Positions 1-64,000 of a stretch of 64,000 bases of DNA are shown here, in pieces. The stretch lies in the IMG/VR virus record IMGVR_UViG_3300014501_000016, positions 1 to 64,000 of that record; one strand, 5' to 3'. The number at the start of each line of letters is the position of its first letter. The first letter of the stretch is position 1. This DNA is from a virus. The notes under the pieces are model-generated. The model was not told where the DNA came from, did no database searches, and was given only the letters and a program-made list of their open reading frames with translations. The position numbers and the translations under genes were made by a program.

Positions 1-79
1 TTAGGAACAGTTTGCACGGAAACTCTCGTTTTCAGGGCCCCATATTCAAGTGTTGAACTGTGGGGGTTAATTGCTTAGA

Positions 80-156
80 TGGTGACCCGGGGCGGATTCG
101 AACCGCCGACCTAGAGGTTAGGAACCGCTCGCTCTATCCAGCTGAGCTACCGGGTC
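80..156 (-). tRNA. tRNA-Arg (anticodon CCT)
   Basis: Read on the minus strand this folds as a complete cloverleaf. The acceptor stem GACCCGG pairs with CCGGGTC, the D arm contains AGCTCAGCTGGATAGAGC, the anticodon loop is TTCCTAA (CCT in the middle), and the T arm is GGCGG-TTCGAAT-CCGCC. The encoded 3' end is ACCA, so CCA is genomic. One C-T mismatch sits in the anticodon stem. The 5' end lies only 2 bases after the stop of the leftward HTH gene that follows the integrase. It is a likely att site, or less likely a phage-borne tRNA. Confidence 0.93.
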
Positions 157-158
157 CC

Positions 159-371
159 TTAGCTTGCTTTTCTAAACGTAACTTCTGTTGTTACCTCGCG
201 AAGGAACCCGAACGCTTTTGCTATGGTGTCGCTGACACCTTGACGGCCCGTAAGAACATCGCTGAGATATGAGACGCTTAGAGATTTATCCCGCGCAACT
301 TGGCTCATGGAGGATTTGGCGAACTCCCTCCGCATGTCTTCCCTCACGTCGTCTTCTGTATACGTTTTCAT
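159..371 (-). CDS. small HTH (Xre/Cro-like) DNA-binding protein
   Basis: This 70-residue protein has a helix-turn-helix in its centre: SQVARDKSLSVSYLSDVL followed by a TGRQGVSDTIAKAFGF tail. The 'ALA..LGVS..YLSDVL.GRR.P' pattern is typical of tiny phage regulators found beside integrase genes. It lies 8 bases downstream of the integrase on the same strand, so the two are probably co-transcribed and it may act as a local regulator or excision accessory. The stop codon is 2 bases from the 5' end of tRNA-Arg, so its transcript would run into the tRNA. The DNA target is unknown. Confidence 0.75.
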   Translation of the reverse strand: MKTYTEDDVREDMRREFAKSSMSQVARDKSLSVSYLSDVLTGRQGVSDTIAKAFGFLREVTTEVTFRKAS

Positions 372-379
372 TACGAAAC

Positions 380-1531
380 CTACCTTACGCTTATTTTACG
401 AATGACCGCAAGCGGTATTTCAGAAATCTTTTCAACAGGCTTTCTTGGCGGAATCTGTGGTGATTCTAGAGCGTCCAAGGCGGCCTTTTTGGTATCAAAC
501 TGTTGAATCGAATATCTGTTCTGCATCGCTTGGCTGATGTGCCCCGCAATCTCCTTCGATACTTGCGGGCTCACCATGGGGTTACTAAGTAGTTTCGTGA
601 TCGCCTGCACTCGGCAATCGTAAATTCTGAACGTTGGCAGTCCGGCCTCCTTGCGGATTCGACCAAACGCGCTGGTGATCGCTGTCATCGGTTCAGTGAA
701 AATCCATGGGCCTTTCAGCGCTCGCGGCCGATGTGGGAGGATGAAATCGCTTTCGTTTTTGCCGCCGAGGTCCTCCCATCGATCCAGGAGCCAACACATG
801 GAATCGTAGGCCGAGGCATTCAACGGAATGGTGCGATCACGAAAATCGTTTTTAGCCCCGTCTCGCACCGTGACGCACTTGCGTCGCGTATCCACATCGC
901 GTCGTCGGACGTGACGCAGTTCACCGAATCCCATTGTCGTGGCGAGCATGACAGCCACGCAATGCGCTGCAAGCCGCCACTTAGGCCGGCTGAACGCCAC
1001 TTCGCGAAGAATGCGCTCTTCGTCACTGCTGATGCTTTGCCCGGCGTGGCGCTTTGGAACGCGCATCGGGCGATACAAATCAGCGAGCGGTTTCCAGCAG
1101 CGGGCTTCTTTTAGGATCATCTGCAGGACGCCGAGTTCGCTGTTCAGCAAGTAAGGGCCGGCCTTCTTGCCGCGTTCGTTCTGATATGCGCGGACGTGGC
1201 CTATGTGAATGTCCTTGACGACGGTATCGCCCAAGTGAATCACCAGCAGCCTCACCGACGCCTGATAGTTCCGGTAAGTATTCGGTTTGATGTAACGCTT
1301 ATGCTGCTCCAGCCACAATTCTGCAGCACGGGGAAAAGGCAGCGCAAACAGCACAACTTCATCCATCGCGGCGACCCGCTCCCGCTCCACTTGCGCCGGA
1401 TCAAGCCCGGTCTGGATTCCCGTGTTTTCAGGTCGGCCCACAGTATTCCCCCGCGAATCAGAGACCGGACGCCATTTCTCGCCAGTTTCTAAAGCAAAAT
1501 TTAGAATTGGATCAAAGTGAAACACACGCAT
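380..1531 (-). CDS. int: tyrosine-type site-specific integrase
   Basis: At 383 residues this has the usual phage integrase length. An N-terminal SAM-like core-binding domain lies around residues 65-150 (WLEQHKRYIKPNTYRNYQ...), followed by the catalytic domain. Visible catalytic positions are Arg in FGELRHVRRRDVD, Lys in DGAKNDFRDRTIPL, a degenerate HxxR box where Tyr replaces His (RIYDCRVQAIT), His in IAGHIS and the nucleophile Tyr in QNRYSIQ. It would cut and rejoin phage and host att sites as a covalent 3'-phosphotyrosine enzyme. The adjacent tRNA-Arg makes a tRNA att site likely. The N-terminal 45 residues look irregular, so an internal start is possible. Confidence 0.93.
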   Translation of the reverse strand: MRVFHFDPILNFALETGEKWRPVSDSRGNTVGRPENTGIQTGLDPAQVERERVAAMDEVVLFALPFPRAAELWLEQHKRYIKPNTYRNYQASVRLLVIHLGDTVVKDIHIGHVRAYQNERGKKAGPYLLNSELGVLQMILKEARCWKPLADLYRPMRVPKRHAGQSISSDEERILREVAFSRPKWRLAAHCVAVMLATTMGFGELRHVRRRDVDTRRKCVTVRDGAKNDFRDRTIPLNASAYDSMCWLLDRWEDLGGKNESDFILPHRPRALKGPWIFTEPMTAITSAFGRIRKEAGLPTFRIYDCRVQAITKLLSNPMVSPQVSKEIAGHISQAMQNRYSIQQFDTKKAALDALESPQIPPRKPVEKISEIPLAVIRKISVR

Positions 1532-1566
1532 GCCAATACAGGAAATTGTCCCGTTGGCTACTTAAT

Positions 1567-1604
1567 GGTAATCAAGGTGGTTACCCTGCCAAATCGGCAA
1601 CAGG
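1567..1604. promoter_or_regulatory. inverted repeats upstream of integrase
   Basis: Two adjacent dyads lie about 40-70 bases ahead of the integrase start: GGTAA (1567-1571) with TTACC (1581-1585), and CCTGCC (1585-1590) with GGCA-A-CAGG (1596-1604). They could be repressor or integrase/excisionase arm sites. No convincing -10/-35 pair was identified here, so this is a candidate only. Confidence 0.3.
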
Positions 1605-1673
1605 CTTGAATTCAGGGAAAACTTGCCGTTATAGTGCAGTCACTCTGCGGGATCTCACGCGATGACGGAGACC

Positions 1674-1709
1674 GAGCCTAGCCACTCTAGAGGGGGAGGG
1701 GTTAGGCTC
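1674..1709. terminator. hairpin after the 1721-2044 gene
   Basis: GAGCCTA (1674-1680) pairs with TAGGCTC (1703-1709), and further G:C pairs extend the stem inward. It lies 12 bases past the stop of the leftward gene at 1721-2044. No clear T-run follows on the minus strand, so it could be a Rho-dependent or weak terminator, or an RNA 3' stabiliser. Confidence 0.35.
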
Positions 1710-1720
1710 AACCTCCGGAA

Positions 1721-2044
1721 CTAAGCTGTCACCTGGCTGGCTGCCTTCCTCTGCCTCGCCGCCTTCTTCTTCGCAGGCTTATCGGGGACCTCTCGCAGCA
1801 CTTCCTTGTCCAGGTCGTGGAGCATCCGCAAGACGCGGTCATGCAGGCAAATACCACACATCCGGTGCTGGGCTTTCTTGGCTGCGGCGTGGCGTCGGCG
1901 CAATTCCTCATCCAGGCGGCCGCAGTATTGTGAGGCCACCGTAACGCCTGACCAATTGTGGTGCAGCATGTGACGGAGCATGACCTTCTCGGTCAAGGCC
2001 AGTTGAAGGAGAATTGAGTTGGTGGTTCCCGTATGCACGTTCAT
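1721..2044 (-). CDS. small Cys/His protein with CxxCxHDRxLRM motif
   Basis: This 107-residue protein has no function I recognise. It has a central Arg-rich helix (RLDEELRRRHAAAKKAQ), then CGICLHDRVLRMLHDLD near residues 63-79, and a Lys/Arg/Ala-rich tail. The CxxCxHDRxLRMxxDL block is nearly identical to one in the early protein at 62757-63074, so the two are paralogous at least over this motif. Two Cys plus one or more His suggest metal binding. GGGGAC precedes the ATG at about 6 bases. It stands alone, leftward, between the integrase and the divergent rightward lysis region. Confidence 0.65.
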   Translation of the reverse strand: MNVHTGTTNSILLQLALTEKVMLRHMLHHNWSGVTVASQYCGRLDEELRRRHAAAKKAQHRMCGICLHDRVLRMLHDLDKEVLREVPDKPAKKKAARQRKAASQVTA

Positions 2045-2333
2045 GGGAATGTCCCCTGTGCACTCGCGCGGGAGTGAAATTTTTGGATTTGGTGACGTCG
2101 GTAACGTGTATAAGTTGCATTATCCGCCTCAACAAGCGACCTCTGCTGTGCAACCTTGTACAAATTCCTGTATATTTCCACCTGAAACACCCCCTTTGAG
2201 AGTCCGCGTTCCCTCCCGGTGAGCGCAGTTTTAACCTGCGAGGAATCCCATTCCCAAAAAACGGAAACGAAGCAGCCGTCATCGTGCTGTGTGCAGAGCC
2301 GCGCATGATTACCGCGAAAAGGGCGTAATTCGC
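2045..2333. promoter_or_regulatory. divergent intergenic region, promoters expected
   Basis: This 289-bp gap separates the leftward gene at 1721 from the rightward cassette starting at 2334, so it should hold at least two promoters. It is relatively A+T-rich around 2085-2190. I could not assign a confident -35/-10 pair, and no good reading frame crosses it. Confidence 0.4.
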
Positions 2334-2648
2334 ATGTCTCCCGTCTATGCAAGGGGACCCATCTACGGCAAAAGCCCGATCTTCGTCGTCACGGAAGACG
2401 AGAGGCGGCAAATGCTCCAGAATGGGAGTGCCGAAGTCGTTAGCGATGGCGCGGCTATCCGGCTCCTGCTTAACCTGGATCAGTTTCGCGGGGTTAGCTG
2501 CCAAATGGGGCCTCGGGTCACCGAGAATGCCGCGTTTGGCGAGGAGCATCTATCGGAGCTGGCTAAGCTGGCCGCGCTCTCCTACCTGCTCGGCATGGCG
2601 GCGCGGGATAATCAGCTCGCTTCCTATTGCCCGCTTCTTTTGCGGTGA
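2334..2648 (+). CDS. hypothetical protein
   Basis: The product is 104 residues if started at the ATG at 2334; an in-frame ATG at 2289 would add 15 basic residues. The sequence has a mixed alpha/beta look (SPIFVVTEDERRQMLQNGSA, then an Ala/Leu-rich C-terminal helix LSELAKLAALSYLLGMAA). No family is recognised. It is first in the rightward small-gene cassette that leads into the lysis gene, which suggests a late role. Confidence 0.55.
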   Translation: MSPVYARGPIYGKSPIFVVTEDERRQMLQNGSAEVVSDGAAIRLLLNLDQFRGVSCQMGPRVTENAAFGEEHLSELAKLAALSYLLGMAARDNQLASYCPLLLR

Positions 2649-2656
2649 ACTAACGG

Positions 2657-3058
2657 GTGAATCTTATGGGCCGATTCATGCTGCTGGCATGTAAACGCGT
2701 GCTGGTCGGAATCGGGGCCATGTGGCTGATCAGCGTGCCGCACATTCGCCCGCAAATGACCTCGGCACAGTTCCAGGAGATTCAGCGCCAACAGACCCAG
2801 GCGATTCAGAACGAGTGGACAACCAGCCACTGGGATCTGGGCCAGAACATTCGCCTGGATGCGATCGATACTCACCTGAACGCCACTGATCAGCGAGCCG
2901 AAAGTTTACGCGACAAGCATGAAGCCCTGGCCCGGGAAGTGTCCGAAAGTCACGGCGAGCAGACGGTCTGGTTCTCGATTATCAGCGCCGCCGTGGTCGG
3001 AGTCGGCACCATGGCCATTTCGAACATGATGAAACTCAGGAAAGATTCCCAATCGTGA
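2657..3058 (+). CDS. membrane-anchored coiled-coil protein, possible holin/spanin-type lysis partner
   Basis: The 133-residue product starts at GTG 2657, or ATG 2666. It has an N-terminal hydrophobic segment (LLACKRVLVGIGAMWLISV), a Gln/Glu/Arg-rich coiled-coil middle and a second hydrophobic segment near the C-terminus (VWFSIISAAVVGVGTMAIS) ending in KLRKDSQS. Its stop overlaps the start of the lytic transglycosylase (GTGA), so the two are translationally coupled. Two membrane segments next to an endolysin-type gene suggest a holin or envelope-spanning lysis factor. This is inference from position and topology. Confidence 0.6.
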   Translation: MNLMGRFMLLACKRVLVGIGAMWLISVPHIRPQMTSAQFQEIQRQQTQAIQNEWTTSHWDLGQNIRLDAIDTHLNATDQRAESLRDKHEALAREVSESHGEQTVWFSIISAAVVGVGTMAISNMMKLRKDSQS

Positions 3059-3483
3059 CGTTTGACCCAGCCCTGATCGCATTGGCAAAAGCGCGCGCGG
3101 CCAATGCCGGGATTGACCCAACGCTCTGTTGCGCGATCTGCGAACAGGAATCCGCGTGGAATCCCTGGGCAATCAGAGACGAGCCGGCTTTTTATGCGCG
3201 CTATGTCGCCAAGCTGCATTTGGGCACAACTGAAGCTGCAGCGCGAGCGTTTTCCTGGGGCCTGATGCAGCTGATCGGCGAGACTGCCCGAGAAGAAGGC
3301 TACACCGGGGACCTTCCTAAATTGTGCGATCCGCAAACCGGATTAGACTGGGGAACCGTCCACCTGAAGAGGCAGCTAGCTAGGGCGAACGGCGATATTC
3401 ACTTGGCCTTGCAGTTTTGGAATGGCGGCTCGAACCCGCTTTATGGCACGCAGGTTTTGGCCCGCATGGAGAAATACAGCTAA
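3055..3483 (+). CDS. lytic transglycosylase (SLT-type endolysin)
   Basis: This 142-residue protein has a goose-lysozyme-like SLT fold. The catalytic Glu lies in CEQESAWNPWAIRDEP (about residue 33), then SWGLMQLIGETAREEGY, a GLDWGTVHLKRQL helix and FWNGGSNP, which corresponds to the usual YNAG block. It would cleave the MurNAc-GlcNAc bond of peptidoglycan at the end of infection. There is no signal peptide, so it needs the neighbouring membrane protein or another route out. It starts at GTG overlapping the previous stop, and its own stop overlaps the next ATG (TAATG). Confidence 0.88.
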   Translation: MTFDPALIALAKARAANAGIDPTLCCAICEQESAWNPWAIRDEPAFYARYVAKLHLGTTEAAARAFSWGLMQLIGETAREEGYTGDLPKLCDPQTGLDWGTVHLKRQLARANGDIHLALQFWNGGSNPLYGTQVLARMEKYS

Positions 3484-3992
3484 TGGAAATTCCCTTTTTA
3501 CATCATCACCAGGCGCCGCTTTCACCCGCGTCGACATCAGCACCACTCGAGGTCAAACCTATGAGCACCACCGCTCCCGTTGCCGCATCCGAAACCGTTG
3601 GCCAGAAGATCGAAGCCGACTTGAAGAAATTCGTCTCAATTCTGGAACTGGTCGGTCGAGATGCCGAGAAAGGCCTCGTGTACGCGCAGAAATATGCCGT
3701 TCCTGCCGCGTCGCTCGTGTCGCTCATTCTCCCGACAGTCGCACCTGAAGCAGCCGGCGCCGTGACTGCGCTGAACCTGATTCAGAGCGCTGTTCTTGAG
3801 GTGAAGGCGAAATCAGCCGCGCTCCCGACTGGATTGACGCCGGAGCAAATGCTTGCCGACGAGGTTCAACTTGTCGAGCCCGCTGTCCTGCAGTTGCTGG
3901 CATCCGAGAAAATCACTGTTCCCGTCAGCGTGCCAAACATCATCCAGGCTGTGGTCGCGATCCTGAACACGCAGCCGGCAGTCGCTGGCTAA
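3483..3992 (+). CDS. hypothetical protein, hydrophobic helices, lysis cassette
   Basis: The start chosen is ATG 3483, which overlaps the transglycosylase stop; an alternative is ATG 3561 (MSTTAPVAAS). The product is 169 residues, Ala/Val/Leu-rich, with a likely buried or membrane-associated helix (AVPAASLVSLILPTVAPEAA) and a further hydrophobic C-terminal helix. No known domain. The position suggests a lysis or structural accessory role. Confidence 0.6.
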   Translation: MEIPFLHHHQAPLSPASTSAPLEVKPMSTTAPVAASETVGQKIEADLKKFVSILELVGRDAEKGLVYAQKYAVPAASLVSLILPTVAPEAAGAVTALNLIQSAVLEVKAKSAALPTGLTPEQMLADEVQLVEPAVLQLLASEKITVPVSVPNIIQAVVAILNTQPAVAG

Positions 3993-4032
3993 GCCCACTT
4001 CCTGTTTTGCGATCAAATTGAAGGGAGAACCG

Positions 4033-4179
4033 ATGATTATTTTGCTGATCGTGCTCCTGCTCGTTTTCGGCCTCGGCGGCTATCACATGGGCCCCGGAAT
4101 CGGCTATTACGGCGGGGGCGGAATCTCGCTGATTATCCTGATCGTCATCGTGCTGTTGCTGTTGGGTGCGATCCGATAA
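4033..4179 (+). CDS. DUF3309-like small membrane protein
   Basis: This 48-residue product has two hydrophobic stretches flanking a Gly/Tyr-rich middle: MIILLIVLLLVFGLGG, then GPGIGYYGGGGIS, then LIILIVIVLLLLGAIR. The pattern matches the DUF3309 family of tiny membrane proteins. An AAGGGAG Shine-Dalgarno sits just upstream. The stop overlaps the next start (TAATG). A pinholin-like role is conceivable; DUF3309 has no established function. Confidence 0.72.
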   Translation: MIILLIVLLLVFGLGGYHMGPGIGYYGGGGISLIILIVIVLLLLGAIR

Positions 4180-4484
4180 TGCCGTCACTGATTTACGTCG
4201 CACCAGAAACCGCCCACTGGACACCGGTGAGCACGGAACAATATGCCGCGCTCGTCGAAGCCATGGGCGCGAATCCGGATGCATCGAACCTGAAGATTGA
4301 CGATGCAAGCTCGGGCTCGGTCACGTTCCAGAAGATAGATTTCAAGTGGACTTACGCGGCTGAACTACTCCAGGTCATCATTGTCGCGGACCATAACTGG
4401 AAAGCTGAGTTGGCCGGTAATGAAGCAGTTTTCGCCACGCTCGATAAAAAGCTCATTGCCGCCATTTTGAATTCGCAGGCGTAA
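4179..4484 (+). CDS. hypothetical protein
   Basis: 101 residues, acidic, mixed alpha/beta, with a Trp-containing strand (FQKIDFKWTYAAELLQVIIV) followed by a C-terminal helix. No family recognised. It starts on the overlapping stop of the DUF3309-like gene and belongs to the same rightward cassette. Confidence 0.6.
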   Translation: MPSLIYVAPETAHWTPVSTEQYAALVEAMGANPDASNLKIDDASSGSVTFQKIDFKWTYAAELLQVIIVADHNWKAELAGNEAVFATLDKKLIAAILNSQA

Positions 4485-4606
4485 AGCGAGAACTATTTAA
4501 ACCTCAGCAAAATGCGGGGCGCGTTACTGTTCGCTCGTTGCTAGGTCTCCGCTTCGCAACTCGCTCAGCCTATCACGAGTCCGAACCGTCAAGGCAGGTT
4601 ACCGAA

Positions 4607-4864
4607 ATGCACATTCCGCCACTTGGTCAAATCTGGGCAACGGCCACGACAACCGTAACCATCGCGTCATTCGTGTGCAATATTCTGCCAAAATCGACCG
4701 TGTTCGCAGGCTATCCGCGAGTCAAGAAGGCTTACGAAACCGGAATCAACTTCATCATTGCACTCGCCTTAAACGTCAGATCCTGCATGCCGAGCCTGAA
4801 CATCCATTTGCCCGGGCTGGGATTCGATAAGCCGTCTGACCAGGGTGGAAACAAACCGGCGTGA
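4607..4864 (+). CDS. small membrane protein, holin-like topology
   Basis: Starting at ATG 4607 (AAGGCAGG upstream) the product has 85 residues. There is one hydrophobic helix near the N-terminus (IWATATTTVTIASFVCNIL) and a second in the middle (TGINFIIALALNV), with a polar C-terminus. Two membrane helices within 85 residues, a few genes from an endolysin, fit a class II holin, but no family match is claimed. The stop overlaps the next GTG start. Confidence 0.55.
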   Translation: MHIPPLGQIWATATTTVTIASFVCNILPKSTVFAGYPRVKKAYETGINFIIALALNVRSCMPSLNIHLPGLGFDKPSDQGGNKPA

Positions 4865-5037
4865 AGAGCGGTCCTTACGATTGGCCAGGACTTCAAGGTG
4901 AGCTTGCGCTGGCCATACTCAGGACGCTGCCGCTCGCAGAAATGAATACGGTACAGATTCAGCGAATCAAGGAGTTGCTGATTCAGGTGGACGCACTGCA
5001 GGGATTCAATGCACCTGTCGACCATCCGCTCCACTAG
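4861..5037 (+). CDS. small hypothetical protein
   Basis: A 58-residue frame begins at GTG 4861 overlapping the previous stop (GTGA) and runs to TAG at 5037. It is helical and polar, with LAEMNTVQIQRIKELLIQVD near the C-terminus. The tight coupling and the next gene's GGAGGG immediately after its stop support it as real. Function unknown. Confidence 0.5.
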   Translation: MKSGPYDWPGLQGELALAILRTLPLAEMNTVQIQRIKELLIQVDALQGFNAPVDHPLH

Positions 5038-5046
5038 GAGGGCAAA

Positions 5047-5229
5047 ATGAGTGAAGAATTCAGGAAGCGATTTGCCTTGCTGTCTCATAATGCGCACAAG
5101 TCATCAGATCCACGGTTCTTAGAGCTCTGCAACTTGGTCGAAGCGTGGATCGCCGACGAGATAATCAGCGCTGATATCAATACAGCGTCCGGCTCCATAT
5201 TTTCCATGCCCATGGAATCGCTTCACTAA
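5047..5229 (+). CDS. small hypothetical protein
   Basis: 60 residues, starting with MSEEFRKRFALLSHNAHK, mostly helical with an acidic centre. AGGAGGG lies 6 bases before the ATG. No family recognised. Same cassette as its neighbours. Confidence 0.55.
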   Translation: MSEEFRKRFALLSHNAHKSSDPRFLELCNLVEAWIADEIISADINTASGSIFSMPMESLH

Positions 5230-5302
5230 AAGTGGCATGGCGCGCCGGCAACCGCGGATTGAAGCTAATTCAACTCTCACTACGAGAGAACCAAGGCAGA
5301 CT

Positions 5303-5330
5303 GGCCGCTCACTCGGGCGGCCGATTTTTA
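5303..5330 (+). terminator. intrinsic terminator-like hairpin
   Basis: GGCCGC (5303-5308) pairs perfectly with GCGGCC (5317-5322) around an 8-base loop and is followed by GATTTTTA. It lies 13 bases before the next start codon at 5343. Confidence 0.6.
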
Positions 5331-5342
5331 TGGGGACGAGCC

Positions 5343-5576
5343 ATGACAAAGGGATCGCTGATCGAATACCAGGCGCTCAAAATCGCCAAGCTTGAGCAGG
5401 AGAATGAACAATTGCGCATTGCCATCGCCGCGCAGCTATACGGGAATAGCGGTGCATGCGTGCTGAACTTGCGAACTGCTGCGGATAAGTACCGTATTGA
5501 GGCGCGAGAGTGCTGGACACCGGTGGCACCTATTTGCATCAGCCGCGAAGAGCTGGACGGTCGGCGAACAGCCTAA
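5343..5576 (+). CDS. small coiled-coil protein
   Basis: Starting at ATG 5343 just after a terminator-like hairpin, with GGGGACG as ribosome site, the product has 77 residues. A leucine-zipper-like helix covers residues 5-30 (ALKIAKLEQENEQLRIAIAA), followed by a Cys-containing C-terminal half. No family recognised. Confidence 0.55.
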   Translation: MTKGSLIEYQALKIAKLEQENEQLRIAIAAQLYGNSGACVLNLRTAADKYRIEARECWTPVAPICISREELDGRRTA

Positions 5577-5713
5577 ACGAAAAAATGGGCCGCCGATAAG
5601 CAGGTTCGCCCATCAGCAGCCCGTCCCCAATGCTGCGTTGTCTCGTGAACCAAGGTTCGACCTGTAACCGTAACCAAGCAATCCAACCAAGGTGCCATGC
5701 CGTGGAGGAGAAA

Positions 5714-5839
5714 ATGAAACTGCATCTTCGCAGATCAAGCGAGTGGTTCTTTGGCAAACACATCTTTCGCAACGAGGACCGTTCATTCCGGTGTGGCTGG
5801 TTCGCTTTAGGCCCAGTCGTTCTGCACATCAACACCTAA
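5714..5839 (+). CDS. small hypothetical protein
   Basis: A 41-residue product starts at ATG 5714 with a strong GGAGGAG site, and its stop overlaps the ATG of the HNH gene (TAATG). The sequence is basic and aromatic (SSEWFFGKHIFRNEDRSFR, then CGWFALGPVVLHINT). Unknown function. Coupling to the HNH gene is clear. Confidence 0.5.
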   Translation: MKLHLRRSSEWFFGKHIFRNEDRSFRCGWFALGPVVLHINT

Positions 5840-6246
5840 TGCCGACAGCGCCCAAGAGACCGTGCGCCCAAGGATGTGCGAGCCTGGTCGACGCTGGATT
5901 CTGTTCGGCTTGCATCACCAAGCGAGCACCAACGCGGGAGACCGCATCCGCTAACGAACGCGGCTATGGCAGGCGGTGGCAGAAGGCATCGAAAGCTTTT
6001 CTCCGAGCTCATCCTTTCGCGGTCGATATCTTCAACCGACATGACGGTCGAATCTACCCTGCAGAGCTGGTTGACCACATTGTCCCGCACCATGGCGATA
6101 TGACGCTGTTCTGGGACGTGAACAACTGGCAGGGGTTGACCAGAGAAGATCACGGTCGCAAGTCTGCCCTCGAGGATGGTGCATTCGGTAACGACCGCAA
6201 GCCTACCGGTACGGATACACCTTCAAGCTTCCCGCACCGAGGTTGA
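5839..6246 (+). CDS. HNH endonuclease
   Basis: 135 residues. An N-terminal Cys cluster (CAQGCASLVDAGFCSAC) resembles a zinc ribbon. It is followed by RGYGRRWQKASKAFLRAHPF, AELVDHIVPHHGD and NWQGLTREDHGRKSA, which carry the His/Asn/His metal-binding core. Small HNH proteins of this form are usually next to terminase genes in HK97-type phages and help packaging cleavage. Here the terminase is 5 kb away, separated by the ParB/ABC and AAA+ block. Confidence 0.85.
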   Translation: MPTAPKRPCAQGCASLVDAGFCSACITKRAPTRETASANERGYGRRWQKASKAFLRAHPFAVDIFNRHDGRIYPAELVDHIVPHHGDMTLFWDVNNWQGLTREDHGRKSALEDGAFGNDRKPTGTDTPSSFPHRG

Positions 6247-6347
6247 CGCCTGGGCCTTCGGGGCAACACCGACGCAGTGCTAACAGGCTCAGCCATCGAG
6301 ACGCAGCAGAACGAACGCCAGACAGACCCACGCGAGTCAAGCCAGCA

Positions 6348-6410
6348 AACACTTCCCCGACACTTCCCGGGGGTAGGGGGGGGTGTTTTTCTTACGGGGA
6401 TTGCCCCGTA
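6348..6410 (+). terminator. terminator region after HNH gene
   Basis: AACAC (6348-6352) plus a C-rich arm pairs with a G-rich arm ending GTGTT (6383-6387), followed by TTTTTC. A second perfect hairpin, TACGGGG-ATTG-CCCCGTA (6393-6410), sits directly after it. Together they separate the HNH gene from the ParB gene. No convincing gene lies in 6247-6468. Confidence 0.5.
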
Positions 6411-6468
6411 GACACAGCGTCAGAGTCAGCGCTGGATTTCGCAGGTTTCTGAGATTTTTTGAGGTTTT

Positions 6469-7047
6469 ATGGCGAGACGGAAAATTTCGACAGTTGAGCC
6501 GGTGGATCTGGTCCCGTTTTCGGACATCATCCAGGACGATCACAATGCGAACCGGGGAACGAAACGCGGCGGCGAAGTGATCAGAAAGTCGCTCCAGGAC
6601 TATGGCGCCGGCCGGTCCGTGTTGCTGGACAAGAATAACCGGCTGATTGCCGGCAACAAGACGCTTGGCCAGGCGGCGGGTGGCGGAATCAAGGGCGTGC
6701 GCATCATCGAGACCGATGGCACGGAACTGATCGCCGTAAAACGGATGGATTTGGACTTGTCGACGGACTCGAAAGCGAAGGGTCTGGCGGTCGCCGACAA
6801 TCGGGCCAGTGAATTGTCGCTCGAATGGGACCGGGGCGTGCTGAAGTCCCTGGAGATTGACCTTTCGCCGTTCTGGGACGAGAAGGAATTGGCCGGGCTG
6901 CTCGAGGATAAGCCACTCAAGACCTTGCAGCAGGAGATGAACCTGTCCTACAAGGTGATTGTGCAGTGTGACAGCGAAGCGCATCAGGGCCAACTCATGC
7001 AGAAACTCGAAGCGGAGGGTCTAAAGTGCCTGCTTTTAATTTCATAG
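6469..7047 (+). CDS. ParB/sulfiredoxin-fold N-terminal domain protein
   Basis: 192 residues. The ParB-like core is visible as VDLVPFSDIIQDDHNANRGT, RSVLLDKNNRLIAGNKTLGQ (the recycling/ligand-binding GNKT-type box) and GLAVADNRASELSLEWD. The family contains CTPases of plasmid partition, nucleases and phage proteins. There is no C-terminal dimerisation or clear HTH region, so ordinary plasmid partition is unlikely. It overlaps the ABC-GNAT gene by 22 bases, indicating coupled synthesis and probably a joint function such as DNA recognition or nucleotide-dependent loading. That joint role is inference. Confidence 0.85.
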   Translation: MARRKISTVEPVDLVPFSDIIQDDHNANRGTKRGGEVIRKSLQDYGAGRSVLLDKNNRLIAGNKTLGQAAGGGIKGVRIIETDGTELIAVKRMDLDLSTDSKAKGLAVADNRASELSLEWDRGVLKSLEIDLSPFWDEKELAGLLEDKPLKTLQQEMNLSYKVIVQCDSEAHQGQLMQKLEAEGLKCLLLIS

Positions 7048-8138
7048 TCGAGTCGGAGATTGAACAGACGATTCGCGTCCGTCAACTCTCGGCGATGTTC
7101 GATGTGCCGGCGGCCGAACGCGCGCGAATCGAGTTCAAGGGCGATTTGCCTATCGAGACTTTCGATTGGAATGTGGGGCTGATCGTGGGCCCGTCCGGGT
7201 GCGGCAAGTCCTCCATTCTATCGAGGATGTTCGCGGCTCCGCCTGTGCTGGACTGGGGATCCCGGAGCGTGATCGATGACTTCGACAAGGCTTATTCGAT
7301 GCAGGACATTTCGGAGATCTGCCAGTCGGTTGGATTCAATACGATACCGGCCTGGATGCGTCCCTTCGCGGTTTTGTCCAATGGGGAACGGTTCCGGGTC
7401 GAGCTCGCGCGCCGGCTGATGACGTCGGAGCCGATCATCGTCATGGACGAGTTTACGTCCGTCGTCGATCGCCAGGTGGCACAGATCGGGGCCCACGCGG
7501 TCCAGAAGTACATCCGCAAGACCGGCAAACGGTTCGTTGCGGCGTCGTGCCACTATGACATCCTCGACTGGCTGCAACCCGACTGGGTTCTCGAGCCGGC
7601 GACCATGAACTTTGCACGGAGGTCACTTCAAGGACGCCCGCCCATTGACGTCGAAATACGGCGCGTCTCGTATGACTACTGGAAAATGTTCTCTCCATTT
7701 CACTATTTGACGGCTGAACTCAACCACGCGGCGGCATGTTTCTGTCTCTTTGTGAATGGGCGGCCGGCGAGTTTCTGCGGCGTGTTGCACCGTCCGCATG
7801 CGAAGGTAAAAAACCTGAAGGCGATCTCCCGTCTGGTCACGTTGCCGGACTGGCAGGGACTCGGGCTGGCACTCATCCTATCGACGAGACTGGCGGAGGC
7901 TTATCGTGCTCTGGGTTTTCGCTTCCGGATGTACCCGGCGCATCCGTCGCTCATTCGCTCATATGCACGGCGCGGCGACCTCTGGGGTTTGGTCAAGAAG
8001 GGCGGAACGTTCAGCCCTCGGGAGGGTCTGACGTCTTCCGCGGTGGGCGCGTTCGGCGGTCGACCCTGCGCAGTGTTTGAGTATATCGGTGCGCCGATGG
8101 AATTGCTGCCAGCCAAAGAGTTTTTGAAGGTGGCTTAG
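7026..8138 (+). CDS. ABC-type ATPase fused to a GNAT/Mom-like acyltransferase domain
   Basis: 370 residues from GTG 7026 with GGAGGG upstream. The N-terminal half is a soluble ABC ATPase: Walker A GPSGCGKSS (about residue 54), signature LSNGERFRVELARRL, Walker B IIVMDEFTSVVD and an H-loop ASCHYD. There are no membrane helices. The C-terminal half (about 190-370) looks like a GNAT fold: FHYLTAELNHAAACFCLF, SRLVTLPDWQGLGLALILS (an acetyl-CoA-loop-like segment) and FRMYPAHPSLIRSY. Mu Mom, a DNA-base modifying enzyme, also has a GNAT fold. With the ParB-like partner this suggests ATP-driven DNA scanning plus base modification, unproven. A Smc/Rad50-like ABC with an acetyltransferase of proteins is the alternative. 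Confidence 0.85.
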   Translation: MPAFNFIVESEIEQTIRVRQLSAMFDVPAAERARIEFKGDLPIETFDWNVGLIVGPSGCGKSSILSRMFAAPPVLDWGSRSVIDDFDKAYSMQDISEICQSVGFNTIPAWMRPFAVLSNGERFRVELARRLMTSEPIIVMDEFTSVVDRQVAQIGAHAVQKYIRKTGKRFVAASCHYDILDWLQPDWVLEPATMNFARRSLQGRPPIDVEIRRVSYDYWKMFSPFHYLTAELNHAAACFCLFVNGRPASFCGVLHRPHAKVKNLKAISRLVTLPDWQGLGLALILSTRLAEAYRALGFRFRMYPAHPSLIRSYARRGDLWGLVKKGGTFSPREGLTSSAVGAFGGRPCAVFEYIGAPMELLPAKEFLKVA

Positions 8139-8220
8139 GCATAGGCGCCCCGAAGCCAGGCCTTCGCTAGGGCCATCGGGACGAACCCGACGCACTGCGG
8201 ACGTCTGGAGCGGGAAAACG

Positions 8221-8622
8221 CTAGAGTGTGACGGTGTGCAGAGTTTGCTTTCCCATGTGTGGTTTCGGCTGATCGAGCGGGCGGGGGTTGGCCAGCACCC
8301 AGTGATAGTGTCCGGGCATTGCCCAACGCGATCGCGAGTTCGTGACGATCTCGATCAACTCGACGGTGCCGAGGATGGCGCCGATGACGAGCTTGTCGGG
8401 GTCGAGTCCAAGCGTGGCGCAGATGGCTGGGTCGAGACGTCTGCCAGCATGGATTGCGAGCCGGCCGCGGTGTTCAGTCGACCAGGTCCGGTTCTCGACG
8501 TCTTTGCCGAGTTGAAAGATTGCGGCCGCCCAATGCGCGTGAAGAGTCAAACAGGGCAATGTCATTGAACCAGACTCCGGGATGAGGCAGTCGGAAAGTT
8601 CTCCGTAGGTGAATAACATCAC
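8221..8622 (-). CDS. ASCH (PUA-like) domain protein
   Basis: 133 residues from GTG 8622, which overlaps the AAA+ stop; ATG 8619 or an internal ATG at 8565 are alternatives. It has the ASCH signature: LTLHAHWAAAIFQLGKDVENR, TWSTEHRGRLAIHAGRR, GAILGTVELIEIV and HYHWVLANPRPL. ASCH domains are PUA-like nucleic-acid binders; some act on modified nucleosides. It is last in the leftward DUF932/AAA+ operon and convergent with the ABC-GNAT gene. A role as reader or processor of a modified base would fit this context. That is inference. Confidence 0.85.
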   Translation of the reverse strand: MMLFTYGELSDCLIPESGSMTLPCLTLHAHWAAAIFQLGKDVENRTWSTEHRGRLAIHAGRRLDPAICATLGLDPDKLVIGAILGTVELIEIVTNSRSRWAMPGHYHWVLANPRPLDQPKPHMGKQTLHTVTL

Positions 8623-9671
8623 GCCTTCATCCCGGCGACAAGCGACATCGCCTGTTCAAAACTCTCCCGTTTGACCAGGAGACAGGGCTGTTTTGGCGCG
8701 CGTGGCAGGTTGCTGGTTCTAACGTCTCGGATGAGAGTCTCGACCGAGTGCGAGATTAGCAAGCGGTCGATGCGTTTCAGGCGGTCGACGGCCTGGCCGG
8801 CATAGACTCGCTTCCACTGGGGCACGTAACGGCCGGCTGGGTTCGGTTCAGGAGCTGGTCTGCAGTGTTTCGGCGGCTCAGATTTTGGCTCTGGCTCGAT
8901 AACCGGAACGGGACGCGGGGCGCCGGTGAGAATGTCTACTTGCATTCTCATCAGCGATTCGCGGATTCCTCCACCGCGAGCGAGCTGATGGAAGTATGTG
9001 CTGTCAACGTCGAAGTCGGGAGCCTCTTTGGTCCAGACGCGCATCAGGTATTCGCTCAGTGCATCCTCCGTGAGTGGCTCGAAGGGGATCACCATGCAGC
9101 GGCTTAGAAAGCGTTTCTCAAGCGTTTTGGGCGGGACGATTCCCTGATCGCCGGTTCCGTTGGCGGTGAAAATCCAGATGATCGGGGGCGGCGACTGTCG
9201 CATGGACGCGCCTCCGAATCCGGTAACGAGTGAGGCGGTTGCGTCGAGTCGGGACAAAAACTGAATCTGGGCCTTTTCGCTCATCTGATCCGCTTCGTCG
9301 ACCAGACAGACCCAGAACTTACCTTTGGGCGGGTGATAGGCGAATCGATCGCGCAGGCTGTCGAGGGTAGCGACGTCGCACTTCTGCGACTGGATGTGGA
9401 CCAGGCTGGCTTCTAGATCATCGGCGAAACAGAGACCGGCAATCGTCTTTCCGATTCCTGGATTGCCGACAAAGAGCATGGCGCAGGCTCGCGGTGCCTT
9501 TACGAGTGCGTTGAGGATTCGGCGCGGCGCAGTGAGCCCGACCATGTCGTCGAGCTTGCGGGGCTGATATTTCTCCGCGAGGGTGAGCGGAAAGGCGATC
9601 ACGGGCTGGTCGTCTTCCGCGAAGCCAAAGGGTGACTGCGGGTCTTGGGCGAAGATTGTTTGCGTGTTCAT
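8619..9671 (-). CDS. AAA+ ATPase, clamp-loader (RFC small subunit)-like
   Basis: 350 residues from ATG 9671, the start that overlaps the previous stop (ATGA). The RFC-box-like opening is LAEKYQPRKLDDMVG, followed by Walker A VGNPGIGKT, Walker B CLVDEAD, sensor 1 IIWIFTAN and an arginine-finger-like EKRFLSRC. A lid domain follows, then a Pro-rich linker and a basic C-terminal helix region. Members load sliding clamps or remodel DNA-bound complexes. A full phage replication set is elsewhere in the window, so this copy probably serves its own cassette. Its partner is unknown. Confidence 0.82.
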   Translation of the reverse strand: MNTQTIFAQDPQSPFGFAEDDQPVIAFPLTLAEKYQPRKLDDMVGLTAPRRILNALVKAPRACAMLFVGNPGIGKTIAGLCFADDLEASLVHIQSQKCDVATLDSLRDRFAYHPPKGKFWVCLVDEADQMSEKAQIQFLSRLDATASLVTGFGGASMRQSPPPIIWIFTANGTGDQGIVPPKTLEKRFLSRCMVIPFEPLTEDALSEYLMRVWTKEAPDFDVDSTYFHQLARGGGIRESLMRMQVDILTGAPRPVPVIEPEPKSEPPKHCRPAPEPNPAGRYVPQWKRVYAGQAVDRLKRIDRLLISHSVETLIRDVRTSNLPRAPKQPCLLVKRESFEQAMSLVAGMKA

Positions 9672-10195
9672 TTGATCTCCGCTTTCGGGAAACACTCGAC
9701 GCTGGCGTGATACCAGCGGGCCGAGGTTGAGTCTTGCGTGTGTCCAGTCGAGGAGGAACACCGGCGGTGATGCGCATCGCTGCGTTCGCCGCAGTTGCAA
9801 TACCATGCGGTTAGTTTCTGGAGGCATCGTTCTGCGGCAGCCTCGGTATGATGTTTGTGGCCGCAGTGCGCGCTTATCTCGTACTCGCAGTTTCCGCCAT
9901 CGCGATCTTGGGTCCACGAGTTGGGGTCTCGAACCACGACAGAAAAGGTGCGCCCATCCCACACCGGGCGGGGAGTCTTTACTGCGACTGCATCTGGCCA
10001 GGCGCAAGCGGTAATGCCGGAGCCATGCAAAGCGTTTTCCGCCGCCCACGCCGCCGAAGAGTGTGTAAAGTAAGACGGCTTGAGACTCGCATTGAGCTGA
10101 GCAATCTTGGCATGGATATAGGCATGTTGATCGGTGGGGATGTCAGAGGGTATGCGGGCTACGATGGTGGGCTGATACATTGTTTGGCTTGTCAT
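9668..10195 (-). CDS. hypothetical Cys/His-rich protein
   Basis: 175 residues from ATG 10195, with GGGAGGAC just upstream. The C-terminal third carries many Cys/His (CEYEISAHCGHKHHTEAAAE, then WYCNCGERSDAHHRRC), suggesting a zinc-binding fold. The N-terminal part has no recognised domain. Its stop overlaps the AAA+ start (ATGA). It probably acts with the AAA+ ATPase; the reaction is unknown. Confidence 0.65.
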   Translation of the reverse strand: MTSQTMYQPTIVARIPSDIPTDQHAYIHAKIAQLNASLKPSYFTHSSAAWAAENALHGSGITACAWPDAVAVKTPRPVWDGRTFSVVVRDPNSWTQDRDGGNCEYEISAHCGHKHHTEAAAERCLQKLTAWYCNCGERSDAHHRRCSSSTGHTQDSTSARWYHASVECFPKAEIK

Positions 10196-10408
10196 GATGT
10201 CCTCCCGGACGTTTTCGAATTGAGGGCGAGTATACGTCATCACTCACTCCCCGGTGACGCTGTCGGCTAGATATGTCGATAAAATTATGAGCGCGGCGGA
10301 AATCGCCGGGCTGAAACAGATGGCAAGAAAGACGTTCACGGGCGCACCTCGGGCGTTGGGTTGTGGGCGAGGGGTGAGCTCGCCCGTGTTCAAGTGGATC
10401 AAGGAATT

Positions 10409-10612
10409 TTAGGCGGCGGCGGCGGCGGTCTTGAGTTCCGCCATTTTCTCGGCGAGCGTCCACAGGGCGCGATTCAGTTTGACGTCCTGATCGATGCCGT
10501 TGACGGTCCGCGTGGTGACGTTGCGACGTTGACGCCGGCCGCGCTCATCGGTCGTGATCGCGATGCCGTGAAGTCCGCCCTTGATGACGTTCTCCTGGAC
10601 GACGTTCAAGGG
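10409..10612 (-). pseudogene. frameshifted C-terminal part of the DUF932 protein
   Basis: In the frame one base off from the upstream gene, this stretch encodes NVVQENVIKGGLHG, then TTRTVNGIDQDVKLNRALWT and LAEKMAELKTAAAAA. This is the conserved C-terminus of DUF932 proteins. Removing a single base in the GGG at 10610-10612 (CCC on the coding strand) would join it to the upstream frame to give 304 residues. It may be a real mutation, a sequencing error or +1 frameshifting. Confidence 0.65.
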
Positions 10613-11324
10613 TACGCCACAGATCGGATGCGGCGGTGTTATGGCCGTAGCCGCGGTCCTGGGCATCTTCGGCGCGGCGCGGGGAGAGTAGCTGGGCGGG
10701 AGTAATCGGGGTCGTGACTTCGCCTTCAGAGTTGGCGAAACGGAGTTCGTGGGCAGCAGCAGCGAAAATCTGTTGTTCGCCATTGGTCAACTGAAGGCGC
10801 GACCAATCGCTCACGACGTCGAGGGCCTTCACGCTGCGATCGATGACGGCGAAAGATCCTTCGATCACCTGATGGACGATGTTGCCGGTGTGGTTGACTT
10901 TGAGGGTCTGGCCGCCGGGCTGGCTGACGAACATCCCGTTTAGGCACGTAAGACGATACATGGCTTCCATCAGCCAATAGGAAGATGAGCCGTCGTGGGA
11001 GTTCATGAGGGCAACTTCGGGAACAACGTCGCCAACTTGGCGGGCGATATCGGTCGAGACATGACGGAAACGGATCATGTGTTTTGTGAAATCCTGCTTC
11101 CCCTCGACGCGGGTGCGGCTCTGCACTGCGGAGAAGGGCTGGAATCCTTCGCGCATCAGGGCATTGATGACGTCGCCGGTCGGGACGTAAGCGTAACGGC
11201 TGGAGCGGGATTCGTGAGGGGCAGGAGCGAAAGCAGAGGGCGCGAACTTGCGGACTGCTTCGAGGGTGATGGGCTGTTGGACTCGGTTGATGGACGTCGG
11301 GCGGGGTGCGGTGAAAGTGTTCAT
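10545..11324 (-). CDS. DUF932 family protein, C-terminus displaced by frameshift
   Basis: Starting at ATG 11324 with CAGGAGAC upstream, this reads SSRYAYVPTGDVINALMREG, GFQPFSAVQSRTRVEGKQDF, a conserved NSHDGSSSYWLMEAMYRL block and LTCLNGMFV. These are typical of the DUF932 (phage/plasmid-related) family, which has no known biochemical role. After DLWRT the frame departs from the family and ends in an Arg-rich tail at 10545, while the true C-terminus continues in another frame down to 10409. It is first in the leftward operon with the Cys/His protein, AAA+ ATPase and ASCH protein, behind a good sigma-70-like promoter. Confidence 0.78.
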   Translation of the reverse strand: MNTFTAPRPTSINRVQQPITLEAVRKFAPSAFAPAPHESRSSRYAYVPTGDVINALMREGFQPFSAVQSRTRVEGKQDFTKHMIRFRHVSTDIARQVGDVVPEVALMNSHDGSSSYWLMEAMYRLTCLNGMFVSQPGGQTLKVNHTGNIVHQVIEGSFAVIDRSVKALDVVSDWSRLQLTNGEQQIFAAAAHELRFANSEGEVTTPITPAQLLSPRRAEDAQDRGYGHNTAASDLWRTLERRPGERHQGRTSRHRDHDR

Positions 11325-11380
11325 TTTCGTCTCCTGATTGCGACTTGGTAGGTCGCGTTCGTTTCTGTCTAACAAGGTCA

Positions 11381-11408
11381 ACTCTATCGGACCACCGCTA
11401 GGTGTCAA
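11381..11408 (-). promoter_or_regulatory. sigma-70-like promoter for the DUF932/AAA+/ASCH operon
   Basis: On the minus strand TTGACA (11408-11403) is followed after 16 bases by TAGAGT (11386-11381), about 57 bases before the DUF932 start. The perfect -35 and near-consensus -10 make it the clearest promoter in the window. Confidence 0.65.
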
Positions 11409-11595
11409 GGAAAAAGCCGGTGCCTATCCTTAGTTAAATCAAGTACATAGGGAAAATCTCCAGGGAAGAGAAGGGAAAGCGAAGGGCCGGGGCTTACGTA
11501 CCCCGATTGGGAGATTACCAGTCCCCACGCCCCGCTTACGTATCAGAAGAACGCACGGCGAAGGACATCAGTGTAGCAGTCACAGCCGAGGAAAA

Positions 11596-12129
11596 ATGGG
11601 CAAGCGCGGGCCAGCACCGAAACCAACAGAATTAAGAAAGCTCGAAGGCAATCCCTCGCGCCGTCCGATGCCGAAGAACGAGCCGCAATATCCAGCCGGG
11701 CTGCCAGTAAAGCCGAAACGGATGAGTCCTGGCGCCGCGCGGATCTGGGAAAAGCTGATCGACGAAATGGCCGGCGCATACATCCTGCGCAGCGTCGACC
11801 AGCGGGCGTTATGGCATCTCTGCGAGGACGAGGCGCTCATTGAAGAGGCTTACGCGGGCATCTGGAAAATGATTCGCACGCTGAAGAAAAAAGCGAAGGC
11901 GGAAAACAAAGTGCTCCCGGGCGGTGCGGTGATGGCGTTGCTAAGCATGACGAGCGGGCGCATGGCCATGTCCTCGGTTCGGGATCTGAGCGTGCGGGCA
12001 GTCATTCAGCGGCGCGAGTTCGGGTTAACTCCTTCATCGCGATCCAGGGTTGAGACCCTCGACGCGCAATTCAGCGGCGGGACCACTGGCGGGCCCGTGG
12101 ATCCGCTGGAGATGAAACTGTGTGGGTAG
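11596..12129 (+). CDS. terminase small subunit, P27 family
   Basis: 177 residues beginning with the family hallmark MGKRGPAPKPTELRKLEGNP. A helical DNA-binding region follows (AARIWEKLIDEMAGAYILRS, then RALWHLCEDEALIEEA), with a basic segment GIWKMIRTLKKKAKAE. It recognises the packaging site and regulates the large subunit. The stop overlaps the GTG start of the large subunit. Confidence 0.92.
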   Translation: MGKRGPAPKPTELRKLEGNPSRRPMPKNEPQYPAGLPVKPKRMSPGAARIWEKLIDEMAGAYILRSVDQRALWHLCEDEALIEEAYAGIWKMIRTLKKKAKAENKVLPGGAVMALLSMTSGRMAMSSVRDLSVRAVIQRREFGLTPSSRSRVETLDAQFSGGTTGGPVDPLEMKLCG

Positions 12130-13813
12130 CAACTACCGACCGGACACGTGCGCCTATTGTCAGACCGACACATGGTGCGAGACCAGATCGAACGGTAAGC
12201 CTCAATGCCGCGGGTGCAAAGTCGAGGCGTTCTACGAGCGGGTGTTGTATCCGCCGCTGAATCTCCAGCTATTGGGTTGGGGCAGGACGGTCATCAGGAG
12301 CTTGTTTGGAACGGTAAAGCTGGATGATGGGAAAAGACGTTTCCGTCGCGCGTATGTTTCTACTCCAAAACAAAACGGCAAGTCCTTTATTGTCGGCGGC
12401 ATGCCGCTATATCACATCCTCATGGAGGATGAACTAAACCCGGAAGCATACGGATCGGCGGCCGCGAAGGAGCAGGCCGGCATCGTGTTCAAGGCATCCG
12501 CGATGTTGGTGAATGCGAACCCGGAGTTGCGCGCCAGACTGAAAGTTTTGCCGAGCACAAAACGAATCATCCGGCGCGACGGCGGGGGAACCTATCAAGT
12601 GCTTTCGGCAGACGGCAATGTTCAGGACGGCATTCGTCCGAGTCTAAACATCCGGGATGAAATGCACCGCTGGAAGACCGCGGCGGCCCAGACGCTTTAC
12701 GAGGTAACAACCAAGGGCCAGATCAGTAGAAGCGAGCCGCTGGATATTGCGATCACGACTGCCGGCGCGGAGTACGAGTCACCGCTTTGGTTCGCCGAGT
12801 ACGAATTCGCAAAGCGGGTGTTGTCGGACCCGACCGCGTCGGATAACTTTTACGCGGCAATCTGGGAAGCGAACAATGCCAAGATTAAGGCGGACCCGGA
12901 ATACTGGAAATCGCGCGAGGCGCGTGTCGAAGCGAACCCCAGTCATGAGGATCGGGGCGGATTTCTAGAAGATGCGGCGATCGTTGTCGAACTTGAGAAG
13001 GCACTTGTTCAGCCAGCGAATAAATCGTCATATCTGCGCTATCACCTGAATGTCCCAATGACTTCGCAGACCGACCCAATCATCGAAACGGCGAAGTGGC
13101 TGGCATGTGATGGCGGGGTCGATCTCCGGACATGGCCAGTATTCGACGTCGAGTTGTTAATCCGAAAGTGGGGCCTGCTGGAGCGACGCTGTTATGTGGG
13201 CGTGGACGCATCCTGGACAACGGACATGACGGCGGTGGTCTTCGGGTTTCCGCCCGAGAAGGATGACGAACCGTGGAAGTTGCTGCCGTTCTTCTGGATC
13301 CCCCAGGAGAAGGTATCGGACTTCGCACGTATTTGCCGGGTTCCGATTCAAAGTTGGGTTGAGCGCGGATTCGTCGAACAGACGCCAGGCAACGCTTACG
13401 ACCTTCGCGTGGTGAGGGAGCGGATCCAGTGGGGTCGGCAAATGTTCGACATCCAGGAGTTGGCCTATGACCGCGCGAATTTTCGCAGCACTGCGATGGA
13501 AATCAACGATGAGGACGGCATAACGGCGATTGAGGTTCCGCAGAATTTCATGCAGTTGAGCGCGCCGACCAAGTTTCTTCTGGCCGCGTATCTAGATAAG
13601 AAGATCGCGCACGCCAATCACCCTGTCTATAACTGGCACGCCGCCTGTTTGCAAGTTCAATATGACCGCAAGGACGGGGTGCAGCCATCGAAACCGGAAC
13701 GGCTCAAGTCCTCGAAGCGCATCGACGGAATCCAGGCCACGGTGACAATGCTCAATCGCGGGATGCTCGCGCCGGTGCGGCAATACACCAGCACGACGGT
13801 CGGGTGGATATGA
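12122..13813 (+). CDS. terminase large subunit
   Basis: 563 residues. The N-terminus has a CAYCQTDTWCETR...CRGC zinc-ribbon-like element. The ATPase follows, with YVSTPKQNGKS as the Walker A region and LNIRDEMHRW as Walker B. The RNase H-like nuclease domain begins at CYVGVDASWTTDMTAVVFGF, which carries catalytic Asp residues, and later ELAYDRANFRSTAMEI. It cuts concatemeric DNA and drives packaging into proheads. GTG start coupled to the small subunit. Confidence 0.94.
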   Translation: MGSNYRPDTCAYCQTDTWCETRSNGKPQCRGCKVEAFYERVLYPPLNLQLLGWGRTVIRSLFGTVKLDDGKRRFRRAYVSTPKQNGKSFIVGGMPLYHILMEDELNPEAYGSAAAKEQAGIVFKASAMLVNANPELRARLKVLPSTKRIIRRDGGGTYQVLSADGNVQDGIRPSLNIRDEMHRWKTAAAQTLYEVTTKGQISRSEPLDIAITTAGAEYESPLWFAEYEFAKRVLSDPTASDNFYAAIWEANNAKIKADPEYWKSREARVEANPSHEDRGGFLEDAAIVVELEKALVQPANKSSYLRYHLNVPMTSQTDPIIETAKWLACDGGVDLRTWPVFDVELLIRKWGLLERRCYVGVDASWTTDMTAVVFGFPPEKDDEPWKLLPFFWIPQEKVSDFARICRVPIQSWVERGFVEQTPGNAYDLRVVRERIQWGRQMFDIQELAYDRANFRSTAMEINDEDGITAIEVPQNFMQLSAPTKFLLAAYLDKKIAHANHPVYNWHAACLQVQYDRKDGVQPSKPERLKSSKRIDGIQATVTMLNRGMLAPVRQYTSTTVGWI

Positions 13814-13826
13814 GAACAGGTGGCCG

Positions 13827-15512
13827 ATGGGTCTGATCCAGAGCATAAAGGGGCTTCTTGGCTTCCGCGCAGACGAGGAATCTGGCGGCGGAGCTCCTGC
13901 ACCATGGTCCGATTTCTGGTACGAAAAGCTCGGCATCGGTTCATCGAGCGGCATGGTGGTCACGGAGGACACTGCCAAGCGTCTGGCCACTGTCTTAGCC
14001 TGCGTTGGCGTCATCGGCCGCAACATCGGCATGATGCCGTGCAAGATCTACACTGAGGCGCCGGACGGGTCAAAGAAGCTGGTCACGCAACATCCACTTT
14101 ACGATGTGTTGTACAGCCGGCCGAATAGCCAGCAGACGGCCTTTGAGTTCAAGCAGATGATGGAGGGCCACCTCGAGCTGAGGGGCAATGCATATGCTGA
14201 GATCGTTCCCGGGAAGCGCGGGCCCGTCGATCAGTTGAAGCCGCTGCATCCGGATCGCGTGACGGTAAAGCAACTGAAGCCGTCCGGGAACATCGTTTAC
14301 GACTACAACGACCCTCTGACGAACAACACGCGCAGGTTGATGCAAGAGGAAGTGTTCCACCTCCGCAACTATTCGGATGACGGGATCGTTGGGCAGTCAA
14401 CCGTAGCCATGGGGGTCGATACTTTCGGCGTCGCACTCGCGCAGCAGGATTACATGGCGCGTTTTCTGCGGAATGACGCCAGGCCGGCGATTGCGCTCGA
14501 GGGCGGTATCTGGAAGACCAAGGAAGACGAGAAGGCTTTTCGTGAGAGCTGGCAACGTGGCCAGACGGGCGCGAATCGGGGCAAGATGGCGCTTTTGCCA
14601 TCAGGGATGACGGCGAAGATGATCGGCGTCAACCCGAACGATCAACAACTGCTTGATGCGCGGAAATTCAGCCGGATCGAGATTTGCTCCGTTTTTGGAG
14701 TGCCGCCACATCTGATCGGCGAAACAGAGAAGACGGCTTCTTATGCCAGCGTCGAGCAATTCAACATCATGTATGCGGTCCACTGCATCTCGCCCAGGTT
14801 GACACTTTGGGAACAGGCGATTCAGCGGGACCTGATCACGTCGCCGAAATTCTTTGCCAAGTTCGACATGGCCGCACTGTTACGCGGCGACACCGCTAGC
14901 CGGTATGCGGCATATGCCCAGGCGCTTGGTCTCGGATTCATGTGCCAGGACGAGGTGAGGGCATTCGAAGGCCTGAACCCGATTCCTGCGGGCGCCGGCA
15001 AGAAATTCTGGCGGCCGCTGAACTGGGCACCGCTCGACCAAGTCGCGGCACCGGTCAGCACGGCACCACCGCCCAATGCGGTGCCCGGAGACGACCCGAA
15101 TGACGGACCGGATGGCGGCGGCCAAGATGGGGACGATCCTGATGCCGGCGCACTTGAGGAACAGAGACTGATCGCGAGCACCCGCCTTGAACAACTGAAG
15201 CTGATGGCGAACTCGGCCGCGGACCGATGCGTGCGTAAAGAAGTGGCCGGGTTGCGGAAGATGGTCGAGCGTGGGACCGCGAACGAATACGAGTTGACAG
15301 AGTTCTACGACGAGCATGCGAAATTCGTGGCAGCGGTCATGCACCTAGACATGACTGGCGCGGTGTCGGTGAGCCAGGAGTACTATGAGCGGTCGTCCGC
15401 CATCATGGCCGAACTGGCCGAAAACGGTACGCCGGGTGCGCTTGGCTTCATCGACAAGATCGAACTTTCCGAATCCATGCGTCTCGCGGCGTTAGCAGTG
15501 GGGGAAGCGTAA
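13827..15512 (+). CDS. portal protein, HK97 type
   Basis: 561 residues. Family blocks include AKRLATVLACVGVIGRNIGM, HPLYDVLYSRPNSQQTAFEF, GNAYAEIVPGKRGPVDQL, EEVFHLRNYSDDGIVGQS and FSRIEICSVFGVPPHLIGE. It forms the dodecameric portal at the head vertex through which DNA enters and exits. The C-terminal 130 residues (Pro/Asp/Gly-rich linker, then helices) extend beyond a minimal portal of about 400 residues. Confidence 0.94.
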   Translation: MGLIQSIKGLLGFRADEESGGGAPAPWSDFWYEKLGIGSSSGMVVTEDTAKRLATVLACVGVIGRNIGMMPCKIYTEAPDGSKKLVTQHPLYDVLYSRPNSQQTAFEFKQMMEGHLELRGNAYAEIVPGKRGPVDQLKPLHPDRVTVKQLKPSGNIVYDYNDPLTNNTRRLMQEEVFHLRNYSDDGIVGQSTVAMGVDTFGVALAQQDYMARFLRNDARPAIALEGGIWKTKEDEKAFRESWQRGQTGANRGKMALLPSGMTAKMIGVNPNDQQLLDARKFSRIEICSVFGVPPHLIGETEKTASYASVEQFNIMYAVHCISPRLTLWEQAIQRDLITSPKFFAKFDMAALLRGDTASRYAAYAQALGLGFMCQDEVRAFEGLNPIPAGAGKKFWRPLNWAPLDQVAAPVSTAPPPNAVPGDDPNDGPDGGGQDGDDPDAGALEEQRLIASTRLEQLKLMANSAADRCVRKEVAGLRKMVERGTANEYELTEFYDEHAKFVAAVMHLDMTGAVSVSQEYYERSSAIMAELAENGTPGALGFIDKIELSESMRLAALAVGEA

Positions 15513-15516
15513 GCGG

Positions 15517-15765
15517 CTAAGCTAGCGACGGAGCGCGGCAACCGGGATCGCGGGTATTGCGCCATAAGGCGATATCTCTCGGCGTCCCTCCGCTCGGATA
15601 GTCCTCTAACAAGTGGCCGATGCGGTCGAGTTCGTGCCCGAGCGGCATATTCTTCCAGGTGCAAAACTCGGCTATGTCCTGACGGCGCGCAGGGTTCCCG
15701 CAAACTCGCTGATCTTCGATGTATCGATCGATATAGGCTTCAAGGATTTCAAACTGGTCCGGCAT
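15517..15765 (-). CDS. small hypothetical protein (antisense moron)
   Basis: 82 residues, leftward between portal and protease. It opens MPDQFEILEAYIDRYIEDQR and contains RRQDIAEFCTWKNMPLGHEL, giving a helical, credible protein composition. It overlaps the upstream leftward gene by 17 bases. No family recognised. The opposite orientation within the head operon marks it as an inserted unit. Confidence 0.55.
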   Translation of the reverse strand: MPDQFEILEAYIDRYIEDQRVCGNPARRQDIAEFCTWKNMPLGHELDRIGHLLEDYPSGGTPRDIALWRNTRDPGCRAPSLA

Positions 15766-15991
15766 TCACAAAGTATATGCGACGGGAGTCTTGCCGTGGG
15801 GGCTGCGTGATGCGAGGGTCGTGGGTGCGCACAGGAATTGTCAATGCGCGAATCATCTTCGTACTCGGTAGGGGGTTGCCGTCCTCATCCCCACTGCTTG
15901 GGATCACGATGACGTATGGGTCACCGAGCGGTTGCTCGTTCGGTATCACTTCAAACTGAACCATCTCGTATTCGACGTCGCCCACGCGCAT
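15749..15991 (-). CDS. small hypothetical protein (antisense moron)
   Basis: The start chosen is ATG 15991, giving 80 residues with a beta-rich look: EYEMVQFEVIPNEQPLGDPY, VIVIPSS and TKMIRALTIPVRTHD. It precedes and overlaps the other leftward small gene. Unknown function. It may be expressed from the prophage independently of the late operon. Confidence 0.55.
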   Translation of the reverse strand: MRVGDVEYEMVQFEVIPNEQPLGDPYVIVIPSSGDEDGNPLPSTKMIRALTIPVRTHDPRITQPPRQDSRRIYFVNAGPV

Positions 15992-16023
15992 GTCAGCAGT
16001 ATAGGCCACAGCAGGAGAAAAGC

Positions 16024-17271
16024 ATGAAAGCTTATCCGCACATCCGGCGCGCACTGGCCGGAAAACTCTGGTACGTCCACGAGCAGAAAATGCAGGAGAT
16101 GCTCGCGTTCCTGGAGATTAAGCTTGCGGGTGGATCGAGCGTGCCCGAGGTAATCGAATCAATTCGCGCCGTCAACCAGGCGGCTGCAGCAAGATCGCAG
16201 CAAACTGCTGCGAAGCCCGGTGCAATCGCGGTCATTCCCATCTATGGGATGATCATGCATCGGCAAATGGCGGACATATCGGGCGGCTCGTCAGGGACAT
16301 CGACAGCCGTCCTTTCCGCAGCCATTCGCCAGGCGGTCGAGGATCCCGGCGTGAGTTCGATCGTGCTCGACATCGATTCCCCGGGCGGTGACGTTGATGG
16401 GGTCGACGAGTTAGCCACCGAAATCTACCAGGCGCGAAAGCAAAAGAAGATCACGGCCGTGTCGAATTGCCTGTGCGCGTCGGCGGCCTACTACCTGGCG
16501 GCGCAGGCCTCCGAAATCGTCGTCAGTCCGTCTTCGCTCACCGGTTCGATCGGCGTCTACACCATGCACGAGGACGATTCGGCGATGCTCGAGGCTGCGG
16601 GCATCAAGCTGGAACTGATCAAGTTCGGCGAAAACAAGGCAGAGGGAAACAGTCTGGGCCCACTGACAGATTCCGCCCGGGAACACCTCCAGCTGATCGT
16701 TGACACCTACGGAATCGCATTCGAGAAAGCTGTCGCGCGCGGTCGTGGGATCAAACAGGACGAGGTACACAGCAAATTCGGCCAGGGTCGGGTATTCGAC
16801 GCAAAGACTGCAGTCCGAATTGGCATGGCGGACAGGGTTGGGACATTGGCGGACGTTTTAGGCCAGTCCGGGACTGGGAAAAGTGCGGGAAATTCGCGGG
16901 CAGTGGCACAGATGGAAGAGGTTGAGCCAGAAGTTGTCCAGGCGGATGGGAGCGCACCCGCGATTGGCGTCGGGGAGCTATTCGTGAAGGAAATTGCTCG
17001 CATCGGTGCCGCTGTTGAAACACTTCAGTCAGGCGTCCCCGCAGCAAAAACAGTCCGAGCCGATGACGGTTGCAGTTGCGATTGCGTCCCCTGCGACGGC
17101 GGCGATTGCGATGACTGCGACCACGACGATTGCGCATGTGAAGGCTGCATGTGCGAGACGGCCACGGGCAAGCGCAATGCCAAGATGAGCGCCGAGGAAC
17201 TTGACAAGACGCGTGCCCGGGGATTTGAGCGGATGCGTCACGAATTGCGTTCGGCGGAGTATGCGTCGTGA
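16024..17271 (+). CDS. S49-family prohead protease with Cys-rich C-terminal tail
   Basis: 415 residues from ATG 16024 (AGGAGAAAAGC upstream). SppA-like blocks: AVIPIYGMIMHR, SIVLDIDSPGGDVDGVDELA, catalytic Ser in NCLCASAAYYLAAQASE, SLTGSIGVYTMHED and the catalytic Lys in KFGENKAEGNSLG. Such enzymes mature HK97-type proheads between portal and capsid genes. Residues about 348-380 hold ten Cys and several Asp in roughly 28 residues (CSCDCVPCDGGDCDDCDHDD), which is unusual for this family and suggests metal binding or disulphides. Confidence 0.9.
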   Translation: MKAYPHIRRALAGKLWYVHEQKMQEMLAFLEIKLAGGSSVPEVIESIRAVNQAAAARSQQTAAKPGAIAVIPIYGMIMHRQMADISGGSSGTSTAVLSAAIRQAVEDPGVSSIVLDIDSPGGDVDGVDELATEIYQARKQKKITAVSNCLCASAAYYLAAQASEIVVSPSSLTGSIGVYTMHEDDSAMLEAAGIKLELIKFGENKAEGNSLGPLTDSAREHLQLIVDTYGIAFEKAVARGRGIKQDEVHSKFGQGRVFDAKTAVRIGMADRVGTLADVLGQSGTGKSAGNSRAVAQMEEVEPEVVQADGSAPAIGVGELFVKEIARIGAAVETLQSGVPAAKTVRADDGCSCDCVPCDGGDCDDCDHDDCACEGCMCETATGKRNAKMSAEELDKTRARGFERMRHELRSAEYAS

Positions 17272-17561
17272 TCCAGCCGAAGCCCATTGCAAGTCTTGAA
17301 CCGGGAAAGATCTATGCGTTGCGAGGCAGATTCAGGACGGCCGAAGATGAAAATGCATTCCTGGCTCACCTGAACGACCGCTGCCCGGAGTGCAAATTCC
17401 TGATCCTTCCGACTGGCATTGAGGTGGTGGGATCGGCACCGGAAGAATTGGCGTCTGCGGAAATCTTTACTCAGCCTAGAACGCCTCCGCCGCCTCCGCC
17501 CGCAACGCAGAGATGCGGCGAGGTGAGGTTCGCAAGGGCGGTTAAGTCAAAAGATCCGTAA
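17268..17561 (+). CDS. hypothetical protein
   Basis: 97 residues from GTG 17268 overlapping the protease stop (GTGA). The N-terminal 60 residues look compact (PGKIYALRGRFRTAEDENAF, then CPECKFLILPTGIEVV), followed by a Pro-rich run and basic tail. It could be a capsid accessory by position. No family recognised. Confidence 0.6.
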   Translation: MIQPKPIASLEPGKIYALRGRFRTAEDENAFLAHLNDRCPECKFLILPTGIEVVGSAPEELASAEIFTQPRTPPPPPPATQRCGEVRFARAVKSKDP

Positions 17562-17590
17562 TTTTATTACCTCCGGCCGCTAATAAAATT
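17560..17590 (+). terminator. perfect inverted repeat before the capsid gene
   Basis: AATTTTATTA (17560-17569) and TAATAAAATT (17581-17590) are perfect 10-base arms around CCTCCGGCCGC. It is A+T-rich in a GC-rich genome and sits 120 bases ahead of the capsid start. It could be a terminator/attenuator, an RNA processing site or an operator. The 17591-17709 gap holds no gene. Confidence 0.5.
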
Positions 17591-17709
17591 GCCGGGCAAA
17601 TCGCAAAATCTTCGAAGGCCAATGCCTTCGCAACCTGCAACCGGGTCCGGCCAATGCCGATGCACGGGAGCTTTCGCCTGCACCAAAACATAAAACGGAG
17701 ACGAATCCC

Positions 17710-19026
17710 ATGTTGAAAGCACTTCGCCAAAAGAAGGCGGACGCGCTGGCCAAGGCTAATGCCATTTTCAAGGCAGCCTCGACCGCGGGCCGCGATTTAA
17801 CCGAAGCCGAACGGACCGAATACGACGCCATTATGGGCGAAAAAGGTACCGTCGCAGCCATGAACGGCGACATTAAACGCCTCGAACTGATGCAGGAAGA
17901 GGAGCGCAACACTCCCGCCTCAAGCCTCATCGAAGTCGGCGACGACCGCGCAGAGAAGAAGCCTTGGCGCGGGCTCGGCGACCAATTGTGCACCCTGGCG
18001 AAATCAATGAAGGCCGTGAGCACCGGCTATGCGCACTTGGCCGACGCGCGCATCAAGGCAGCCCTGGGATCATCTGAGAGCGTTCCCGATGATGGCGGCT
18101 TTCTTGTTCAGCCGGAATACGATAAGACCCTGCTCCAGCGCGTTTGGGACACCGGCCAGGTCGCGAGTCTCGTCGATAAAATGAAGATGAACTCTGACCG
18201 GCTCCTGATTCCGGCCGTTGACGAAACCAGTCGCCAAGACGGGAAAAGATGGGGCGGCATACTGGGCTACTGGCTGGCTGAAGCTGCGCAGTATGCGGCT
18301 ACCAAGCCAAAGTTTGATGAGCGGCAATTGACCGCACACAAGCTGATCGCGCTCTGTTATATGACCGAGGAGCTTCTTGCGGACACGGCGTTGGTCGAAA
18401 GCTATGTCAACAAGGTCGTCCCTCAGGAATTGGCGTTCAAGCTCGACCTATCCATCATCAGCGGGACCGGTGCTGGACAGCCGCTCGGCATCATGAATGC
18501 TCCGAGCACCATCATCCAGACCTATGCCTCGGGTGAAGGTACGGCGGGGACGCCGCCATCCTCGACCGACATTCTCAACATGTGGTCGCGTATGCCTGCG
18601 GGCTATCGCGGTGATGCGGTCTGGCTCATTAATCAAACCATCGAACCCGGTTTGATTCCGCTGACCATTGGTGCCCCATCTCTGGCCCAAGTGCTGATCT
18701 ATACGGCACCCGGCTTGGCTGGAAACACAAGCGGCCGCGGCATGATGTTCGGCCGACCGGTAATCCCGATTGAACAAACGTCGGCTGTCGGAGTTCAGGG
18801 AGACATCATTCTCTGGTCGCCAAGCGGCTATCTGATGGCGATGCGGCAGGATCTGCGTGCAGATTCCTCAATGCATGTGGCCTTCCTGACCGGCGAAATG
18901 GCCTTCCGCTTCATGATGAGGGCAGACGGGCAGCCGTGGTGGAAGACGCCGCTCCAGCCGTATTACCCGACTGGGGGCACTGCGCCACCGACCATGTCTC
19001 CTCAGGTCATCCTGCAAACCCGGTAA
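17710..19026 (+). CDS. major capsid protein, HK97 fold
   Basis: 438 residues. A helical N-terminal delta-like region (KADALAKANAIFKAASTAGR, then ELMQEEERN) comes first. The HK97 shell domain follows: GGFLVQPEYDKTLLQRVWDT, CYMTEELLADTALVESYVN, SGTGAGQPLGIMNAPSTI, PVIPIEQTSAVG and DIILWSPSGYLMAMRQ. It builds the icosahedral head. Cleavage of the N-terminal region by the S49 protease is expected. GGAGACG precedes the ATG. A strong terminator follows. Confidence 0.95.
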   Translation: MLKALRQKKADALAKANAIFKAASTAGRDLTEAERTEYDAIMGEKGTVAAMNGDIKRLELMQEEERNTPASSLIEVGDDRAEKKPWRGLGDQLCTLAKSMKAVSTGYAHLADARIKAALGSSESVPDDGGFLVQPEYDKTLLQRVWDTGQVASLVDKMKMNSDRLLIPAVDETSRQDGKRWGGILGYWLAEAAQYAATKPKFDERQLTAHKLIALCYMTEELLADTALVESYVNKVVPQELAFKLDLSIISGTGAGQPLGIMNAPSTIIQTYASGEGTAGTPPSSTDILNMWSRMPAGYRGDAVWLINQTIEPGLIPLTIGAPSLAQVLIYTAPGLAGNTSGRGMMFGRPVIPIEQTSAVGVQGDIILWSPSGYLMAMRQDLRADSSMHVAFLTGEMAFRFMMRADGQPWWKTPLQPYYPTGGTAPPTMSPQVILQTR

Positions 19027-19048
19027 TTGGGCACAAAACTTTAACGCG

Positions 19049-19080
19049 AAGGCGCTTGTGTAAAGCAAAGCGCCTTTTCC
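19049..19080 (+). terminator. intrinsic terminator after the capsid gene
   Basis: AAGGCGCTT (19049-19057) pairs perfectly with AAGCGCCTT (19068-19076), followed by TTCCTTT. It lies 23 bases after the capsid stop and 26 bases before the next start. Confidence 0.75.
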
Positions 19081-19105
19081 TTTACTCAACGAAAGGATTT
19101 ACGCA

Positions 19106-19603
19106 ATGAGCGCAAAAGGCTTTTGGGCGACACAGGATGGTCATGTCGTCAATCTCATTCCTCCAGTCAGCGCGGGCGCCGCACTCACGGGCGTTCGCTT
19201 CAACATGGCCAATTGGGCACACGCATCTCTTCTCCTGCGCTTCGGGGCGGCGGGCGGACCCACCGGTGCCATCGTGCTCAACGTCTTCCTGGCAGAATCT
19301 GGCGGGTCCGGCGTCGCTATTCCGTTCAAATATGCCCTTCAGTCCGCCGCATCGGCACCGTTTGACGTATTCACCGAGTGGGTCCAAGCCACCTCGGCGG
19401 GATACACGCCGGTCGAGGTAGCCGATGAAATTGTCGGGATTGAGATCGATTCCGATGACCTACTGGTTGCGGCAAACGGGACTTATGTTGAGATTGACGT
19501 CGCAGTCGGGAGTCTGGGCACTACGCCACAGCTTCTTGATGCGATTGGGATCCTGTCAGGCGGTCGATACACGGGCGATCTGTCGGCTTCCGGTCAGGTT
19601 TAA
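19106..19603 (+). CDS. probable head decoration/accessory protein
   Basis: 165 residues, beta-rich and hydrophobic: GFWATQDGHVVNLIPPVSAG, then NWAHASLLLRFGAAGGPTGA and VEIDVAVGSLG. It directly follows the capsid gene, a usual place for decoration or head-stabilising proteins. No conserved family identified. GAAAGGA lies before the ATG. Confidence 0.7.
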   Translation: MSAKGFWATQDGHVVNLIPPVSAGAALTGVRFNMANWAHASLLLRFGAAGGPTGAIVLNVFLAESGGSGVAIPFKYALQSAASAPFDVFTEWVQATSAGYTPVEVADEIVGIEIDSDDLLVAANGTYVEIDVAVGSLGTTPQLLDAIGILSGGRYTGDLSASGQV

Positions 19604-19623
19604 TTTGCCTTGCTGGCCATAAC

Positions 19624-19659
19624 GAGGGGGGCGGAGCCATCCCGCTTCCCTCTCTTTTT
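19624..19659 (+). terminator. intrinsic terminator-like hairpin
   Basis: GAGGGGGGCGG (19624-19634) pairs with CCGCTTCCCTC (19642-19652) with two G:T wobbles, followed by TCTTTTTG. It ends 11 bases before the start at 19670. Confidence 0.65.
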
Positions 19660-19669
19660 GGAGTCTCGC

Positions 19670-19834
19670 ATGTTCGAGCCTGCCGATGTCGAGAGGGCTT
19701 TAACCGTGGCGCAGGCTCTCGCCAAGGAACTGTGCTCCGGGACGGACACGGAGCTGATGATCGAGGTCCATTCCGAAACCGAAAAAGAGGCGGCTTTTAT
19801 ATTGCGACTCAAGAGGGTTGAGCCATGTATGTAG
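19670..19834 (+). CDS. small hypothetical protein
   Basis: 54 residues from ATG 19670 (TTGGAG upstream). An acidic helix (ADVERALTVAQALAKELC) is followed by a beta hairpin (ELMIEVHSETEKEAAFILRL). Unknown. It overlaps the next start by 10 bases. Confidence 0.55.
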   Translation: MFEPADVERALTVAQALAKELCSGTDTELMIEVHSETEKEAAFILRLKRVEPCM

Positions 19835-20109
19835 AAATTCTTGACGGTCAATACGCGGGCCAGATGCGCGAAATGGAACCCGGCGTCGCGCAAGACCTGA
19901 TAAACCTCGGACGGGCGCGAAAGTTCGCTCAACCCACGTCCGCTGCACCTCCTTTGCCCGGCGGGTACTCCGGCGCCCAGGTGGCCAAAACGCCTGTCGC
20001 TCCCGCCGTAGTTGCCGATGTTTTGCAGGCGCGATTAGAGAAAGTCGAACGCCAGATCCGCCAAGATCAAGAAAGGCAGCACGCCGACGGAAAGAAGAAG
20101 AACAGGTAG
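19825..20109 (+). CDS. small hypothetical protein, basic helical tail
   Basis: 94 residues. MYVEILDGQYAGQMREMEPG suggests a small beta domain. A Pro/Ala linker and a charged helix (ARLEKVERQIRQDQERQHAD) end in a Lys/Arg cluster. It sits between decoration-type protein and head-tail connector. No family assigned. Confidence 0.6.
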   Translation: MYVEILDGQYAGQMREMEPGVAQDLINLGRARKFAQPTSAAPPLPGGYSGAQVAKTPVAPAVVADVLQARLEKVERQIRQDQERQHADGKKKNR

Positions 20110-20961
20110 ATGAGCATCGCACTCATCACACCGCCGGTAGCCGAGCCCGTCACCGTTGCCCAACTCATGCAGCAAATGGGCTTCGGTACGGTTGCGAATG
20201 CCACGCTTTCGGCGACATTGAACGCACAGCTGAACACGTCACTCGTCGCGGCACGGGCAAATGTCGAAAGCTTTCTGCGGCGCGTGCTCATCACCCAGCA
20301 CTGGTTATTGCGCCGGGATAGGTTCACGCATCGCATGATCGATTTGCCGAAACCGCCATTTCAGTCGGTTGACTTCTTCAAATACATCGACACCGGCGCG
20401 AACGTCCAGCAACTGTTTCTGGATACGACCTATGGCCTGAACTTTCCTGCTCAATATGGGTACCAGCTCGAACGCGGGAGCGACACTCAACCGGCGCGAT
20501 TGTTTCCGCCGTGGGCCAAGCCATGGCCACCCACGCTCATGGTGCCGTCGAACGTCATGGTCCAGTTCCGGTGCGGCTATGGTGGCCCGCAGCTCGTTAC
20601 GATGACGGCCGCATCCGCCATCCTCGTGGGCCCGGTATTCAATCCGGATGACGCGCCGTTGATGACTGGAGACACAGGCACGCTGGTAAGTGTTCCCGGC
20701 GCCGGGGCCGATGGGTTGAACAGTCCGCCGCTGGTGGCCAATGTCGCATCGGTGGACGTGAATGGACAGGCGACACTTTCCGTAGCTGCAACCACCGCGG
20801 TGGCTAATGTGCAGGCGTGGATTGGTAATCCGATACCGGGGGACATCATCAAAGCGATCCTGCTGCTGGCCCAGTTTTACTACGAACAGGCGAGCGTGGG
20901 CGGGGAGATTCCTCGCTACATCACGGACTCGATCTGGCCATACCGGAATCTGGTTAGCTGA
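20110..20961 (+). CDS. head-tail connector (gp6-like)
   Basis: 283 residues. The N-terminal connector pattern is EPVTVAQLMQQMGFG, then LNTSLVAARANVESFLRRVL, the standard first helices of gp6-like/DNA-packaging connector proteins. The C-terminus closes with IPGDIIKAILLLAQFYYEQA. It is longer than the usual 100-200 residues because of an inserted beta-rich region at about 95-240. It would cap the portal ring. Confidence 0.85.
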   Translation: MSIALITPPVAEPVTVAQLMQQMGFGTVANATLSATLNAQLNTSLVAARANVESFLRRVLITQHWLLRRDRFTHRMIDLPKPPFQSVDFFKYIDTGANVQQLFLDTTYGLNFPAQYGYQLERGSDTQPARLFPPWAKPWPPTLMVPSNVMVQFRCGYGGPQLVTMTAASAILVGPVFNPDDAPLMTGDTGTLVSVPGAGADGLNSPPLVANVASVDVNGQATLSVAATTAVANVQAWIGNPIPGDIIKAILLLAQFYYEQASVGGEIPRYITDSIWPYRNLVS

Positions 20962-21371
20962 TGGCGTGGACATACCCGTGGCAGCGCGTAAAAGACCCAC
21001 TGGTAATCCCCTCGGGTGCGCTCCGCAATGCTGTCCAGATTCAGTCACAGAGCGCGACCCAGGACACTTTCGGCGAACAGATAGCCACCTGGTCAACAGT
21101 ACCGGGCGGGAACATGTTCGCGGCGATTGAAACGATGCGGACAGGAGAGCAATTCGAGTCCGGCTTCGTTTCGCAGGTCGTTCATCGCATCACGATCCGT
21201 TGGCCCGGTCCGAGCGTTCCCATTCTCGCGAACATGCGTGTGGTCGTGGATCCGGTTCCAGGTGGGCAATCGAGCATGTATCTAATTCAAGCCGTGGAAA
21301 ATGTTCAGCAACGGAACAGGGTAGTGCGCATGACATGCCTAGAGATAGATAACTCCACGGTAAGTTCATAA
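20961..21371 (+). CDS. head-tail adaptor/head closure protein
   Basis: 136 residues beginning with an ATG that shares the last base of the previous stop. SGALRNAVQIQSQSATQDTF, FAAIETMRTGEQFESGFV, HRITIRWP and MYLIQAVENVQQRNRVVRMT match the SPP1 gp16/HK97 gp7-like head closure fold. It seals the head exit and joins it to the tail. Confidence 0.85.
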   Translation: MAWTYPWQRVKDPLVIPSGALRNAVQIQSQSATQDTFGEQIATWSTVPGGNMFAAIETMRTGEQFESGFVSQVVHRITIRWPGPSVPILANMRVVVDPVPGGQSSMYLIQAVENVQQRNRVVRMTCLEIDNSTVSS

Positions 21372-21403
21372 CTGATGTTCCACATGGAACACTAAGCCAG
21401 TCA

Positions 21404-21772
21404 TTGGTGGCCAAGATGCTGAACAGCGCTTTCCTTCTGTTCGTAATCGTCATCACGACCTTGATATCCACGCTTCTTAACCGAAAGGACCACAAACTCA
21501 TCATGTCCCAGCTCGATGACCTCAACACCGCAGTTACCGCCATCTCGACCGACCTCAGCGGACTGTCAACCGATGTGACCACCGTGCTCGCCGATTTCGT
21601 GGCCGCAGAAGCCACCATCGCAGCCGGCGGTACCGTCGACCTCAGCGCACCGATTGCCAGCCTGACTGCCATCGCGGCCAGCATCACGGCACTCGATACA
21701 AGCGTGAAGTCGGCGATTCCGGCAGCCTCACCGACAGCCTCGGCAATCCCGTCAACCAAGCCTGCCGCCTAG
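21404..21772 (+). CDS. hypothetical protein, Thr/Ala-rich coiled coil
   Basis: From 21404 there is an N-terminal hydrophobic anchor (NSAFLLFVIVITTLISTLL). The alternative start at ATG 21503 (AAAGGAC upstream) removes it and leaves 89 residues: LDDLNTAVTAISTDLSGLST, a helical Thr/Asp/Val heptad protein, and a Ser/Pro/Ala tail. Similar coiled-coil proteins occur beside phage tail genes, without known role. Start uncertain. Confidence 0.55.
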   Translation: MVAKMLNSAFLLFVIVITTLISTLLNRKDHKLIMSQLDDLNTAVTAISTDLSGLSTDVTTVLADFVAAEATIAAGGTVDLSAPIASLTAIAASITALDTSVKSAIPAASPTASAIPSTKPAA

Positions 21773-21783
21773 GAGCCTGAGCC

Positions 21784-21993
21784 ATGAACACCAGGGATAC
21801 AGTCAAGGCGCTGAGGACCGTAGCCCTGGTGCTCGAACAGGAGCATGAGTTGATGGACGACTTTCATGCATACGCGCACGAGTTCGGCGGCTCTGTTGGC
21901 TGCAACGTGTTCGAATTAGCGCTCCGTCACGCGTTGTCGAAGCAGGGCCTGACGCTTGAGGAGTTTCGCCGCAAACGGGGAAGCACACCATGA
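21784..21993 (+). CDS. small hypothetical protein
   Basis: 69 residues, helical, MNTRDTVKALRTVALVLEQE onward, with a basic C-terminus (TLEEFRRKRGSTP). Unknown. It overlaps the next gene by 4 bases (ATGA). Confidence 0.55.
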   Translation: MNTRDTVKALRTVALVLEQEHELMDDFHAYAHEFGGSVGCNVFELALRHALSKQGLTLEEFRRKRGSTP

Positions 21994-22247
21994 TCATTTC
22001 GATACTTCTCGCGGCGGCACTCACGCAAACACAGCAACAGAAGCACGACGCCATCGAACTCGCGCTGTTCACCCGCATGCAGGCTGACGAAAACAAGGTT
22101 GCGGAAATTTGGCGACCGAGCCCGAAGCTACTTTCGGATTATCGCGCGGCCAGGCGCTGTTACGTGCAATTTCACCTGTACAGGGTCGAGGGATGCACGG
22201 GAGAGTTTGACCGCGTCGACCAGGACCTGAACCGGGCGAAGGAGTAG
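21990..22247 (+). CDS. small secreted/anchored hypothetical protein
   Basis: 85 residues with a short hydrophobic N-terminus (IISILLAAALTQTQ) that could be a signal peptide, then a helical domain with two Cys (RRCYVQFHLYRVEGC). Unknown function. Coupled to its neighbours by overlaps. Confidence 0.5.
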   Translation: MIISILLAAALTQTQQQKHDAIELALFTRMQADENKVAEIWRPSPKLLSDYRAARRCYVQFHLYRVEGCTGEFDRVDQDLNRAKE

Positions 22248-22249
22248 CC

Positions 22250-22618
22250 ATGGATGCGAAAGAGGGAACCTACAGGGGAACGCTAAGCAACGCGATCAAG
22301 CCGCAAAACTCGCAGGCAATAAAGAAGCTGATCGAAATCGGGATCCTTCCACCGGACTGCACACGCTTCGAACTCATCATCGATGCGAAAGACGTGATCC
22401 GGGCAAAGTGCGAGTTTTTCGTAAGCGAAGAGATTCTGCGCGAGATGGCGGGCGTCTTTGAGCATCACCCTGAAGAGGCGCGGCAAATTGCCAAGACCGC
22501 GATTGTCACGGCGCGCACCGATTATTGTGTCGGCAAAGCGGAGACCAATAACATTCCGCGACTGATTTTCGATGACCTGTTCGATGAAAACGATCCCAGG
22601 TTCGAACCGAAGCGATGA
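22250..22618 (+). CDS. hypothetical protein
   Basis: 122 residues. NSQAIKKLIEIGILPPDCTR is followed by a strand-rich stretch (RFELIIDAKDVIRAKCEFFV) and an acidic tail (IFDDLFDENDPRFEP). No family recognised. It overlaps the tail-completion gene by 4 bases, within the head-tail joining block. Confidence 0.6.
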   Translation: MDAKEGTYRGTLSNAIKPQNSQAIKKLIEIGILPPDCTRFELIIDAKDVIRAKCEFFVSEEILREMAGVFEHHPEEARQIAKTAIVTARTDYCVGKAETNNIPRLIFDDLFDENDPRFEPKR

Positions 22619-23007
22619 TTGAAGCCGGCCTTTACACGTTGCTGAGCACGGCCAGTCCAATCGTCGCCATATGCAGCACGCGAATATACCCGGATGTGCG
22701 CCCGACCAGTCCCGTCTACCCATTGATGGAATTCAAGGAAATCGGCGGCATCGCACGGCCGACATTCAACACTTCGGGCATGCAGCGAGACCGATTCCAA
22801 TTCGATTGCTTCGGCCAGCGGAAGAGTGATGCGGCTGCATTGCGGGATGCTCTGAGGCAGACACTGAACGGCTACCAGGGGTTGTTGAGTGACGGCACCT
22901 TCCTGCAGAACGCGTGGTTGATCAACAAGGGTTCGTCTTACAGTGACGATCCGAGAATCTACTGCGCGACATACGAATTCTATTTGCTCTACAACTTCAC
23001 GAACTAA
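22615..23007 (+). CDS. tail completion protein (DUF3168/gp17-like)
   Basis: 130 residues. MIEAGLYTLLSTASPIVAIC opens the DUF3168 fold. RIYPDVRPTSPVYPLMEF, RDRFQFDCFGQRKSDAAALR and RIYCATYEFYLLYN follow the family order. It ends the tail tube at the head-proximal side and helps tail-head joining. Confidence 0.82.
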   Translation: MIEAGLYTLLSTASPIVAICSTRIYPDVRPTSPVYPLMEFKEIGGIARPTFNTSGMQRDRFQFDCFGQRKSDAAALRDALRQTLNGYQGLLSDGTFLQNAWLINKGSSYSDDPRIYCATYEFYLLYNFTN

Positions 23008-23022
23008 TCCACAGGAGAAGAC

Positions 23023-23463
23023 ATGACCTACACCGGTTCACTCGCAATTGCGGGGCGCGGAAGTGTGCTTTCGGTCGGGGGAACGCCCACGGTCGTAGGC
23101 GAAGTAAAAACCAGCGGTATCAGCGGCAATAGTTGGGGGACTGCCGACGTCACGAACTTCCAGTCGGGCCCGGATCGCGAATTTATCGTCACGGTACGCG
23201 ATAACGGACAACTCAAGCTGGCCGGCAACCGTGTAAGCGCAGATGCTGGCCAAGTGATCGTTGAGGCGTCTTACCAGTCCGGCGCCATCACAGCATTCAC
23301 CCTGCAGCTTCCCAAGGCGGCATCCCAGACCACGAACGGCGATAAGTATGCGTTCAATGCGCTGGTTGAATCGCGGTCGTTTGATGTGGACGTGACCAAG
23401 GAGATTTCTTGGAACGTCTCGCTGAAGATCTCAGGCGCAGTGACATTTACGGTCGGGACCTAG
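23023..23463 (+). CDS. major tail tube protein
   Basis: 146 residues, beta-rich: SLAIAGRGSVLSVGGTPTVV, WGTADVTNFQSGPDREFIVT, GQVIVEASYQSGAITAFTLQ and ISWNVSLKISGAVTFT. The order (completion protein, tube, chaperone, tape measure) and the tube-domain pattern support the call. It polymerises to the non-contractile tail tube. Confidence 0.85.
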   Translation: MTYTGSLAIAGRGSVLSVGGTPTVVGEVKTSGISGNSWGTADVTNFQSGPDREFIVTVRDNGQLKLAGNRVSADAGQVIVEASYQSGAITAFTLQLPKAASQTTNGDKYAFNALVESRSFDVDVTKEISWNVSLKISGAVTFTVGT

Positions 23464-23466
23464 GCG

Positions 23467-23841
23467 ATGGCGCGCAAACCGACGCACGAATCAGCGCCCG
23501 ACCCGATGCTGCCGAAGACTCCGGTGGAGATCAATGGCAAGGTCTATAACTTGTGCTTCGACTATGAAGCCATCCGCACGGCAGAGAATGCCTATCACGC
23601 AGAGGGCCACACTGCGAACTTACTCCTGTCCTTCAGTGATTTCAGCTTTAACGGGGTCAGCATGGTGCTGCCATGCGTCCTGCGTCCATTTCACCCTGAA
23701 ATTGGATGGGACGAGGCCCAGGCGATGATCAACCTTGGCAACGTCATTTTGATAGGCAACGCGATCAAGAACGCCTGGGTTGAAGCAATGCCTAAGAAGC
23801 CGGAGGGCGAGCCGAAAGACCCAAACCCCCCGCAACCCTGA
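23467..23841 (+). CDS. tail assembly chaperone, upstream frame (G-like)
   Basis: 124 residues in the zero frame: PVEINGKVYNLCFDYEAIRT is a gpG-like opening, and the sequence ends in a Pro-rich tail at TGA 23839-23841. It would bind the tape measure during tail assembly, as lambda gpG does. A slippery heptamer near the 3' end allows a second, longer product. Confidence 0.82.
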   Translation: MARKPTHESAPDPMLPKTPVEINGKVYNLCFDYEAIRTAENAYHAEGHTANLLLSFSDFSFNGVSMVLPCVLRPFHPEIGWDEAQAMINLGNVILIGNAIKNAWVEAMPKKPEGEPKDPNPPQP

Positions 23842-24185
23842 GCCGGGAGGACAATTGGCTCAGTCTTTGGTCTGTGGCATGCCACGATCTAGGCCTTACT
23901 TCAAGGGAGTTTTGGGCTCTCACGCCGCGAATGATGGATGCCCTGCTCAAGCGGCTGGAGCGGGCCCGGCGAGACGTGGAAATTATGCCCGCCCAGATCG
24001 CTGCCTGCGTGGTGAACTTCTCGATGGGGCACCCGAAGAAACCAGTATCGCCGAAAGACTTCATGCCAAGTGAGTGGGCCAGAAACCCACCGGTCGAGAA
24101 GAAGCCTAAGCGCAGGAAGCGGCAACTGATCGCAACCGAGATTAGAGCGACGATGGACGCGTGGTTGAGGAATCAAAATGGCTAG
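23467..24185 (+). CDS. tail assembly chaperone, -1 frameshift fusion (GT-like)
   Basis: A -1 shift at 23823-23829 joins the first frame to the frame that runs to 24185, giving 239 residues. The T-like extension contains LSREDNWLSLWSVACHDLGL, MMDALLKRLERARRDVE and a basic C-terminus (KKPKRRKRQL). The downstream frame has no start before 23874, well into its conserved part, so frameshifting is the natural way to make it. This matches lambda G/GT logic just upstream of the tape measure. Confidence 0.75.
23823..23829 (+). promoter_or_regulatory. -1 ribosomal frameshift site A_AAC_CCC
   Basis: The heptamer AAACCCC fits X_XXY_YYZ in the zero frame (A AAC CCC), with four further C/G bases extending the run. 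The stop of the short product lies 10 bases downstream. It is followed by a GC-rich stretch that could act as stimulator. Confidence 0.7.
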
Positions 24186-24345
24186 ATACGTCATCACGCT
24201 GTGGGACGATACCGAACTTAATTTCACGAACTGGGAGGCACGTGTCGAGCACGGCATGTTCATTATCGAAGACGCCCATGCCAGCTATGTCATCCCCCTG
24301 AGCAGCATCAGGTTGATGCAGGAAATTGCGGCCGACAATGAGTGA
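24178..24345 (+). CDS. small hypothetical protein
   Basis: 55 residues: MARYVITLWDDTELNFTNWE, then VEHGMFIIEDAHASYVIPLS. The start overlaps the GT-frame stop, and the stop overlaps the gp10-like start by 8 bases. The compact beta-type sequence and tight packing support it. Unknown role. Confidence 0.6.
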   Translation: MARYVITLWDDTELNFTNWEARVEHGMFIIEDAHASYVIPLSSIRLMQEIAADNE

Positions 24346-24805
24346 CGATATCGGCCTTACGTTTGAGGGGCTGCCTCAATTTGACGCCGCGATGCAGGAG
24401 CTTGCCGGACCCGGTTTTGATCGTGCCTCGCGCAAAGCCTTGCGGGCTGGGGGCAGGATCATACAGGAGGCAATTACTGAAGCCGCTCCGGTGCGGACGC
24501 CTTTACCCAGCGGTGATGCGCTCCCGCCAGGTGCACTGAAAAGCGATATCGAACTCCATGTCGCCAAGGAGGGAGACGGCTCCTTCGCGGCCTATATAGA
24601 GCCTGGAAAATATACCATCCGGGTGGCGCGCTGGGTGGAGGAAGGTCACGCAGAAAAACGCGGCAAGAAAGTGACTGGCCGTGTAGAGGCGCACCCGTTC
24701 TTCCGGCGCGCATTCGAATCCTCTGTAGACCAAGCCGAGGCTACTGCGCTCGAAACCTTTAACGAAAAGATCGCAGAAGAAGCAGCAAAAGTGGGGTTGG
24801 GCTAA
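24338..24805 (+). CDS. HK97 gp10-like tail component
   Basis: 155 residues from ATG 24338. FEGLPQFDAAMQELAGPGF, then ASRKALRAGGRIIQEAITEA, VARWVEEGHAEKRG and HPFFRRAFESSVDQAEATAL follow the gp10/neck family pattern. It normally acts at the head-tail neck. Its place after the chaperone rather than before the tube gene is a small rearrangement. Confidence 0.82.
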   Translation: MSDDIGLTFEGLPQFDAAMQELAGPGFDRASRKALRAGGRIIQEAITEAAPVRTPLPSGDALPPGALKSDIELHVAKEGDGSFAAYIEPGKYTIRVARWVEEGHAEKRGKKVTGRVEAHPFFRRAFESSVDQAEATALETFNEKIAEEAAKVGLG

Positions 24806-27235
24806 ATGGCAGCAGGCAGCAGCGTAACCGCAAGGCTGGGGTGGGACGGAACCGCATTCAGTGCAGGGATAACAAAGTCTCGCGCGGAGATGAAGGCCCT
24901 GGCCGGCGACAGCAAGGAGACTGGCCGCGAAATGCACGAGGCCATGACGCGCGGCCGTGAATCCGTAGCACTGCTATCGAACGAGATTGGACTTCATCTC
25001 GACCGCGAGTTGCGCAACTTTCTCGCCGGGATGCCAGCCGTCACGAAGGCTCTCGCTGGCGCGTTTGACATCGCCGCGGTGATCGGAATCGGTTTCGCGC
25101 TCGCCGAATCAGCCAAGCGCGTGGCTGAGTTCATCAAGGAGGCAAAGGAGATGCCGCGGGTTATCGCCGAAGGTTTTGAATCCCTAAACCTGTCGGCACA
25201 GGCGGCGAACGATGAACTCGACGTCACAAATGACAAGATTGAAAGGCAGATTGCCAAGCTGGAGCACAAGCCAGAGACTAACGGTGCGAAGCTCGCTTTG
25301 GACGAAGCCAAGGTAGCGGCCGATCAATTCGCTAAATCCGTGGAAACGGCTGCCAACGCCATGGAAAGGCTGCTTAAAGAAAACCAGATCTCGATAGTGC
25401 AGGGATTTTTCACGGATACGGCCCCCACCAAAGAACTCGCTGGCACCATCAAGCCTTTTGAGGACGACAAGAAGCATTTGGCCACCCAGGCGGCAATCGC
25501 GAAGAGTCTCGGCGACGAAAAAGCATACGCCTTGAACATGAAAGATTTTCATGATAAAGAGGAGTCTGAACTAGAGAAAATGTTGGCCGTTTTTCATGAT
25601 GCTCAAGCGAAGCAATTGGAAATGGTCGGCGTAAACAAGGTCAACCAGGAGCAGACCCCTATCATGACGACGGCGCAGAGCGTCATTGATTCAATCCAGC
25701 TTTCGCGTGCGCACGAGCAGTCGCTGAAGACGAACACTGTGGATAAGGGCAAGCTCGCCGACGCCGAAAAGGCCGCTCAGGTGAGGGAAGAGGCAAAGAG
25801 GCTCGCCGCGGCCATGAAAGCAGCCCAGGAGGCGATTGTCCAGCAGTGGCGCGAGAGTCTCGACCAAGACAAGGCCAATAGCGAAGTCAGTCTCGCGCAG
25901 GAAGCTGCATATTGGCAATTTCGAGCGGAAACGGCGAAGACTGGGTCGCTAAGCTACACGAAAGCCCTGGATGAGGCCAATAAGGTCATCGCTCACATCA
26001 ATGCCCAGACCATGCAGGGGCGTAAGGAGTTGGGGAAAAAGAATGATGAGTTCGACAAGATAGCTGCGGAATCATACAAGCCAGACACCATGGATCTCAG
26101 CCGGGGCGATACTGGCCGGGAGGAAAATCAAGCCCGCCAGGATGCCGAATACGTCCGGTCGCTCAACGAGCAGATTGCGGCCCAGCGCCAGGCCGCCACG
26201 GCAGTGGCAGAACAGTCGCTGGAGATGGCCCTCGCCGCCGGGCAGATGTCCAAGCTCGACGCCGCGCAAGTGTTGGCTACCATGCACACCCAGGACTTCG
26301 AGCAGGCCCAGGAGCGGCTGCGTGCTGCACTGGCGGCGGCCGCGTTGGTTCCGGGCGAAGCTGGCCGCACCCAGCTCGCAGGGCTCAACGCTCAGGCTGC
26401 ACAGATGCAGGGGCAGCGCCAGATGCAGATCGCGTCGGACCAACAGGCGGTATCCAGCCAACAGCTTGGTCCCGCCATGCAACAGACGCTCGGCATTATC
26501 GCCAACGAGTGGAGCTCGATGACGAAGTCCATAATCGAGGTCACCACCCGGGCGATGGATTCCTTTAACGAGGACATCACCAAGATGGCTACCGGCCAGG
26601 GAAAGAGGTCTGATTTTGGGCATACCTTGCTAGGGGCCGGACAGGGCCTGTTTCAAACCGCATTGAAGTCATTCGAAGGCAACGCTCTTAAGGCGTTCGG
26701 CCTGGGAGGCACCAAGAAGGCTGACGGATCGAAGGACAGCCCGTTTTACACCATAGATACCAGCAGCGGACCGGGCGCGGGCGGAGGCGGTCTTGCCGCG
26801 CAGGCCTCAAGCTTATTTCGCCCTTTTATCGGTGGCCAGCAACAAGGCCAGGGCGGCGGGGGTGGGATCGGAGGATTCTTCAAAACCCTGATGGGCGCCA
26901 GCGGCATGCTCAAGCTGCCGGGTAACATCGGAACGGATTCCTTCGGGATGCCAGCCGGATTCCAGGGCGGGTTCAGCGGTGGTGGCGACATTATGGGCGG
27001 CCACCCGGCGCTCGTGGGTGAGAACGGGCCAGAACTATTCACCCCGCGTTCTGCTGGGACCGTGAGCCCTAACGGCAGCTTTGGCGGCACATCGCACACT
27101 TACATGATCGACGCCCGCGGCTCAAATGACCCGGCAGCGATACATGCTGCGGTCGCCAGGGCCCTACCTCATGCCGTGGCGGCCAGCATCCAGGCGAATC
27201 ACGCGGCAAAGGCGCGGAGCCCGCACGGAAGGTAA
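24806..27235 (+). CDS. tape measure protein
   Basis: 809 residues, starting directly on the previous stop. Long helical coiled-coil stretches rich in Ala/Glu/Lys/Gln, one hydrophobic segment near residues 80-100 (FDIAAVIGIGFALAESAKRV) and a Gly/Ser-rich C-terminal part are typical. The C-terminal module (GENGPELFTPRSAGT, then IDARGSNDPAAIHAAVARAL) is the conserved end of many tape measures. Length predicts a tail of roughly 110-130 nm by the 0.15 nm per residue rule. The C-terminal module has a second copy at 29805-30263. Confidence 0.92.
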   Translation: MAAGSSVTARLGWDGTAFSAGITKSRAEMKALAGDSKETGREMHEAMTRGRESVALLSNEIGLHLDRELRNFLAGMPAVTKALAGAFDIAAVIGIGFALAESAKRVAEFIKEAKEMPRVIAEGFESLNLSAQAANDELDVTNDKIERQIAKLEHKPETNGAKLALDEAKVAADQFAKSVETAANAMERLLKENQISIVQGFFTDTAPTKELAGTIKPFEDDKKHLATQAAIAKSLGDEKAYALNMKDFHDKEESELEKMLAVFHDAQAKQLEMVGVNKVNQEQTPIMTTAQSVIDSIQLSRAHEQSLKTNTVDKGKLADAEKAAQVREEAKRLAAAMKAAQEAIVQQWRESLDQDKANSEVSLAQEAAYWQFRAETAKTGSLSYTKALDEANKVIAHINAQTMQGRKELGKKNDEFDKIAAESYKPDTMDLSRGDTGREENQARQDAEYVRSLNEQIAAQRQAATAVAEQSLEMALAAGQMSKLDAAQVLATMHTQDFEQAQERLRAALAAAALVPGEAGRTQLAGLNAQAAQMQGQRQMQIASDQQAVSSQQLGPAMQQTLGIIANEWSSMTKSIIEVTTRAMDSFNEDITKMATGQGKRSDFGHTLLGAGQGLFQTALKSFEGNALKAFGLGGTKKADGSKDSPFYTIDTSSGPGAGGGGLAAQASSLFRPFIGGQQQGQGGGGGIGGFFKTLMGASGMLKLPGNIGTDSFGMPAGFQGGFSGGGDIMGGHPALVGENGPELFTPRSAGTVSPNGSFGGTSHTYMIDARGSNDPAAIHAAVARALPHAVAASIQANHAAKARSPHGR

Positions 27236-27262
27236 CAGGTTACCAAAGAAATCCAGGTAACC
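27231..27262. repeat. GGTAAC palindrome and third copy
   Basis: GGTAAC-AG-GTTACC (27231-27244) is a perfect palindrome, and another GGTAACC lies at 27256-27262. The tape measure stop codon lies inside the first arm. It could be an operator or simple chance. Confidence 0.35.
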
Positions 27263-27292
27263 ATGGGGAACCGAGCGTATGCTCTCGACACC

Positions 27293-27739
27293 ATGAAGAT
27301 CGCAGTAATTGCACTGTTTCTCCTTGTCTTTCCTCTTGCGTCGCTTGCCAAACGGACAGCGACGTCCTCTGAGCCTGTCACCGTTTTTGTGGATGCGAAA
27401 GACGATTTCAGCGGTTTTATAGTGGCGGCACTTCAAAAGAAGCAGACGCCCGCATCCGTGGTCACGGATCGCACCAAGGCAGAGTATGTTTTGCAGTCCA
27501 CGGACGTGAGCACACATGTGGAATCGACCGGAGGCAAGATAGCGCGGTGCCTGTTTGCATCTTGCGCGGGGATTCAGGACACTTCGACGGTATCTGTCGA
27601 GTTGATAAACGTCAAAACGACGGCTATCGACTGGTCATACACGGTCCACAAACAGCGGGGCGGCGGGTACAACCAGCAGTCGATGGCCGAGGCGATTGCG
27701 AAACATCTAAAGAATCACCTTGAAGGCAAGGGCAACTAA
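27293..27739 (+). CDS. small secreted protein, acidobacterial-type family
   Basis: 148 residues from ATG 27293. The Sec signal is MKIAVIALFLLVFPLASLAK. Then VTVFVDAKDDFSGFIVAALQ, TKAEYVLQSTDVS and GKIARCLFASCAGIQDTSTV lead to SMAEAIAKHLKNHLE. I recognise this layout from short secreted proteins common in Acidobacteriota genomes; their function is not known. It lies between tape measure and distal tail genes, so it looks like a moron gene taken from the host. Confidence 0.7.
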   Translation: MKIAVIALFLLVFPLASLAKRTATSSEPVTVFVDAKDDFSGFIVAALQKKQTPASVVTDRTKAEYVLQSTDVSTHVESTGGKIARCLFASCAGIQDTSTVSVELINVKTTAIDWSYTVHKQRGGGYNQQSMAEAIAKHLKNHLEGKGN

Positions 27740-27743
27740 GTCT

Positions 27744-28181
27744 ATGCCGCTGCTCTCCAGGACTAAATGGGCTTTGGCTAGCATTGCGCTTTTGGGTACT
27801 CTCGGGGTGGCTGCCGCTAACCTCGTCGTCAACCTTCGGGCCGAGCGAATCCTCGCTGCGAACGCGCGGCAAGCTGCGCAGGACAAGACCGCAGCCGAGC
27901 AGGCCGCGGCGAAACAGTTTATCCAGCAACAGGAAGCCGACAATGAACGCATGGCGGCGGCAACGGTGGCACTTGACGCCCAGAACAAAGAGACGGAGCG
28001 CGAGACCAAGCAACTGGAGCGCGATAACAGGCAGGCCGAGCAGCAGACCAAGCAGATCCAGCTAGAAACCTGGGGGCCGGACGGACCGCCGAAAGGTGTA
28101 AACACTAAAGCATGTAAAGCGTGGACCGCGCGGGCGGCTGCTGGTCATATTTCAGATCCTCCGCCGCCAGACTGCACTTAG
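27744..28181 (+). CDS. membrane-anchored coiled-coil protein
   Basis: 145 residues from ATG 27744. An N-terminal membrane anchor (KWALASIALLGTLGVAAANL) precedes about 90 residues of heptad-rich Ala/Gln/Glu helix (ETERETKQLERDNRQAEQQT). The C-terminus is Pro/Gly-rich with two Cys. Possibly an envelope-facing moron product. No family recognised. Confidence 0.6.
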   Translation: MPLLSRTKWALASIALLGTLGVAAANLVVNLRAERILAANARQAAQDKTAAEQAAAKQFIQQQEADNERMAAATVALDAQNKETERETKQLERDNRQAEQQTKQIQLETWGPDGPPKGVNTKACKAWTARAAAGHISDPPPPDCT

Positions 28182-28207
28182 ACAATCGCGAATCTCGCAC
28201 CACACAG

Positions 28208-28233
28208 GGTCACCTTTCGCGGGTGGCCTTTTT
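28208..28233 (+). terminator. intrinsic terminator
   Basis: GGTCACC (28208-28214) pairs with GGTGGCC (28222-28228) with one wobble, followed by TTTTTC. It lies 17 bases before the start at 28250. Confidence 0.65.
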
Positions 28234-28249
28234 CATTGGAGGGAACAGG

Positions 28250-28489
28250 ATGGCAGACGTGAAGGAAGCTACTGAAGTTTTGTGCCAGGAGGAGTCTGAA
28301 GACCCAGGTCGCCCGCTCTCTTCAGCTTCTCTGCAAGTTCTAGAGCAATGTGAGGTTTTAGTAACAATTGAACCCGCTGAGGCGGCGCGTTGGTTGCGAG
28401 TGAAAGTACGTCCGGAAGATATTCTATGGACAGAAGGACGTCGGTTCCGGCCAGAAGAGATAGCTCGTATCCGGTCAGTGGCTGAGTGA
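28250..28489 (+). CDS. hypothetical protein (rival of antisense ORF)
   Basis: 79 residues from ATG 28250 with GGAGGGA upstream, placed after a terminator as other late genes are. The acidic N-terminus is followed by VTIEPAEAARWLRVKVRPED. Third-position GC is low for this genome. An equally well-started frame runs on the opposite strand (28269-28520), so at most one may be expressed as the main product. Confidence 0.4.
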   Translation: MADVKEATEVLCQEESEDPGRPLSSASLQVLEQCEVLVTIEPAEAARWLRVKVRPEDILWTEGRRFRPEEIARIRSVAE

Positions 28490-28520
28490 TGACGTTGCCA
28501 TTCTTGTCTCTCAGGTCCAT
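28269..28520 (-). CDS. hypothetical protein (antisense, rival of + ORF)
   Basis: 83 residues from ATG 28520 with GGAGGG 5 bases upstream. MDLRDKNGNVITQPLTGYEL opens it, and a C-terminal amphipathic helix PHIALELAEKLKRAGDLG closes it. Codon third positions look more GC-rich than in the opposing frame, and another leftward small gene lies at 28792-28992. I slightly favour this strand. Confidence 0.5.
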   Translation of the reverse strand: MDLRDKNGNVITQPLTGYELSLLAGTDVLLSIEYLPDVLSLATNAPPQRVQLLLKPHIALELAEKLKRAGDLGLQTPPGTKLQ

Positions 28521-28590
28521 GCGGTCCCTCCGGGGCAGCAATCGTAGCAGGTAGCGCCGAAGCCGATAACCGCTAAATAGTAACCATCGC

Positions 28591-28615
28591 AACCGTCCAG
28601 AACCGGGCGGTTTTT
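28591..28615 (+). terminator. intrinsic terminator
   Basis: AACCGTCC (28591-28598) pairs with GGGCGGTT (28605-28612) around AGAACC, followed by a T-run. It lies 20 bases before the start at 28635. Confidence 0.7.
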
Positions 28616-28634
28616 CATTGCGCGAAAGGAATTC

Positions 28635-28781
28635 ATGCACCTAAGTCACGTCGGCGTCCCATTCATCCTGCATGTGCTCGCGTTGATCTGTTTCGTGATC
28701 GCGACCTTTAACCTTCCCAAGGTGAAAATAAATCTGATCGCGGCCGGGCTAGCATTTTGGGTGCTGACGTTCCTCATCTGA
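28635..28781 (+). CDS. small two-helix membrane protein
   Basis: 48 residues from ATG 28635 with AAAGGAAT upstream. VPFILHVLALICFVIATFNL and NLIAAGLAFWVLTFLI are two membrane helices joined by a short basic loop. It resembles tiny phage membrane proteins of unknown role, and a holin or superinfection role is possible. Preceded by a terminator. Confidence 0.6.
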   Translation: MHLSHVGVPFILHVLALICFVIATFNLPKVKINLIAAGLAFWVLTFLI

Positions 28782-28791
28782 GCTCATGGTT

Positions 28792-28992
28792 TCACCAGCG
28801 TATGGGAACTTCGGTGATTTCGAACTCGAGCGCTGGCTCGGAATCTAGATCGCGAGCGGCTTTTCGCTCTATTTCTTGCGCACCATATTCGCTTTTGGCG
28901 GCACCGACAACGACGGTCTTGTCTGGCATGTGTGCAGTGACGACGAATACCGTCTCGTCGCCCAGTCCGATGAATGGTCTATCTAAAGCCAT
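28792..28992 (-). CDS. small hypothetical protein (leftward)
   Basis: 66 residues, MALDRPFIGLGDETVFVVTA onward, then an Ala/Glu helix and EFEITEVPIRW. Reads as a small alpha/beta protein. TTGGAG lies 7 bases before the ATG. Opposite to the surrounding late genes, so likely a separately expressed moron. Confidence 0.6.
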   Translation of the reverse strand: MALDRPFIGLGDETVFVVTAHMPDKTVVVGAAKSEYGAQEIERKAARDLDSEPALEFEITEVPIRW

Positions 28993-29031
28993 GGCTCGAC
29001 TCCAAGTATAAGTCGATTTCTACTCATCTCG

Positions 29032-29058
29032 AAGGACAGTCATCGCGACTGTCCTTTT
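29032..29058 (+). terminator. intrinsic terminator
   Basis: AAGGACAGTC (29032-29041) pairs perfectly with GACTGTCCTT (29047-29056), followed by TTC and a T-rich stretch. It ends about 20 bases before the start at 29079. Confidence 0.8.
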
Positions 29059-29078
29059 CTGTTTGTCCGGGAGCGTGA

Positions 29079-29705
29079 ATGTCCATTATCGGCAGCGTAA
29101 ATGGATTTCCACTCCTATCGGTGCCGTTGACACCCGGGCAGAGGCAGGTGGACTGGTCGATGTGCAATATTGTCGGCGCGGTCCCGAACAGCTTTACGGG
29201 TAGGCAGCAAATCTATAGCTGGCAAGCTGCCTACTGGGAGGCGGTGGTCACCATGCCGCCGATGCCCAGGACTACCGCTGAATCATGGATCGCATTCATG
29301 GCCCAGGCTCAGGGGATGAACGCGGTTTTTTACTTCGGCGATGGCTTGGGCGCGCAGCCACAAGGGTCGGCGCAGGGGCCCGGCGTAACGTCTGGATCTT
29401 TCCAGGCGCCTTTCCAGCTTGCGACCAAGGGCTGGACCCCTGGACAGTTCGCGCTTCTGTCTCCGGGCGACTGGATACAGATTGGCTGGCGTTTGTACAA
29501 AGTCCTCGACCAGATATCTAGCGATGGCGCGGGCAATGCATCCTTCGCAATCTGGCCGCAGATTCGGGAGATTCCACCAAACGGAACTGCGATTGTGACA
29601 ACAAACGCGCAGGGCCTGTTCTGCATGAAGTCGAACGTTTTGAAGTATTCCGTCAGCTATCTGCGTACGTACGGTCTAAGTTTTGAGATTCGCGAAGCCA
29701 TATAG
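29079..29705 (+). CDS. distal tail/minor tail protein
   Basis: 208 residues: FPLLSVPLTPGQRQVDWSMC, GRQQIYSWQAAYWEAVVTMP, SWIAFMAQAQGMNAVFYFGD, GDWIQIGWRLYKVLDQISSD and a beta C-terminus. The layout is that of tail proteins that follow the tape measure in siphoviruses (distal tail ring). Family membership inferred from position and fold pattern. Confidence 0.75.
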   Translation: MSIIGSVNGFPLLSVPLTPGQRQVDWSMCNIVGAVPNSFTGRQQIYSWQAAYWEAVVTMPPMPRTTAESWIAFMAQAQGMNAVFYFGDGLGAQPQGSAQGPGVTSGSFQAPFQLATKGWTPGQFALLSPGDWIQIGWRLYKVLDQISSDGAGNASFAIWPQIREIPPNGTAIVTTNAQGLFCMKSNVLKYSVSYLRTYGLSFEIREAI

Positions 29706-29724
29706 GCTGTTCGTTTTCGGGCCC

Positions 29725-29829
29725 ATGGGACGCGAGTGGTACGAGATCCAGCCCGGCCCGGTGGAAATTGAAATCTTGCGCAAGTGGTACAGGGATGAAG
29801 GCCTATGCACAGCGGTGGTCAAGCGGTGA
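29725..29829 (+). CDS. possible small protein
   Basis: 34 residues, MGREWYEIQPGPVEIEILRK then WYRDEGLCTAVVKR. The composition is protein-like and it overlaps the next gene's start, but no clear ribosome site is seen. Tentative. Confidence 0.35.
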   Translation: MGREWYEIQPGPVEIEILRKWYRDEGLCTAVVKR

Positions 29830-30263
29830 GCCATTTTGCGCGCAAGGTATTGGGCCCGAAGCCGCAGAACGGATTTTCGACCGGCGGCATAGTTGAGAAT
29901 TCAGCTCCTTACATTGTCGGGGAGGATCCCTGCGGCTGCCACCTGGGGGGGGCGCGGCACTACCAGATCGATTCACGCGGAAGCAGCGACCCGAAAGCAG
30001 TGGAAGCTGCCGTCAAGAGGGCGATCCAGGCGAGCCACGCAAGCGCCGATCGAGTCCCGGAACCGGCACGCACCATCACACTTCCCCGTCTCTGGGTCTG
30101 GGTGCCATCCCGTTCAGCGGAAGACATCAAGGCCGGTCGCGCAGGATGGCTACCGGCTGCAATCGCGGGTACGGATTGGGATGCGCAACAGTGGCGGACA
30201 CAGTACAAGGCTCGTCACATGTGCACCCTCTGGATAAAAGCGGGCCTCGGGAATGCCACGTAA
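29805..30263 (+). CDS. protein with a second copy of the tape-measure C-terminal module
   Basis: 152 residues. GFSTGGIVENSAPYIVGEDP and HYQIDSRGSSDPKAVEAAVK mirror GGDIMGGHPALVGENGPELF and YMIDARGSNDPAAIHAAVAR at the tape measure C-terminus. The last 70 residues (TLPRLWVWVPSRSAEDIKAG onward) are unrelated. It could compete with or cap the tape measure C-terminus at the tail tip, or be a duplication remnant. The next start overlaps its end. Confidence 0.65.
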   Translation: MHSGGQAVSHFARKVLGPKPQNGFSTGGIVENSAPYIVGEDPCGCHLGGARHYQIDSRGSSDPKAVEAAVKRAIQASHASADRVPEPARTITLPRLWVWVPSRSAEDIKAGRAGWLPAAIAGTDWDAQQWRTQYKARHMCTLWIKAGLGNAT

Positions 30264-30840
30264 CGTCACCTCGAACTATCTGTTGGCGCTCCAGGAGGGC
30301 TACTTATACCCGTGCATCCTTCTCGAGATCTATTTCGCATCCGGCCCGATACGAATCTGCACCGCGTATCAAAGCCTGATCATGGACGGCCTGCTTTTCA
30401 CGGCCGCGGGCTCGCTTCTGCAAGTGTCAACGATTGAGGACGGGTCAAGCGTTCAGGCAAGAGGTGTCAGCGTAACGCTTTCGGGTATCGATCCGAACTT
30501 GATTCAGTCAACGATGAGCGAGTTTCAGGTGGGGCTATCCGCGACCATCTACTTGGGTCTGTTCGCCGGTGAAGGGCTGGACCTGGTCAACAATCCGGTC
30601 GTCGCCTGGCAAGGGAGAACGGATCAGCCGACCATCACCGTGGACGAGAAGAGGGCCAGCATTCAAATGAATCTGGAATCGGTGCTTCTCGACATGAACG
30701 TGCCGGTTCCGTATCGGTATACGAATCAGGATCAACAGTTGTTCTCGCCGGGGGACCTTGGATTTTCCTGGGTCAATTCCATCCAGTCAATCCTCATCTA
30801 CTGGGGCACGAACACGAACTCGAATCCAGGTAATCCATGA
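30253..30840 (+). CDS. minor tail/baseplate hub-type protein
   Basis: 195 residues: RNVTSNYLLALQEGYLYPCI, EIYFASGPIRICTAYQSLIM, VQARGVSVTLSGIDPNLIQS and AWQGRTDQPTITVDEKRASI. The beta-rich pattern and location between distal tail protein and receptor genes fit a tail tip hub component. The stop overlaps the next start (ATGA). Confidence 0.72.
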   Translation: MPRNVTSNYLLALQEGYLYPCILLEIYFASGPIRICTAYQSLIMDGLLFTAAGSLLQVSTIEDGSSVQARGVSVTLSGIDPNLIQSTMSEFQVGLSATIYLGLFAGEGLDLVNNPVVAWQGRTDQPTITVDEKRASIQMNLESVLLDMNVPVPYRYTNQDQQLFSPGDLGFSWVNSIQSILIYWGTNTNSNPGNP

Positions 30841-32894
30841 AGCGAATTCTCACTTTTATCGTGCTGCTGGCCTGTGCCATGGTCGCGAGCGCGCAGGTTC
30901 AGCAATCCGAAGTATGGCGGCCAATCACGGGCTATTCAGGCAACGGCCATGTGATCGCGACGGTTAACGGGCCCCTGACGCTGGGCGATTGCGATCAAAA
31001 TGACGCGTATGGGAACATGGTAGATTCTGGCTTCCCTTGTACGGGTGGCGTAGATACTCGTCCCTCTGTTATTCAGTCTACGGTGAAAACCTCTGGCGGG
31101 GGCGTGCCATTGGCTGGTAGCGGTACAGCGCAGGTCTTCACTGTCACCGGTGCCGGAACGATCACCTACATCCACTTGACATTCGGCCCAGTCACCGGCG
31201 GAGACGCCGCTAACGTCATCCAGAACAGCACCCTCAATATCAACTGCGATGGCAACCCGCAGCTCGTCTCTCTAGGTGGATTTTTTCTGTCTCAGGATTC
31301 GCCGGCCGCCTTCGATACGGAGTACATCGGCATCCCGTCAACAGTCGCGGGATTCGCAACGAATGAAACATTCAACCGCCGCACCCAGATAAACTTTTAC
31401 AGCGGCTGCACTATGACTGTTGTAAATGCCAGCTCAACCGGCGCTTCCCAGGTTTTTGCCGACGTTGCGTATAGATCAGGGACTCCGTCATCTGGACCAA
31501 CGAATTATTGGAACGCTTTCACCGCGCCATTTCAGCAGCTACCGGCAAACACCAGCGCATATAACTTCCCTCAGGTGTACATCCTTCCGCCGACCACGTT
31601 TTCAGGCGGCGGGGAATTTGAGTACATCGAAGAGTACTTCAATTCCGCGTCAAGCTACGGGTACATGGAGTCGACACCGATCGTGCTGGCGGATAGCGGT
31701 ATTGCGGCGCAATCTGGCGGTCACGAAGACTTCTATGGTTCTGGTTACTACTGCAATGCGGTCAATGGGACTCCGCAAAGTTTCACGACGAGCAAGTATG
31801 GCTGCCTACTCTCGGCTGGCCTGCAAAATAAGGCGTCTGCGGATGACTTTGTGGGTTACCGATTTTTCACGAGTAACCCGGCTGACAACATATTTTTCAA
31901 CAGCACGCTCTCCGTTTCCTCTGCGAACGGCGGCAGTAACTGTTGCTCCGCAGGAACCGTCGGCTGGGGCGGCATGGTCTCCTATTTCTCTAGAGTCCCT
32001 ACTGTCGCTCAAATCAATTTCTCTCCCGCAGCCGGGACCTACACGGGAACACAGAGCGTAGCGCTTAGTGGAGGTCCGACCGGCGACTACGTTTGCTATG
32101 CGACCGGAAGCACTGTCCCAGTCTCCAATGGTTCAGGTGGGTGCTCGACCGGAACTCTCTATTCGAGCGCCGCCAGTGTGGCCACCTCGGAGACCTTGAA
32201 CGCGGTAGGGGCAAAGTCTGGGTATAACAGCAGCCCGATGTCTTCTGCGGCTTATATCATCAACGCGGCATATAGTTCGCCCACCTATCGGACGACATGC
32301 AACAACACTCCCGGGGCCGGGACTACGACTACGGTTAACTGTACCCTCACGCCGACCGCAGGAGACCTCGTGTTCGCCGTGTGCCGCGGGGGGAATGCAT
32401 CGCAGACCAGCTACACAGTGACCAGTTCGCCGTCTGGAACATATGCCGCGATGACAATCGCCAATGGTGCCGGTGGCAGCAGTCAGGCGAGCTACGGGTT
32501 TGGCGCAACGGGTGGATCTACCACGTTTACCTGTACGACCGGCGCTGGTGGAACTAATTACCAGGGAATTCAGGTCTTGGACTATGCGCCGGGCTCAGTC
32601 ACGTCGCTTGCGGCTGGATCATCGAATGTACTCGCCTCAACATCAACCTTCACCTCGGCCGCCATCAGCACGACCGGAGCGGCGTTCTTTATCGCATGCG
32701 GGGATGCCCAGTACGGACCGCCAACGCTCTCCGTTGGAAACATCAATGGCAACACGGCGACAGCAAGAACGCTCGCATCCCCATCATCCGGATGCGAAGA
32801 TTTGTCAGTAGCTTCCTCTGCTACAAGCGCGACGGGAACAATAGGGGCCAGCAGCGCCGGTACTTGGGATGGCGTGATTGCCGCGTTCCACTAA
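30837..32894 (+). CDS. secreted beta-rich protein with chitobiase-C-terminal-like domain
   Basis: 685 residues with a Sec signal (MKRILTFIVLLACAMVASAQ). The first 380 residues are a beta-rich Ser/Gly/Thr sequence with paired Cys. Residues about 388-480 resemble a CHB_HEX_C module (INFSPAAGTYTGTQSVALSG, then VCYATGSTVPVSNGSGGC). A C-terminal domain (TYRTTCNNTPGAGTTTTVNC onward) follows. Coupled to the tail hub gene yet predicted to be exported. It could be a surface adhesin or a receptor-binding protein with an unusual leader. Confidence 0.7.
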   Translation: MKRILTFIVLLACAMVASAQVQQSEVWRPITGYSGNGHVIATVNGPLTLGDCDQNDAYGNMVDSGFPCTGGVDTRPSVIQSTVKTSGGGVPLAGSGTAQVFTVTGAGTITYIHLTFGPVTGGDAANVIQNSTLNINCDGNPQLVSLGGFFLSQDSPAAFDTEYIGIPSTVAGFATNETFNRRTQINFYSGCTMTVVNASSTGASQVFADVAYRSGTPSSGPTNYWNAFTAPFQQLPANTSAYNFPQVYILPPTTFSGGGEFEYIEEYFNSASSYGYMESTPIVLADSGIAAQSGGHEDFYGSGYYCNAVNGTPQSFTTSKYGCLLSAGLQNKASADDFVGYRFFTSNPADNIFFNSTLSVSSANGGSNCCSAGTVGWGGMVSYFSRVPTVAQINFSPAAGTYTGTQSVALSGGPTGDYVCYATGSTVPVSNGSGGCSTGTLYSSAASVATSETLNAVGAKSGYNSSPMSSAAYIINAAYSSPTYRTTCNNTPGAGTTTTVNCTLTPTAGDLVFAVCRGGNASQTSYTVTSSPSGTYAAMTIANGAGGSSQASYGFGATGGSTTFTCTTGAGGTNYQGIQVLDYAPGSVTSLAAGSSNVLASTSTFTSAAISTTGAAFFIACGDAQYGPPTLSVGNINGNTATARTLASPSSGCEDLSVASSATSATGTIGASSAGTWDGVIAAFH

Positions 32895-32900
32895 CCAAAA

Positions 32901-32969
32901 AAGGAAACCCATGAAGAAAACAGCGCTCTTCTTAGCGTGTTGCGTCGTCGCGCTCATTTCTCCGTGGGC
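32901..32969 (+). repeat. duplicated leader DNA, copy 1
   Basis: Ribosome site plus signal-peptide coding sequence, AAGGAAACCCATG to CGCTCATTTCTCCGTGGGC. It recurs almost unchanged at about 36198-36270, and its last 19 bases recur again at 37580-37598. Confidence 0.8.
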
Positions 32970-35853
32970 CGGTGCGCAGAATACCCAGATCACGGCCAGT
33001 CACATTGCGTATTTTGGCGCTGGTGGCACCCTCATCACGGGAACGATGTGTCTCACGCCCACGAATCAGGCCGGGCAGCCGATCAATATCGTGACCTCGG
33101 TCGGCCAGCAGATTTCGCCCCAGGTTCCGCTCTGCTTCCCGATCACGTCCGGCGTCCTGTCTTCTTTGGCTATTGTTCCCGATACCTCGTTGACGCAGCC
33201 AGTGAACGCCTGTTACAACGCGGTCATCAATAATTATTACGGAACCCAAGTCGCGGTCTTTCCCTGCATCCAGCCGAGCGGTTCGACGTGGAGTTTCGAC
33301 GCATTCGTGCCCAGCTCGATGCCGTCCATTCCCGCGCTTCAGCTTCCACAGTTCAGGCACAATGGCATACTCAACACCAGCCAAAATGGCCTCAACATCG
33401 TCGGCTCCGGAGTGACTGAATCGCCGGCGGGAACCATAAATATTCCGAGCGGTGTCCTGCCAGCCGCTTCCGGGTATGGACTTGTGCCCGTGTATACAGG
33501 CCCTGGAACAGCTACCAGCCCGCAGCAGGCAGTTCTCTCCTTTGGCAGCTCCTTCGATCAGTATTCCCAGCAGCAAGTAAACAACGCCAATTACACAACT
33601 TTCCGGGTAAACGACCTAAACAATGTTTTCTATGCAGATGGATTTACTGCGGCAGGACAATACACGGGTATTGGCGTAGCTCAAGTGGCATATGGAGGGA
33701 GCACAGAATACCCTCTCTGCCAGGCTGTCAGCTATTCAGGGTCGAACTACGTCGCAGTAGGGCATAGCAATATCGGCATCACGCCGGGAACCAACTTGGC
33801 GATCTGGTCGGTCCCGGTGCCCAATTCCGGTCCGACTACGGGCCCAGACTGCGCATTTTATACTGCCTACGCTTATAGCTATTCGCGCAGTGTTCAAACG
33901 TCGCTAGTGTTTGGTGGCCAGTTCTACAACACGCAGGGAATGATTGAGCCAACGGGACTTTACTCGGTCAATCTTATTGGTCAAGGGATATTCGGGTCTT
34001 TCTTGACTTATACCGGTACAGCCGCTACGCCAGTAATCTATAGGCCTGACGGCGGAAACAACTATACCTACCTGCAGATCAAGAACTTCATCATCGATGG
34101 CGGAGGGGTAGCGTCGTCGATCATGGACCTTGGGCAGCTCAATCAATCGGTCGCCGAGGAGATACAAGGGCAAAATATCGCCCCGAGCGCGCTAGGATCT
34201 GGTGGCCATTTCTTTGAGTTCGGCCTATCCCCCGGCGACTCGTTTCAAATGATGGCCAAGCACATAACGACGAGCGTCCCTGGAAATCGGGGAAACTCGG
34301 CTCAGATAATTGCAAACCTGACAGGCAGCACGCTTAGTTCTTTCACGGTGACGAATGGCGGCTCTGCCTACCCACCTCCAAGCTCGACCGCTGTCTACAC
34401 AGTGCAGGTGCGTGGATATCAGGGGGGAACGGCGGTCCACCCCTGCACCGTAATGCCCACATGGACCGGTGTCCCTGTCACTATCGCGGCGGGTGTGCTT
34501 ACAGCCATTGCCGCCCCGACATCTGGAGGTACAGGGTGCGTCGGGCCCCTTTATGTGCAGGTCTACGAGTCGTTTCCGGTGGACTATAGCGTGATTTGGA
34601 ATTCGTCCGATTCAACCATGATAGATTCCACTTTTTACGCTGGTAACTTGGCCGCTGTCGAGGTACTTGCCGGGGATAACGTATTTGTTCATCTTCACCC
34701 GTCCATCGTCCCAAATGGTGTTATCGTGAATGGCGGTTCGGCGATATTCGATGCAACAGAGTTGGATGGAATTTTCGACAAAGGATTCCAGTTGTTCGAG
34801 CCATACCCAACGCAAGCCACTTCAATTAACGGCACACATGGATACGACGCTGGATACAGATTGGCTGGATCTGTAACCTACTACCTTGGAAGCTCGGGCA
34901 CTAATGCGACCTTTGGCCCATCTGCCAGCTTGTGCGATGCTTCTGCGACCATCCCCCCGCTTGGGTGGCAGGAGTTTGTAACTCAATCAGGACCGATTCA
35001 GACACAGGCAGACTACCTAACTAAAGCCCCAGCGGACTTTAGTGTCACCGGAAACGATACAACCTGCGGTGAGGTGATAGGGGATTATCAGCCGACCGCT
35101 ACTTTCGGGAAGATTATTTCTCCGTCTATTGTCTTGAGTGGCATAACTCCAGGAACCACTCCGGTATGTCCAAACGGAACGGGAGGGGCGCTTACTACGG
35201 CAGGATGTACATCTGCTGGCGCGGGTCTCGGAGCCAATTCATTCACGGGCAGCCAAACAATCGCCAGCGGATCTGATTTGATTTTAAATGGCGGGGTAAA
35301 CCTTCATCTTTACTCGGACACGAGCGCAACTTATGCCGGATGGGACTTCTTTGACGGGACGAATCAATTTTTCAAGGTTCTCGATACCACTAGCGGTGGT
35401 GCCACCGGTGCAACCATGGCCTCCGGTGGGTGCATGCAGTGGACCAGTTCCTCATCTGGGCTATCGCTTTCAGACTCGTTCATCTGCCGACCGAACGCCC
35501 ATAATTTTACGTTCGGCTCAGTGCCCGGCGACTCCATTGGAGTCGTTATGGCGGGGATGTATGTCGTCGGCGGCTATACTTTCACTGCCACTGGATGCAG
35601 CAACTCGACTCTGGTTGGCGGAGCTACGGCGGGCTCGTTTCACTCCGGGACCACAGGTACATGCACGGTCACAATCACCATGGCGAATTCAGATACAGCA
35701 CCTAACGGGTTCTCTTGCAACAGGCCGAATGATCTGACGACTAACAGCGACTCAGCTAGCTGGAGCCAAACAGCAACCACGAGCACCACAGCGACACTGT
35801 CGGGAACCACAGTATCAGGAGACGTGATTAATTTCGCATGTACGCCATACTAG
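32911..35853 (+). CDS. secreted beta-helix-type protein, receptor/fibre-like
   Basis: 980 residues from ATG 32911. The Sec signal is [23 protein letters not shown]. Residues about 24-135 form a domain shared with the collagen-like protein at 37540 (QITASHIAYFGAGGTLITGT, PSGSTWSFDAFVPSSM). The middle looks like a right-handed beta-helix of the pectate-lyase/tailspike type. The C-terminus has TGSQTIASGSDLILNGG repeats like fibre tips and a Ser/Thr-rich end. A tailspike is the usual reading, but the signal peptide argues for export. Confidence 0.72.
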   Translation: MKKTALFLACCVVALISPWAGAQNTQITASHIAYFGAGGTLITGTMCLTPTNQAGQPINIVTSVGQQISPQVPLCFPITSGVLSSLAIVPDTSLTQPVNACYNAVINNYYGTQVAVFPCIQPSGSTWSFDAFVPSSMPSIPALQLPQFRHNGILNTSQNGLNIVGSGVTESPAGTINIPSGVLPAASGYGLVPVYTGPGTATSPQQAVLSFGSSFDQYSQQQVNNANYTTFRVNDLNNVFYADGFTAAGQYTGIGVAQVAYGGSTEYPLCQAVSYSGSNYVAVGHSNIGITPGTNLAIWSVPVPNSGPTTGPDCAFYTAYAYSYSRSVQTSLVFGGQFYNTQGMIEPTGLYSVNLIGQGIFGSFLTYTGTAATPVIYRPDGGNNYTYLQIKNFIIDGGGVASSIMDLGQLNQSVAEEIQGQNIAPSALGSGGHFFEFGLSPGDSFQMMAKHITTSVPGNRGNSAQIIANLTGSTLSSFTVTNGGSAYPPPSSTAVYTVQVRGYQGGTAVHPCTVMPTWTGVPVTIAAGVLTAIAAPTSGGTGCVGPLYVQVYESFPVDYSVIWNSSDSTMIDSTFYAGNLAAVEVLAGDNVFVHLHPSIVPNGVIVNGGSAIFDATELDGIFDKGFQLFEPYPTQATSINGTHGYDAGYRLAGSVTYYLGSSGTNATFGPSASLCDASATIPPLGWQEFVTQSGPIQTQADYLTKAPADFSVTGNDTTCGEVIGDYQPTATFGKIISPSIVLSGITPGTTPVCPNGTGGALTTAGCTSAGAGLGANSFTGSQTIASGSDLILNGGVNLHLYSDTSATYAGWDFFDGTNQFFKVLDTTSGGATGATMASGGCMQWTSSSSGLSLSDSFICRPNAHNFTFGSVPGDSIGVVMAGMYVVGGYTFTATGCSNSTLVGGATAGSFHSGTTGTCTVTITMANSDTAPNGFSCNRPNDLTTNSDSASWSQTATTSTTATLSGTTVSGDVINFACTPY

Positions 35854-35863
35854 AGGAGTCAAG

Positions 35864-36181
35864 ATGAAGCTTCTGCCATTATTGGTTTTATTCGCCGCCG
35901 CAGCGCAGGCCCAGGTTGCTGGCCACGCGCCAGTTCGCCACCCCGATCAAGAGTTAAGGCAGGGTCATGCAATTCTGGCCCCTCGATTCAATAAGGATGA
36001 GGCGGCATTCAAAGCCCTCCCCGCTCCATCACCTGACGCAATCAAGGCCGAACGCGAGATGCAGCAATGCTTTGCCGTCGCCCGCGGCACTGAGGGGATG
36101 TATGGCATTCCCGATGGCCAAGGCATGAAGCCCAATTGCGACCGCCAGTTCAACGCGCTCGAAGCGATTATCGGCAAATGA
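35864..36181 (+). CDS. small secreted protein
   Basis: 105 residues: signal MKLLPLLVLFAAAAQAQVAG, then a polar helical domain with two Cys (EREMQQCFAVARGTEGMYGI, MKPNCDRQFNALEAI). AGAGGAGTC upstream. Unknown. It sits between two large secreted proteins. Confidence 0.65.
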   Translation: MKLLPLLVLFAAAAQAQVAGHAPVRHPDQELRQGHAILAPRFNKDEAAFKALPAPSPDAIKAEREMQQCFAVARGTEGMYGIPDGQGMKPNCDRQFNALEAIIGK

Positions 36182-36197
36182 TGACGGCGGCTCCAAA

Positions 36198-36270
36198 AAG
36201 GAAAACCCATGCTTAAGAAAACAGCGCTTCGACTCGCGCTCTGCCTTGTCGCGCTCATTTCTCCGTGGGC
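36198..36270 (+). repeat. duplicated leader DNA, copy 2
   Basis: The same ribosome site and signal-peptide DNA as at 32901-32969, with a two-codon insertion (Leu, Lys). The shared block at the 3' side spans 23 identical bases ending at 36270. Confidence 0.8.
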
Positions 36271-37543
36271 GGCCCTGGCGCAGAGCATCTTCAACTGTTC
36301 CACCTTCAATGGCGGTTCTTCTGGAGCGTGTTCTGTAGCGCCCTACTATGACAACACGAATGGTTTCGCGACAACCCAGCAGATTTGGATCAGATCCACC
36401 TGTCAATCAAGCGCGAGCCCGTCTTGCCTCTCTGGCACAGCGGCCAACTTCGTGCCCACGGCCGCCACGCACAACGGCTATGGGATGGCTTACTCTGTCG
36501 GCAAAGTAAACGTTCAAGCATTCACTGAAACCTTCACCTTTGTGCCCAACGGATGGAACTTTGCGCTCGTCATGCAGGATGACAATACCCACTCTGGCTT
36601 CGAAGGTGCCGCGTTTTCCTCCGGAGCATCATGCGAGGCTGGGTTTTATCAGGATGACGGGGTAGATCCGACCCCGAACAACCTTTTCGCGCTGGACTTC
36701 GATTCTTCCGGCTACATCGGCGGCTCGTTCAGCTACAGCACGGTGCAGATTTACCAGCAGCATCAGTCGCCCTGCCAGCCGAACGATGGAGGCACGCACT
36801 GGTATTCGACCACAAAAACCAGCACCTCTCCCGTTCCGCTGACCTCTCCAGCCAGCACGCAATACTCGACCACCGGAGACACTTACTCGGCCACGGTTAC
36901 TTATGACGGGTCCACCCTGACGCTCGCAATGTACGACATGACCGCCTCAGGATCGTGCCCAGGAGCAAGCTGCTTCACCAACACCTGGTCGAACGTAAGC
37001 ATCCCGTCAGTGGTGGGAGCGAGCACAGCTTGGCTCGGCTTCACTTCGGCCGTAGGAAGCGGCAGTCCGCAAGAACCTTCTCAGTACCCGCTGCTTGTGA
37101 AAACGTGGAGCTATACGGTCAATACGCCCACGGCCAATCCAAGCACCACTGCCTGGAACACAGGGTCCACCTACAACACCGGCACCGTCTCCGCGGCGAG
37201 CCCGGTTTACTCTGTGGCGCCGGGGACCTATTCAGGGACACAAAGCGTGTCGATCACCAGTTCCACCGGCAGCGCAAACATCTGCTATGTAGTGTCTTCC
37301 ACCACGCCCACGCTCTACCCTCAGGTGGACAACAACGGAGGCTGCGCGGCGGGAACTGCTTACACCGGGCCAGTCTCCATCCCGTCCACTTCCACGCTCT
37401 ACGCTATGGCCGGAACGCCTTGGGGTACTGGACCGCCAAGCACGCTGGTAGCAGGGACCTACACCATCAGTCCGAGCAACCAGGTGAATGGCACCATGGC
37501 CGGCGGCATGATGAGTTTCGTTTCTGAGGACAGGACCAAATGA
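36209..37543 (+). CDS. secreted L-type lectin-like protein with chitobiase-C-terminal-like domain
   Basis: 444 residues. The signal is [25 protein letters not shown]. Residues about 27-305 show a legume/L-type lectin pattern: [76 protein letters not shown] and VKTWSYTV. Residues about 330-425 resemble CHB_HEX_C ([20 protein letters not shown]). Such proteins bind glycans. Being secreted, it could modify lysogen surface properties. The stop overlaps the next start (ATGA). Confidence 0.8.
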
Positions 37544-39381
37544 AGAAATTAGCGTTCGCACTCGCGCTGTTCTTGGCTTCGCTCATTTCTCCGTGGGCGT
37601 CACAAGCACAGACCACGACCATTACCGCGAGCCTGATACAGCACGACGTGTCAGGCGATCTGCTCACGACCGGCTTCTTTCAGCTGATCCCGGTCAACCA
37701 GTTGGGCAATGTCGCGGCGTTCACGGCTTGCGGCGGTGGCCAGGTGCTGCCGATCGTTTACTTCTGGCCGATTGTCAACGGCGTGATTACCGGTGGCGCG
37801 ACCGTTCCTGATAGCTCTTGCGCAACGCCCAGCGGAGTTGGCTATCTCGTCTCGATCACGGCGACGAATCACCAGGTGCTCTACAGCTACGGCCAGCCGA
37901 TTCATCCGACCGGAAGCACTTGGTCGTTCGATACCTGGTCCCCCACCTCGGTCTATACTCCCGCGCCAGCCAACGCAGTCGGCAGCGGAGGATCGGCTCC
38001 GGTCGGGGCCTGCACCGCGCCGTCGATCTATTACACCGGTTCGTCGATCTACTATTGCCAGGGCGGCGTGTGGGTGCTCTTCTCCTCGGGCGGCAGCAGC
38101 ACGATCAGCTGGCAAGGGGCATGGGCTAGCGGCACGACATACAGCACGGGTATGGGAGTCAGCCGCACGGTCAGCGGTGTTGCCAGCAGCTACGTTTCGA
38201 TCAATTCGAGCACCGGTGCGGCTCCTGAGAGCAACCCTGGACACTGGCAGCTTCTTGCGTCCGGGGCTGTGGGCACGGCAGGCGCAACCGGGGCGACCGG
38301 TCCAGCAGGCGCAACGGGGGCAGCCGGAGCCACGGGTGCGACCGGAACGACAGGCGCGACGGGAGGGGCAGGTGCTGCGGGCGCGACCGGCGCCACGGGG
38401 CCAGCAGGCTCAACCGGTGCGGCAGGTGCCACGGGTGCTGCGGGAGTTGGTCTCCCCACGGCGACCGCAGCGGGCCAACAACCATATTCTGCAGGGGCCG
38501 GTACCACCTATGCCGCGGACGGCAACCTGTCGCGCACGCCGGCAGGCATTCAGCGCCAGGCAATTGCCGGCAGCACAATCACTTCCTCGAGCACTATTGC
38601 TCCGACGAGCCCCGTTTCCTATGTCAGCGGGAGCGCGAGCGTCAATGTGATGACACCGCCGACCGGCTGCACGACAACCGGCGTCGATTGCAAGCTTGAA
38701 CTTGTCGCGGCCGCATTCTCGAGCTGGACCACTGCGACCGGCGGCGGCGCTGGGGGATTCGCTTCCGTAAGCACCCCGCTTCCAGGGCAGGCACTTCTCT
38801 TCAGCTATGACCCTGCCGTCGGACTATGGTACCCGTCTGGGGGCGGCATACCGCAGCCGCCCGGAAGCGGCGTGCCCACGTGGGATGCCGTATCCGGTCG
38901 CTGGGCGGGCTTCTATCCCGTCAACGGCACGGGCAATCTGGTTGCTGGCAGCGTGCTCGCAGGTTATTGCCCGCTCACCGGTTGCGCCTATACCGGAGGC
39001 ATATCGGTCGGCGGCGCCGGTACCGGCATTGCTGGCCTAGGGACCACCGCCATCACAGCGGGCGCGAGCAGCTTTATCGGCACCGGCGGCACGGCAGCAC
39101 CCGCGACAAGCGCCATCTGCGATTCTTTTAGCGGCACGATCACGCTGACAACCGGAACGGGCACACCCACCACGGGCATGGTCCTCACGCTCACGCTGCC
39201 CAGCGGTCGGGCTTCCCCGCCCAACGTTCTCTCGAGTTTCGTTGATTCAAACGGAAATCGGGCAGCAGTCACTATGACGGTGACAGACTCGGCGGGAATA
39301 ATCACGCTTGTCTATACTTCGAAGACGGCCCTGACCGCATCGACCGTTTACACCGTAACTTATATGGCCATGGGGATATAA
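37540..39381 (+). CDS. secreted collagen-like protein
   Basis: 613 residues. The signal is [24 protein letters not shown]. Residues about 24-140 are homologous to the start of the 32911 protein ([29 protein letters not shown]). About 193-245 hold a carbohydrate-binding-like module ([24 protein letters not shown]), then about 20 Gly-X-Y triplets, then a beta-rich C-terminal half. It probably forms a trimeric stalk. Either a fibre or an exported adhesin; the signal peptide favours export. Confidence 0.78.
38272..38450 (+). repeat. collagen-like Gly-X-Y repeat
   Basis: A run of GGN-NNN-NNN codons encoding [19 protein letters not shown]-type triplets, GC-rich and prone to slippage. Confidence 0.85.
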
Positions 39382-42123
39382 ATGCGCGCAACTCTCCAGG
39401 GCATTCTTCGCGGCTTGGCATTCTTGCTGTTCGTGTGCCCGATGGCGCGCGCGACTACCTTTAACGTCAATGGCTCCCAGACTCAATCGACTATCCAGGG
39501 GGTCATCAGTGCGGCTTCCCCGGGGGATACTATATCGTTCGCGTCCGGAACTTATACCCTAAGTTCGTCCCTTACCCTTAAGTGCGGCATTACCTACACC
39601 GGGCCAGTGACCACCCCTGCTACCGCAAAAATTACTACGAGCACAGCAAACATATCGCTGCTTCAGATGTATGGAGGGTGTTCATCGGGAACGACAACGA
39701 TTGAGTACCTGCAGCTTGATGGGGCAGGAGCGATATTTTTTGATACAAGCGGTTATACCAACGTCAATTTTCTGCACAATCAAACTACCTCTGTCCCCTA
39801 CAATCCTAGCGCTTATGGCGCCACCTCATCGCTGTTCCTTAGTGGAAACATAACTAATATCGACGCAAACTTCACGATCGAGTACAACACTTTTGGTGAC
39901 GCCAACTCATGCACAGCAGCGCTCAGTGTGGATGACGGTACTTGCGCGGGAGTCATCACCGGCAATGTCGGACATCTCCGCAACTTCACCATGAAGTACA
40001 ACACCTTCTACCATCTTGGCGAGGGTGTCCATATGGAGCAAGTGGACTATGTTCCGGGTGCTCAACCCATTGGCGACTGTAACAATTGCGACATCGAATT
40101 TAACTTTTTCAACCAAATAGTCAGGATTTGGATGGAGATACAAATCGGCGTTGAAGATGGCGGCAACCCGATGATCACAAGCAATAACGTGTTCATGAAC
40201 CCCTACCAGGGAGGTGTTCCCTGGAGTGGGATGGCGCTATCTGCGCCATGCTGTCAATCTTCTGGCCCCACTACCCATCCGACTAATACGATTCCATCGA
40301 ACTTAATCCAAAACAATCTGTTTATAAACTCGCTGAGCACGTCTTTTGCTACACCTAACGGCATAGAAATGTCCGGGTCGGGAACGCAGGCCACCAATAA
40401 TTTGATTCAAGGATTTTTTTGTACCGGAGTGGTGTGGTCGACCAATAGTCACAGTTGGGCCATCTCCAACAATACGATCACGGGACAAATGATGGCTTCT
40501 GGGTCTGCCTGCTACAGTTTTGGAGGCAGCCAGTTCACGACCAGCGAGTGCACTGGCTGCACCGCGCCGATTATGGCGGGAAACGTAACCGGGTCAACGT
40601 CATCAGCTATTACCAGCGTCGCTCCCACCTCCATCTCTCCAGCGGCTGGAAGCTACGCCTTCCCGCTTGCGGTGACGCTCACCGATCCCGGCTATACTTC
40701 GGGCGCCATACCATTAGGCAATACTGGCATCTGGTACACCACAGACGGATCTACGCCAGTTCCGGGATCGGGGACAGCTAAATATCTCGCAAGTGGCGGC
40801 AGTTTCATCTTGCCCTCTGCGGCAACGGTCAAGGCGGTAGGCATGTGGGGGAGTGCCAATCAGCCTACGAGTTATCCCGGCGGATACGGGTTCGTTCCAA
40901 GCTCGGTGGTGAGCGCTGCCTATTCGGCCTCCGGAGGAGTCTTGACCCTTACCGGCATTACGCTCGGCGCCCCATCGACGGCGCTGATTGCTGGCGGCGC
41001 GGCCGAGCAGGGCACCCTCATCTGCCATTATTCCGATAGCTCGAGCGATGATTGCACGAACACCGATGCGCATGGATTCGGGCCGGGCACATTCGCCAGC
41101 TCGTTGGCGTCCGTCGCCACAATATCTTCCACGGCATTGATAACTCCGCTGGTCGCCGGCACAACCAACTTGACCGCAACGCTGGGCGTCCTCACTTCTA
41201 CCTTGCCCATATCGGTAAGTAGTGGTGCATCTCCATTTTTGGGAAACAACCAGGAAAATTTCGCCGGGTTCACCTCTGCCAACTTTTTCAACAGCGTTTA
41301 TGCCATCAGTCCGCCCTATGCGACCACGGTCGGCAATTGTCATTTCTTCCTGCCGACAGGCACCATCACTTTGGGCGCTCACTACGATTGCCTGATCATC
41401 ACAGCGCCGACTGCCACGACGGAAGCATCGGCGCTCACCTGTCACGCAACCTATACGACCACCAGCACCAGCGCGCCGAACGCGTTTGTTAGCTTGCCGA
41501 TCACGGGTTGCGGGACGATTGCGGCCTCTACTCCCTATTGGGTAGCCACCAACACCAACGATTCGAGCGGGCCTAATTTTGGATTTTGGAATTGTGGCGG
41601 AAGCTGCGGGGCGACCGCTCCGACCACCTATGGCACAGGCACCTATTCGAGTTATTGGGTGGCCATCAATTACGGCACATATACCGGATTGCCCAGCTCG
41701 CTCTCCGCGAACACCTACCAGGTCTCGCAATATGTCGACCTGATGCCCACCGCGCCGACGCTGGTCAGTGGATATCAGGACAATACGCTGTCGATCAACA
41801 AGATCGTTCTAGGCTCCGGCTATCAGCAGCATGCCTATTGCGTCTACAGCGACGGCGTTATCTACCCCTGCGATACCACCGACGCACGCGGGAACGCGGT
41901 GACGGCCTGGACGGAGGACAGCGGCGGCGTGATCCTCGCGATCGGTGCCGTGGGCAGCGGGAGCCCTGGCCTTATCACCGCGACAGGATATGGCCAGACG
42001 AATACTCATTGCACGCTGACGGGTTCCGTTTCCTGTGCTGAATACACCTGGACCGTGACAAACCAACCGGCGACGAGCTCGGTAATACAGGGCGCGAACC
42101 TTCACGGCAGCAACGTTAACTAA
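39382..42123 (+). CDS. secreted right-handed beta-helix protein with chitobiase-C-terminal-like domain
   Basis: 913 residues starting on the previous stop. The signal is LRGLAFLLFVCPMARA-TT. Residues about 25-400 are beta-helix-like: QSTIQGVISAASPGDTISFA, GTYTLSSSLTLKCGITYTGP and many Asn-rich turns (NFTIEYNTFGD, NNTITGQMMASGS). About 410-510 resemble CHB_HEX_C (ISPAAGSYAFPLAVTLTDPG, GIWYTTDGSTPVPGSG). Ig-like and further beta domains follow. Looks like a polysaccharide-active or surface-binding exoprotein. Confidence 0.78.
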   Translation: MRATLQGILRGLAFLLFVCPMARATTFNVNGSQTQSTIQGVISAASPGDTISFASGTYTLSSSLTLKCGITYTGPVTTPATAKITTSTANISLLQMYGGCSSGTTTIEYLQLDGAGAIFFDTSGYTNVNFLHNQTTSVPYNPSAYGATSSLFLSGNITNIDANFTIEYNTFGDANSCTAALSVDDGTCAGVITGNVGHLRNFTMKYNTFYHLGEGVHMEQVDYVPGAQPIGDCNNCDIEFNFFNQIVRIWMEIQIGVEDGGNPMITSNNVFMNPYQGGVPWSGMALSAPCCQSSGPTTHPTNTIPSNLIQNNLFINSLSTSFATPNGIEMSGSGTQATNNLIQGFFCTGVVWSTNSHSWAISNNTITGQMMASGSACYSFGGSQFTTSECTGCTAPIMAGNVTGSTSSAITSVAPTSISPAAGSYAFPLAVTLTDPGYTSGAIPLGNTGIWYTTDGSTPVPGSGTAKYLASGGSFILPSAATVKAVGMWGSANQPTSYPGGYGFVPSSVVSAAYSASGGVLTLTGITLGAPSTALIAGGAAEQGTLICHYSDSSSDDCTNTDAHGFGPGTFASSLASVATISSTALITPLVAGTTNLTATLGVLTSTLPISVSSGASPFLGNNQENFAGFTSANFFNSVYAISPPYATTVGNCHFFLPTGTITLGAHYDCLIITAPTATTEASALTCHATYTTTSTSAPNAFVSLPITGCGTIAASTPYWVATNTNDSSGPNFGFWNCGGSCGATAPTTYGTGTYSSYWVAINYGTYTGLPSSLSANTYQVSQYVDLMPTAPTLVSGYQDNTLSINKIVLGSGYQQHAYCVYSDGVIYPCDTTDARGNAVTAWTEDSGGVILAIGAVGSGSPGLITATGYGQTNTHCTLTGSVSCAEYTWTVTNQPATSSVIQGANLHGSNVN

Positions 42124-42141
42124 AAGAGAACGAGGCCGGAA

Positions 42142-42486
42142 ATGGTGCGCGTAAAAACGGGGCAAGATGGAAAGGCAATAGGCACCTGGAAGCCTGGCGA
42201 TCCGCCCCCGGTAAGCCAGGACGACAGTCTGCCTCAGATGCCGAATTGGATCATCGGCATCCTGCTCGATTCACCTGACGAGATCGTTCACGCCGCGGCC
42301 TTGCGCTATCAGGTGGCTGAGCCGCATCGTCACATATCGCGCGAGGACCCGCTCTTCTCCGGCACATGGCTGGTGCTCGAAAAGGACTACACCGGGCGAG
42401 GGTGCGTGTATCTGTTTCACCCGCCCGAGGCCGAGATTAAAGCGAAAGCGTGGGCCAAACTAAAGAACGAATTACTGGATTTGTGA
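42142..42486 (+). CDS. small protein, YTGRGxVYLFH family (copy 1)
   Basis: 114 residues. The C-terminal half carries EDPLFSGTWLVLEKDYTGRG-CVYLFH, then a Lys/Ala-rich helix. The downstream gene has the same block, so the two are tandem paralogues. No known family. They follow the secreted protein array and may serve it or the tail. Confidence 0.65.
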   Translation: MVRVKTGQDGKAIGTWKPGDPPPVSQDDSLPQMPNWIIGILLDSPDEIVHAAALRYQVAEPHRHISREDPLFSGTWLVLEKDYTGRGCVYLFHPPEAEIKAKAWAKLKNELLDL

Positions 42487-42492
42487 TGCGCC

Positions 42493-42768
42493 ATGACCAA
42501 GCGCAATCCGCAACGCAAAGGCGATGCGCGGGGACTGTGGAAGCTGGTGCAGCCGGAACCGCCCACGGAGATTCCGGGCCCCGTTATGTTCAATCTACCT
42601 CGCATGCGTTATCGCGCCCTCGAAGACCCATTCTTCCTCGGCACATATAAGGCCGAACCAGTTAGCTATACGGGGAGAGGCATCGTCTACCTGTTTCACG
42701 GCAGGGGCGCGCGACAGAAAGCTCAGGCGAAGGCGGCGGAGATCAATCAGAGGGACGGGTTCGTGTGA
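42493..42768 (+). CDS. small protein, YTGRGxVYLFH family (copy 2)
   Basis: 91 residues: ALEDPFFLGTYKAEPVSYTG-RGIVYLFH followed by a basic helix (GARQKAQAKAAEINQRDG). Paralogue of the preceding gene, with a shorter and more basic N-terminus. Unknown function. Confidence 0.65.
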   Translation: MTKRNPQRKGDARGLWKLVQPEPPTEIPGPVMFNLPRMRYRALEDPFFLGTYKAEPVSYTGRGIVYLFHGRGARQKAQAKAAEINQRDGFV

Positions 42769-42769
42769 G

Positions 42770-42847
42770 ATGAAGCCCCGCGAAAACTTGCCGCCAGGAA
42801 TACGGGGCCTATCCTGCGCGGGTCAATCTGAGCCGGTGTCTGAATAG
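42770..42847 (+). CDS. possible 25-residue peptide
   Basis: A short frame begins 1 base after the previous stop: MKPRENLPPGIRGLSCAGQS then EPVSE. No ribosome site is evident. Recorded as tentative; the following 42848-43096 holds no convincing gene. Confidence 0.2.
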   Translation: MKPRENLPPGIRGLSCAGQSEPVSE

Positions 42848-43096
42848 CATTGCATATTGGGAGGATTAATAAGCTCAGTAGAGTGGCTCCGCGAATAACC
42901 CGCTGGGCAAGGCTGAACAAAGCTGTCGTCTCTTGTGTACGTGGTCTGACATGCGCTATAGGCTGCGCAATCTGGCACGAACGAGACTTTAATCGGCACC
43001 CGAGAGAACACAAAGTACTCCTTGGAAGGCTCGATTGTTTTGTCAATTGGATCACCTCCCTTCCGGAAAATCGATCTTACGGCAAAAGGATAACTC

Positions 43097-43537
43097 ATGA
43101 GGCGACATCCGGATTGGGCAACGCGCCTCGATGTATACATTGCAGCGAACGCATCCATGCCGTTCAGCTATGAGCGCGCGAACGGATTGGATTGCTGCAC
43201 GTTCGCGTTCGGGGCTATCCATGCCATGACCGGCATCGCGATAGGCGCCCAGTTTGTGGGCATCTACAGCACGAAACGTGAATCACTCATCGCAATGCGG
43301 AGTTACTGCGGGAGCCCATCGCTTCGCATGGCGATCGCGAAGTTGATGACTGAAAACAAGTTTGGGCGCCGTCCTCCGCTTTTTGCGCAACGTGGCGATG
43401 CGGTTCTCGTGCCGAACGGTCCGGCAGGAGAATTCTTTGGCGTGGTTGACCTCAATGGACGAGACGTATTAGGTATCGGCGACCGTGGCATACGCCGCGT
43501 CCCAATAAGCATTGAATGCCGTGCCTGGCGCATTTAG
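43097..43537 (+). CDS. NlpC/P60-like (DUF6950-type) tail hydrolase
   Basis: 146 residues. RRHPDWATRLDVYIAANASM, then the likely catalytic Cys in RANGLDCCTFAFGAIHAMTG, RGDAVLVPNGPAGEFFGVVD and LGIGDRGIRRVPI form the reduced papain-like fold of DUF6950 proteins encoded beside the central tail protein. It probably degrades peptidoglycan during DNA entry. The usual catalytic His is not obvious; the GVVD segment occupies its position. Confidence 0.72.
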   Translation: MRRHPDWATRLDVYIAANASMPFSYERANGLDCCTFAFGAIHAMTGIAIGAQFVGIYSTKRESLIAMRSYCGSPSLRMAIAKLMTENKFGRRPPLFAQRGDAVLVPNGPAGEFFGVVDLNGRDVLGIGDRGIRRVPISIECRAWRI

Positions 43538-43732
43538 CAGCGGGCCGGATTCGATACCGGCTTATCTGGCGAAGGAGAAAACCCGGTGATGTTGTCTAGC
43601 TCGTCGGCTGGGTCGCCACTCCCTGCCGCAATCCGTCCGGATCTGCGTGTCACTTACTTCTCGGATTTGCGCGGAGACCCCGCGACCGCACCACGCCGCC
43701 ACTGCAAAAGCGATTATCGCATGGAGGATTTC

Positions 43733-44215
43733 ATGAACACAGAACAGCGTCTCAGCCGTGACGAATGGGGTAGGCACCAATGTTTCCTGGCTGAGTGGCA
43801 TGACCCGGTCGGCGCCAGCAGCGTTTGCCTGTTCTCGAACCTGGACGCGGCTATCTTCTTTGTGGTATCCGGCATCGGGCCGTACGTCGATTGGGACCGC
43901 TTCCCTGATCCGATGAAGACTTATCCCTATGAGGATCGGGACGGCACCCGCGACTTCACTCCCGCGTTCCGCATCGAGCAGACTATCCAGCGCAGTCCGC
44001 AAGGTTCCGAATGGCAAAACGACAAGAAGATCAGAGGCGCGGTCACGAAGATGACCATTGCGGATGACTGGACCGTGGGCAATGGGATCGCGGAATCGAG
44101 CAAGCGGTATTTCGCTGCTGCTACGGGACGGGACGAGGTTCATTTGCGTGGCGAAGGGGATCGGCTCTGCGCGGAAGCCGGTCGTGTCCACCATGCGACC
44201 GCAGGCACCATCTAA
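43733..44215 (+). CDS. hypothetical tail-region protein
   Basis: 160 residues from ATG 43733 (GGAGG 6 bases upstream); an in-frame ATG at 43586 is less likely. Contains LSRDEWGRHQCFLAEWHDPV, FSNLDAAIFFVVSGIGPYVD and TRDFTPAFRIEQTIQR. It does not match a family I know. The stop overlaps the next start (TAATG). Confidence 0.55.
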   Translation: MNTEQRLSRDEWGRHQCFLAEWHDPVGASSVCLFSNLDAAIFFVVSGIGPYVDWDRFPDPMKTYPYEDRDGTRDFTPAFRIEQTIQRSPQGSEWQNDKKIRGAVTKMTIADDWTVGNGIAESSKRYFAAATGRDEVHLRGEGDRLCAEAGRVHHATAGTI

Positions 44216-44385
44216 TGCTCGAATGGATCAGTGATCGCATCACGCTTTGGCTGATGTGCAAGCGAATAGACTTCCGCGTTGAACATGCGCAGGTTCCATT
44301 CACGCCGCTCGACGTGCAGCGTCTCGCAGCCCTTAGGAAAAAGTTCCCTAACTGCGCGAAGCTCTGGTTTGCGGGGCGCGAGTAA
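44215..44385 (+). CDS. small hypothetical protein
   Basis: 56 residues: MLEWISDRITLWLMCKRIDF, then TPLDVQRLAALRKKFPNC. Starts on the overlapping previous stop and ends immediately before the central tail protein start. Unknown, coupled to it. Confidence 0.55.
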   Translation: MLEWISDRITLWLMCKRIDFRVEHAQVPFTPLDVQRLAALRKKFPNCAKLWFAGRE

Positions 44386-47300
44386 ATGTCGAAGGTCATA
44401 GAGCAGGTTGGAATCGGTGCAGGCTTAATCGCGCTCAGTGTCTTTGTTCCCGGCGGATTCCTGGCTGCGGGCGGGCTGCTGTCTGCGGTCGGCGGCATGG
44501 CAAGTATTCTTGCAAGCGCCGGCGCAGGCATGGTGTTGAGCGGAGTCGGCACACTGCTTGGCCAAAGGGCCAGCGGCATCAGCACGACCAGCCGGAATCC
44601 GATCATGCCATGGCAGTGCTGCTATGGCAGAAAAAAGGTCGGCGGCACCATCGTCTACCTCGAGGAAACGGCCACCCACAACCGGATTATCACATTCGTC
44701 ATCGTGGTCGCCTGCCATCCAATCGACGGGATAGAAGAGGTCTGGTTTAACAATCGCAAGCTCCCATTGCAGCCCTACACCCAGTTTGGCGACGCGTCGA
44801 ATCCAAATGGATTCCTTCAAAGCTGGGTCCCCCCACAGGGCAACTGGGTAATCGAGACCATCTCTCGCATAAACGATGTCGTCTCGGTCACGTTCGCGCA
44901 AAACCCAAATTCCCAGTATCTGCAGTTTAATGGCGAAACCTTACACATCCACGGGACCATTGACGCGGCTGGAGGCAGCACGTTCGAGGGGTACTATCCC
45001 GTGGTGCAGACCGGGCCCGCGGCCTTCACCTACACCGCTGGCGGCCCACCGGGCGCGGGCGTGCCCGGCACCGGCCAGATTACGACCACCTGGCCCGCAT
45101 ATCCCACCGCCAATGTGGTCGTGGGCTATTACACCGGAAATCAGACCGCTGCGAGCGGCATAGTCATGGGCAACACGGCAGGGTACTGGACCTCGCAGTG
45201 CCTACTCACCGGCCGCGCTTACGTGGTCCTCAAACTCAACTATGACGCGAACGTTTACACCGGGCTGCCCGAATTCTCATTTGTGATCCGCGGCAAGAAT
45301 GATATCTATGATCCGCGGACCGGCCAGAAGAGTTACACGAATAACGCCGCGCTCTGCATAGCCGACTTTCTCGCGCACCCGCTTTGGGGATACAACGATT
45401 ATTACGAATCCGGACCACAGCCTCAGCCAGGCGAGGTCAAGCGGTTCATGATCCCCGATGCCGAGCTGATCTCCGCGGCTAACATCTGCGACGAGCAAGT
45501 GCAACTGTTCTCAGGGGCTTCAGAGAACCGCTACAGTTGCGACGGAGCATGGGACGTCTCCGTATTGCGCGCGGAAGTGCTTCAGAACCTGCTCACGAGT
45601 TGCGGTGGTCGCCTGGTCGAAATCGGCGGACAACACTTCATCTATCCGGCCGCGTGGATCTCCCCATCGGGCGCGATCACGATTGGCAATGGCACGACGG
45701 GACCGCTGATGATGATGAACTCGTTTGGGCTGGTCGCCGAATATTTCAATAATCCGGTCGCTGCCTACATTCCCGATTGCGCCGGGTCGACCGAATCCCA
45801 GTTCGTTTATGCGTTGGGCCTGCTCAATGCCTATCAGGCGGTCGGGAACTCGAATGCGAAGGCGCTCGCCCAACTGATCCTCTCCGCGGTCGTGCCTTTT
45901 CTGTTCCGGGGCATGCAACCGCCGGCGCAGGTCACGGCCACGAATATCTGGTCGCCAAACTCCTATTTCGATGTCAAACAGCCATTCCTTGACTATGCCG
46001 GCAACACTATCAGCGTCACTCAGGACTTTGCGAGCACGATCGAGGGCGGCTGGCGGACGCTGGTCGGCGCCGAGATCCAGACCAGTTGCGATGCCTACAA
46101 CTGGGCGATGCGCTTGTTCGCGGCCGCGGCGCTGATCTTTGACGGGGCGACGGACGTTCCTTCAATCGATCTAGGCTACGGCCTCAGTCCTTACGGGCAG
46201 AGTTATGGCGACCCGGAAACGCCTGGCACCACGATCAACAGCGGCTGGCTCGTCATGTTGACCGCGATTCGACAGATGGCGCGCATCGCCTACAATGTTC
46301 CGTCCTCCGGAGCCTATCAGGGCGGCATGATCCCGTTCGTCGTCTCGTTCCTGGGGACGCCGGCGCCAGCGCTCAATACCTGGCTGGGCCCGGCTTACGT
46401 CGGTTATCAGTCGCCGTGGGCAGTCAACCAGGTGAACCCTTTCGGGGTCGCAAATGCGATCGAGTTCATCGCCGAATCACAGGCCACGCTCGCAGTTCAG
46501 GGCACGATTGCCGACACCGTGACCTTCACGGTCACCGGGGCGAACCCGAAGACGTTAGCTGTCCCGATTGCGATCAAGCCGGACGGCACGTCTTCGGCTC
46601 AATTCAGCTATGCCGGGCTGAACGTCGGAACCGACACCATCGTGGGCACGCTCCCGTCCCATTCCCTGACCTCGAATGCCGGCCAGGTCGCCTGGAGTGC
46701 CTACGCGGCCCCTATAGCCGTTTTTGGCGTCCAGGTCGCGGTGATGAGTGCGGATGGGTCAGGACTCTTCAACGGCCTCAGCGCGGTACTGTCCACCACG
46801 CCTGTGCAGGGGTTAATGTTCAACTCCCATCCGCAGTCAATCTTTCCGGGAGACCCCCACCAGTCCGGCAACCAGGCCAACCCATTCGTCTCGAACGCGG
46901 TATCGACCACGGGCACCTATGCGGGCGACACCCCGATTCCGAATACCGGCGGCAGATTCAACGCGGTGATCACCGGCTTTATGACGATTGAGACGGCCGG
47001 CCCGCAGACCTTCACGGTCTACGTTAACAGCGCCTTCGTGATCGGCTTCAATGGCGGCGTTACCTATGTGGCCGGATTCAGAAACCTTGGCGCGCTCTCT
47101 GGCGGCACGCCCACCTTGGGATTCCCGGCGCTCGCGGGGTTCAATAATGCGGGCGACTTCCCTGGCGCGAATTGGGCGGTGGTTAGCTTCACCCTGAACT
47201 TCCCGAACCCTGGCATATACCAGTTCGAAATCCCCTACGCCTCGGGGCTATTCTCTGAGCGGCAATTTGCCATGCTGAGCGGCACCGGCACCGTCATTCC

Positions 47301-48732
47301 GAATGTGGGCATCATTACCGGCGGCGGATCCACTACGGCCACGGGCACGGCACCGAGCGGCCAGTTGCAGTTGACGCCCTACAGCGGCGGTTATGCGATC
47401 GGGCAGACCGCGAGCTTTATTCTCCAGCTCACCGGCATCACCTACACCGCGCCGATCGAGGGACCGTTCATCCCGTCCTACCAATATCAGGTTCCCGTTG
47501 GCGCGCAAACGTGGGGGCCCGTCGGCGTCTTCGGCTATTTTGGCCCGGATCCTAACTTTAGCGCCGGCTATTACCAGTACCGTCCCCTGGCCGAACTCTG
47601 CGACTTGATTGCGGGCGCGATCGGGACGGAGCCATGGTATGCGTCGTCCTATGCCCAGGCGGTGAACGTCAAGAACTCGTTCCTGTCATGGCTGAATACT
47701 ATCTGGGCCACGTCGGCGACCGGGCCGCCGAATTTCTTCCCGCAGACCGGCCCGCAGACCACCGCGGTCGACATGCATTGCGCGGCGCTGATCCTCTATT
47801 CGGTTCTGACCCTCGACCTGGGATTGCGTCCGACCGGTGCTGGCGGCGCGGCTGCGATGGATGCTACCGGTTACGCGCTCATGAACAAGGTTTACGACCT
47901 TCTCTTCAATACCTATTTGCCGACCGGTCCCATGGCCGGGACATTCTGCCTTGACCCGACCGGTGCGCAAGACTGGTCCCCGATCTGGTCGGGTGAACTG
48001 TTGCGTGCGCTTTCTCTTCTGGTGACTTGGGCGACCGCCAATGGACAATCGGTGCAGCACGATTATGCCGTGATTTGGATTGATGGCCTGATCGATTTCG
48101 GGCTCAACAATGTGGTCCCGGTGGACCGGGACCTGGGCTACACGGTGAACGATATAACTCCGCCAGTTGTTTGGCGTGCCACGCGGCAGAGGATGGGCTT
48201 GTTCAATGGGATCAAAGGGACGTACATCTCCGAAGCGAACCAGTGGCAACAGAGCGACATTCCGCCGTACGCTCAAGACACCCTGCACGGCTACACCAAC
48301 GGCACCGCCGCCCATGATAACGACGCAAACTGGGACGCGGACGGCGAGCGTCTATGGAAGGACATACAGCTCCCATTCACCACCTCAGTGTCCATGGCTC
48401 AGCGACTAGAAAAAATAGAACTGCTGCGCGTCCGGCAACAGGGGACCGGAAACGTTAGCGGCATGATGTGGACCTACGAGTCGGCGCCGCTGGATACGCA
48501 ATACTTCTCGTTCGCGCCGTTTGGCTGGCTGAATAAGATATTGGAGATCGCGAATTGCCGACTGGTGCCGGGCACTAGCCAGAACGAGCAGGGGATCGAG
48601 GTGCCGACGTTCACGATTCAACTTGACATACAGGAGGCCGCCGCCAGTGTCTATGAATGGGACGTCGATGAGGAGCTTACGAATTCTGGATATTCTCAGG
48701 TTCCTGGCTTGCAGAACGTCGCGCCTGATTAG
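44386..48732 (+). CDS. large central tail protein (gpJ-type tip) with PA14-like insertion
   Basis: 1448 residues. A hydrophobic N-terminus (GLIALSVFVPGGFLAAGGLL) and KVGGTIVYLEETATHNRIIT, then VVACHPIDGIEEVWFNNRKL and DPRTGQKSYTNNAALCIADF match the start of host-specificity/tip proteins. RYSCDGAWDVSVLRAEVLQN is a hub block. Around residues 805-930 a PA14-like carbohydrate-binding region appears (RFNAVITGFMTIETAGPQTF). The C-terminus resumes with ALYSVLTL-type helices and ATRQRMGLFNGIKGTYI. It forms the tail tip and probably recognises the host. Confidence 0.85.
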   Translation: MSKVIEQVGIGAGLIALSVFVPGGFLAAGGLLSAVGGMASILASAGAGMVLSGVGTLLGQRASGISTTSRNPIMPWQCCYGRKKVGGTIVYLEETATHNRIITFVIVVACHPIDGIEEVWFNNRKLPLQPYTQFGDASNPNGFLQSWVPPQGNWVIETISRINDVVSVTFAQNPNSQYLQFNGETLHIHGTIDAAGGSTFEGYYPVVQTGPAAFTYTAGGPPGAGVPGTGQITTTWPAYPTANVVVGYYTGNQTAASGIVMGNTAGYWTSQCLLTGRAYVVLKLNYDANVYTGLPEFSFVIRGKNDIYDPRTGQKSYTNNAALCIADFLAHPLWGYNDYYESGPQPQPGEVKRFMIPDAELISAANICDEQVQLFSGASENRYSCDGAWDVSVLRAEVLQNLLTSCGGRLVEIGGQHFIYPAAWISPSGAITIGNGTTGPLMMMNSFGLVAEYFNNPVAAYIPDCAGSTESQFVYALGLLNAYQAVGNSNAKALAQLILSAVVPFLFRGMQPPAQVTATNIWSPNSYFDVKQPFLDYAGNTISVTQDFASTIEGGWRTLVGAEIQTSCDAYNWAMRLFAAAALIFDGATDVPSIDLGYGLSPYGQSYGDPETPGTTINSGWLVMLTAIRQMARIAYNVPSSGAYQGGMIPFVVSFLGTPAPALNTWLGPAYVGYQSPWAVNQVNPFGVANAIEFIAESQATLAVQGTIADTVTFTVTGANPKTLAVPIAIKPDGTSSAQFSYAGLNVGTDTIVGTLPSHSLTSNAGQVAWSAYAAPIAVFGVQVAVMSADGSGLFNGLSAVLSTTPVQGLMFNSHPQSIFPGDPHQSGNQANPFVSNAVSTTGTYAGDTPIPNTGGRFNAVITGFMTIETAGPQTFTVYVNSAFVIGFNGGVTYVAGFRNLGALSGGTPTLGFPALAGFNNAGDFPGANWAVVSFTLNFPNPGIYQFEIPYASGLFSERQFAMLSGTGTVIPNVGIITGGGSTTATGTAPSGQLQLTPYSGGYAIGQTASFILQLTGITYTAPIEGPFIPSYQYQVPVGAQTWGPVGVFGYFGPDPNFSAGYYQYRPLAELCDLIAGAIGTEPWYASSYAQAVNVKNSFLSWLNTIWATSATGPPNFFPQTGPQTTAVDMHCAALILYSVLTLDLGLRPTGAGGAAAMDATGYALMNKVYDLLFNTYLPTGPMAGTFCLDPTGAQDWSPIWSGELLRALSLLVTWATANGQSVQHDYAVIWIDGLIDFGLNNVVPVDRDLGYTVNDITPPVVWRATRQRMGLFNGIKGTYISEANQWQQSDIPPYAQDTLHGYTNGTAAHDNDANWDADGERLWKDIQLPFTTSVSMAQRLEKIELLRVRQQGTGNVSGMMWTYESAPLDTQYFSFAPFGWLNKILEIANCRLVPGTSQNEQGIEVPTFTIQLDIQEAAASVYEWDVDEELTNSGYSQVPGLQNVAPD

Positions 48733-49049
48733 GGGTGCGCCGGTGGTCCCCATTGGCGATCTGATTTGTTCACGCCATCGAGGGACGGCCGCAAATCTAT
48801 TTCATGCTCGCTGATGGCGTAGTTAGTCGAGTCTTCGCCCGCGCTAGCCGCATGCGCGTTTATATAGTCCTTCGCGGCGGATTCAGTTGAAAAGACAGCG
48901 ATCACCTCTGATTCCTCGTAGTCATACCACCATGTGACGACAAAGGCTTTTTCCTCTGGATACTTTTCGCATGCCCAGATTGCGAACTTGAATGCGAAGC
49001 ACCCAAGAATGAATCCGAGAATTACACCCGCGAAAAACACGATCGTCAT
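48729..49049 (-). CDS. small membrane-anchored protein (leftward)
   Basis: 106 residues. A single N-terminal membrane helix (FFAGVILGFILGCFAFKFAI) precedes a soluble domain: KAFVVTWWYDYEESEVIAVF, STESAAKDYINAHAASAGED. Reads as a genuine protein, opposite to both flanking fibre genes. It may be a superinfection or moron protein. No family recognised. Confidence 0.6.
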   Translation of the reverse strand: MTIVFFAGVILGFILGCFAFKFAIWACEKYPEEKAFVVTWWYDYEESEVIAVFSTESAAKDYINAHAASAGEDSTNYAISEHEIDLRPSLDGVNKSDRQWGPPAHP

Positions 49050-49067
49050 AGCCGAAAGGATACACCC

Positions 49068-49970
49068 ATGAGCACCGGAGCACCGCTAAACCTGACCCTG
49101 GTACCGGACGGCACCGTTGGCTGGGGCAATGCCGAACGCGCGGACTTTACCGCGCTTAATACCGCGATTGCAGCACTCCAAGCAGGTGGCTCGACGGGTC
49201 CGGCTGGGGCTGCAGGAGCTGCGGGCGCAGTCGGTATCATCTGGGCGGGCCCGTGGGGGGCTGGCACGCCTTATGTGGCCACGGACGCGGTCTCGTTCAA
49301 TGGCTCGAGCTATCTCGCGGTGGCACCCAGTACCGGAGTGCAGCCGGACACGCATCCGTCCACTTGGGCAATCCTGGCACTGGCCGGGGCAACGGGACCG
49401 ACCGGGCTACAGGGTCCGGTTGGTCCACCTGGCAGTGGCGGCGGAAGCACGGTCACTTTCCCGGTGACGGTCGCGGAAGGTGGAACGGGAGCCGTCACCG
49501 CACCCTTGGCACGGACTGCGCTTGGAGCGGCTGCGAGCGGGGTCAACAGCGATATCACATCGCTGTTGGGCATTCCCGGCGTGGTTTTCTCAGCCGACTT
49601 CTTATCGTTCACTCTGGGCTCCGTAACCTTCAGCATGAGCCATGCCGGATTCAGCGTGGTCGGCGGGATCACGTGCGGAAATTTGCTCACATCTGGGATC
49701 ATAGGGACGGGTGTTATCAACTCGGCTGTCCCTAATTCTGAGATCCTCATCGGCAGTTATGGCGGTGATGCTGGCTGGCTGCATGCGAACAATGGCCTGG
49801 TGATCTCCGGTTCGCCACCGGTTGTTCTGTCGGGACAATTGGGCATCAGCGGTAACACATCCAGCACCTGCTCGGCGGGGGGCGGCCAGACTGTCCCGGC
49901 GACGATATTGACCTGTATTCCGGTCAACGTCGGCGGCGTGGCTGGCAAAATTTTAGTCTTCGCCCCCTAG
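49068..49970 (+). CDS. collagen-like tail fibre protein
   Basis: 300 residues, no signal peptide. NLTLVPDGTVGWGNAERADF is followed by a Gly-X-Y stretch (GSTGPAGAAGAAGAVG). Then comes a carbohydrate-binding-like module shared with the 37540 protein (WAGPWGAGTPYVATDAVSFN, PSTWAILALAG), a second collagen-like run and a beta-rich tip with TVAEGGTGAVTAPLARTALG typical of fibre ends. Last late rightward gene; GAAAGGA upstream. Confidence 0.82.
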   Translation: MSTGAPLNLTLVPDGTVGWGNAERADFTALNTAIAALQAGGSTGPAGAAGAAGAVGIIWAGPWGAGTPYVATDAVSFNGSSYLAVAPSTGVQPDTHPSTWAILALAGATGPTGLQGPVGPPGSGGGSTVTFPVTVAEGGTGAVTAPLARTALGAAASGVNSDITSLLGIPGVVFSADFLSFTLGSVTFSMSHAGFSVVGGITCGNLLTSGIIGTGVINSAVPNSEILIGSYGGDAGWLHANNGLVISGSPPVVLSGQLGISGNTSSTCSAGGGQTVPATILTCIPVNVGGVAGKILVFAP

Positions 49971-49983
49971 CGGCAGTTACGGA

Positions 49984-50217
49984 TTAGGCCTGGGCAAACT
50001 CCTTATCTTGCGCTTTGCTCGTGGCATCCTTGCGCGCGGATTCGTAACCTTCATCGCCCAGTTTCATCTGCGTGTCCGACTTCGGCTTGTCTGCGAGATC
50101 CGGCTGGGTCGTGTCAAATCGCACATACACATTCTTTTTGTTGTATGGGTACAGCCAGTCCCACACTTTGCGATTGCCCGGGATGTAAGCGACGAACGCG
50201 AGTGCCAACTCGGGCAA
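49984..50217 (-). CDS. hypothetical early protein
   Basis: 77 residues: MPELALAFVAYIPGNRKVWD, WLYPYNKKNVYVRFD and a Lys/Asp-rich tail. Last gene of the leftward early operon, converging with the fibre gene. Unknown. Confidence 0.6.
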   Translation of the reverse strand: MPELALAFVAYIPGNRKVWDWLYPYNKKNVYVRFDTTQPDLADKPKSDTQMKLGDEGYESARKDATSKAQDKEFAQA

Positions 50218-50229
50218 TTCCTCGTCCTC

Positions 50230-50577
50230 TTAGTCGGTCTCCTCGCGCTCCAGTTTGAAATCCTTCAACGAAACAGAGAAGAGTGTTTGCGCCGCATGCT
50301 GGATGTCCTCGGTTGTGTGGAGGTAAAGAGACATCTCACTCAACTGCACGGCGAACTTTATCGCCGATTCCTGGCTCTCTTCTTTGGCCATGTGCTCATA
50401 GCCTTCCGCCAGCCATGCGGGAATTCCCGTAAGCTTGCCATCGTTGAGCGGCATCGAAAAAGGGACCTTGATTCTGTTAATGTCGCGGCGGTCGGTTAGC
50501 AGAGAAATGGTTTCGACGCGCAACTGCTTACGCACGCCTGGGAAGAAAGTATTCTCGAGAAAATTGCCTTCGGTCAC
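50230..50577 (-). CDS. hypothetical early protein
   Basis: 115 residues: GVRKQLRVETISLLTDRRDI, NRIKVPFSMPLNDGKLTGIP and AIKFAVQLSEMSLYLHTTED. Ends in an acidic KLEREETD. A compact alpha/beta protein without known family. GAAAGGAA upstream of its ATG. Confidence 0.62.
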   Translation of the reverse strand: MTEGNFLENTFFPGVRKQLRVETISLLTDRRDINRIKVPFSMPLNDGKLTGIPAWLAEGYEHMAKEESQESAIKFAVQLSEMSLYLHTTEDIQHAAQTLFSVSLKDFKLEREETD

Positions 50578-50618
50578 AGGATTCCTTTCGGGGTTAAAGA
50601 TTCGTGGGCGTGCTAGGA

Positions 50619-51068
50619 CTACCAGGTAATATCGTCGTCTGTTGCCGCGACTGCAGCGACCGGTTCGTCCTCCTCTTCATCCTCCCCGGGCAGTTGCTCG
50701 CCGCCGAGCGGCAACTGTTTGCATCCCGCGAGCGACACGATCTTGATAACCTCGTCCTGCTTCTCTTCCAGCAACGCGATGGCAGTCTCGCGATCACACG
50801 GGTTCAACGCATACACCGACGACACGCCGACCAAACGTGTCCGTCCCGGTTGCGCACCCAGGCGGATAGTCGTTCCGGCCGGCGCGAGTGTATCGCCTAT
50901 CCACCTGTCTCGCTTCAGTGTCTGCTCGCGCTCAGATAAATCGGGCACGTCGATTTTGAACATGCATGCGGTGCCGTAATATTGCGTGGTGACGAAGCCG
51001 ACTTCCTTCTGGTGGCCCATCAGTTCAACTACCGCCCAGCTTTCCAAGTGATTCTGTGCCGCTTCCAT
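50619..51068 (-). CDS. hypothetical early protein with acidic tail
   Basis: 149 residues from ATG 51068 with a very strong AAGGAGGAG site. WAVVELMGHQKEVGFVTTQY, GTACMFKIDVPDLSEREQTL, TRLVGVSSVYALNPCDRETA and a Glu/Asp-rich C-terminal tail. Similar-looking phage proteins occur near early operons, without known function. Confidence 0.65.
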   Translation of the reverse strand: MEAAQNHLESWAVVELMGHQKEVGFVTTQYYGTACMFKIDVPDLSEREQTLKRDRWIGDTLAPAGTTIRLGAQPGRTRLVGVSSVYALNPCDRETAIALLEEKQDEVIKIVSLAGCKQLPLGGEQLPGEDEEEDEPVAAVAATDDDITW

Positions 51069-51097
51069 TCCACTCCTCCTTAAAAACTGTTCCCGGT

Positions 51098-51718
51098 TTA
51101 CCTTGCTCCGCCCAGCCCAAACCATTCAATCTTCTGGTAAGTAAGGGCATAGACCACAGCCAACCCAGCCGGAGAAAAGTCCACACCATTCGTGTACTCA
51201 GGGTAGGAGCCATCAGGATTGATCGGATAAGTCAGCAGGTTGGGGATTAAGCCGGCCAGATTGTCTTCGTACAGCGCCACGTTCACATAGTAATTATCGT
51301 AAGCTGTTGACTCAGGCAGGAAGAATACCAACGAAGTGACGCCGGCCTTTTCTAGCTGATCGCACATGTCGGCTATATTTGCCACGGTGGGCTCGGCTTG
51401 CTCGCTCTGTGGATCTTCGATGAGATCATATGCGCCGGTCAGAATGGGCACAATGTTGGGGCGCTGGGCAATCACCGCGGGGACCTCAGCCAGCAACTGG
51501 GTCGATGTCTGGCCCTGAGCGCAGGTGGTGCATGACCACATCGGATTGCTGACATAATCCACCAGGCCGATTATTTGATCGTCTCCAAGGAAGGCGACTG
51601 TGGGCGTGGTGGTTGTGGCTCGCTCCGGGTGCGAGATGTTGGGGTGGACGCCGGACTGCTGATAGTTGGAGCATCCGGTGAGGCAGCATGTAAGTAAGCA
51701 CATCAAAAACTTTCGCAT
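51098..51718 (-). CDS. lipoprotein, degenerate SGNH/GDSL hydrolase-like
   Basis: 206 residues. A lipoprotein signal with lipobox LTGC (Cys16): KFLMCLLTCCLTGCSN. The mature part follows SGNH-fold order: TVAFLGDDQIIGL where a GDSI block is expected, NIVPILTGAYDLIEDP in the place of the Asn-Asp block, and GVDFSPAGLAVVYALTY in place of the Asp-x-x-His block. The nucleophile Ser and the His appear replaced, so it is probably a non-catalytic outer-membrane lipoprotein. It could block superinfection; inference only. Confidence 0.68.
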   Translation of the reverse strand: MRKFLMCLLTCCLTGCSNYQQSGVHPNISHPERATTTTPTVAFLGDDQIIGLVDYVSNPMWSCTTCAQGQTSTQLLAEVPAVIAQRPNIVPILTGAYDLIEDPQSEQAEPTVANIADMCDQLEKAGVTSLVFFLPESTAYDNYYVNVALYEDNLAGLIPNLLTYPINPDGSYPEYTNGVDFSPAGLAVVYALTYQKIEWFGLGGAR

Positions 51719-51748
51719 GTCATTTTCCTGTCAGATAACGGGGCCCCA

Positions 51749-52264
51749 TTAGAACGGCTCGTCGCTCGTCACAAGCGAAGGTTGCTGTGCTTTGATCTTC
51801 TTGTTCTTGTGTGACTGTTGCGCGACTCTCATTCCGCTGAGCCCATATCGCAAGCGCTTCAATAGATCCGCTGCGTCCGACTCAGATAACTCCAGCAACA
51901 TTGCGCGAAACAGCCGGTAGCCCTTCCCAGTCATGGCGCCCTTCAATTCATTGCAATCGGAGCAACAGAAAACCAGATTGCTTATCTCGTTGTCGCCTCC
52001 CTTTTTCAGTGGAATGTCGTGGTCGAGAGTCATCGAAATCACGTCCAGTGGCGCCGAACAATACGGGCAAAGGAACGCGTTGCAGCCAATCTCCGTCAGT
52101 AGCCAGCTCGCGAACACGTCCGACGAATACGACGGTAATTGTGCTCCTGGCCACATGATGCGCCCCCTTCTTGGTCCCGATTGCCAATAAGTCGGCTGAC
52201 TGCGGCGTTTCATGTCTGAGTACAGTTTCTGGGCGCGCTCGCGAACTTGTTTCGGTTCGATCAT
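51749..52264 (-). CDS. HNH endonuclease
   Basis: 171 residues from ATG 52264. CPYCSAPLDVISMTLDHDIP, LKKGGDNEISNLVFCCSDCN and ELKGAMT form a zinc-bound HNH core (CxxC, DH, N, CxxC). The basic flanks (MKRRSQ, SHKNKKIKAQ) suit DNA binding. Located in the early operon, so a replication/recombination nuclease or homing-type enzyme is possible. Confidence 0.85.
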   Translation of the reverse strand: MIEPKQVRERAQKLYSDMKRRSQPTYWQSGPRRGRIMWPGAQLPSYSSDVFASWLLTEIGCNAFLCPYCSAPLDVISMTLDHDIPLKKGGDNEISNLVFCCSDCNELKGAMTGKGYRLFRAMLLELSESDAADLLKRLRYGLSGMRVAQQSHKNKKIKAQQPSLVTSDEPF

Positions 52265-52266
52265 GC

Positions 52267-52461
52267 CTAGACTTGCACCCCGCGCTCCCGCAGTTGCTGT
52301 TTCGCTATGGCATTGATGGCCACGATCCATGCGTCGCCTTCACGATTTCTTGGAAGGATCTTCATGACCAGATCCACCAGTTGCCACGCGATAATCATCC
52401 GGATCTCGTCGCCGATTTCCTTCAGACTCTGCTTCAGCGGCTTATTCTCTGGCGTGCTCAT
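52267..52461 (-). CDS. small hypothetical early protein
   Basis: 64 residues: STPENKPLKQSLKEIGDEIR, then MIIAWQLVDLVMKILPRNRE. Amphipathic helices. ATGA-coupled to the J-domain gene and two bases before the HNH start. Unknown. Confidence 0.6.
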   Translation of the reverse strand: MSTPENKPLKQSLKEIGDEIRMIIAWQLVDLVMKILPRNREGDAWIVAINAIAKQQLRERGVQV

Positions 52462-53045
52462 GCGGTCACCAGTGCTTTCTGCGACGCAATTGCCTCATCG
52501 CGAGCTACGTTCAAGCGGCTCATAGCCTGATGCAATCCGCCAGTGTCCGGATGCGCGGTCCTGATTCGCGTGCGATACTGCGCTTCGATGATCTCTCGCG
52601 ACGCATCCGGACGGCATTCGAGCACGTCCCACCAGTTTTCGCCAGCCGCGAGCGCCTTGAATCCCGCGAATTGTTGCTCGACCGAACCCACTCCCCACCG
52701 CTGCATTCCGCGCATGGCTTCCAGGTGTTTGGCGACCGCCCAGAAGTTATGTTCGACGCGGTCCCATCGATCACAAGGGAGGCAGTATGGTTTTGCGTTG
52801 AGTTGGAAGTAAACAGCGGCCGCCGGATCGGCCATGCGACCCGGATCAGAATATGGGTTGCCGTCCGCCTTCAGTGGAATGTTGCTGGAGATAACCGGTA
52901 ATTTGGCGCCCAGAAGATTGAGTTGTCTCCGGATCTCTTTGACGCATTCGGCCACCGTGTGCTCACTAAACTGCGGCTGGCCTCTCCGGGTTACGCGGGG
53001 GACTCCACTTGGCCACGACAATGGAAATGCTTGCGAACTGCTCAT
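52458..53045 (-). CDS. J-domain (DnaJ-like) protein
   Basis: 195 residues. The N-terminal half (FPLSWPSGVPRVTRRGQPQF, CVKEIRRQLNLLGAKLPVIS) is of a type seen in phage J-proteins. The C-terminal J domain is NWWDVLECRPDASREIIEAQ, YRTRIRTAHPDTGG and SRLNVARDEAI, with an intact HPD. It would recruit host DnaK, probably to remodel replication complexes as lambda P/DnaJ do. Confidence 0.82.
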   Translation of the reverse strand: MSSSQAFPLSWPSGVPRVTRRGQPQFSEHTVAECVKEIRRQLNLLGAKLPVISSNIPLKADGNPYSDPGRMADPAAAVYFQLNAKPYCLPCDRWDRVEHNFWAVAKHLEAMRGMQRWGVGSVEQQFAGFKALAAGENWWDVLECRPDASREIIEAQYRTRIRTAHPDTGGLHQAMSRLNVARDEAIASQKALVTA

Positions 53046-53194
53046 TTACCCGCCTTCGCGTACTTGGCCGATCGCTGCATCAGCTCGTCGACCAACCACT
53101 TTTGCGCAATCGTGAGCGCGTCATACTTCGCCTTGAATAACGCCTTCGATCGCGCATCACGTAGAACCTGGGTCATGGTCTGGCGATCGCTCAT
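53042..53194 (-). CDS. small hypothetical early protein
   Basis: 50 residues: MSDRQTMTQVLRDARSKALF, then KYDALTIAQKWLVDELMQRS, ending KYAKAGK. It overlaps both neighbours by ATGA. Basic and helical; unknown. Confidence 0.6.
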   Translation of the reverse strand: MSDRQTMTQVLRDARSKALFKAKYDALTIAQKWLVDELMQRSAKYAKAGK

Positions 53195-53469
53195 TCCAAT
53201 CCCCACCCACAAGTGCATTTTTGCGAATTAGAGCCAAACGAACCTTTGCAAAACATGGCTTGTTGCCCCTTCGCGCGCGTAGCGCAATTGGGGCAGGCTT
53301 TGCGCTCCCGTTCCAAGCAAAACGGCCCGTCACAATACCAACAAATTGAACAGTGGTAGCAGTCGCTTCCAATTGGGCACCAATGGCGATGACGAACCGG
53401 GGCCAAAGATATCCACCATTGAATTAATCCGAGCAGTCGTCTTTTCATTTGCGGCTCATTTACTCGCAC
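53191..53469 (-). CDS. Cys-rich zinc-ribbon-like protein
   Basis: 92 residues from GTG 53469, or 85 from ATG 53448. Multiple Cys pairs (CYHCSICWYC, CLERERKACPNC, CKGSFGSNSQKCTC) suggest two or three zinc knuckles. ATGA-coupled downstream. Possibly nucleic-acid binding; no family recognised. Confidence 0.6.
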   Translation of the reverse strand: MRVNEPQMKRRLLGLIQWWISLAPVRHRHWCPIGSDCYHCSICWYCDGPFCLERERKACPNCATRAKGQQAMFCKGSFGSNSQKCTCGWGLE

Positions 53470-53660
53470 ACCTCAAGCGCTTTGTATGCGCGAACCATCC
53501 GCACCACGTCCCCGCTCGCGATTGCTGTCTCACCCTCGGCGATATCTCGCTGGATCATCCACTTGCCGAACGCGCCCGCTGGACCAATGGCATCGTAATG
53601 CGTGATCAATTCCCGGCACCGGTTGCACTGCGCCTGTATTCCCTCGATGATGTTGGTCAC
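53460..53660 (-). CDS. small hypothetical early protein
   Basis: 66 residues: MTNIIEGIQAQCNRCRELIT, then GKWMIQRDIAEGETAIASGD and MVRAYKALEVCE. A CxxC and helical body. ATGA overlap with the downstream neighbour's region. Unknown. Confidence 0.6.
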   Translation of the reverse strand: MTNIIEGIQAQCNRCRELITHYDAIGPAGAFGKWMIQRDIAEGETAIASGDVVRMVRAYKALEVCE

Positions 53661-53836
53661 GCCTTCGCCTCCATCACCAATTGCAGGAGCTCGGCAGGTG
53701 TAGTCTCTGTGTCCGTGAGCACATCGACCGAAACCTCGATGGCGTTCGGCATCCGCATGTAATCGGCCAAGAACGACTGGAGGGCCATTTGCTGAGAACG
53801 TGTTAGAGGAACCAGCACGGTGCTCTGATCGATCAC
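53657..53836 (-). CDS. small hypothetical early protein
   Basis: 59 residues from GTG 53836, the start that overlaps the upstream stop (GTGA). VIDQSTVLVPLTRSQQMALQ, FLADYMRMPNAIEVSVDVLT, TPAELLQLVMEAKA. Unknown function. Confidence 0.58.
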   Translation of the reverse strand: MIDQSTVLVPLTRSQQMALQSFLADYMRMPNAIEVSVDVLTDTETTPAELLQLVMEAKA

Positions 53837-54321
53837 GCTTTCACCTCTAAAGCCCGTTTCGCCAACTCGCGCCTGATCCTGCACTGACACTTTTCCATGA
53901 ACCGACGCATGCCCGGTTGCTGCACCATGACCATGCCGACTATGGGCGACTCTTTGCATTCGTCACAGCCCAGCTTCGGTAATTGCGCCTGAACCTTTGC
54001 CTGTTCCTTCTTCGCCATGGCCTCACACTCTTCCGCTACTTGGTCGGGCTGGGGGAAAAATTTCTGGCCCGGACGAATGCGCAGATCCGCCAACACGTCC
54101 CTCACTTGGCGCAGCCCGTATTTGATCGCCAACCTCTCGAAGTCGTGCATCATCCCCTTGATCGACTCCGACAAATCCTGGTGTGGATACCTCGGCACCA
54201 TCTGTCGCAAAAGGGTCGCCAGGATCGCCCCATCCTTTTCGTTTAGCTTCCTCGTCAAGGACTGCGTAGGCGTCGTTAACGCGTTTTCGTGCCGGAGAGC
54301 TATTGTTTCCAGTTTTTCCAT
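53833..54321 (-). CDS. early protein, possible replication accessory
   Basis: 162 residues from ATG 54321; ATG 54327 is also possible. LNEKDGAILATLLRQMVPRY, SIKGMMHDFERLAIKYGLRQ, VRDVLADLRIRPGQKFFPQP, then GCDECKE and EKCQCRIRRELAKRALEV. CxxC/CxC suggests zinc. It lies right after the replisome organiser, where a helicase loader is common, but no AAA+ motif is present. Its first 299 bases overlap the upstream gene in another frame. Confidence 0.65.
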   Translation of the reverse strand: MEKLETIALRHENALTTPTQSLTRKLNEKDGAILATLLRQMVPRYPHQDLSESIKGMMHDFERLAIKYGLRQVRDVLADLRIRPGQKFFPQPDQVAEECEAMAKKEQAKVQAQLPKLGCDECKESPIVGMVMVQQPGMRRFMEKCQCRIRRELAKRALEVKA

Positions 54322-55093
54322 TGCCATCTCCGTTTCTTGCCCATTCGGAATCGTCGTCGAAATACCGTTCTGCGTTGAACCACGTGGCCGGGTGCGGCCG
54401 ATAGTCCGGTCCAGCGGGTTTATCGCCGGCTTCCGAAACCGCGTACTCGGTCGCCCGCTTCCAAAGCCATCTGCGCGCAATGGTCGGACTCATGGCCGGT
54501 TTCGATAGGCTTCCATTCGCCAGGCGGTTCACCGCGGAACGTATCGCCCTCATTGCAGCACCGCGACCAACCTTGCGCGGGTAAGCGGCATAGATTTTTT
54601 CTTCCTGCTCGGCGACCGGAATCTCTCGCGTAGTTGTTTCTTTATTTAGATCTTCTTTAGGGATAGAGTTCTTTTCATATTCAGTTTCAGTACAAGGCGT
54701 TTCATTTACTGTTACATCTTCGTTTGTTTCGGCTCCGCCGCCCTGGCGGGCGCGAAATCTCTTTACTCTCTCGCGAGTAGCAACTCTTTCGCAATGTTCG
54801 GAATACATGCGTCTATTAACTAGGGCGCCAGACTCAGATCGTGACGCAACGCCCTTCGTTACCAGCGCCGTTACGGCCTTTTTAGCCTCTTTTGGATCAC
54901 CGCCTACAGCCCTCGCAATTTCGTCATCTGTCCACGCAACCCCGTTTGTTTCAAGCGCTCCCTTAAATTCAGCCTCGTACATCAGGCACAAAATACGAAT
55001 CCACACGCCGACCTCACTGTGCGTGCATCGACGCACATCTGGGTCACGAGCGAAGTCGCCCCAGTAGAAGAGGGATGCGGGCACCTTACCCAC
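54023..55093 (-). CDS. phage replisome organiser-type protein
   Basis: 356 residues from GTG 55093. The N-terminal winged-helix-like domain (VPASLFYWGDFARDPDVRRC, HSEVGVWIRILCLMYEAEFK, DDEIARAVGGDPKEAKKAVT) is followed by a charged linker. A conserved C-terminal domain follows (IYAAYPRKVGRGAAMRAIRS, YRPHPATWFNAERYFDDDSE). Such proteins bind the phage origin and bring in helicase loader. The last ~100 residues lie over the next gene in another frame and look low-complexity, so the natural end may once have been near residue 255. Confidence 0.8.
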   Translation of the reverse strand: MGKVPASLFYWGDFARDPDVRRCTHSEVGVWIRILCLMYEAEFKGALETNGVAWTDDEIARAVGGDPKEAKKAVTALVTKGVASRSESGALVNRRMYSEHCERVATRERVKRFRARQGGGAETNEDVTVNETPCTETEYEKNSIPKEDLNKETTTREIPVAEQEEKIYAAYPRKVGRGAAMRAIRSAVNRLANGSLSKPAMSPTIARRWLWKRATEYAVSEAGDKPAGPDYRPHPATWFNAERYFDDDSEWARNGDGNGKTGNNSSPARKRVNDAYAVLDEEAKRKGWGDPGDPFATDGAEVSTPGFVGVDQGDDARLREVGDQIRAAPSEGRVGGSAHSSGPEIFPPARPSSGRV

Positions 55094-55520
55094 GCTTCAC
55101 CAGCCCGACTACCCGAGCTTCCTCGCCAGGTACAGATAAAACTCGCTCGAGGATGCGAACCCACTTTTCAAGGCCGCCGACAAATAAGTGCAGGCATAGT
55201 TCACAAAGAGCACTCCGGCAGTTCCAGTGCGGCTGTCCGCAGTATTCGCAACGGGACTCCTTTGGCGCCCGGATCGCGGATCGCCCAAAGGTCTCAATCT
55301 CGTGGCAGCGGGCGCACAGGGACTCTAAATCTTCCAGCGCCTCGCTTCCCAGATTCGCATAGGTCTTATGGTGGATATGAAGATCTTGGCCGTAAGCAAT
55401 TTCAACCAACCAACGAGGCATCGAGCATCGAACACATTCATCATGTACCGCCAAAACCTCCTGCCGTTTCTCTTGCCAGTGATCGCTCGCCAGATATTCC
55501 GCATACTCTGTTTTGGTCAC
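55086..55520 (-). CDS. HNH endonuclease
   Basis: 144 residues. SDHWQEKRQEVLAVHDECVR, CSMPRWLVEIAYGQDLHIHH and KTYANLGSEALEDLESLCAR-CHEIE give an HNH core of the type that starts with an 'YLxSxxW' helix. A second Cys cluster follows (CEYCGQPHWNCRSALCELC). It sits between the helicase-methyltransferase and the replisome organiser, overlapping both. Confidence 0.85.
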   Translation of the reverse strand: MTKTEYAEYLASDHWQEKRQEVLAVHDECVRCSMPRWLVEIAYGQDLHIHHKTYANLGSEALEDLESLCARCHEIETFGRSAIRAPKESRCEYCGQPHWNCRSALCELCLHLFVGGLEKWVRILERVLSVPGEEARVVGLVKRG

Positions 55521-57760
55521 TCCGACACCTCTTCCATATCGGAATCAGTCGCAAACAATCCCGACGACGCGCTCAGGGCATTTCCTAGATTACGGCAAGC
55601 CTGCTGGTAGAAACTGGGCTTTAGCTCGCTCCCGAGGAACCGTCGTCCCATTTCCAACGCAACGAAACCTTCTGAGCCAATGCCAGCGAACGGGCTCCAC
55701 ACCACGTCCCCGGGATTCGACCATAACTTGACGGCCCGACGGATCACCTCCAGTTGCAGCGGGCAGATATGGCGCTCGTCGTTGTGCTCTCTCGCCGACC
55801 GGTATTGAAGCGTGTCCGATGGGTTGATGTCCATCCAAACCGGCGACGCGTATTGCTGCCACAACTGAACAGGGAAGTCTTCCGAGGTGTGCTCCACCCG
55901 CTCGGGGTTGTCGCCTGGCTTGCGCATGGTAACCAGATAGTCAGGCACTCCCTGGCGGCTCATACATGAGTCTTTTTTGATCTGTTTATGGAGAAGGCCA
56001 AGCGCTTTTGTCCGCTGCATGGCAGTGACCGGATCTTTCCATATGCAGACCTCGGAGTGATAAATAAATCCCGCGGCCTCAAAGGCGCGGATAATTTCGC
56101 CGCGAAAGTCGCGTATGCCGATAACCCCATCGCGCACCTTCGACGTGGGCAGATTCATGCAGTGGATCGATACTAATCGGCCGGGCATTATGGCGCGGTA
56201 TGACTCTGCTATCAGGAACTTGTAATGCTCCCAGAATTCGCCAGCGTCCCGGGAATTGCCAAAGTCCCGCTCCGAGTTGGAGTACGTGTAGAGCGATTGG
56301 AATGGCGGGGAATAAACCGAGTAGTGGATGGAATCGCTCGGCAGTTCGCGCGCCAGGTCCACGCAATCGGCAAGATGCATGGTCCAATTAGCAGAGTCGC
56401 GAACCTCGCGAGCATAGTTTGACTCGCTGCGCACGGTTCCTTTAAGGTTCATCCTGGTAAGTTCCTGCATGTTTTGAAGCATCTCTTCCGCCATCTCCTC
56501 GGCCTCCCTCTCTTTGCGTTTCAGGTTTTCAAGTACGTTGCCTTCAGTGGAAGCCGCGATGATGTGCGCGTGGACCGGCCGGTTCTGGCCAAACCTCCAA
56601 CAGCGCCTGATGGCCTGATAGAACTGCTCCCATGAGTCATTCACGCCAACGAATGCCTGATGTGAACAGACTTGGTAATTCATGCCGAACCCAGCGATAG
56701 AGCACTTAGTCACAAACTTAGGGATTCTGCCGGCCGCGAACTCGAGCGATTTCCACGTCTTGTCTTCGGGATCATCCGATCCTGTAAGTTCCACGGCGCC
56801 CTTGATTGCAGCGGTCAAAGACTGGCTCTCGGTATTCAAGTTAGTCCAGATAATCCAGTTCTCGTCTGGCTCCGCGGCCACGATCTCAGCGCACTTCTTT
56901 ACGCGAGCGGCGACCGTGGACCGGCGCGCGGACAATCGCTCAGAGAGGGTTTGCGCCGGCATAGCAAACAGCATTCCATCGCTGGGCTTTTCTACGTCAA
57001 CGATGTGTTCGTGGTAGATCAGCGGCGGGAGCACGAAAGGCCCATCGTCATAGCCGATGTCGGACGGCTTGCGAATGTTGACAGCCCAAGAGCATACCCA
57101 TTTCCAAAACTCTTTGCGCGCGTGACCTTTGAGTCTCCACTTTTGCGTCTCGCCGCCATCATGGACAAAGAACATGGACAGCATTTCCGTTGCGCTCATC
57201 ACTCCCAGGAACTCGGCGTGGTTGCCTAATTCCATATGGTCGTTTGGTGCAGGCGTCGCAGTCGCAGCGAGCCGATACGGTGTATCCGCAAAAACCTCGA
57301 TCAACCGGGCCCTAGTTTTGCCATCAAAAGACTTCAAAATGCTGGATTCGTCGAGAGCCACGCCTGCGTAGTCCGATGGATCGAACCCGTCCAGGCGTTC
57401 GTAGTTTGTAATCACGACAGAACTGGTCGGCTTGCCGGACTTTTGATAAGCTGCGTCAATGCCAAACTTTGTAGCTTCGCCGATAAGTTGATGGGCGACG
57501 GCCAGCGGGGCGAGAATTAACACCGGGCTCCCGGTCTGTTGCTCCACGATGCGCGCCCAGTCTAACTCAATGAGAGACTTTCCCATGCCCGTGCCCAGGA
57601 ACGCCGCAGACCTTCCCAGGCGGAGCGCCCACATCGTTACGTCGCGTTGGTGTGGGAACATGGCAGAGTTGAGCTCGGGCACCTCGATCATGCCAGCGAT
57701 CCGTGGTGTGAACCTTTTATCGGCAAGAAACTGTTCGTAGCTCACGCAATCACCCGCCAT
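55517..57760 (-). CDS. SNF2-type helicase fused to a DNA methyltransferase
   Basis: 747 residues. The N-terminal ATPase: FPHQRDVTMWALRLGRSAAF, Walker A LGTGMGKSLIELDWAR, LDESSILKSFDGKTR, LAATATPAPND, and a C-terminal RecA lobe with FYQAIRRCWRFGQNRPVHA. The methyltransferase follows from about residue 470: motif IV HYSVYSPPFQSLYTYSN, later motif I region WSNPGDVVWSPFAGIGSEGF. The S-P-P-F box indicates an amino (N4 or N6) methyltransferase. It may methylate phage DNA while translocating, to evade restriction. Fusion in one chain is seen in other phages; specificity unknown. Confidence 0.88.
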   Translation of the reverse strand: MAGDCVSYEQFLADKRFTPRIAGMIEVPELNSAMFPHQRDVTMWALRLGRSAAFLGTGMGKSLIELDWARIVEQQTGSPVLILAPLAVAHQLIGEATKFGIDAAYQKSGKPTSSVVITNYERLDGFDPSDYAGVALDESSILKSFDGKTRARLIEVFADTPYRLAATATPAPNDHMELGNHAEFLGVMSATEMLSMFFVHDGGETQKWRLKGHARKEFWKWVCSWAVNIRKPSDIGYDDGPFVLPPLIYHEHIVDVEKPSDGMLFAMPAQTLSERLSARRSTVAARVKKCAEIVAAEPDENWIIWTNLNTESQSLTAAIKGAVELTGSDDPEDKTWKSLEFAAGRIPKFVTKCSIAGFGMNYQVCSHQAFVGVNDSWEQFYQAIRRCWRFGQNRPVHAHIIAASTEGNVLENLKRKEREAEEMAEEMLQNMQELTRMNLKGTVRSESNYAREVRDSANWTMHLADCVDLARELPSDSIHYSVYSPPFQSLYTYSNSERDFGNSRDAGEFWEHYKFLIAESYRAIMPGRLVSIHCMNLPTSKVRDGVIGIRDFRGEIIRAFEAAGFIYHSEVCIWKDPVTAMQRTKALGLLHKQIKKDSCMSRQGVPDYLVTMRKPGDNPERVEHTSEDFPVQLWQQYASPVWMDINPSDTLQYRSAREHNDERHICPLQLEVIRRAVKLWSNPGDVVWSPFAGIGSEGFVALEMGRRFLGSELKPSFYQQACRNLGNALSASSGLFATDSDMEEVSE

Positions 57761-57927
57761 TCTTTATCGAGTTCGCAACAGTAACAATTAATCGCCCGGT
57801 TCAAACACGCGATGAAAGCCCGGGCCTCTTCGACTGACATTCGCTGGGCCCCATAAATCCTGATCGGGCTCCGGTCACCCATCACGACCCGGATGCCGTT
57901 CTCTTCAAAGACGATGACCGGCCTCAT
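57742..57927 (-). CDS. small hypothetical early protein
   Basis: 61 residues from ATG 57927: MRPVIVFEENGIRVVMGDRS, RMSVEEARAFIACLNRAINC, then YCCELDKEW. Small beta-alpha protein. ATGA overlap with the cold-shock-like gene and 19-base overlap with the helicase gene. Unknown. Confidence 0.6.
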   Translation of the reverse strand: MRPVIVFEENGIRVVMGDRSPIRIYGAQRMSVEEARAFIACLNRAINCYCCELDKEWRVIA

Positions 57928-58175
57928 GACTTCACCCTGATTTCGAGCGCGTGCGGATAACGTGCGCTGTGCTTCTTTTCTGCGGCCGGCGTGAATTCGA
58001 CTCTGGTCCCGACCGCGATCTCGCATTTGTGAGCCTGCCCACACCCGCAATCGCCCATGAAGTGGCTCGCGTGTGCGTAAAAGGTCCGGCCGTCAGACGC
58101 GATCAGGCCCAGACCTTCGCGCACCTTCCAAAACGTGACGATGCCCGTGAGCCGAGTTGAGGTGGCCGTGGTCAT
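57924..58175 (-). CDS. cold-shock domain-like protein with Cys insertion
   Basis: 83 residues. LTGIVTFWKVREGLGLIASD (RNP1-like GLGLI), RTFYAHASHF (RNP2-like), VGTRVEFTPAAEKKHSARYP and HALEIRV follow the CspA layout. Between the strands there is an extra GDCGCGQAHKCEI with three Cys and a His, not usual in CspA. Probably a single-stranded nucleic-acid binder. ATGA-coupled on both sides. Confidence 0.78.
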   Translation of the reverse strand: MTTATSTRLTGIVTFWKVREGLGLIASDGRTFYAHASHFMGDCGCGQAHKCEIAVGTRVEFTPAAEKKHSARYPHALEIRVKS

Positions 58176-58660
58176 GGGGTTTCCTTGAGCTTAGGGGTGA
58201 TGTTGGCTACGGCTGCACGAATGTCAGCCCTGCGATGCTTCTCGCACTTGTCATAAAAGAATCCCGGAGTGGTTGCATCGGAGTAAGAATGCTTGGCGAC
58301 CGCGTCGCAATCCGCGCAGTTGGCTTCTGGTGCGGGACAGGTGGCCTCAACCATTTCACGCAACTGGTCCACGGCGGCCTGGAGCTCGTCCGCCAAATCT
58401 TCATAGCGAGATGCTATGACGATTAATCCTGCATGCTTTTCCCTCTCCCGGCATAGCTGGGCCTCTAGGTCGGATATCTCCTCGCAGAACGTTACGACTT
58501 CCTGCCATACAGATCTGACGCCTTTAAATTTATCTTGCGGATCGTCCTCGATGGGAGGCAGCATAGATACCTGAACTTTTGCGAGCTTGTATCTCATGCG
58601 CCATCTCTCAGGCATATGCCGGGCATCATCCACTGCGGTTGTTTTGGCTGGGTCAGTCAT
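58172..58660 (-). CDS. hypothetical early protein, coiled coil plus Cys cluster
   Basis: 162 residues. WQEVVTFCEEISDLEAQLCR and YEDLADELQAAVDQLREMVE are coiled-coil helices. The C-terminal CPAPEANCADCDAVAKHSYS and YDKCEKHRRADIR carry Cys/His for a possible zinc site. Unknown function. Confidence 0.62.
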   Translation of the reverse strand: MTDPAKTTAVDDARHMPERWRMRYKLAKVQVSMLPPIEDDPQDKFKGVRSVWQEVVTFCEEISDLEAQLCREREKHAGLIVIASRYEDLADELQAAVDQLREMVEATCPAPEANCADCDAVAKHSYSDATTPGFFYDKCEKHRRADIRAAVANITPKLKETP

Positions 58661-58920
58661 GGATTCGCAACTCCTTGGGAATGTAATAGTGCAGCACGCC
58701 CTTCTTCGTGGGCCTCGTTTATGTGCTCGTAGAATTCGATCAGCTTGTTTGCACGCCGGTGTGCTTCTTCGCCGCCGGGCTGAGATGCTCGAATCATCAA
58801 CGCGATGTCGCCAGATAGCGGGGCATACTTGATAAATAGTCGCAGCGCTTTCTCCAGCTCCCTAATCTTGCTCTGGGCAGCTACCAGCTCGTTGATGTGA
58901 GTTGTGTCTATGGGTTTCAT
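58657..58920 (-). CDS. hypothetical early protein
   Basis: 87 residues, helical: HINELVAAQSKIRELEKALR, IALMIRASQPGGEEAHRRAN, KLIEFYEHINEAHEEGRAAL. ATGA-coupled to the next gene. Unknown. Confidence 0.6.
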   Translation of the reverse strand: MKPIDTTHINELVAAQSKIRELEKALRLFIKYAPLSGDIALMIRASQPGGEEAHRRANKLIEFYEHINEAHEEGRAALLHSQGVANP

Positions 58921-58923
58921 GGC

Positions 58924-59145
58924 TCAATACCACATGCAAACATCGATGGCGGACTGACCACAGCGAGAACATGTCGCTGATTCACCGCGATCAAACTTAA
59001 TAACCGGTCCGTCCCACGCGTGACTGTCTTCTTTCCCGTCCACGCATTGCGGTCCACACACGTGTCGAGTAACGGTAACGCGCTTGATCTCCTCGGTACC
59101 CATAAAATGCTCTCCTTCCTCGTCTTCCATCGGCTCATTCCACAT
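58924..59145 (-). CDS. small Cys-containing early protein
   Basis: 73 residues from ATG 59145 with CAGGAGGAAT upstream. An acidic N-terminus (EPMEDEEGEHFMGTEEIKR), then HVCGPQCVDGKEDSHAWDGP and SATCSRCGQSAIDVCMWY. A zinc-ribbon-like arrangement of five Cys and two His. Unknown. Confidence 0.6.
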   Translation of the reverse strand: MWNEPMEDEEGEHFMGTEEIKRVTVTRHVCGPQCVDGKEDSHAWDGPVIKFDRGESATCSRCGQSAIDVCMWY

Positions 59146-59339
59146 TACAATTCCTCCTGGCGCAGGACAGAGCCGCTCTTCTCTCTGGCTGTAGTTTCTG
59201 GCGCGGTAAATTCGTTTCCCTTGTGCCAATTGCACTTACCACCAGGATTTCGTACCGGTCGTCTGCAAATCTGATCGCCGTTAGAATCAAGCTTGCTCCC
59301 GTTCTTACACGGCGTACCGCAAAAGAAGTCGTAGCTCAT
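59145..59339 (-). CDS. small Cys-rich early protein
   Basis: 64 residues: MSYDFFCGTPCKNGSKLDSN, then CRRPVRNPGGKCNWHKGNEF. Four Cys and one His in the first 40 residues. GAAGGAG upstream of the ATG. Unknown. Confidence 0.6.
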   Translation of the reverse strand: MSYDFFCGTPCKNGSKLDSNGDQICRRPVRNPGGKCNWHKGNEFTAPETTAREKSGSVLRQEEL

Positions 59340-59398
59340 GGCAGCAACTCCTTCGGTACTCGGGACAGCAGAGAATTTATTCGCGCTGCCTTTTTCAT
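59336..59398 (-). CDS. possible 20-residue coupled peptide
   Basis: MKKAARINSLLSRVPKELLP. The ATG overlaps the upstream stop (ATGA) and its stop overlaps the downstream ATG (ATGA). The frame contains the ribosome site of the next gene, so it may act as a translation-coupling leader rather than a functional protein. Confidence 0.4.
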   Translation of the reverse strand: MKKAARINSLLSRVPKELLP

Positions 59399-59643
59399 CT
59401 GAGCCACAGACAGCGACATCCGTAGGGCAGCATTTCCTTCAGTTCTCGGGCAAGATCTCTAATGGTGGCTTCGCGATCTCTTACTAGGAATTCGGCTGAC
59501 AGCACGCGCTTGGCCAACTCGGAGATCTCTTCATATGTCGGCCCCTGCGCCAAAACCATTCCGTGAGCAAGCATTCTTACCGCATGGGCTAATTGCTGTA
59601 GCCTTACTTCGGATATTTCAGGCACAACCCTATCTGCGCTCAA
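59395..59643 (-). CDS. hypothetical early protein
   Basis: 82 residues if started at TTG 59643 (TTGA overlap, GAGGGG upstream), or 76 from GTG 59625. VPEISEVRLQQLAHAVRMLA, EEISELAKRVLSAEFLVRDR, EATIRDLARELKEML. Fully helical. Unknown. Confidence 0.55.
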   Translation of the reverse strand: MSADRVVPEISEVRLQQLAHAVRMLAHGMVLAQGPTYEEISELAKRVLSAEFLVRDREATIRDLARELKEMLPYGCRCLWLR

Positions 59644-60272
59644 AACGTCCCCTCTTTCGCGTTCTCCTGGTCGATCAACGTGGACAGGTGCGCGAGATAG
59701 TCCGTGCCCTGGTACTCGCCCTGGTGCTTGCTGCCCTGTTCGCGTGACCATCCGAGATGGGACCATGCTTCGAGGACTGGCGATTCAGGTTCGGGCTGAT
59801 TCGTCTCGGTCGATTGGGTTTTCGTATCGTGAATTTGCGGGTTCGTCTCGGGAATCGCGCCGTTCGTCTTGACCGCGTGAAGCTTCATGGATACCCGTTT
59901 GAGGCCAGCCTTGACCATGACCTCTTTGTCCGCTTTGAGGTCCGGTGAACCCCACACGCGGATGCAGTCTACGGTTTCGCCGCCAAGTTGACATTGCGTG
60001 GGATAGATCGTGATCCGCTTGCCGACCCACTCACGGAGCGATGCTGTCACGGGAAAGATTTCGCTGATTAAACAAGCGTTTGTTTTGTTCAGCACGAGCA
60101 ACTTCTTTTTGCCCACAAAGGTAAGAATGATTCCCGACTTCTTTCCTTTGCTCGTTACGAGCGTGTCTTTGTTTATCGCGCCAATCGTGAGCGTGACCGT
60201 TTTCTTGTTCAGGTCCTCGGCGGAAAGATACTTATCCGGGAACTCTTCTTTTAGGCTGCCTATAGTTTCCAT
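59640..60272 (-). CDS. phage recombination-region protein, function unknown
   Basis: 210 residues. The N-terminal 120 residues are a compact beta-rich, perhaps OB-like domain: LSAEDLNKKTVTLTIGAINK, SGIILTFVGKKKLLVLNKTN, LREWVGKRITIYPTQCQLGG, DCIRVWGSPDLKA. The C-terminal part is polar and disordered, ending with a short helix. It sits next to RecE-like nuclease and DUF1351-like genes, so single-strand binding or annealing support is plausible. Confidence 0.68.
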   Translation of the reverse strand: METIGSLKEEFPDKYLSAEDLNKKTVTLTIGAINKDTLVTSKGKKSGIILTFVGKKKLLVLNKTNACLISEIFPVTASLREWVGKRITIYPTQCQLGGETVDCIRVWGSPDLKADKEVMVKAGLKRVSMKLHAVKTNGAIPETNPQIHDTKTQSTETNQPEPESPVLEAWSHLGWSREQGSKHQGEYQGTDYLAHLSTLIDQENAKEGTF

Positions 60273-60281
60273 CGCCAGCTC

Positions 60282-61481
60282 CTAGTAAGTGATCGAAACG
60301 TTCGGAACTTCGCCCGCATCGATCAGGCCGATCACAACCACAGCGCTTGCTGCGTCGATCCCGTGAGCCACGAGCACGTTCACCGCGGCGCTTCCGATAT
60401 CGGCTCGGTGCGCCTTATCGGCCTCCCGTTTCTTTCTCTCGCGTGCGATCGCATCCCGCTTCTCGTCCTCGGCTTTGCGAATGTCTTCCTGGCGCTTCCG
60501 TTCAGCGACAACGGCGGCATGACGGTCGAGCTCGGCCAGTCTCTCGGCTGCTATCCGGTCCGTCTCAACTTTCGCCGCCGCTGCTTTGCGGTCGATTTCG
60601 GCAATGCGCTCACGTTCCTCTGCGGCCAACTTATCGCGCTGAGCCTTCGCCCTGGCATCGTCAATTGACTTCTGAAGCCGCGCCTCGGACTCTTTCCGTT
60701 CACGTTCAAGTCGCGATTTTTCCTCGGCTGCGATACGGTTCAGTTCATCTTCCCGTTGCTTGGCTGCGAGCGAGTTCGCTTCCTCGCGGCGTTTGGCTTC
60801 GGCCTCAGCCTTCAGTCGCGCATCTTCCGCAATCTTGGTCTCGCGCTCGACCCGGGCCTTCTCTTCGGCTTCGGCGCGGAGACGGTTTTGCTGTTCGCGC
60901 TCAGCGTCGGCCCTCAGGATGCGGCCTTCCTGTTCTTTCAGGTTCCACGCGGCCTTATCGTGTGCGGCCAATGCGCGCTTGGTGAATTCCTGGAAGTTGT
61001 GATCCCACAGCCCATCCAGCCTTTTGGATGTGCGGCAAACCACATCAATGGAGACGAATGACGATGCGGCGATCTCGGACATCGCCAGGATTCTATCCTC
61101 GTGCCCCTTGACGCGAGCGGTTTCGGCATTCCTCCACTCGGTGAGCGGTGCCATTACCTCATTTTTGAGCGCCTCGAGTTCATCCCAGACGAGGCGACCC
61201 TCGGCATCGACCGCGGACAGGCGCCTCTTCTCGTCCGCAACCAGGGACTTGCGCTGGTCGTCGATGAACGTCTTGGTCCTGGCCACCTTATAGGCGAGTG
61301 AACCGATCGCTTTCCGGCCCGCTTCCGAGCCGATGTCCGTCTCGATTGCGCGAACCTCGGCCTTGATGCGCTCGAGGATTGGATTGAGGGCACCCGGGGA
61401 GAATAGCTGCACCGCGGTCATGTGCTCGACCGTAACTAAGGCTGTAGCTGGCTCTGCGACTTCTACTGAATCATCTCGCAC
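60282..61481 (-). CDS. long coiled-coil protein, DUF1351-like
   Basis: 399 residues. The N-terminal domain (LNPILERIKAEVRAIETDIG, GSLAYKVARTKTFIDDQRKS) is followed by about 220 residues of Ala/Glu/Arg/Lys heptads (RREEANSLAAKQREDELNRI). A small C-terminal domain follows (VLVAHGIDAASAVVVIGLID). DUF1351-type proteins accompany phage recombinases, and the coiled coil here is unusually long. Possible nuclease/recombinase scaffold. Confidence 0.72.
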   Translation of the reverse strand: MRDDSVEVAEPATALVTVEHMTAVQLFSPGALNPILERIKAEVRAIETDIGSEAGRKAIGSLAYKVARTKTFIDDQRKSLVADEKRRLSAVDAEGRLVWDELEALKNEVMAPLTEWRNAETARVKGHEDRILAMSEIAASSFVSIDVVCRTSKRLDGLWDHNFQEFTKRALAAHDKAAWNLKEQEGRILRADAEREQQNRLRAEAEEKARVERETKIAEDARLKAEAEAKRREEANSLAAKQREDELNRIAAEEKSRLERERKESEARLQKSIDDARAKAQRDKLAAEERERIAEIDRKAAAAKVETDRIAAERLAELDRHAAVVAERKRQEDIRKAEDEKRDAIARERKKREADKAHRADIGSAAVNVLVAHGIDAASAVVVIGLIDAGEVPNVSITY

Positions 61482-61484
61482 GTG

Positions 61485-61619
61485 TTACCTCTCGATCGGT
61501 TTCTCGATGATGCAAACTTCGAAGGATAGATGGGCGACTCCGGCGCGGTCGAAGCTGTCGCTGATCGACTCACCGTTAACGCGTGAGTCCGGAGCCGTTC
61601 CAGTCATTAGCTGAGCCAT
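61485..61619 (-). CDS. small hypothetical early protein
   Basis: 44 residues from ATG 61619 with GGGGGAT upstream: MAQLMTGTAPDSRVNGESIS, then RAGVAHLSFEVCIIEKPIER. It lies between nuclease and coiled-coil genes. Unknown. Confidence 0.5.
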   Translation of the reverse strand: MAQLMTGTAPDSRVNGESISDSFDRAGVAHLSFEVCIIEKPIER

Positions 61620-61687
61620 CTATCCCCCGTCCCGGGAAGCTTCGGCAACAAGGGCCTAATTACACCTTTGCCCGGGATTTACCAATG

Positions 61688-62527
61688 TCATCTCTCAATA
61701 GGTTCCAAACCACTGAATTCAAAGTCACCGCCCGGAAACGCCCACGACGGCAACTGCAGCTTCTGTTCACCTTCGACCGCAGCCGGCCACTTGTTCGTGC
61801 GCTCGCATTCGGCCAAGGTCTCGATCCATTTCGAAACCAGTTGCTGTCCCTGGCGCAGGACATCGTTCGTGGTCAAATAGACGGCGGTCTCATGCGGTGG
61901 CTTGCTCTCGACGGCGATTGTTACCATTCGCGGAAGTTGGTGATTGAGTTGAAAGAATCCGTTTTGATAGATGGCGTCTTGGCAGTGATATGCCATCTTC
62001 GCGTACTGGCTCGCGAATCTGAAGTCGCGGCAATCGATTGTGCTCTTCAGGCTGATCAGTACCGGCTCCTCATCGATTCCGATCTCAATGAAGTTGTCGA
62101 TGCGAGCCTTTAAATCCCGCCTGAACGATGGATCGCGCCAGACCATCGTGAGTTCTTTCTTGCCATGGCTAAGATACTTATGTGCGTCCGGATTCGCATG
62201 CACGGCTTCGACCATGCCGCGAATATGTGCCTCTTCCTTGACGTTGAGCAGAATCTTGCCTTCATTCTGTTCGCACCAATCTGTGTACTTGTGACCGGCG
62301 CGAATGCCGGGCCCGCTCCAGGTCGCGAACTTATACATATCCGGTTCCAGAATCGCAGTGTGCGCATGGTTGCCTAAGATCATCGGTGCAGTGGCCGGAG
62401 TCGGGTTATCAACGTTGTACCGGTAGGCAAGCGGTGATCTCTCGATATATTTGAGCGAGCTGAAGTTCACCGCCTCGATGGCGCAATATTCGTCGAATGG
62501 CAGTCCCTCGTAAAATCCAGGTTTCAT
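61688..62527 (-). CDS. RecE/PD-(D/E)XK-type exonuclease
   Basis: 279 residues. FYEGLPFDEYCAIEAVNFSS and LKYIERSPLAYRYNVDN are the typical opening of RecE-like/DUF3799 nucleases, then GNHAHTAILEPD. The catalytic block is RDLKARIDNFIEIG ... PVLISLKSTIDCRDFRFASQ (D and x-x-K), and YHCQDAIYQNGFFQL follows. It would resect double-stranded ends for single-strand annealing recombination. The partner annealase is not obvious in the window. Confidence 0.82.
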   Translation of the reverse strand: MKPGFYEGLPFDEYCAIEAVNFSSLKYIERSPLAYRYNVDNPTPATAPMILGNHAHTAILEPDMYKFATWSGPGIRAGHKYTDWCEQNEGKILLNVKEEAHIRGMVEAVHANPDAHKYLSHGKKELTMVWRDPSFRRDLKARIDNFIEIGIDEEPVLISLKSTIDCRDFRFASQYAKMAYHCQDAIYQNGFFQLNHQLPRMVTIAVESKPPHETAVYLTTNDVLRQGQQLVSKWIETLAECERTNKWPAAVEGEQKLQLPSWAFPGGDFEFSGLEPIER

Positions 62528-62760
62528 AGGCTGGCCAACGTGAACCCGATCGCAAAACAGACGAGAGTAAACCCGATGCTGCCCAGGATCGCGCGAAAGA
62601 ACCGGACCGCATCCTCGCGTTCCTTGGCGCGTGCGAACATGTAAGCGGCTTGGGATTGATCCTGGCGCATGGTTTCGAAATGGGTCTCGTAGTCATATGG
62701 AATGACGATTCGAGAGCGAAGGAATTCTGGATTCTCGTAGGGACTATTAACTCGCATCAC
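62524..62760 (-). CDS. small tail-anchored membrane protein
   Basis: 78 residues from GTG 62760 or ATG 62757. A soluble N-terminus (SRIVIPYDYETHFETMRQDQ) and a C-terminal membrane helix (AILGSIGFTLVCFAIGFTLA). ATGA-coupled to the nuclease. Unknown. Confidence 0.6.
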   Translation of the reverse strand: MMRVNSPYENPEFLRSRIVIPYDYETHFETMRQDQSQAAYMFARAKEREDAVRFFRAILGSIGFTLVCFAIGFTLASL

Positions 62761-63074
62761 TGCACCGTCTCTTTCTGGTCTAACTCAAATTCAGTCGGAG
62801 GCCCATATTTGTCGTTAAGGTCAAGGATCATGCGAAGTAGACGGTCATGGCAGCAATCCAAGCAGGGGCAAACGATGTGACCGGGCTCGATCGATGACAG
62901 CATGTCGAGTTGGGCCCACCTGCGCTGTTCCTTTAGGTAACGATGGCGCGCACGCGCCCACTTCGCGCGCCTGGTTTCGCAGTTGAAGTCGATACCTGAA
63001 CTTCCACCGGGCCTGCAATCGCCGAAAGGTGGACACGGGCTCCATGCAAGGGAGATGTCTTCGTCGCTGATCAT
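62757..63074 (-). CDS. small Cys/His protein with CxxCxHDRxLRM motif
   Basis: 105 residues from ATG 63074. WSPCPPFGDCRPGG near the start, an Arg/Trp-rich helix (RRAKWARARHRYLKEQRRWA), then VCPCLDCCHDRLLRMILDLN. The last block is shared with the protein at 1721-2044. Probably metal-binding. It is embedded in the early operon by ATGA overlaps. Confidence 0.65.
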   Translation of the reverse strand: MISDEDISLAWSPCPPFGDCRPGGSSGIDFNCETRRAKWARARHRYLKEQRRWAQLDMLSSIEPGHIVCPCLDCCHDRLLRMILDLNDKYGPPTEFELDQKETVQ

Positions 63075-63439
63075 GATGACAACCCCCTCCATTCGATCCA
63101 GCGGCGCTGGAGTTCGGCCTTTGCTTCTGGGGTCTTGAGGCGGTTTAGGCACGCGGACGTCAGCCTTTCCGACACACCGTAAAGCGAATCCCAAAGCACA
63201 CCGCCGTGGTACCGCCCATTGCAATAGAAGGCGTTCGCTATCTCAGCGCAGATGAGGCACGTCTTTGTTTGCCAGTGGCTATTGTCATTGAATCCGCTGG
63301 CTAATTCGTAGAGTGTGCCCTTGGGAATCGTGCATTCACATTCGCTGCACTCCCACTGCTTGCCAGCATGAACGATCACGCACCTGTAGCCAGTGCACGC
63401 ATCGCCCGAGAAAGATAGGCAAACTCCGCAATCGCTCAT
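63071..63439 (-). CDS. Cys-rich zinc-binding-type early protein
   Basis: 122 residues from ATG 63439. CGVCLSFSGDACTGYRC, QWECSECECTIPKGTLYELA and TCLICAEIANAFYCNGRYHG carry about a dozen Cys. The middle resembles treble-clef or ribbon pairs, and the C-terminal helix is basic (AKAELQRRWIEWRG). Unknown partner. Confidence 0.65.
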   Translation of the reverse strand: MSDCGVCLSFSGDACTGYRCVIVHAGKQWECSECECTIPKGTLYELASGFNDNSHWQTKTCLICAEIANAFYCNGRYHGGVLWDSLYGVSERLTSACLNRLKTPEAKAELQRRWIEWRGLSS

Positions 63440-63600
63440 GACCGCACCTCGATCCCGTACAGCGACAAGTGCCGGTACAGCGTCGACCGCGAGATACCGA
63501 GCATGGACGCGGCCTTGTTCTTGTTGCCGCCACAGAGACCCATCACGAACACGATGTGAAGGCGGACGATGGTTGCGAGCGTGGTGTCCTGGTCGGTCAT
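63436..63600 (-). CDS. Fis-type HTH regulator
   Basis: 54 residues: TLATIVRLHIVFVMGLCGGN, KNKAASMLGISRSTLYRHLS, LYGIEVRS. This is the HTH_8/Fis DNA-binding fold alone, as at the C-terminus of NtrC-type activators. ATGA overlaps on both sides. Likely a phage transcription regulator. Confidence 0.72.
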   Translation of the reverse strand: MTDQDTTLATIVRLHIVFVMGLCGGNKNKAASMLGISRSTLYRHLSLYGIEVRS

Positions 63601-63845
63601 GCGGCACCTTCTGTCGGCGTCGCCACGAACGTGCGCTCATCCAACCCAGGATCAGGACGGGCAGAGTCCCAGACGAAACCCATCTCGGCACCGAGCTTCT
63701 TCCATGCCCTGTTCGCGATTTCCTGCGGGTCGTCGAACATGGGAACTCCACCGCTGGCGTACATTACTCGCTGATCGCGCGCCACTTTCATGGCTTCCAT
63801 CAGCGTTGCGAACTGCTCATCGTTCATTCGGAATTCGCGCTTCAT
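63597..63845 (-). CDS. hypothetical early protein
   Basis: 82 residues: MNDEQFATLMEAMKVARDQR, VMYASGGVPMFDDPQEIANR, AWKKLGAEMGFVWDS. Helical with an acidic C-terminus. Coupled to the HTH gene. Unknown. Confidence 0.6.
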   Translation of the reverse strand: MKREFRMNDEQFATLMEAMKVARDQRVMYASGGVPMFDDPQEIANRAWKKLGAEMGFVWDSARPDPGLDERTFVATPTEGAA

Positions 63846-63902
63846 GCCGCACCCTCCGATTCACTGCCCATCTCGTCGCGTTCGTACTCGTCGGAAGCCT
63901 GC

Positions 63903-64000
63903 TATATGCGCCACGGTTTAGGGTCGATTAACAGTTCCGCGCACTTGCGCCTAATCGTGTTCCGGTGCATGCCCAGTTCAGCAGCGGCGTGACACTGATT
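63903..64000 (-). CDS. Fis-type HTH protein, C-terminal part (cut by window end)
   Basis: The frame ending at TAG 63905-63903 reads NQCHAAAELGMHRNTIRRKC then AELLIDPKPWRI up to the window end. The recognition helix pattern (AAxELGMHRNTIRRK) is that of Fis/HTH_8. It is a second, different copy beside 63436-63600. The start lies beyond the window. Confidence 0.6.

Follow-up and report, generated by a model that had tools for sequence, protein, structure and literature searches.

Organization of the locus

The stretch of DNA analysed (the window) comprises 64,000 bases of a 66,891-base IMG/VR virus record. The window also encodes an integrase and a helicase/N6_N4 methyltransferase fusion, on account of which the phage looks temperate. 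The locus contains the following features:

6469..7047, plus strand: ParB/Srx-fold protein of 192 aa (phrog_620, E 9e-17)
6949-7044, plus strand: C-terminal tail domain of ParB (residues 161-192), conserved in the partners of ABC-GNAT proteins
7026..8138, plus strand: ABC ATPase/GNAT acyltransferase fusion (ABC-GNAT) of 370 aa with a GTG start (Pfam, phrog_11143, AlphaFold2)
8221..8622, minus strand: ASCH/PUA-like protein, convergent with ABC-GNAT (phrog_3193; ASCH-annotated homologues)
8619..9671, minus strand: clamp-loader-like AAA+ ATPase, accessory (Pfam AAA 2.6e-6; PHROG clamp loader 6e-18)
9668..10240, minus strand: orphan Cys/His-rich ORF of 190 aa (no family match)
10409..11324, minus strand: DUF932 gene, frameshifted (Pfam DUF932 2.5e-31; tblastn against intact relatives)
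11596..13813, plus strand: terminase small and large subunits (context)

The ParB and ABC-GNAT genes overlap by 22 bases; the coordinates given for this pair in the original prediction were confirmed, and Pfam and PHROG searches agree with its domains. A convergent four-gene operon had also been described, and all its genes are located as stated, but DUF932 is broken by a frameshift that had gone unnoticed. One extra base at about 10610 divides the gene between two frames (10548-11324 and 10412-10783); the domain is not intact over its full length, the Pfam match coming from the N-terminal piece. Homologues at four other loci (L211, L212, L213, and L127) are intact through the frameshift position in tblastn comparisons. 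Either the operon contains one broken gene, or the frameshift is an assembly error. No family was found for the orphan ORF in Pfam or PHROG profile searches.

Domain structure and fold of ABC-GNAT

The 7026-8138 product combines, in one chain, the full set of ABC ATPase motifs with a GNAT domain, the composition that characterizes the GNAT-ABC family. Both ABC_tran (1.9e-8) and Acetyltransf_1 (2.1e-5) exceeded the Pfam cut-off, and a PHROG profile search matched residues 8-359 to phrog_11143 (E 6e-99), a phage family of 357 residues with no function assigned. Domains and motifs are distributed along the protein as follows:

Residues 1 to about 190: ABC ATPase domain
Residues about 200-355: GNAT acyltransferase domain
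Residues 55-63, 117-124, 137-149, and 174-178: Walker A, signature, Walker B/D-loop, and H-loop, respectively
Residues 226-227 and 277-282: HY motif and acyl-CoA motif QGLGLA, respectively

Alignment of 42 sequences, 31-79% identical to the window ABC-GNAT, showed that the Walker A, signature, Walker B, D-loop, and H-loop motifs are invariant or nearly so, as are F..HY, which opens the GNAT domain, and V..P..QG.G, its acyl-CoA-binding motif. The conservation of these motifs implies that the protein is very probably active. An AlphaFold2 model based on an alignment of 42 sequences (the window protein and fetched proteins) consists of an ABC nucleotide-binding domain and a GNAT domain, with a pLDDT of 90.7 and a pTM of 0.82. 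Foldseek matched this model to PDB entries of ABC nucleotide-binding domains and of GNAT enzymes, including 2ae6, and to a single full-length viral fold, that of Leptospira phage LE4 (TM 0.81). Homology to known GNAT-ABC family members thus spans the full length of the protein, by both the phrog_11143 match and the LE4 fold. The C-terminal domain, originally called GNAT-like, is confidently predicted to have this fold by Pfam, AlphaFold2, and the Foldseek match to 2ae6.

In Firmicutes phages, the ABC and GNAT parts occupy separate frames that overlap by about 100 nt at a homologous spot, most of them lacking an ATG, GTG, or TTG start inside the overlap. A programmed -1 frameshift was considered but not borne out, as these phages do not all share a slippery site. 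An archaeal ABC-acetyltransferase, COG2401, is also known, for which no paper was found in a literature search.

ParB and its C-terminal tail

The 192-aa ParB has no Pfam match, either to an HTH or to any ParB-family domain. Its last 32 residues, YKVIVQCDSEAHQGQLMQKLEAEGLKCLLLIS, recur at the end of ParBs that precede ABC-GNAT. The commonest ParB/ABC-GNAT junction (62 loci) has the same length as that of the window, and at one locus (L121) a single open frame covers ParB, tail, and ABC-GNAT. In Mu-like Pseudomonas phages, which lack the ParB domain, the tail is kept as an ORF of 49-66 aa immediately before ABC-GNAT. These occurrences, and its variation with the enzyme in Sourvirus (below), suggest that the tail serves as an adaptor docking the enzyme.

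Distribution and co-inheritance of the gene pair

ABC-GNAT was matched by tblastn in 67 phage records ranging from Gordonia to Streptococcus, Leptospira, Aeromonas, and Pseudomonas phages. Contig scans revealed relatives both in viral contigs (162) and in contigs of bacterial genomes (468), and the best 80 of each were carried forward. Many of the bacterial-contig copies are adjoined by terminase and portal genes, which identifies them as prophages or phage-like elements. After 181 loci had been collapsed at 65% identity, a ParB gene or the tail alone was present directly upstream of ABC-GNAT in 63 of 69 dereplicated groups, and TerL was present within 6 kb in 41 of 58. In most relatives, the terminase follows shortly after the module; relatives with neither an adjacent ParB nor a terminase context occur in Enterococcus 9184, TR-TP2, and pT24. 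The neighbourhood analysis therefore bears out the expectation that the genes are co-inherited, with ASCH as a recurrent partner.

The window ASCH protein scored below the Pfam cut-off (ASCH, E 0.18), but matched phrog_3193 (E 7e-33) and has phage homologues annotated as ASCH; the copies at L086, L090, L092, L095, and L215 exceed the Pfam cut-off. As narrow profiles were used, the count of groups with an ASCH gene within 6 kb of ABC-GNAT, 16 of 58, is a minimum; among control loci it was one of 77. These ASCH genes are typically in convergent orientation. Convergent ASCH genes adjoin ABC-GNAT in many unrelated loci, and in 20 loci they start less than 1 kb from its 3' end, as in the window; in Firmicutes phages, ASCH is co-directional with ABC-GNAT.

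The nearest relatives (L002 and L012) have ParB, ABC-GNAT, ASCH, and terminase without AAA+/DUF932, and the AAA+, orphan, and DUF932 genes are absent from L002-L012. The window layout recurs in L215/L216, where ParB and ABC-GNAT face ASCH, AAA+, and DUF932, with the terminase beyond; the AAA+ homologue of L215 is 37% identical to that of the window. In L224, ParB, ABC-GNAT, DUF932, AAA, and ASCH all run in one direction; L127, L136, and Jace lack AAA+ but have ASCH and DUF932. A reading of the AAA+, orphan, and DUF932 genes as unrelated passengers, based on their absence from L002-L012, was revised in view of L215/L216 and L224. As a single-sequence probe of viral contigs, the AAA+ protein found no relatives. 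DUF932-anchored scans placed ABC-GNAT near only five of 87 DUF932 loci, so that the AAA+, orphan, and DUF932 genes are accessories; for the most part, DUF932 and AAA+ form a phage module of their own.

Exchange of ABC-GNAT with DNA-modification cassettes

Gordonia phages of the genus Sourvirus carry an exchange slot between ParB (gene 1) and TerL. In BiggityBass and NHagos, the slot holds ABC-GNAT and a formyltransferase-fold protein, and several further phages have an ABC-type gene 2. The slot of Sour contains a queuine-type transglycosylase (TGT), QueC, QueD, QueE, and GTP cyclohydrolase, that of CaiB contains a Tet_JBP-like protein, an amino acid:DNA transferase (ADDT, E 5e-27), and a P-loop kinase, and that of the related phage Evaa contains methyltransferases. 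The terminase of BiggityBass is 66-80% identical to those of NHagos, CaiB, and Sour. The TET cassette was already named in the CaiB announcement (PMC9302106), and a deazaguanine-type (dpdA-type) pathway was shown experimentally to yield dPreQ0 at about 28% of G in Mycobacterium phage Rosebush (PMC6884629). The N-terminal domain of ParB is common to Sourvirus phages with different cassettes, while the tail varies with the enzyme: the window-type tail is found in BiggityBass, NHagos, and, outside Sourvirus, Jace, all of which have ABC-GNAT; a second type is common to CaiB and Nigel; and a third occurs in Sour. Behind its ABC-GNAT, Jace encodes an aspartate decarboxylase and a CoA-transferase-like protein. 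Taken alone, the Sourvirus exchange is suggestive of DNA modification.

A second exchange was found in Mu-like Pseudomonas phages, where the gene order is Com zinc ribbon (PF10122, E 3e-18), tail ORF, ABC-GNAT, and formyltransferase. This cassette lies at the right end, after the tail-fibre genes, which is the position of com-mom in Mu; the Mu record annotates Com as the translational regulator of Mom, and Mom produces N6-carbamoylmethyladenine. Direct homology of ABC-GNAT to Mom was not seen: hhalign found no profile similarity (probability 0.1, with a shallow Mom alignment), and Mom was absent from the top 50 viral fold matches of the model. Both proteins have a GNAT-type fold (that of Mom from PMC7824862) and an HY motif, and relatives of the window protein fill the place of mom after com; Mom differs in lacking the ABC domain and the ParB tail. 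The window itself has no com but ParB upstream instead, com being confined to the Mu-like relatives. The com-linked exchange on its own is likewise suggestive. Taken together, the two exchanges, in unrelated phages, point to DNA modification as by far the likeliest function.

Proposed function and alternative explanations

The window pair is very probably a DNA base-modification module belonging to a predicted family. The original prediction that ParB and the ABC domain target DNA and the GNAT domain modifies a base is the explanation best supported by the slot exchanges, the fold, and the co-inheritance, and we consider it likely as a whole, with a mechanism in which we infer the substrate, the donor, the order of events, and the role of ASCH. 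The ParB domain would bind or clamp phage DNA and its C-terminal tail would dock ABC-GNAT; ATP-driven dimerisation of the ABC domain would engage or distort the DNA, and the GNAT domain would use a CoA-type donor to place an acyl or aminoacyl group on a base amine. Modification would take place late in infection, near packaging, and the adduct would protect virion DNA against restriction. Lineage-specific side enzymes (formyltransferase, aspartate decarboxylase) would make or finish the group; as they differ by lineage, the transferred group may, at a guess, differ too. Binding of the modified base or modified DNA is the probable role of ASCH, and AAA+ and DUF932 would be optional accessories.

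A more specific version is plausible if somewhat doubtful: the pair may be an ATP-dependent, ParB-targeted acyltransferase producing a new class of base adduct, with interchangeable ParB tails as enzyme adaptors on one platform and ASCH reading the mark. The adduct might then, just as tentatively, be an acyl group derived from an amino acid, carrying a formyl group in some lineages and beta-alanine-like in others.

ParB-like and GNAT proteins act also on proteins and nucleotides, which counts against base modification, as do the lack of profile similarity to Mom and the relatives without ParB and terminase neighbours, and no DNA analysis of any phage with the ParB/ABC-GNAT module was found in the literature searched. 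The substrates of most GNATs are proteins or small molecules, and the GNAT domain might accordingly acylate the terminase, the portal, or a host factor, with ParB and ABC forming a DNA-bound switch for packaging or late regulation. The frequent proximity of TerL would then reflect a role in packaging. We regard this as unlikely, since Mu-like and other non-terminase positions occur, and it leaves unexplained the replacement of mom after com, the Sourvirus exchange with deazaguanine and TET cassettes, and the formyltransferase partner. Action on RNA or aminoacyl-tRNA, as in toxins or translation control, would agree with the frequent RNA binding of ASCH/PUA domains and with the existence of GNATs that are aminoacyl-tRNA toxins (PMC7641849). 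It appears very improbable given the constant ParB or ParB-tail partner, the exchange with DNA-modification cassettes, and the absence of a toxin-antitoxin layout. Finally, 'partition protein', the PHROG name of the window ParB, would suit a partition system with the ABC protein as its motor. ParABS membership entails a ParA partner and an HTH-containing ParB; here, ParB is partnered not by ParA but by an ABC ATPase-GNAT fusion, the short ParB has no detected HTH or ParB-family domain, and relatives include phages with terminase-linked copies, all of which makes partition scarcely credible.

Relation to known systems and implications

Base acylation by GNAT-ABC proteins was predicted before: a passage in PMC7824862 credits the prediction to Iyer et al. 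2013 and restates it for jumbo phages, with Tenacibaculum phage pT24 as an example. No experimental test of the 2013 prediction was found in the literature searched, nor was a publication describing the cassette exchange in Sourvirus, the linkage to com, the ParB tail, or ASCH in convergent position, some of which may be mentioned by Iyer et al. The predicted GNAT-ABC systems are the best match to the window, having the same domain pair, with pT24 among the tblastn matches of the window protein; the window differs by its extra convergent block of ASCH, AAA+, orphan, and DUF932 genes. In view of the prior prediction, the window is a new member of the predicted family, with a recurrent accessory block. 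Dpd/7-deazaguanine systems (Nigel) resemble it in that the ParB gene overlaps the gene of a base-modifying enzyme, with the terminase following shortly after, but they use a transglycosylase and Que enzymes instead of ABC-GNAT, and another ParB tail. The TET/JBP-ADDT cassette of CaiB shares the slot and a related ParB within one phage genus, and differs in its oxygenase/kinase/amino acid:DNA transferase chemistry.

The slot exchanges, especially those in Sourvirus, offer a clean comparison between related cultured phages that differ by their cassette at one locus. If true, base modification by ParB/ABC-GNAT would add a widespread DNA-modification chemistry, would account for the ParB-fold proteins found beside phage base-modifying enzymes, and would make ASCH a candidate reader of the modification.

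Interrupted frames in ABC-GNAT and DUF932 genes

Phages infecting Streptococcus, Oenococcus, Lactococcus, Enterococcus and Thomasclavelia encode the GNAT acyltransferase domain in the -1 frame relative to the ABC ATPase domain.

Loci of relatives with ABC and GNAT in separate frames
L086, 5576-6070: ABC/GNAT frame split
L090, 4073-4561: ABC/GNAT frame split
L091, 4076-4555: ABC/GNAT frame split
L092, L093, L094, L095, L305, L307, L309: further loci with the split

The two frames overlap by about 97-136 nt at a homologous position across these phages. No slippery site common to all split-frame loci was found. In most of them the overlap contains no ATG, GTG or TTG start, yet it encodes conserved GNAT residues; -1 frameshifting, producing ABC alone plus an ABC-GNAT fusion, is possible.

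In loci of the Streptococcus phocae phage Javan420 type (L304, L096), the GNAT frame has a further break after 69 codons. In Tenacibaculum phage pT24, an in-frame TGA (L088 5694-5696) lies within the GNAT domain, so that a single ABC-GNAT is annotated as two ORFs, each covering half of it.

DUF932 is frameshifted both in the window (10409-11324, minus strand) and in loci L215 and L216 (two samples; L215 3983-4811), near the same C-terminal region but at different bases. Many phages that lack ABC-GNAT have a clamp-loader-like AAA+ gene immediately before DUF932 (L225, L229, L231, L232, L234, L238 and L244), and there the two form a separate conserved pair.

Associated enzymes and genomic context

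In Jace (L083 7101-8212), ABC-GNAT is followed by genes for a CoA-transferase-III-like protein and an aspartate decarboxylase (PF02261, E 2e-33), which might supply a beta-alanine-type group. Genomes of Planctomycetes and Nonomuraea often contain ABC-GNAT modules adjoining terminase/portal genes (L109-L128, L105-L178); these loci may be either active prophages or phage-derived elements. The window also encodes an N6/N4 DNA methyltransferase fused to an SNF2-like helicase (55517-57760), probably a second activity by which this phage modifies DNA.

What the first reader, a model, noticed from the sequence alone, without database searches (positions are those of the whole stretch)
30837..42123. 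Six consecutive Sec-signal proteins in the tail-fibre locus
Seen: proteins at 30837, 32911, 35864, 36209, 37540 and 39382 all begin with clear signal peptides, although they sit between the tail hub gene and the tail tip gene. Their modules (beta-helix, L-type-lectin-like, collagen-like, chitobiase-C-terminal-like) bind or coat surfaces. Known: tail fibres assemble in the cytoplasm, and exported proteins would not join the virion by the usual route. Inference: this may be a lysogenic-conversion array that changes the host surface, or virion proteins with an unusual maturation route.
Basis: partly seen in the sequence, partly recalled or inferred. Interest (0 to 1): 0.8.

Follow-up and report, generated by a model that had tools for sequence, protein, structure and literature searches.

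The report
Tail-fibre proteins carrying export signals
A soil phage, probably of Acidobacteriota, has six neighbouring tail-locus genes whose proteins carry secretion signals, and relatives of two of them are ordinary tail fibres without the signal; this suggests that these phages fold their host-binding proteins outside the cytoplasm, unlike other tailed phages known to me, but incorporation into the virus particle is not yet shown.

Summary
Six consecutive genes (30837-42123) start with Sec/SPase-I-like signal peptides, against 2 of the other 76 called genes in the window. They form a tight operon inserted between the hub gene and the DUF6950-tail-tip pair, which are adjacent or nearly so in related prophages. 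Lysogenic conversion is not supported: the block is fused to the late tail operon, none of the six proteins has a membrane or surface anchor, and the cultured Tunturiibacter phages Tunturi_1/2, for which no integrase is reported, carry similar runs. Two of the six share an N-terminal domain whose predicted fold best matches the tail-fibre attachment domain of cyanophage A-1(L). In Acidobacteriota phages that domain exists with a signal peptide (mature end A|Q..) and without one (start codon at the same place). Mature signal-bearing proteins have even cysteine counts in 35 of 37 cases, against 29 of 65 for signal-less tail proteins, and pair their cysteines in the shared domain; this supports real export and disulphide bonding. 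Best explanation: receptor-binding tail proteins exported by Sec, folded in the periplasm, and added to virions at lysis. Export is well supported. Docking onto the virion is inferred and needs proteomics; Tunturi phages are culturable and suitable.

The parts
380..1531 (-). Tyrosine integrase (temperate phage); tRNA-Arg at 80-156 is a possible att site
   Evidence: Pfam PF00589 4.7e-10; tRNA. No repeat of the record's first 500 bases was found near its other end.
29079..29705 (+). Distal-tail-like protein upstream of the hub, no signal peptide
   Evidence: Homologues precede the hub in most Terriglobia prophages examined.
30253..30840 (+). Hub / minor tail protein, last canonical gene before the block
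   Evidence: phrog_2048 4.2e-37; 47% identical homologue in a Terriglobia prophage.
30837..32894 (+). SP1: signal peptide (AMVASA|QVQQ), DUF2961 domain (GH172 glycosidase-like, from own knowledge), CHB_HEX_C-like domain, unknown C-terminus; 16 mature Cys
   Evidence: the CHB_HEX_C part matches Tunturi_1/2 'virion structural protein' gp17 at 54%.
32911..35853 (+). SP2: signal peptide (SPWAGA|QNTQ), transthyretin-like fibre-attachment N-domain, long variable body; 18 mature Cys
35864..36181 (+). SP3: small exported protein (AAAAQA|QVAG), 2 mature Cys, no family
36209..37543 (+). SP4: signal peptide, lectin-like region also matched in 1,300-1,900-aa proteins of host genomes, CHB_HEX_C domain; 10 mature Cys
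   Evidence: RBS + signal peptide copied between SP2 and SP4: 62/75 nt identical from -16 to +59, mature parts unrelated.
37540..39381 (+). SP5: signal peptide ([10 protein letters not shown]), the same attachment N-domain as SP2, CBM_5_12-like segment, collagen repeat, C-terminal domain; 9 mature Cys
   Evidence: phrog_5073 tail fiber protein 2.1e-17; N-domain model pLDDT 87.5; A-1(L) tail fibre Z 10.1.
39382..42123 (+). SP6: signal peptide (CPMARA|TTFN), repeat-rich body and Ig/Fn3-associated-like domains below Pfam cut-off; 24 mature Cys
42142..42486 (+). Small ORF without signal peptide, end of the insert
42493..42768 (+). Small ORF without signal peptide, end of the insert
43097..43537 (+). 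DUF6950 protein, adjacent or near-adjacent to the hub in relatives
   Evidence: PF22262 4.3e-27; synteny.
44386..48732 (+). Tail-tip (J-like) protein, no signal peptide
   Evidence: phrog_5616 3e-52, phrog_31 1.1e-21.
49068..49970 (+). Tail fibre without signal peptide (weak CBM_5_12 plus collagen-like), sharing that module with SP5
   Evidence: phrog_5073 2.2e-17; SP5-49068 match 1.8e-4.

Best explanation
The block encodes receptor-binding and surface-acting tail proteins of a temperate siphovirus-like phage, probably of Terriglobia (Acidobacteriota). They are made in the late tail operon, exported by Sec, cleaved by signal peptidase (typically leaving an N-terminal Gln), and folded and disulphide-bonded in the periplasm. 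They then dock onto cytoplasm-built virions when lysis mixes the compartments, through an ordinary tail-fibre attachment domain that starts right after the cleavage site (clear for SP2 and SP5; the others may attach to these or act as free enzymes/lectins). Shown by computation: signal peptides, shared domains, paired cysteines, position, recurrence. Inferred: cleavage, periplasmic folding, docking at lysis, receptor binding.
For: Signal peptides on six of six. SP2 and SP5 share an N-domain whose model (pLDDT 87.5) best matches the cyanophage A-1(L) tail fibre (Z 10.1, 91 residues at 2.3 A, fibre residues 2-103), then A-1(L) neck fibre, Ur-lambda tail tip and Bxb1 tail tip at Z 8.0-8.6, among non-phage folds at similar Z; BFVD hits include Streptomyces BRock tail fibre and Arthrobacter minor tail protein. 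The same domain occurs in Acidobacteriota (pro)phage contigs with a signal peptide, or without one with the start codon at the mature end (MPTGYTQVSA.. versus A|QTTTITAS..). Signal-less forms follow the tape-measure gene (L243, L248, L249, L259) or lie after the tail tip (L172); signal-bearing forms follow the tail tip as sole fibre candidate (L246, L256, L258) or follow the hub as three consecutive signal-bearing genes exactly as in the window (L253). Cysteines: 35 of 37 mature signal-bearing proteins even versus 29 of 65 signal-less tail proteins (Fisher 1.2e-7); 1.91% versus 0.80% Cys. Within the shared domain, all 15 signal-bearing rows even versus 2 of 7 signal-less; 11 signal-bearing rows have both Cys 103 and 142, no signal-less row has both. 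Tail-locus genes >=200 aa with signal: 16/54 in Terriglobia versus 0/23 in other hosts with the same hub-J module (Fisher 0.0019). Tunturi_1, 2 and 4 carry runs.
Against: No proteomics exists (PMC11924767 contains none). Only two of six carry the attachment domain; SP1, SP3, SP4 and SP6 could be free secreted proteins. The window also encodes a signal-less fibre (49068). Docking after export has no precedent known to me in tailed phages. SP5 has an odd cysteine count. SignalP was not run. Trees of the short domain are weakly supported, and near relatives inflate some counts.
Confidence: 0.6

Rival explanations
1. Secreted accessory proteins, not virion parts: glycan-degrading enzymes and lectins exported late in infection that loosen the host's exopolysaccharide, help progeny escape, or mask receptors. 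The attachment-like domain would have been recruited for another purpose.
For: Real export is well supported. DUF2961 and CHB_HEX_C domains and a GDSL esterase in a relative act on glycans. The SP4 lectin-like region occurs in large proteins of host genomes.
Against: Position inside the tail cassette; N-domain with tail-fibre attachment fold; signal-less homologues with the same domain order; sole fibre candidate in several phages.
Confidence: 0.22
2. Lysogenic conversion: the proteins are made by the prophage and change the lysogen's surface.
For: The window phage has an integrase and tRNA-Arg; the proteins are exported adhesin-like.
Against: Translationally coupled to the late hub gene, no own promoter signal, no anchors, similar runs in Tunturi_1/2 without reported integrase.
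Confidence: 0.06
3. The hydrophobic N-termini are not used for export; they are kept in the virion as hydrophobic anchors or trimerisation segments.
For: Tailed-phage fibres normally fold in the cytoplasm (own knowledge); no tool result supports this directly.
Against: Canonical AXA cleavage sites followed by Gln; homologues lacking the segment begin at the same place; cysteine parity and pairing track the presence of the segment.
Confidence: 0.07

Closest known systems
N-terminal attachment domain of tailed-phage fibres (cyanophage A-1(L) tail fibre 8kec, neck fibre 8keg; Ur-lambda tail tip 9e7m; Bxb1 tail tip 9d93)
   Same: Same predicted fold at the N-terminus; in the collagen-bearing members it is followed by collagen-like repeats and a variable C-terminus.
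   Different: Here a Sec signal peptide precedes the domain, and paired cysteines are added in signal-bearing forms. Similarity is structural only (22% identity at best).
Collagen-like tail fibre families phrog_5073 / phrog_366 / phrog_6320
   Same: SP5 and relatives match the collagen-containing part.
   Different: The signal peptide; part of the score comes from low-complexity collagen repeat.
Filamentous-phage pIII adhesin (own knowledge)
   Same: Receptor-binding protein made with a Sec signal peptide and disulphide-bonded in the periplasm before joining the virion.
   Different: Filamentous phage is assembled in the inner membrane and extruded; here the virion is a cytoplasm-built tailed particle released by lysis. 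No homology claimed.
Sec-exported endolysins (fOg44 Lys44; PMC6116005)
   Same: A tailed phage uses host Sec with a cleavable signal peptide.
   Different: Lysis enzymes, not tail-locus proteins.
Tunturiibacter phages Tunturi_1, _2, _4 (PMC11924767)
   Same: Runs of signal-bearing tail-locus genes annotated as tail fiber, tail spike, pectin lyase, virion structural protein.
   Different: Podovirus or other siphovirus backbones; the signal peptides were not remarked on in the paper (0 occurrences).

Membership tests
Sec/SPase-I exported proteins | n-h-c signal peptide with AXA-type cleavage site | tested here: met
   All six, with a home-made scorer, not SignalP.
Sec/SPase-I exported proteins | Mature protein suited to an oxidising compartment (even, paired cysteines) | tested here: met
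   35/37 even versus 29/65; column pairs. In the window five of six are even; SP5 has 9.
Sec/SPase-I exported proteins | Observed cleavage and translocation | not testable with these tools
   Needs N-terminal mass spectrometry or PhoA fusions.
Tailed-phage tail fibre / receptor-binding protein | Gene within the tail module | tested here: met
   Between hub and DUF6950/tail tip; L253 has the same arrangement after the hub.
Tailed-phage tail fibre / receptor-binding protein | N-terminal virion-attachment domain | tested here: met
   SP2 and SP5 only, by predicted fold. SP1, SP3, SP4, SP6: no such domain found.
Tailed-phage tail fibre / receptor-binding protein | Physical presence in virions | not testable with these tools
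   No virion proteomics of an acidobacterial phage was found.
Lysogenic conversion (moron) genes | Autonomous transcription unit, typically own promoter and terminator | tested here: not met
   4-nt overlap with the hub gene, gaps 0-27 nt, no excess of promoter- or terminator-like sites.
Lysogenic conversion (moron) genes | Confined to temperate phages | tested here: not met
   Present in Tunturi_1/2, for which PMC11924767 reports no integrase.
GH172 / DUF2961 glycosidases (SP1) | DUF2961 domain above curated cut-off | tested here: met
   PF11175 3.5e-9, 37 bits versus 27.
GH172 / DUF2961 glycosidases (SP1) | Fold and catalytic residues | tested here: inconclusive
   Single-sequence model failed (pLDDT 29); residues not tested.

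The most novel reading that the evidence does not exclude
A previously unrecognised assembly route for tailed phages: in Acidobacteriota phages of several morphotypes the receptor-binding proteins are exported by host Sec, oxidatively folded in the periplasm, and fitted onto cytoplasm-assembled virions during lysis. Signal peptides behave as portable cassettes gained, lost and copied between fibre genes.
Probability: 0.55. Interest if true: 0.9.

Novelty: new variant of a known kind. Interest (0 to 1): 0.77.

Why it matters
Signal peptides have been treated as evidence against a phage-structural role (PMC6199706 cites their absence in phage DGR targets as support for phage origin), so pipelines may discard or misfile such fibres. 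If they are virion parts, tailed-phage assembly need not be completed in the cytoplasm, disulphide-stabilised fibres become possible, and host range could depend on the host's Sec and disulphide-forming machinery. It is directly testable in culturable soil phages and their laboratory hosts.

Tried and rejected
Single-protein scans of viral contigs with SP1, SP4, SP5 and the tail tip, and of genome contigs with the tail tip, found nothing. A nine-row alignment was too diverse to scan with; a six-row one worked. tblastn of SP2 and SP5 against phages: no match. SP1's front part has no good relative in 299 Terriglobia genomes (one hit at 6.6e-4), so the array is not a common free bacterial locus. 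phmmer of SP1 and SP4 against PDB: nothing. Foldseek against PDB gave no significant hit for the N-domain; the VIA-align re-ranking did. Single-sequence model of SP1 failed. Three phages of Bacteroidota (B40-8, crAss001, FCL-2) were checked as a further control: none of the 37 structural or tail-region proteins scored has a signal peptide. Paper searches found no report of signal peptides on tail fibres, but subscription papers and preprints are not held. Considered and rejected: oxidising host cytoplasm as cause of the cysteine pattern (signal-less tail proteins of the same phages do not show it); mis-assembly (same arrangement in L253).

Full report
SETTING. The window is part of a 66,891-base IMG/VR virus record with an HK97-type head module (terminase, portal, S49 protease, capsid), an integrase beside tRNA-Arg and a long tail operon. 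The hub's best homologues in the genomes searched are in Terriglobia (Acidobacteriota) prophages, 42-47% identical, so the host is probably Acidobacteriota (inference).

OBSERVATION. Six consecutive genes (30837, 32911, 35864, 36209, 37540, 39382) start with classical signal peptides. Of 82 called genes only two others are flagged, at 27263 and 27720. The first gene overlaps the hub stop codon by 4 nt and the following gaps are 16, 10, 27, -4 and 0 nt. SP2 and SP4 are 62/75 nt identical from the ribosome-binding site through the signal peptide, and SP5 shares the cassette less closely. Their mature parts are partly unrelated (SP4 versus SP2), so the export cassette itself has been copied between genes.

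SYNTENY. In Roseobacter, Acinetobacter, Klebsiella and other phages with the same hub, and in most Terriglobia prophages examined, hub, DUF6950 and tail tip are adjacent or nearly so. The window's 11-kb block is therefore an insertion. IMG/VR contig L253 has the same arrangement: hub, then three consecutive signal-bearing genes, two of them homologues of SP2, before the contig ends. L244 has three consecutive signal-bearing genes. Cultured Tunturi_1 and Tunturi_2 carry signal peptides on gp12, gp13, gp14, gp16 and gp17, and Tunturi_4 on gp113 and gp114 (my scorer missed gp12 for its -1 residue, but MKKFIQLALLFILPAAASA|Q is evident). Tunturi_4 gp111 gains a signal peptide if its start is moved to a better-placed upstream TTG. 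PMC11924767 reports integrase/recombinase genes only for Tunturi 3-5, and describes no virion proteomics.

HOST SPECIFICITY. Among co-directional tail-locus proteins of 200 aa or more near the tail tip, 16 of 54 in Terriglobia (window included) but 0 of 23 in other phages and prophages with the same hub-tail-tip module have signal peptides (Fisher p 0.0019). Two of the 16 are doubtful, and at least one (L177) was missed through a late start. Proteins within one phage are not independent.

THE KEY DOMAIN. SP2 and SP5 share a ~120-residue N-terminal domain. Homologues come in two states. With signal..A|Q[TY]TxIxAS (window SP2, SP5; L168, L173, L177/L188, L186, L193, L244-L247, L253-L258, L261). 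Without: start codon at the mature end, MxxG[YF]TxVSA (L172, L184, L187=L248, L189=L252, L192, L243, L249, L250, L259, L260). The signal-less forms sit directly after the tape-measure gene or after the tail tip, and share the following collagen and esterase-like modules. On a tree of the domain the state needs three changes (bootstrap 3-4), but one origin is not excluded by well-supported branches. The AlphaFold2 model (pLDDT 87.5) matches the N-terminal 100 residues of the cyanophage A-1(L) tail fibre (Z 10.1), with further phage neck- and tail-fibre domains at Z 7.3-8.6 among unrelated folds, and viral models named tail fiber and minor tail protein. So the signal peptide precedes what looks like an ordinary virion-attachment domain.

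EVIDENCE FOR REAL EXPORT. Disulphide-bonded proteins favour even cysteine counts. Of 37 mature signal-bearing tail-locus proteins with cysteine, 35 have an even number (binomial p 5e-9), against 29 of 65 signal-less tail proteins of related phages (Fisher p 1.2e-7); cysteine content is 1.91% versus 0.80%. In the window the mature counts are 16, 18, 2, 10, 9 and 24. Within the shared domain signal-bearing rows carry cysteines in co-occurring column pairs (30-63, 64-85, 103-142, 159-170; two rows use other pairs and one has none), 15 of 15 even; signal-less rows are 2 of 7 even, mostly with Cys 142 lacking its partner. Near relatives are included, so the p-values are optimistic, but the pattern tracks the signal peptide within one homologous domain.

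LYSOGENIC CONVERSION. Late-operon coupling, no excess of promoter- or terminator-like sites, absence of lipobox, PEP-CTERM-like motif or hydrophobic C-terminus, and presence in Tunturi_1/2 speak against it. A search of 299 Terriglobia genomes found no good relative of SP1's front part; SP4's lectin-like region matches large proteins in host genomes, a likely source of such modules.

MECHANISM. Shown: signal peptides, shared domain, cysteine pattern, position, recurrence. Inferred: Sec export, cleavage, periplasmic oxidation, docking onto virions at lysis through the mature N-domain, receptor or glycan binding by the C-terminal modules. The DUF2961 domain of SP1 suggests glycan processing. SP1, SP3, SP4 and SP6 lack the attachment domain, so free secreted helpers remain possible for them.

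KNOWN OR NEW. Sec-exported endolysins are known in tailed phages (PMC6116005) and pIII of filamentous phage is a periplasm-folded adhesin (own knowledge). Signal peptides on tail-fibre genes, with a paired-cysteine signature and recurrence across Acidobacteriota phages, were not found in the open-access papers searched. PMC6199706 uses absence of signal peptides as support for phage origin of proteins. I file it as a new variant of a known kind (tail fibres), with the assembly route as the novel case.

Noticed in passing
L009 30076-30433 (Tunturi_4, PP885687 80076-80433): The deposited start of tail fiber gp111 (GTG, poor RBS) is probably too late: an in-frame TTG at L009 30076 with a better RBS adds a signal peptide similar to that of gp113.
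   Followed up: yes
window 44386-48732: The tail-tip protein is unusually long: PHROG matches cover mainly residues 243-428 and 1024-1241, with a stretch of about 600 residues between them; a Serratia phage protein matches parts of 436-1223.
   Followed up: no
window 27263-28181: Two overlapping genes after the tape-measure gene with N-terminal signal or anchor segments (158 and 153 aa), possibly lysis proteins such as spanins.
   Followed up: partly
window 55517-57760: Single 747-aa gene with both a helicase C-terminal domain and an N6/N4 DNA methylase domain.
   Followed up: no
L246 8058-10574: A signal-bearing fibre candidate carries a GDSL lipase/esterase domain.
   Followed up: partly
window 36284-37180: The lectin-like region of SP4 matches 1,300-1,900-aa proteins in most of the 12 of 299 Terriglobia genomes with a hit, suggesting module exchange between phage and host.
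   Followed up: partly
window 1-500 and record end: tRNA-Arg lies next to the integrase, but no att-like repeat of the first 500 bases was found near the other end of the 66,891-base record; the record may be incomplete.
   Followed up: partly
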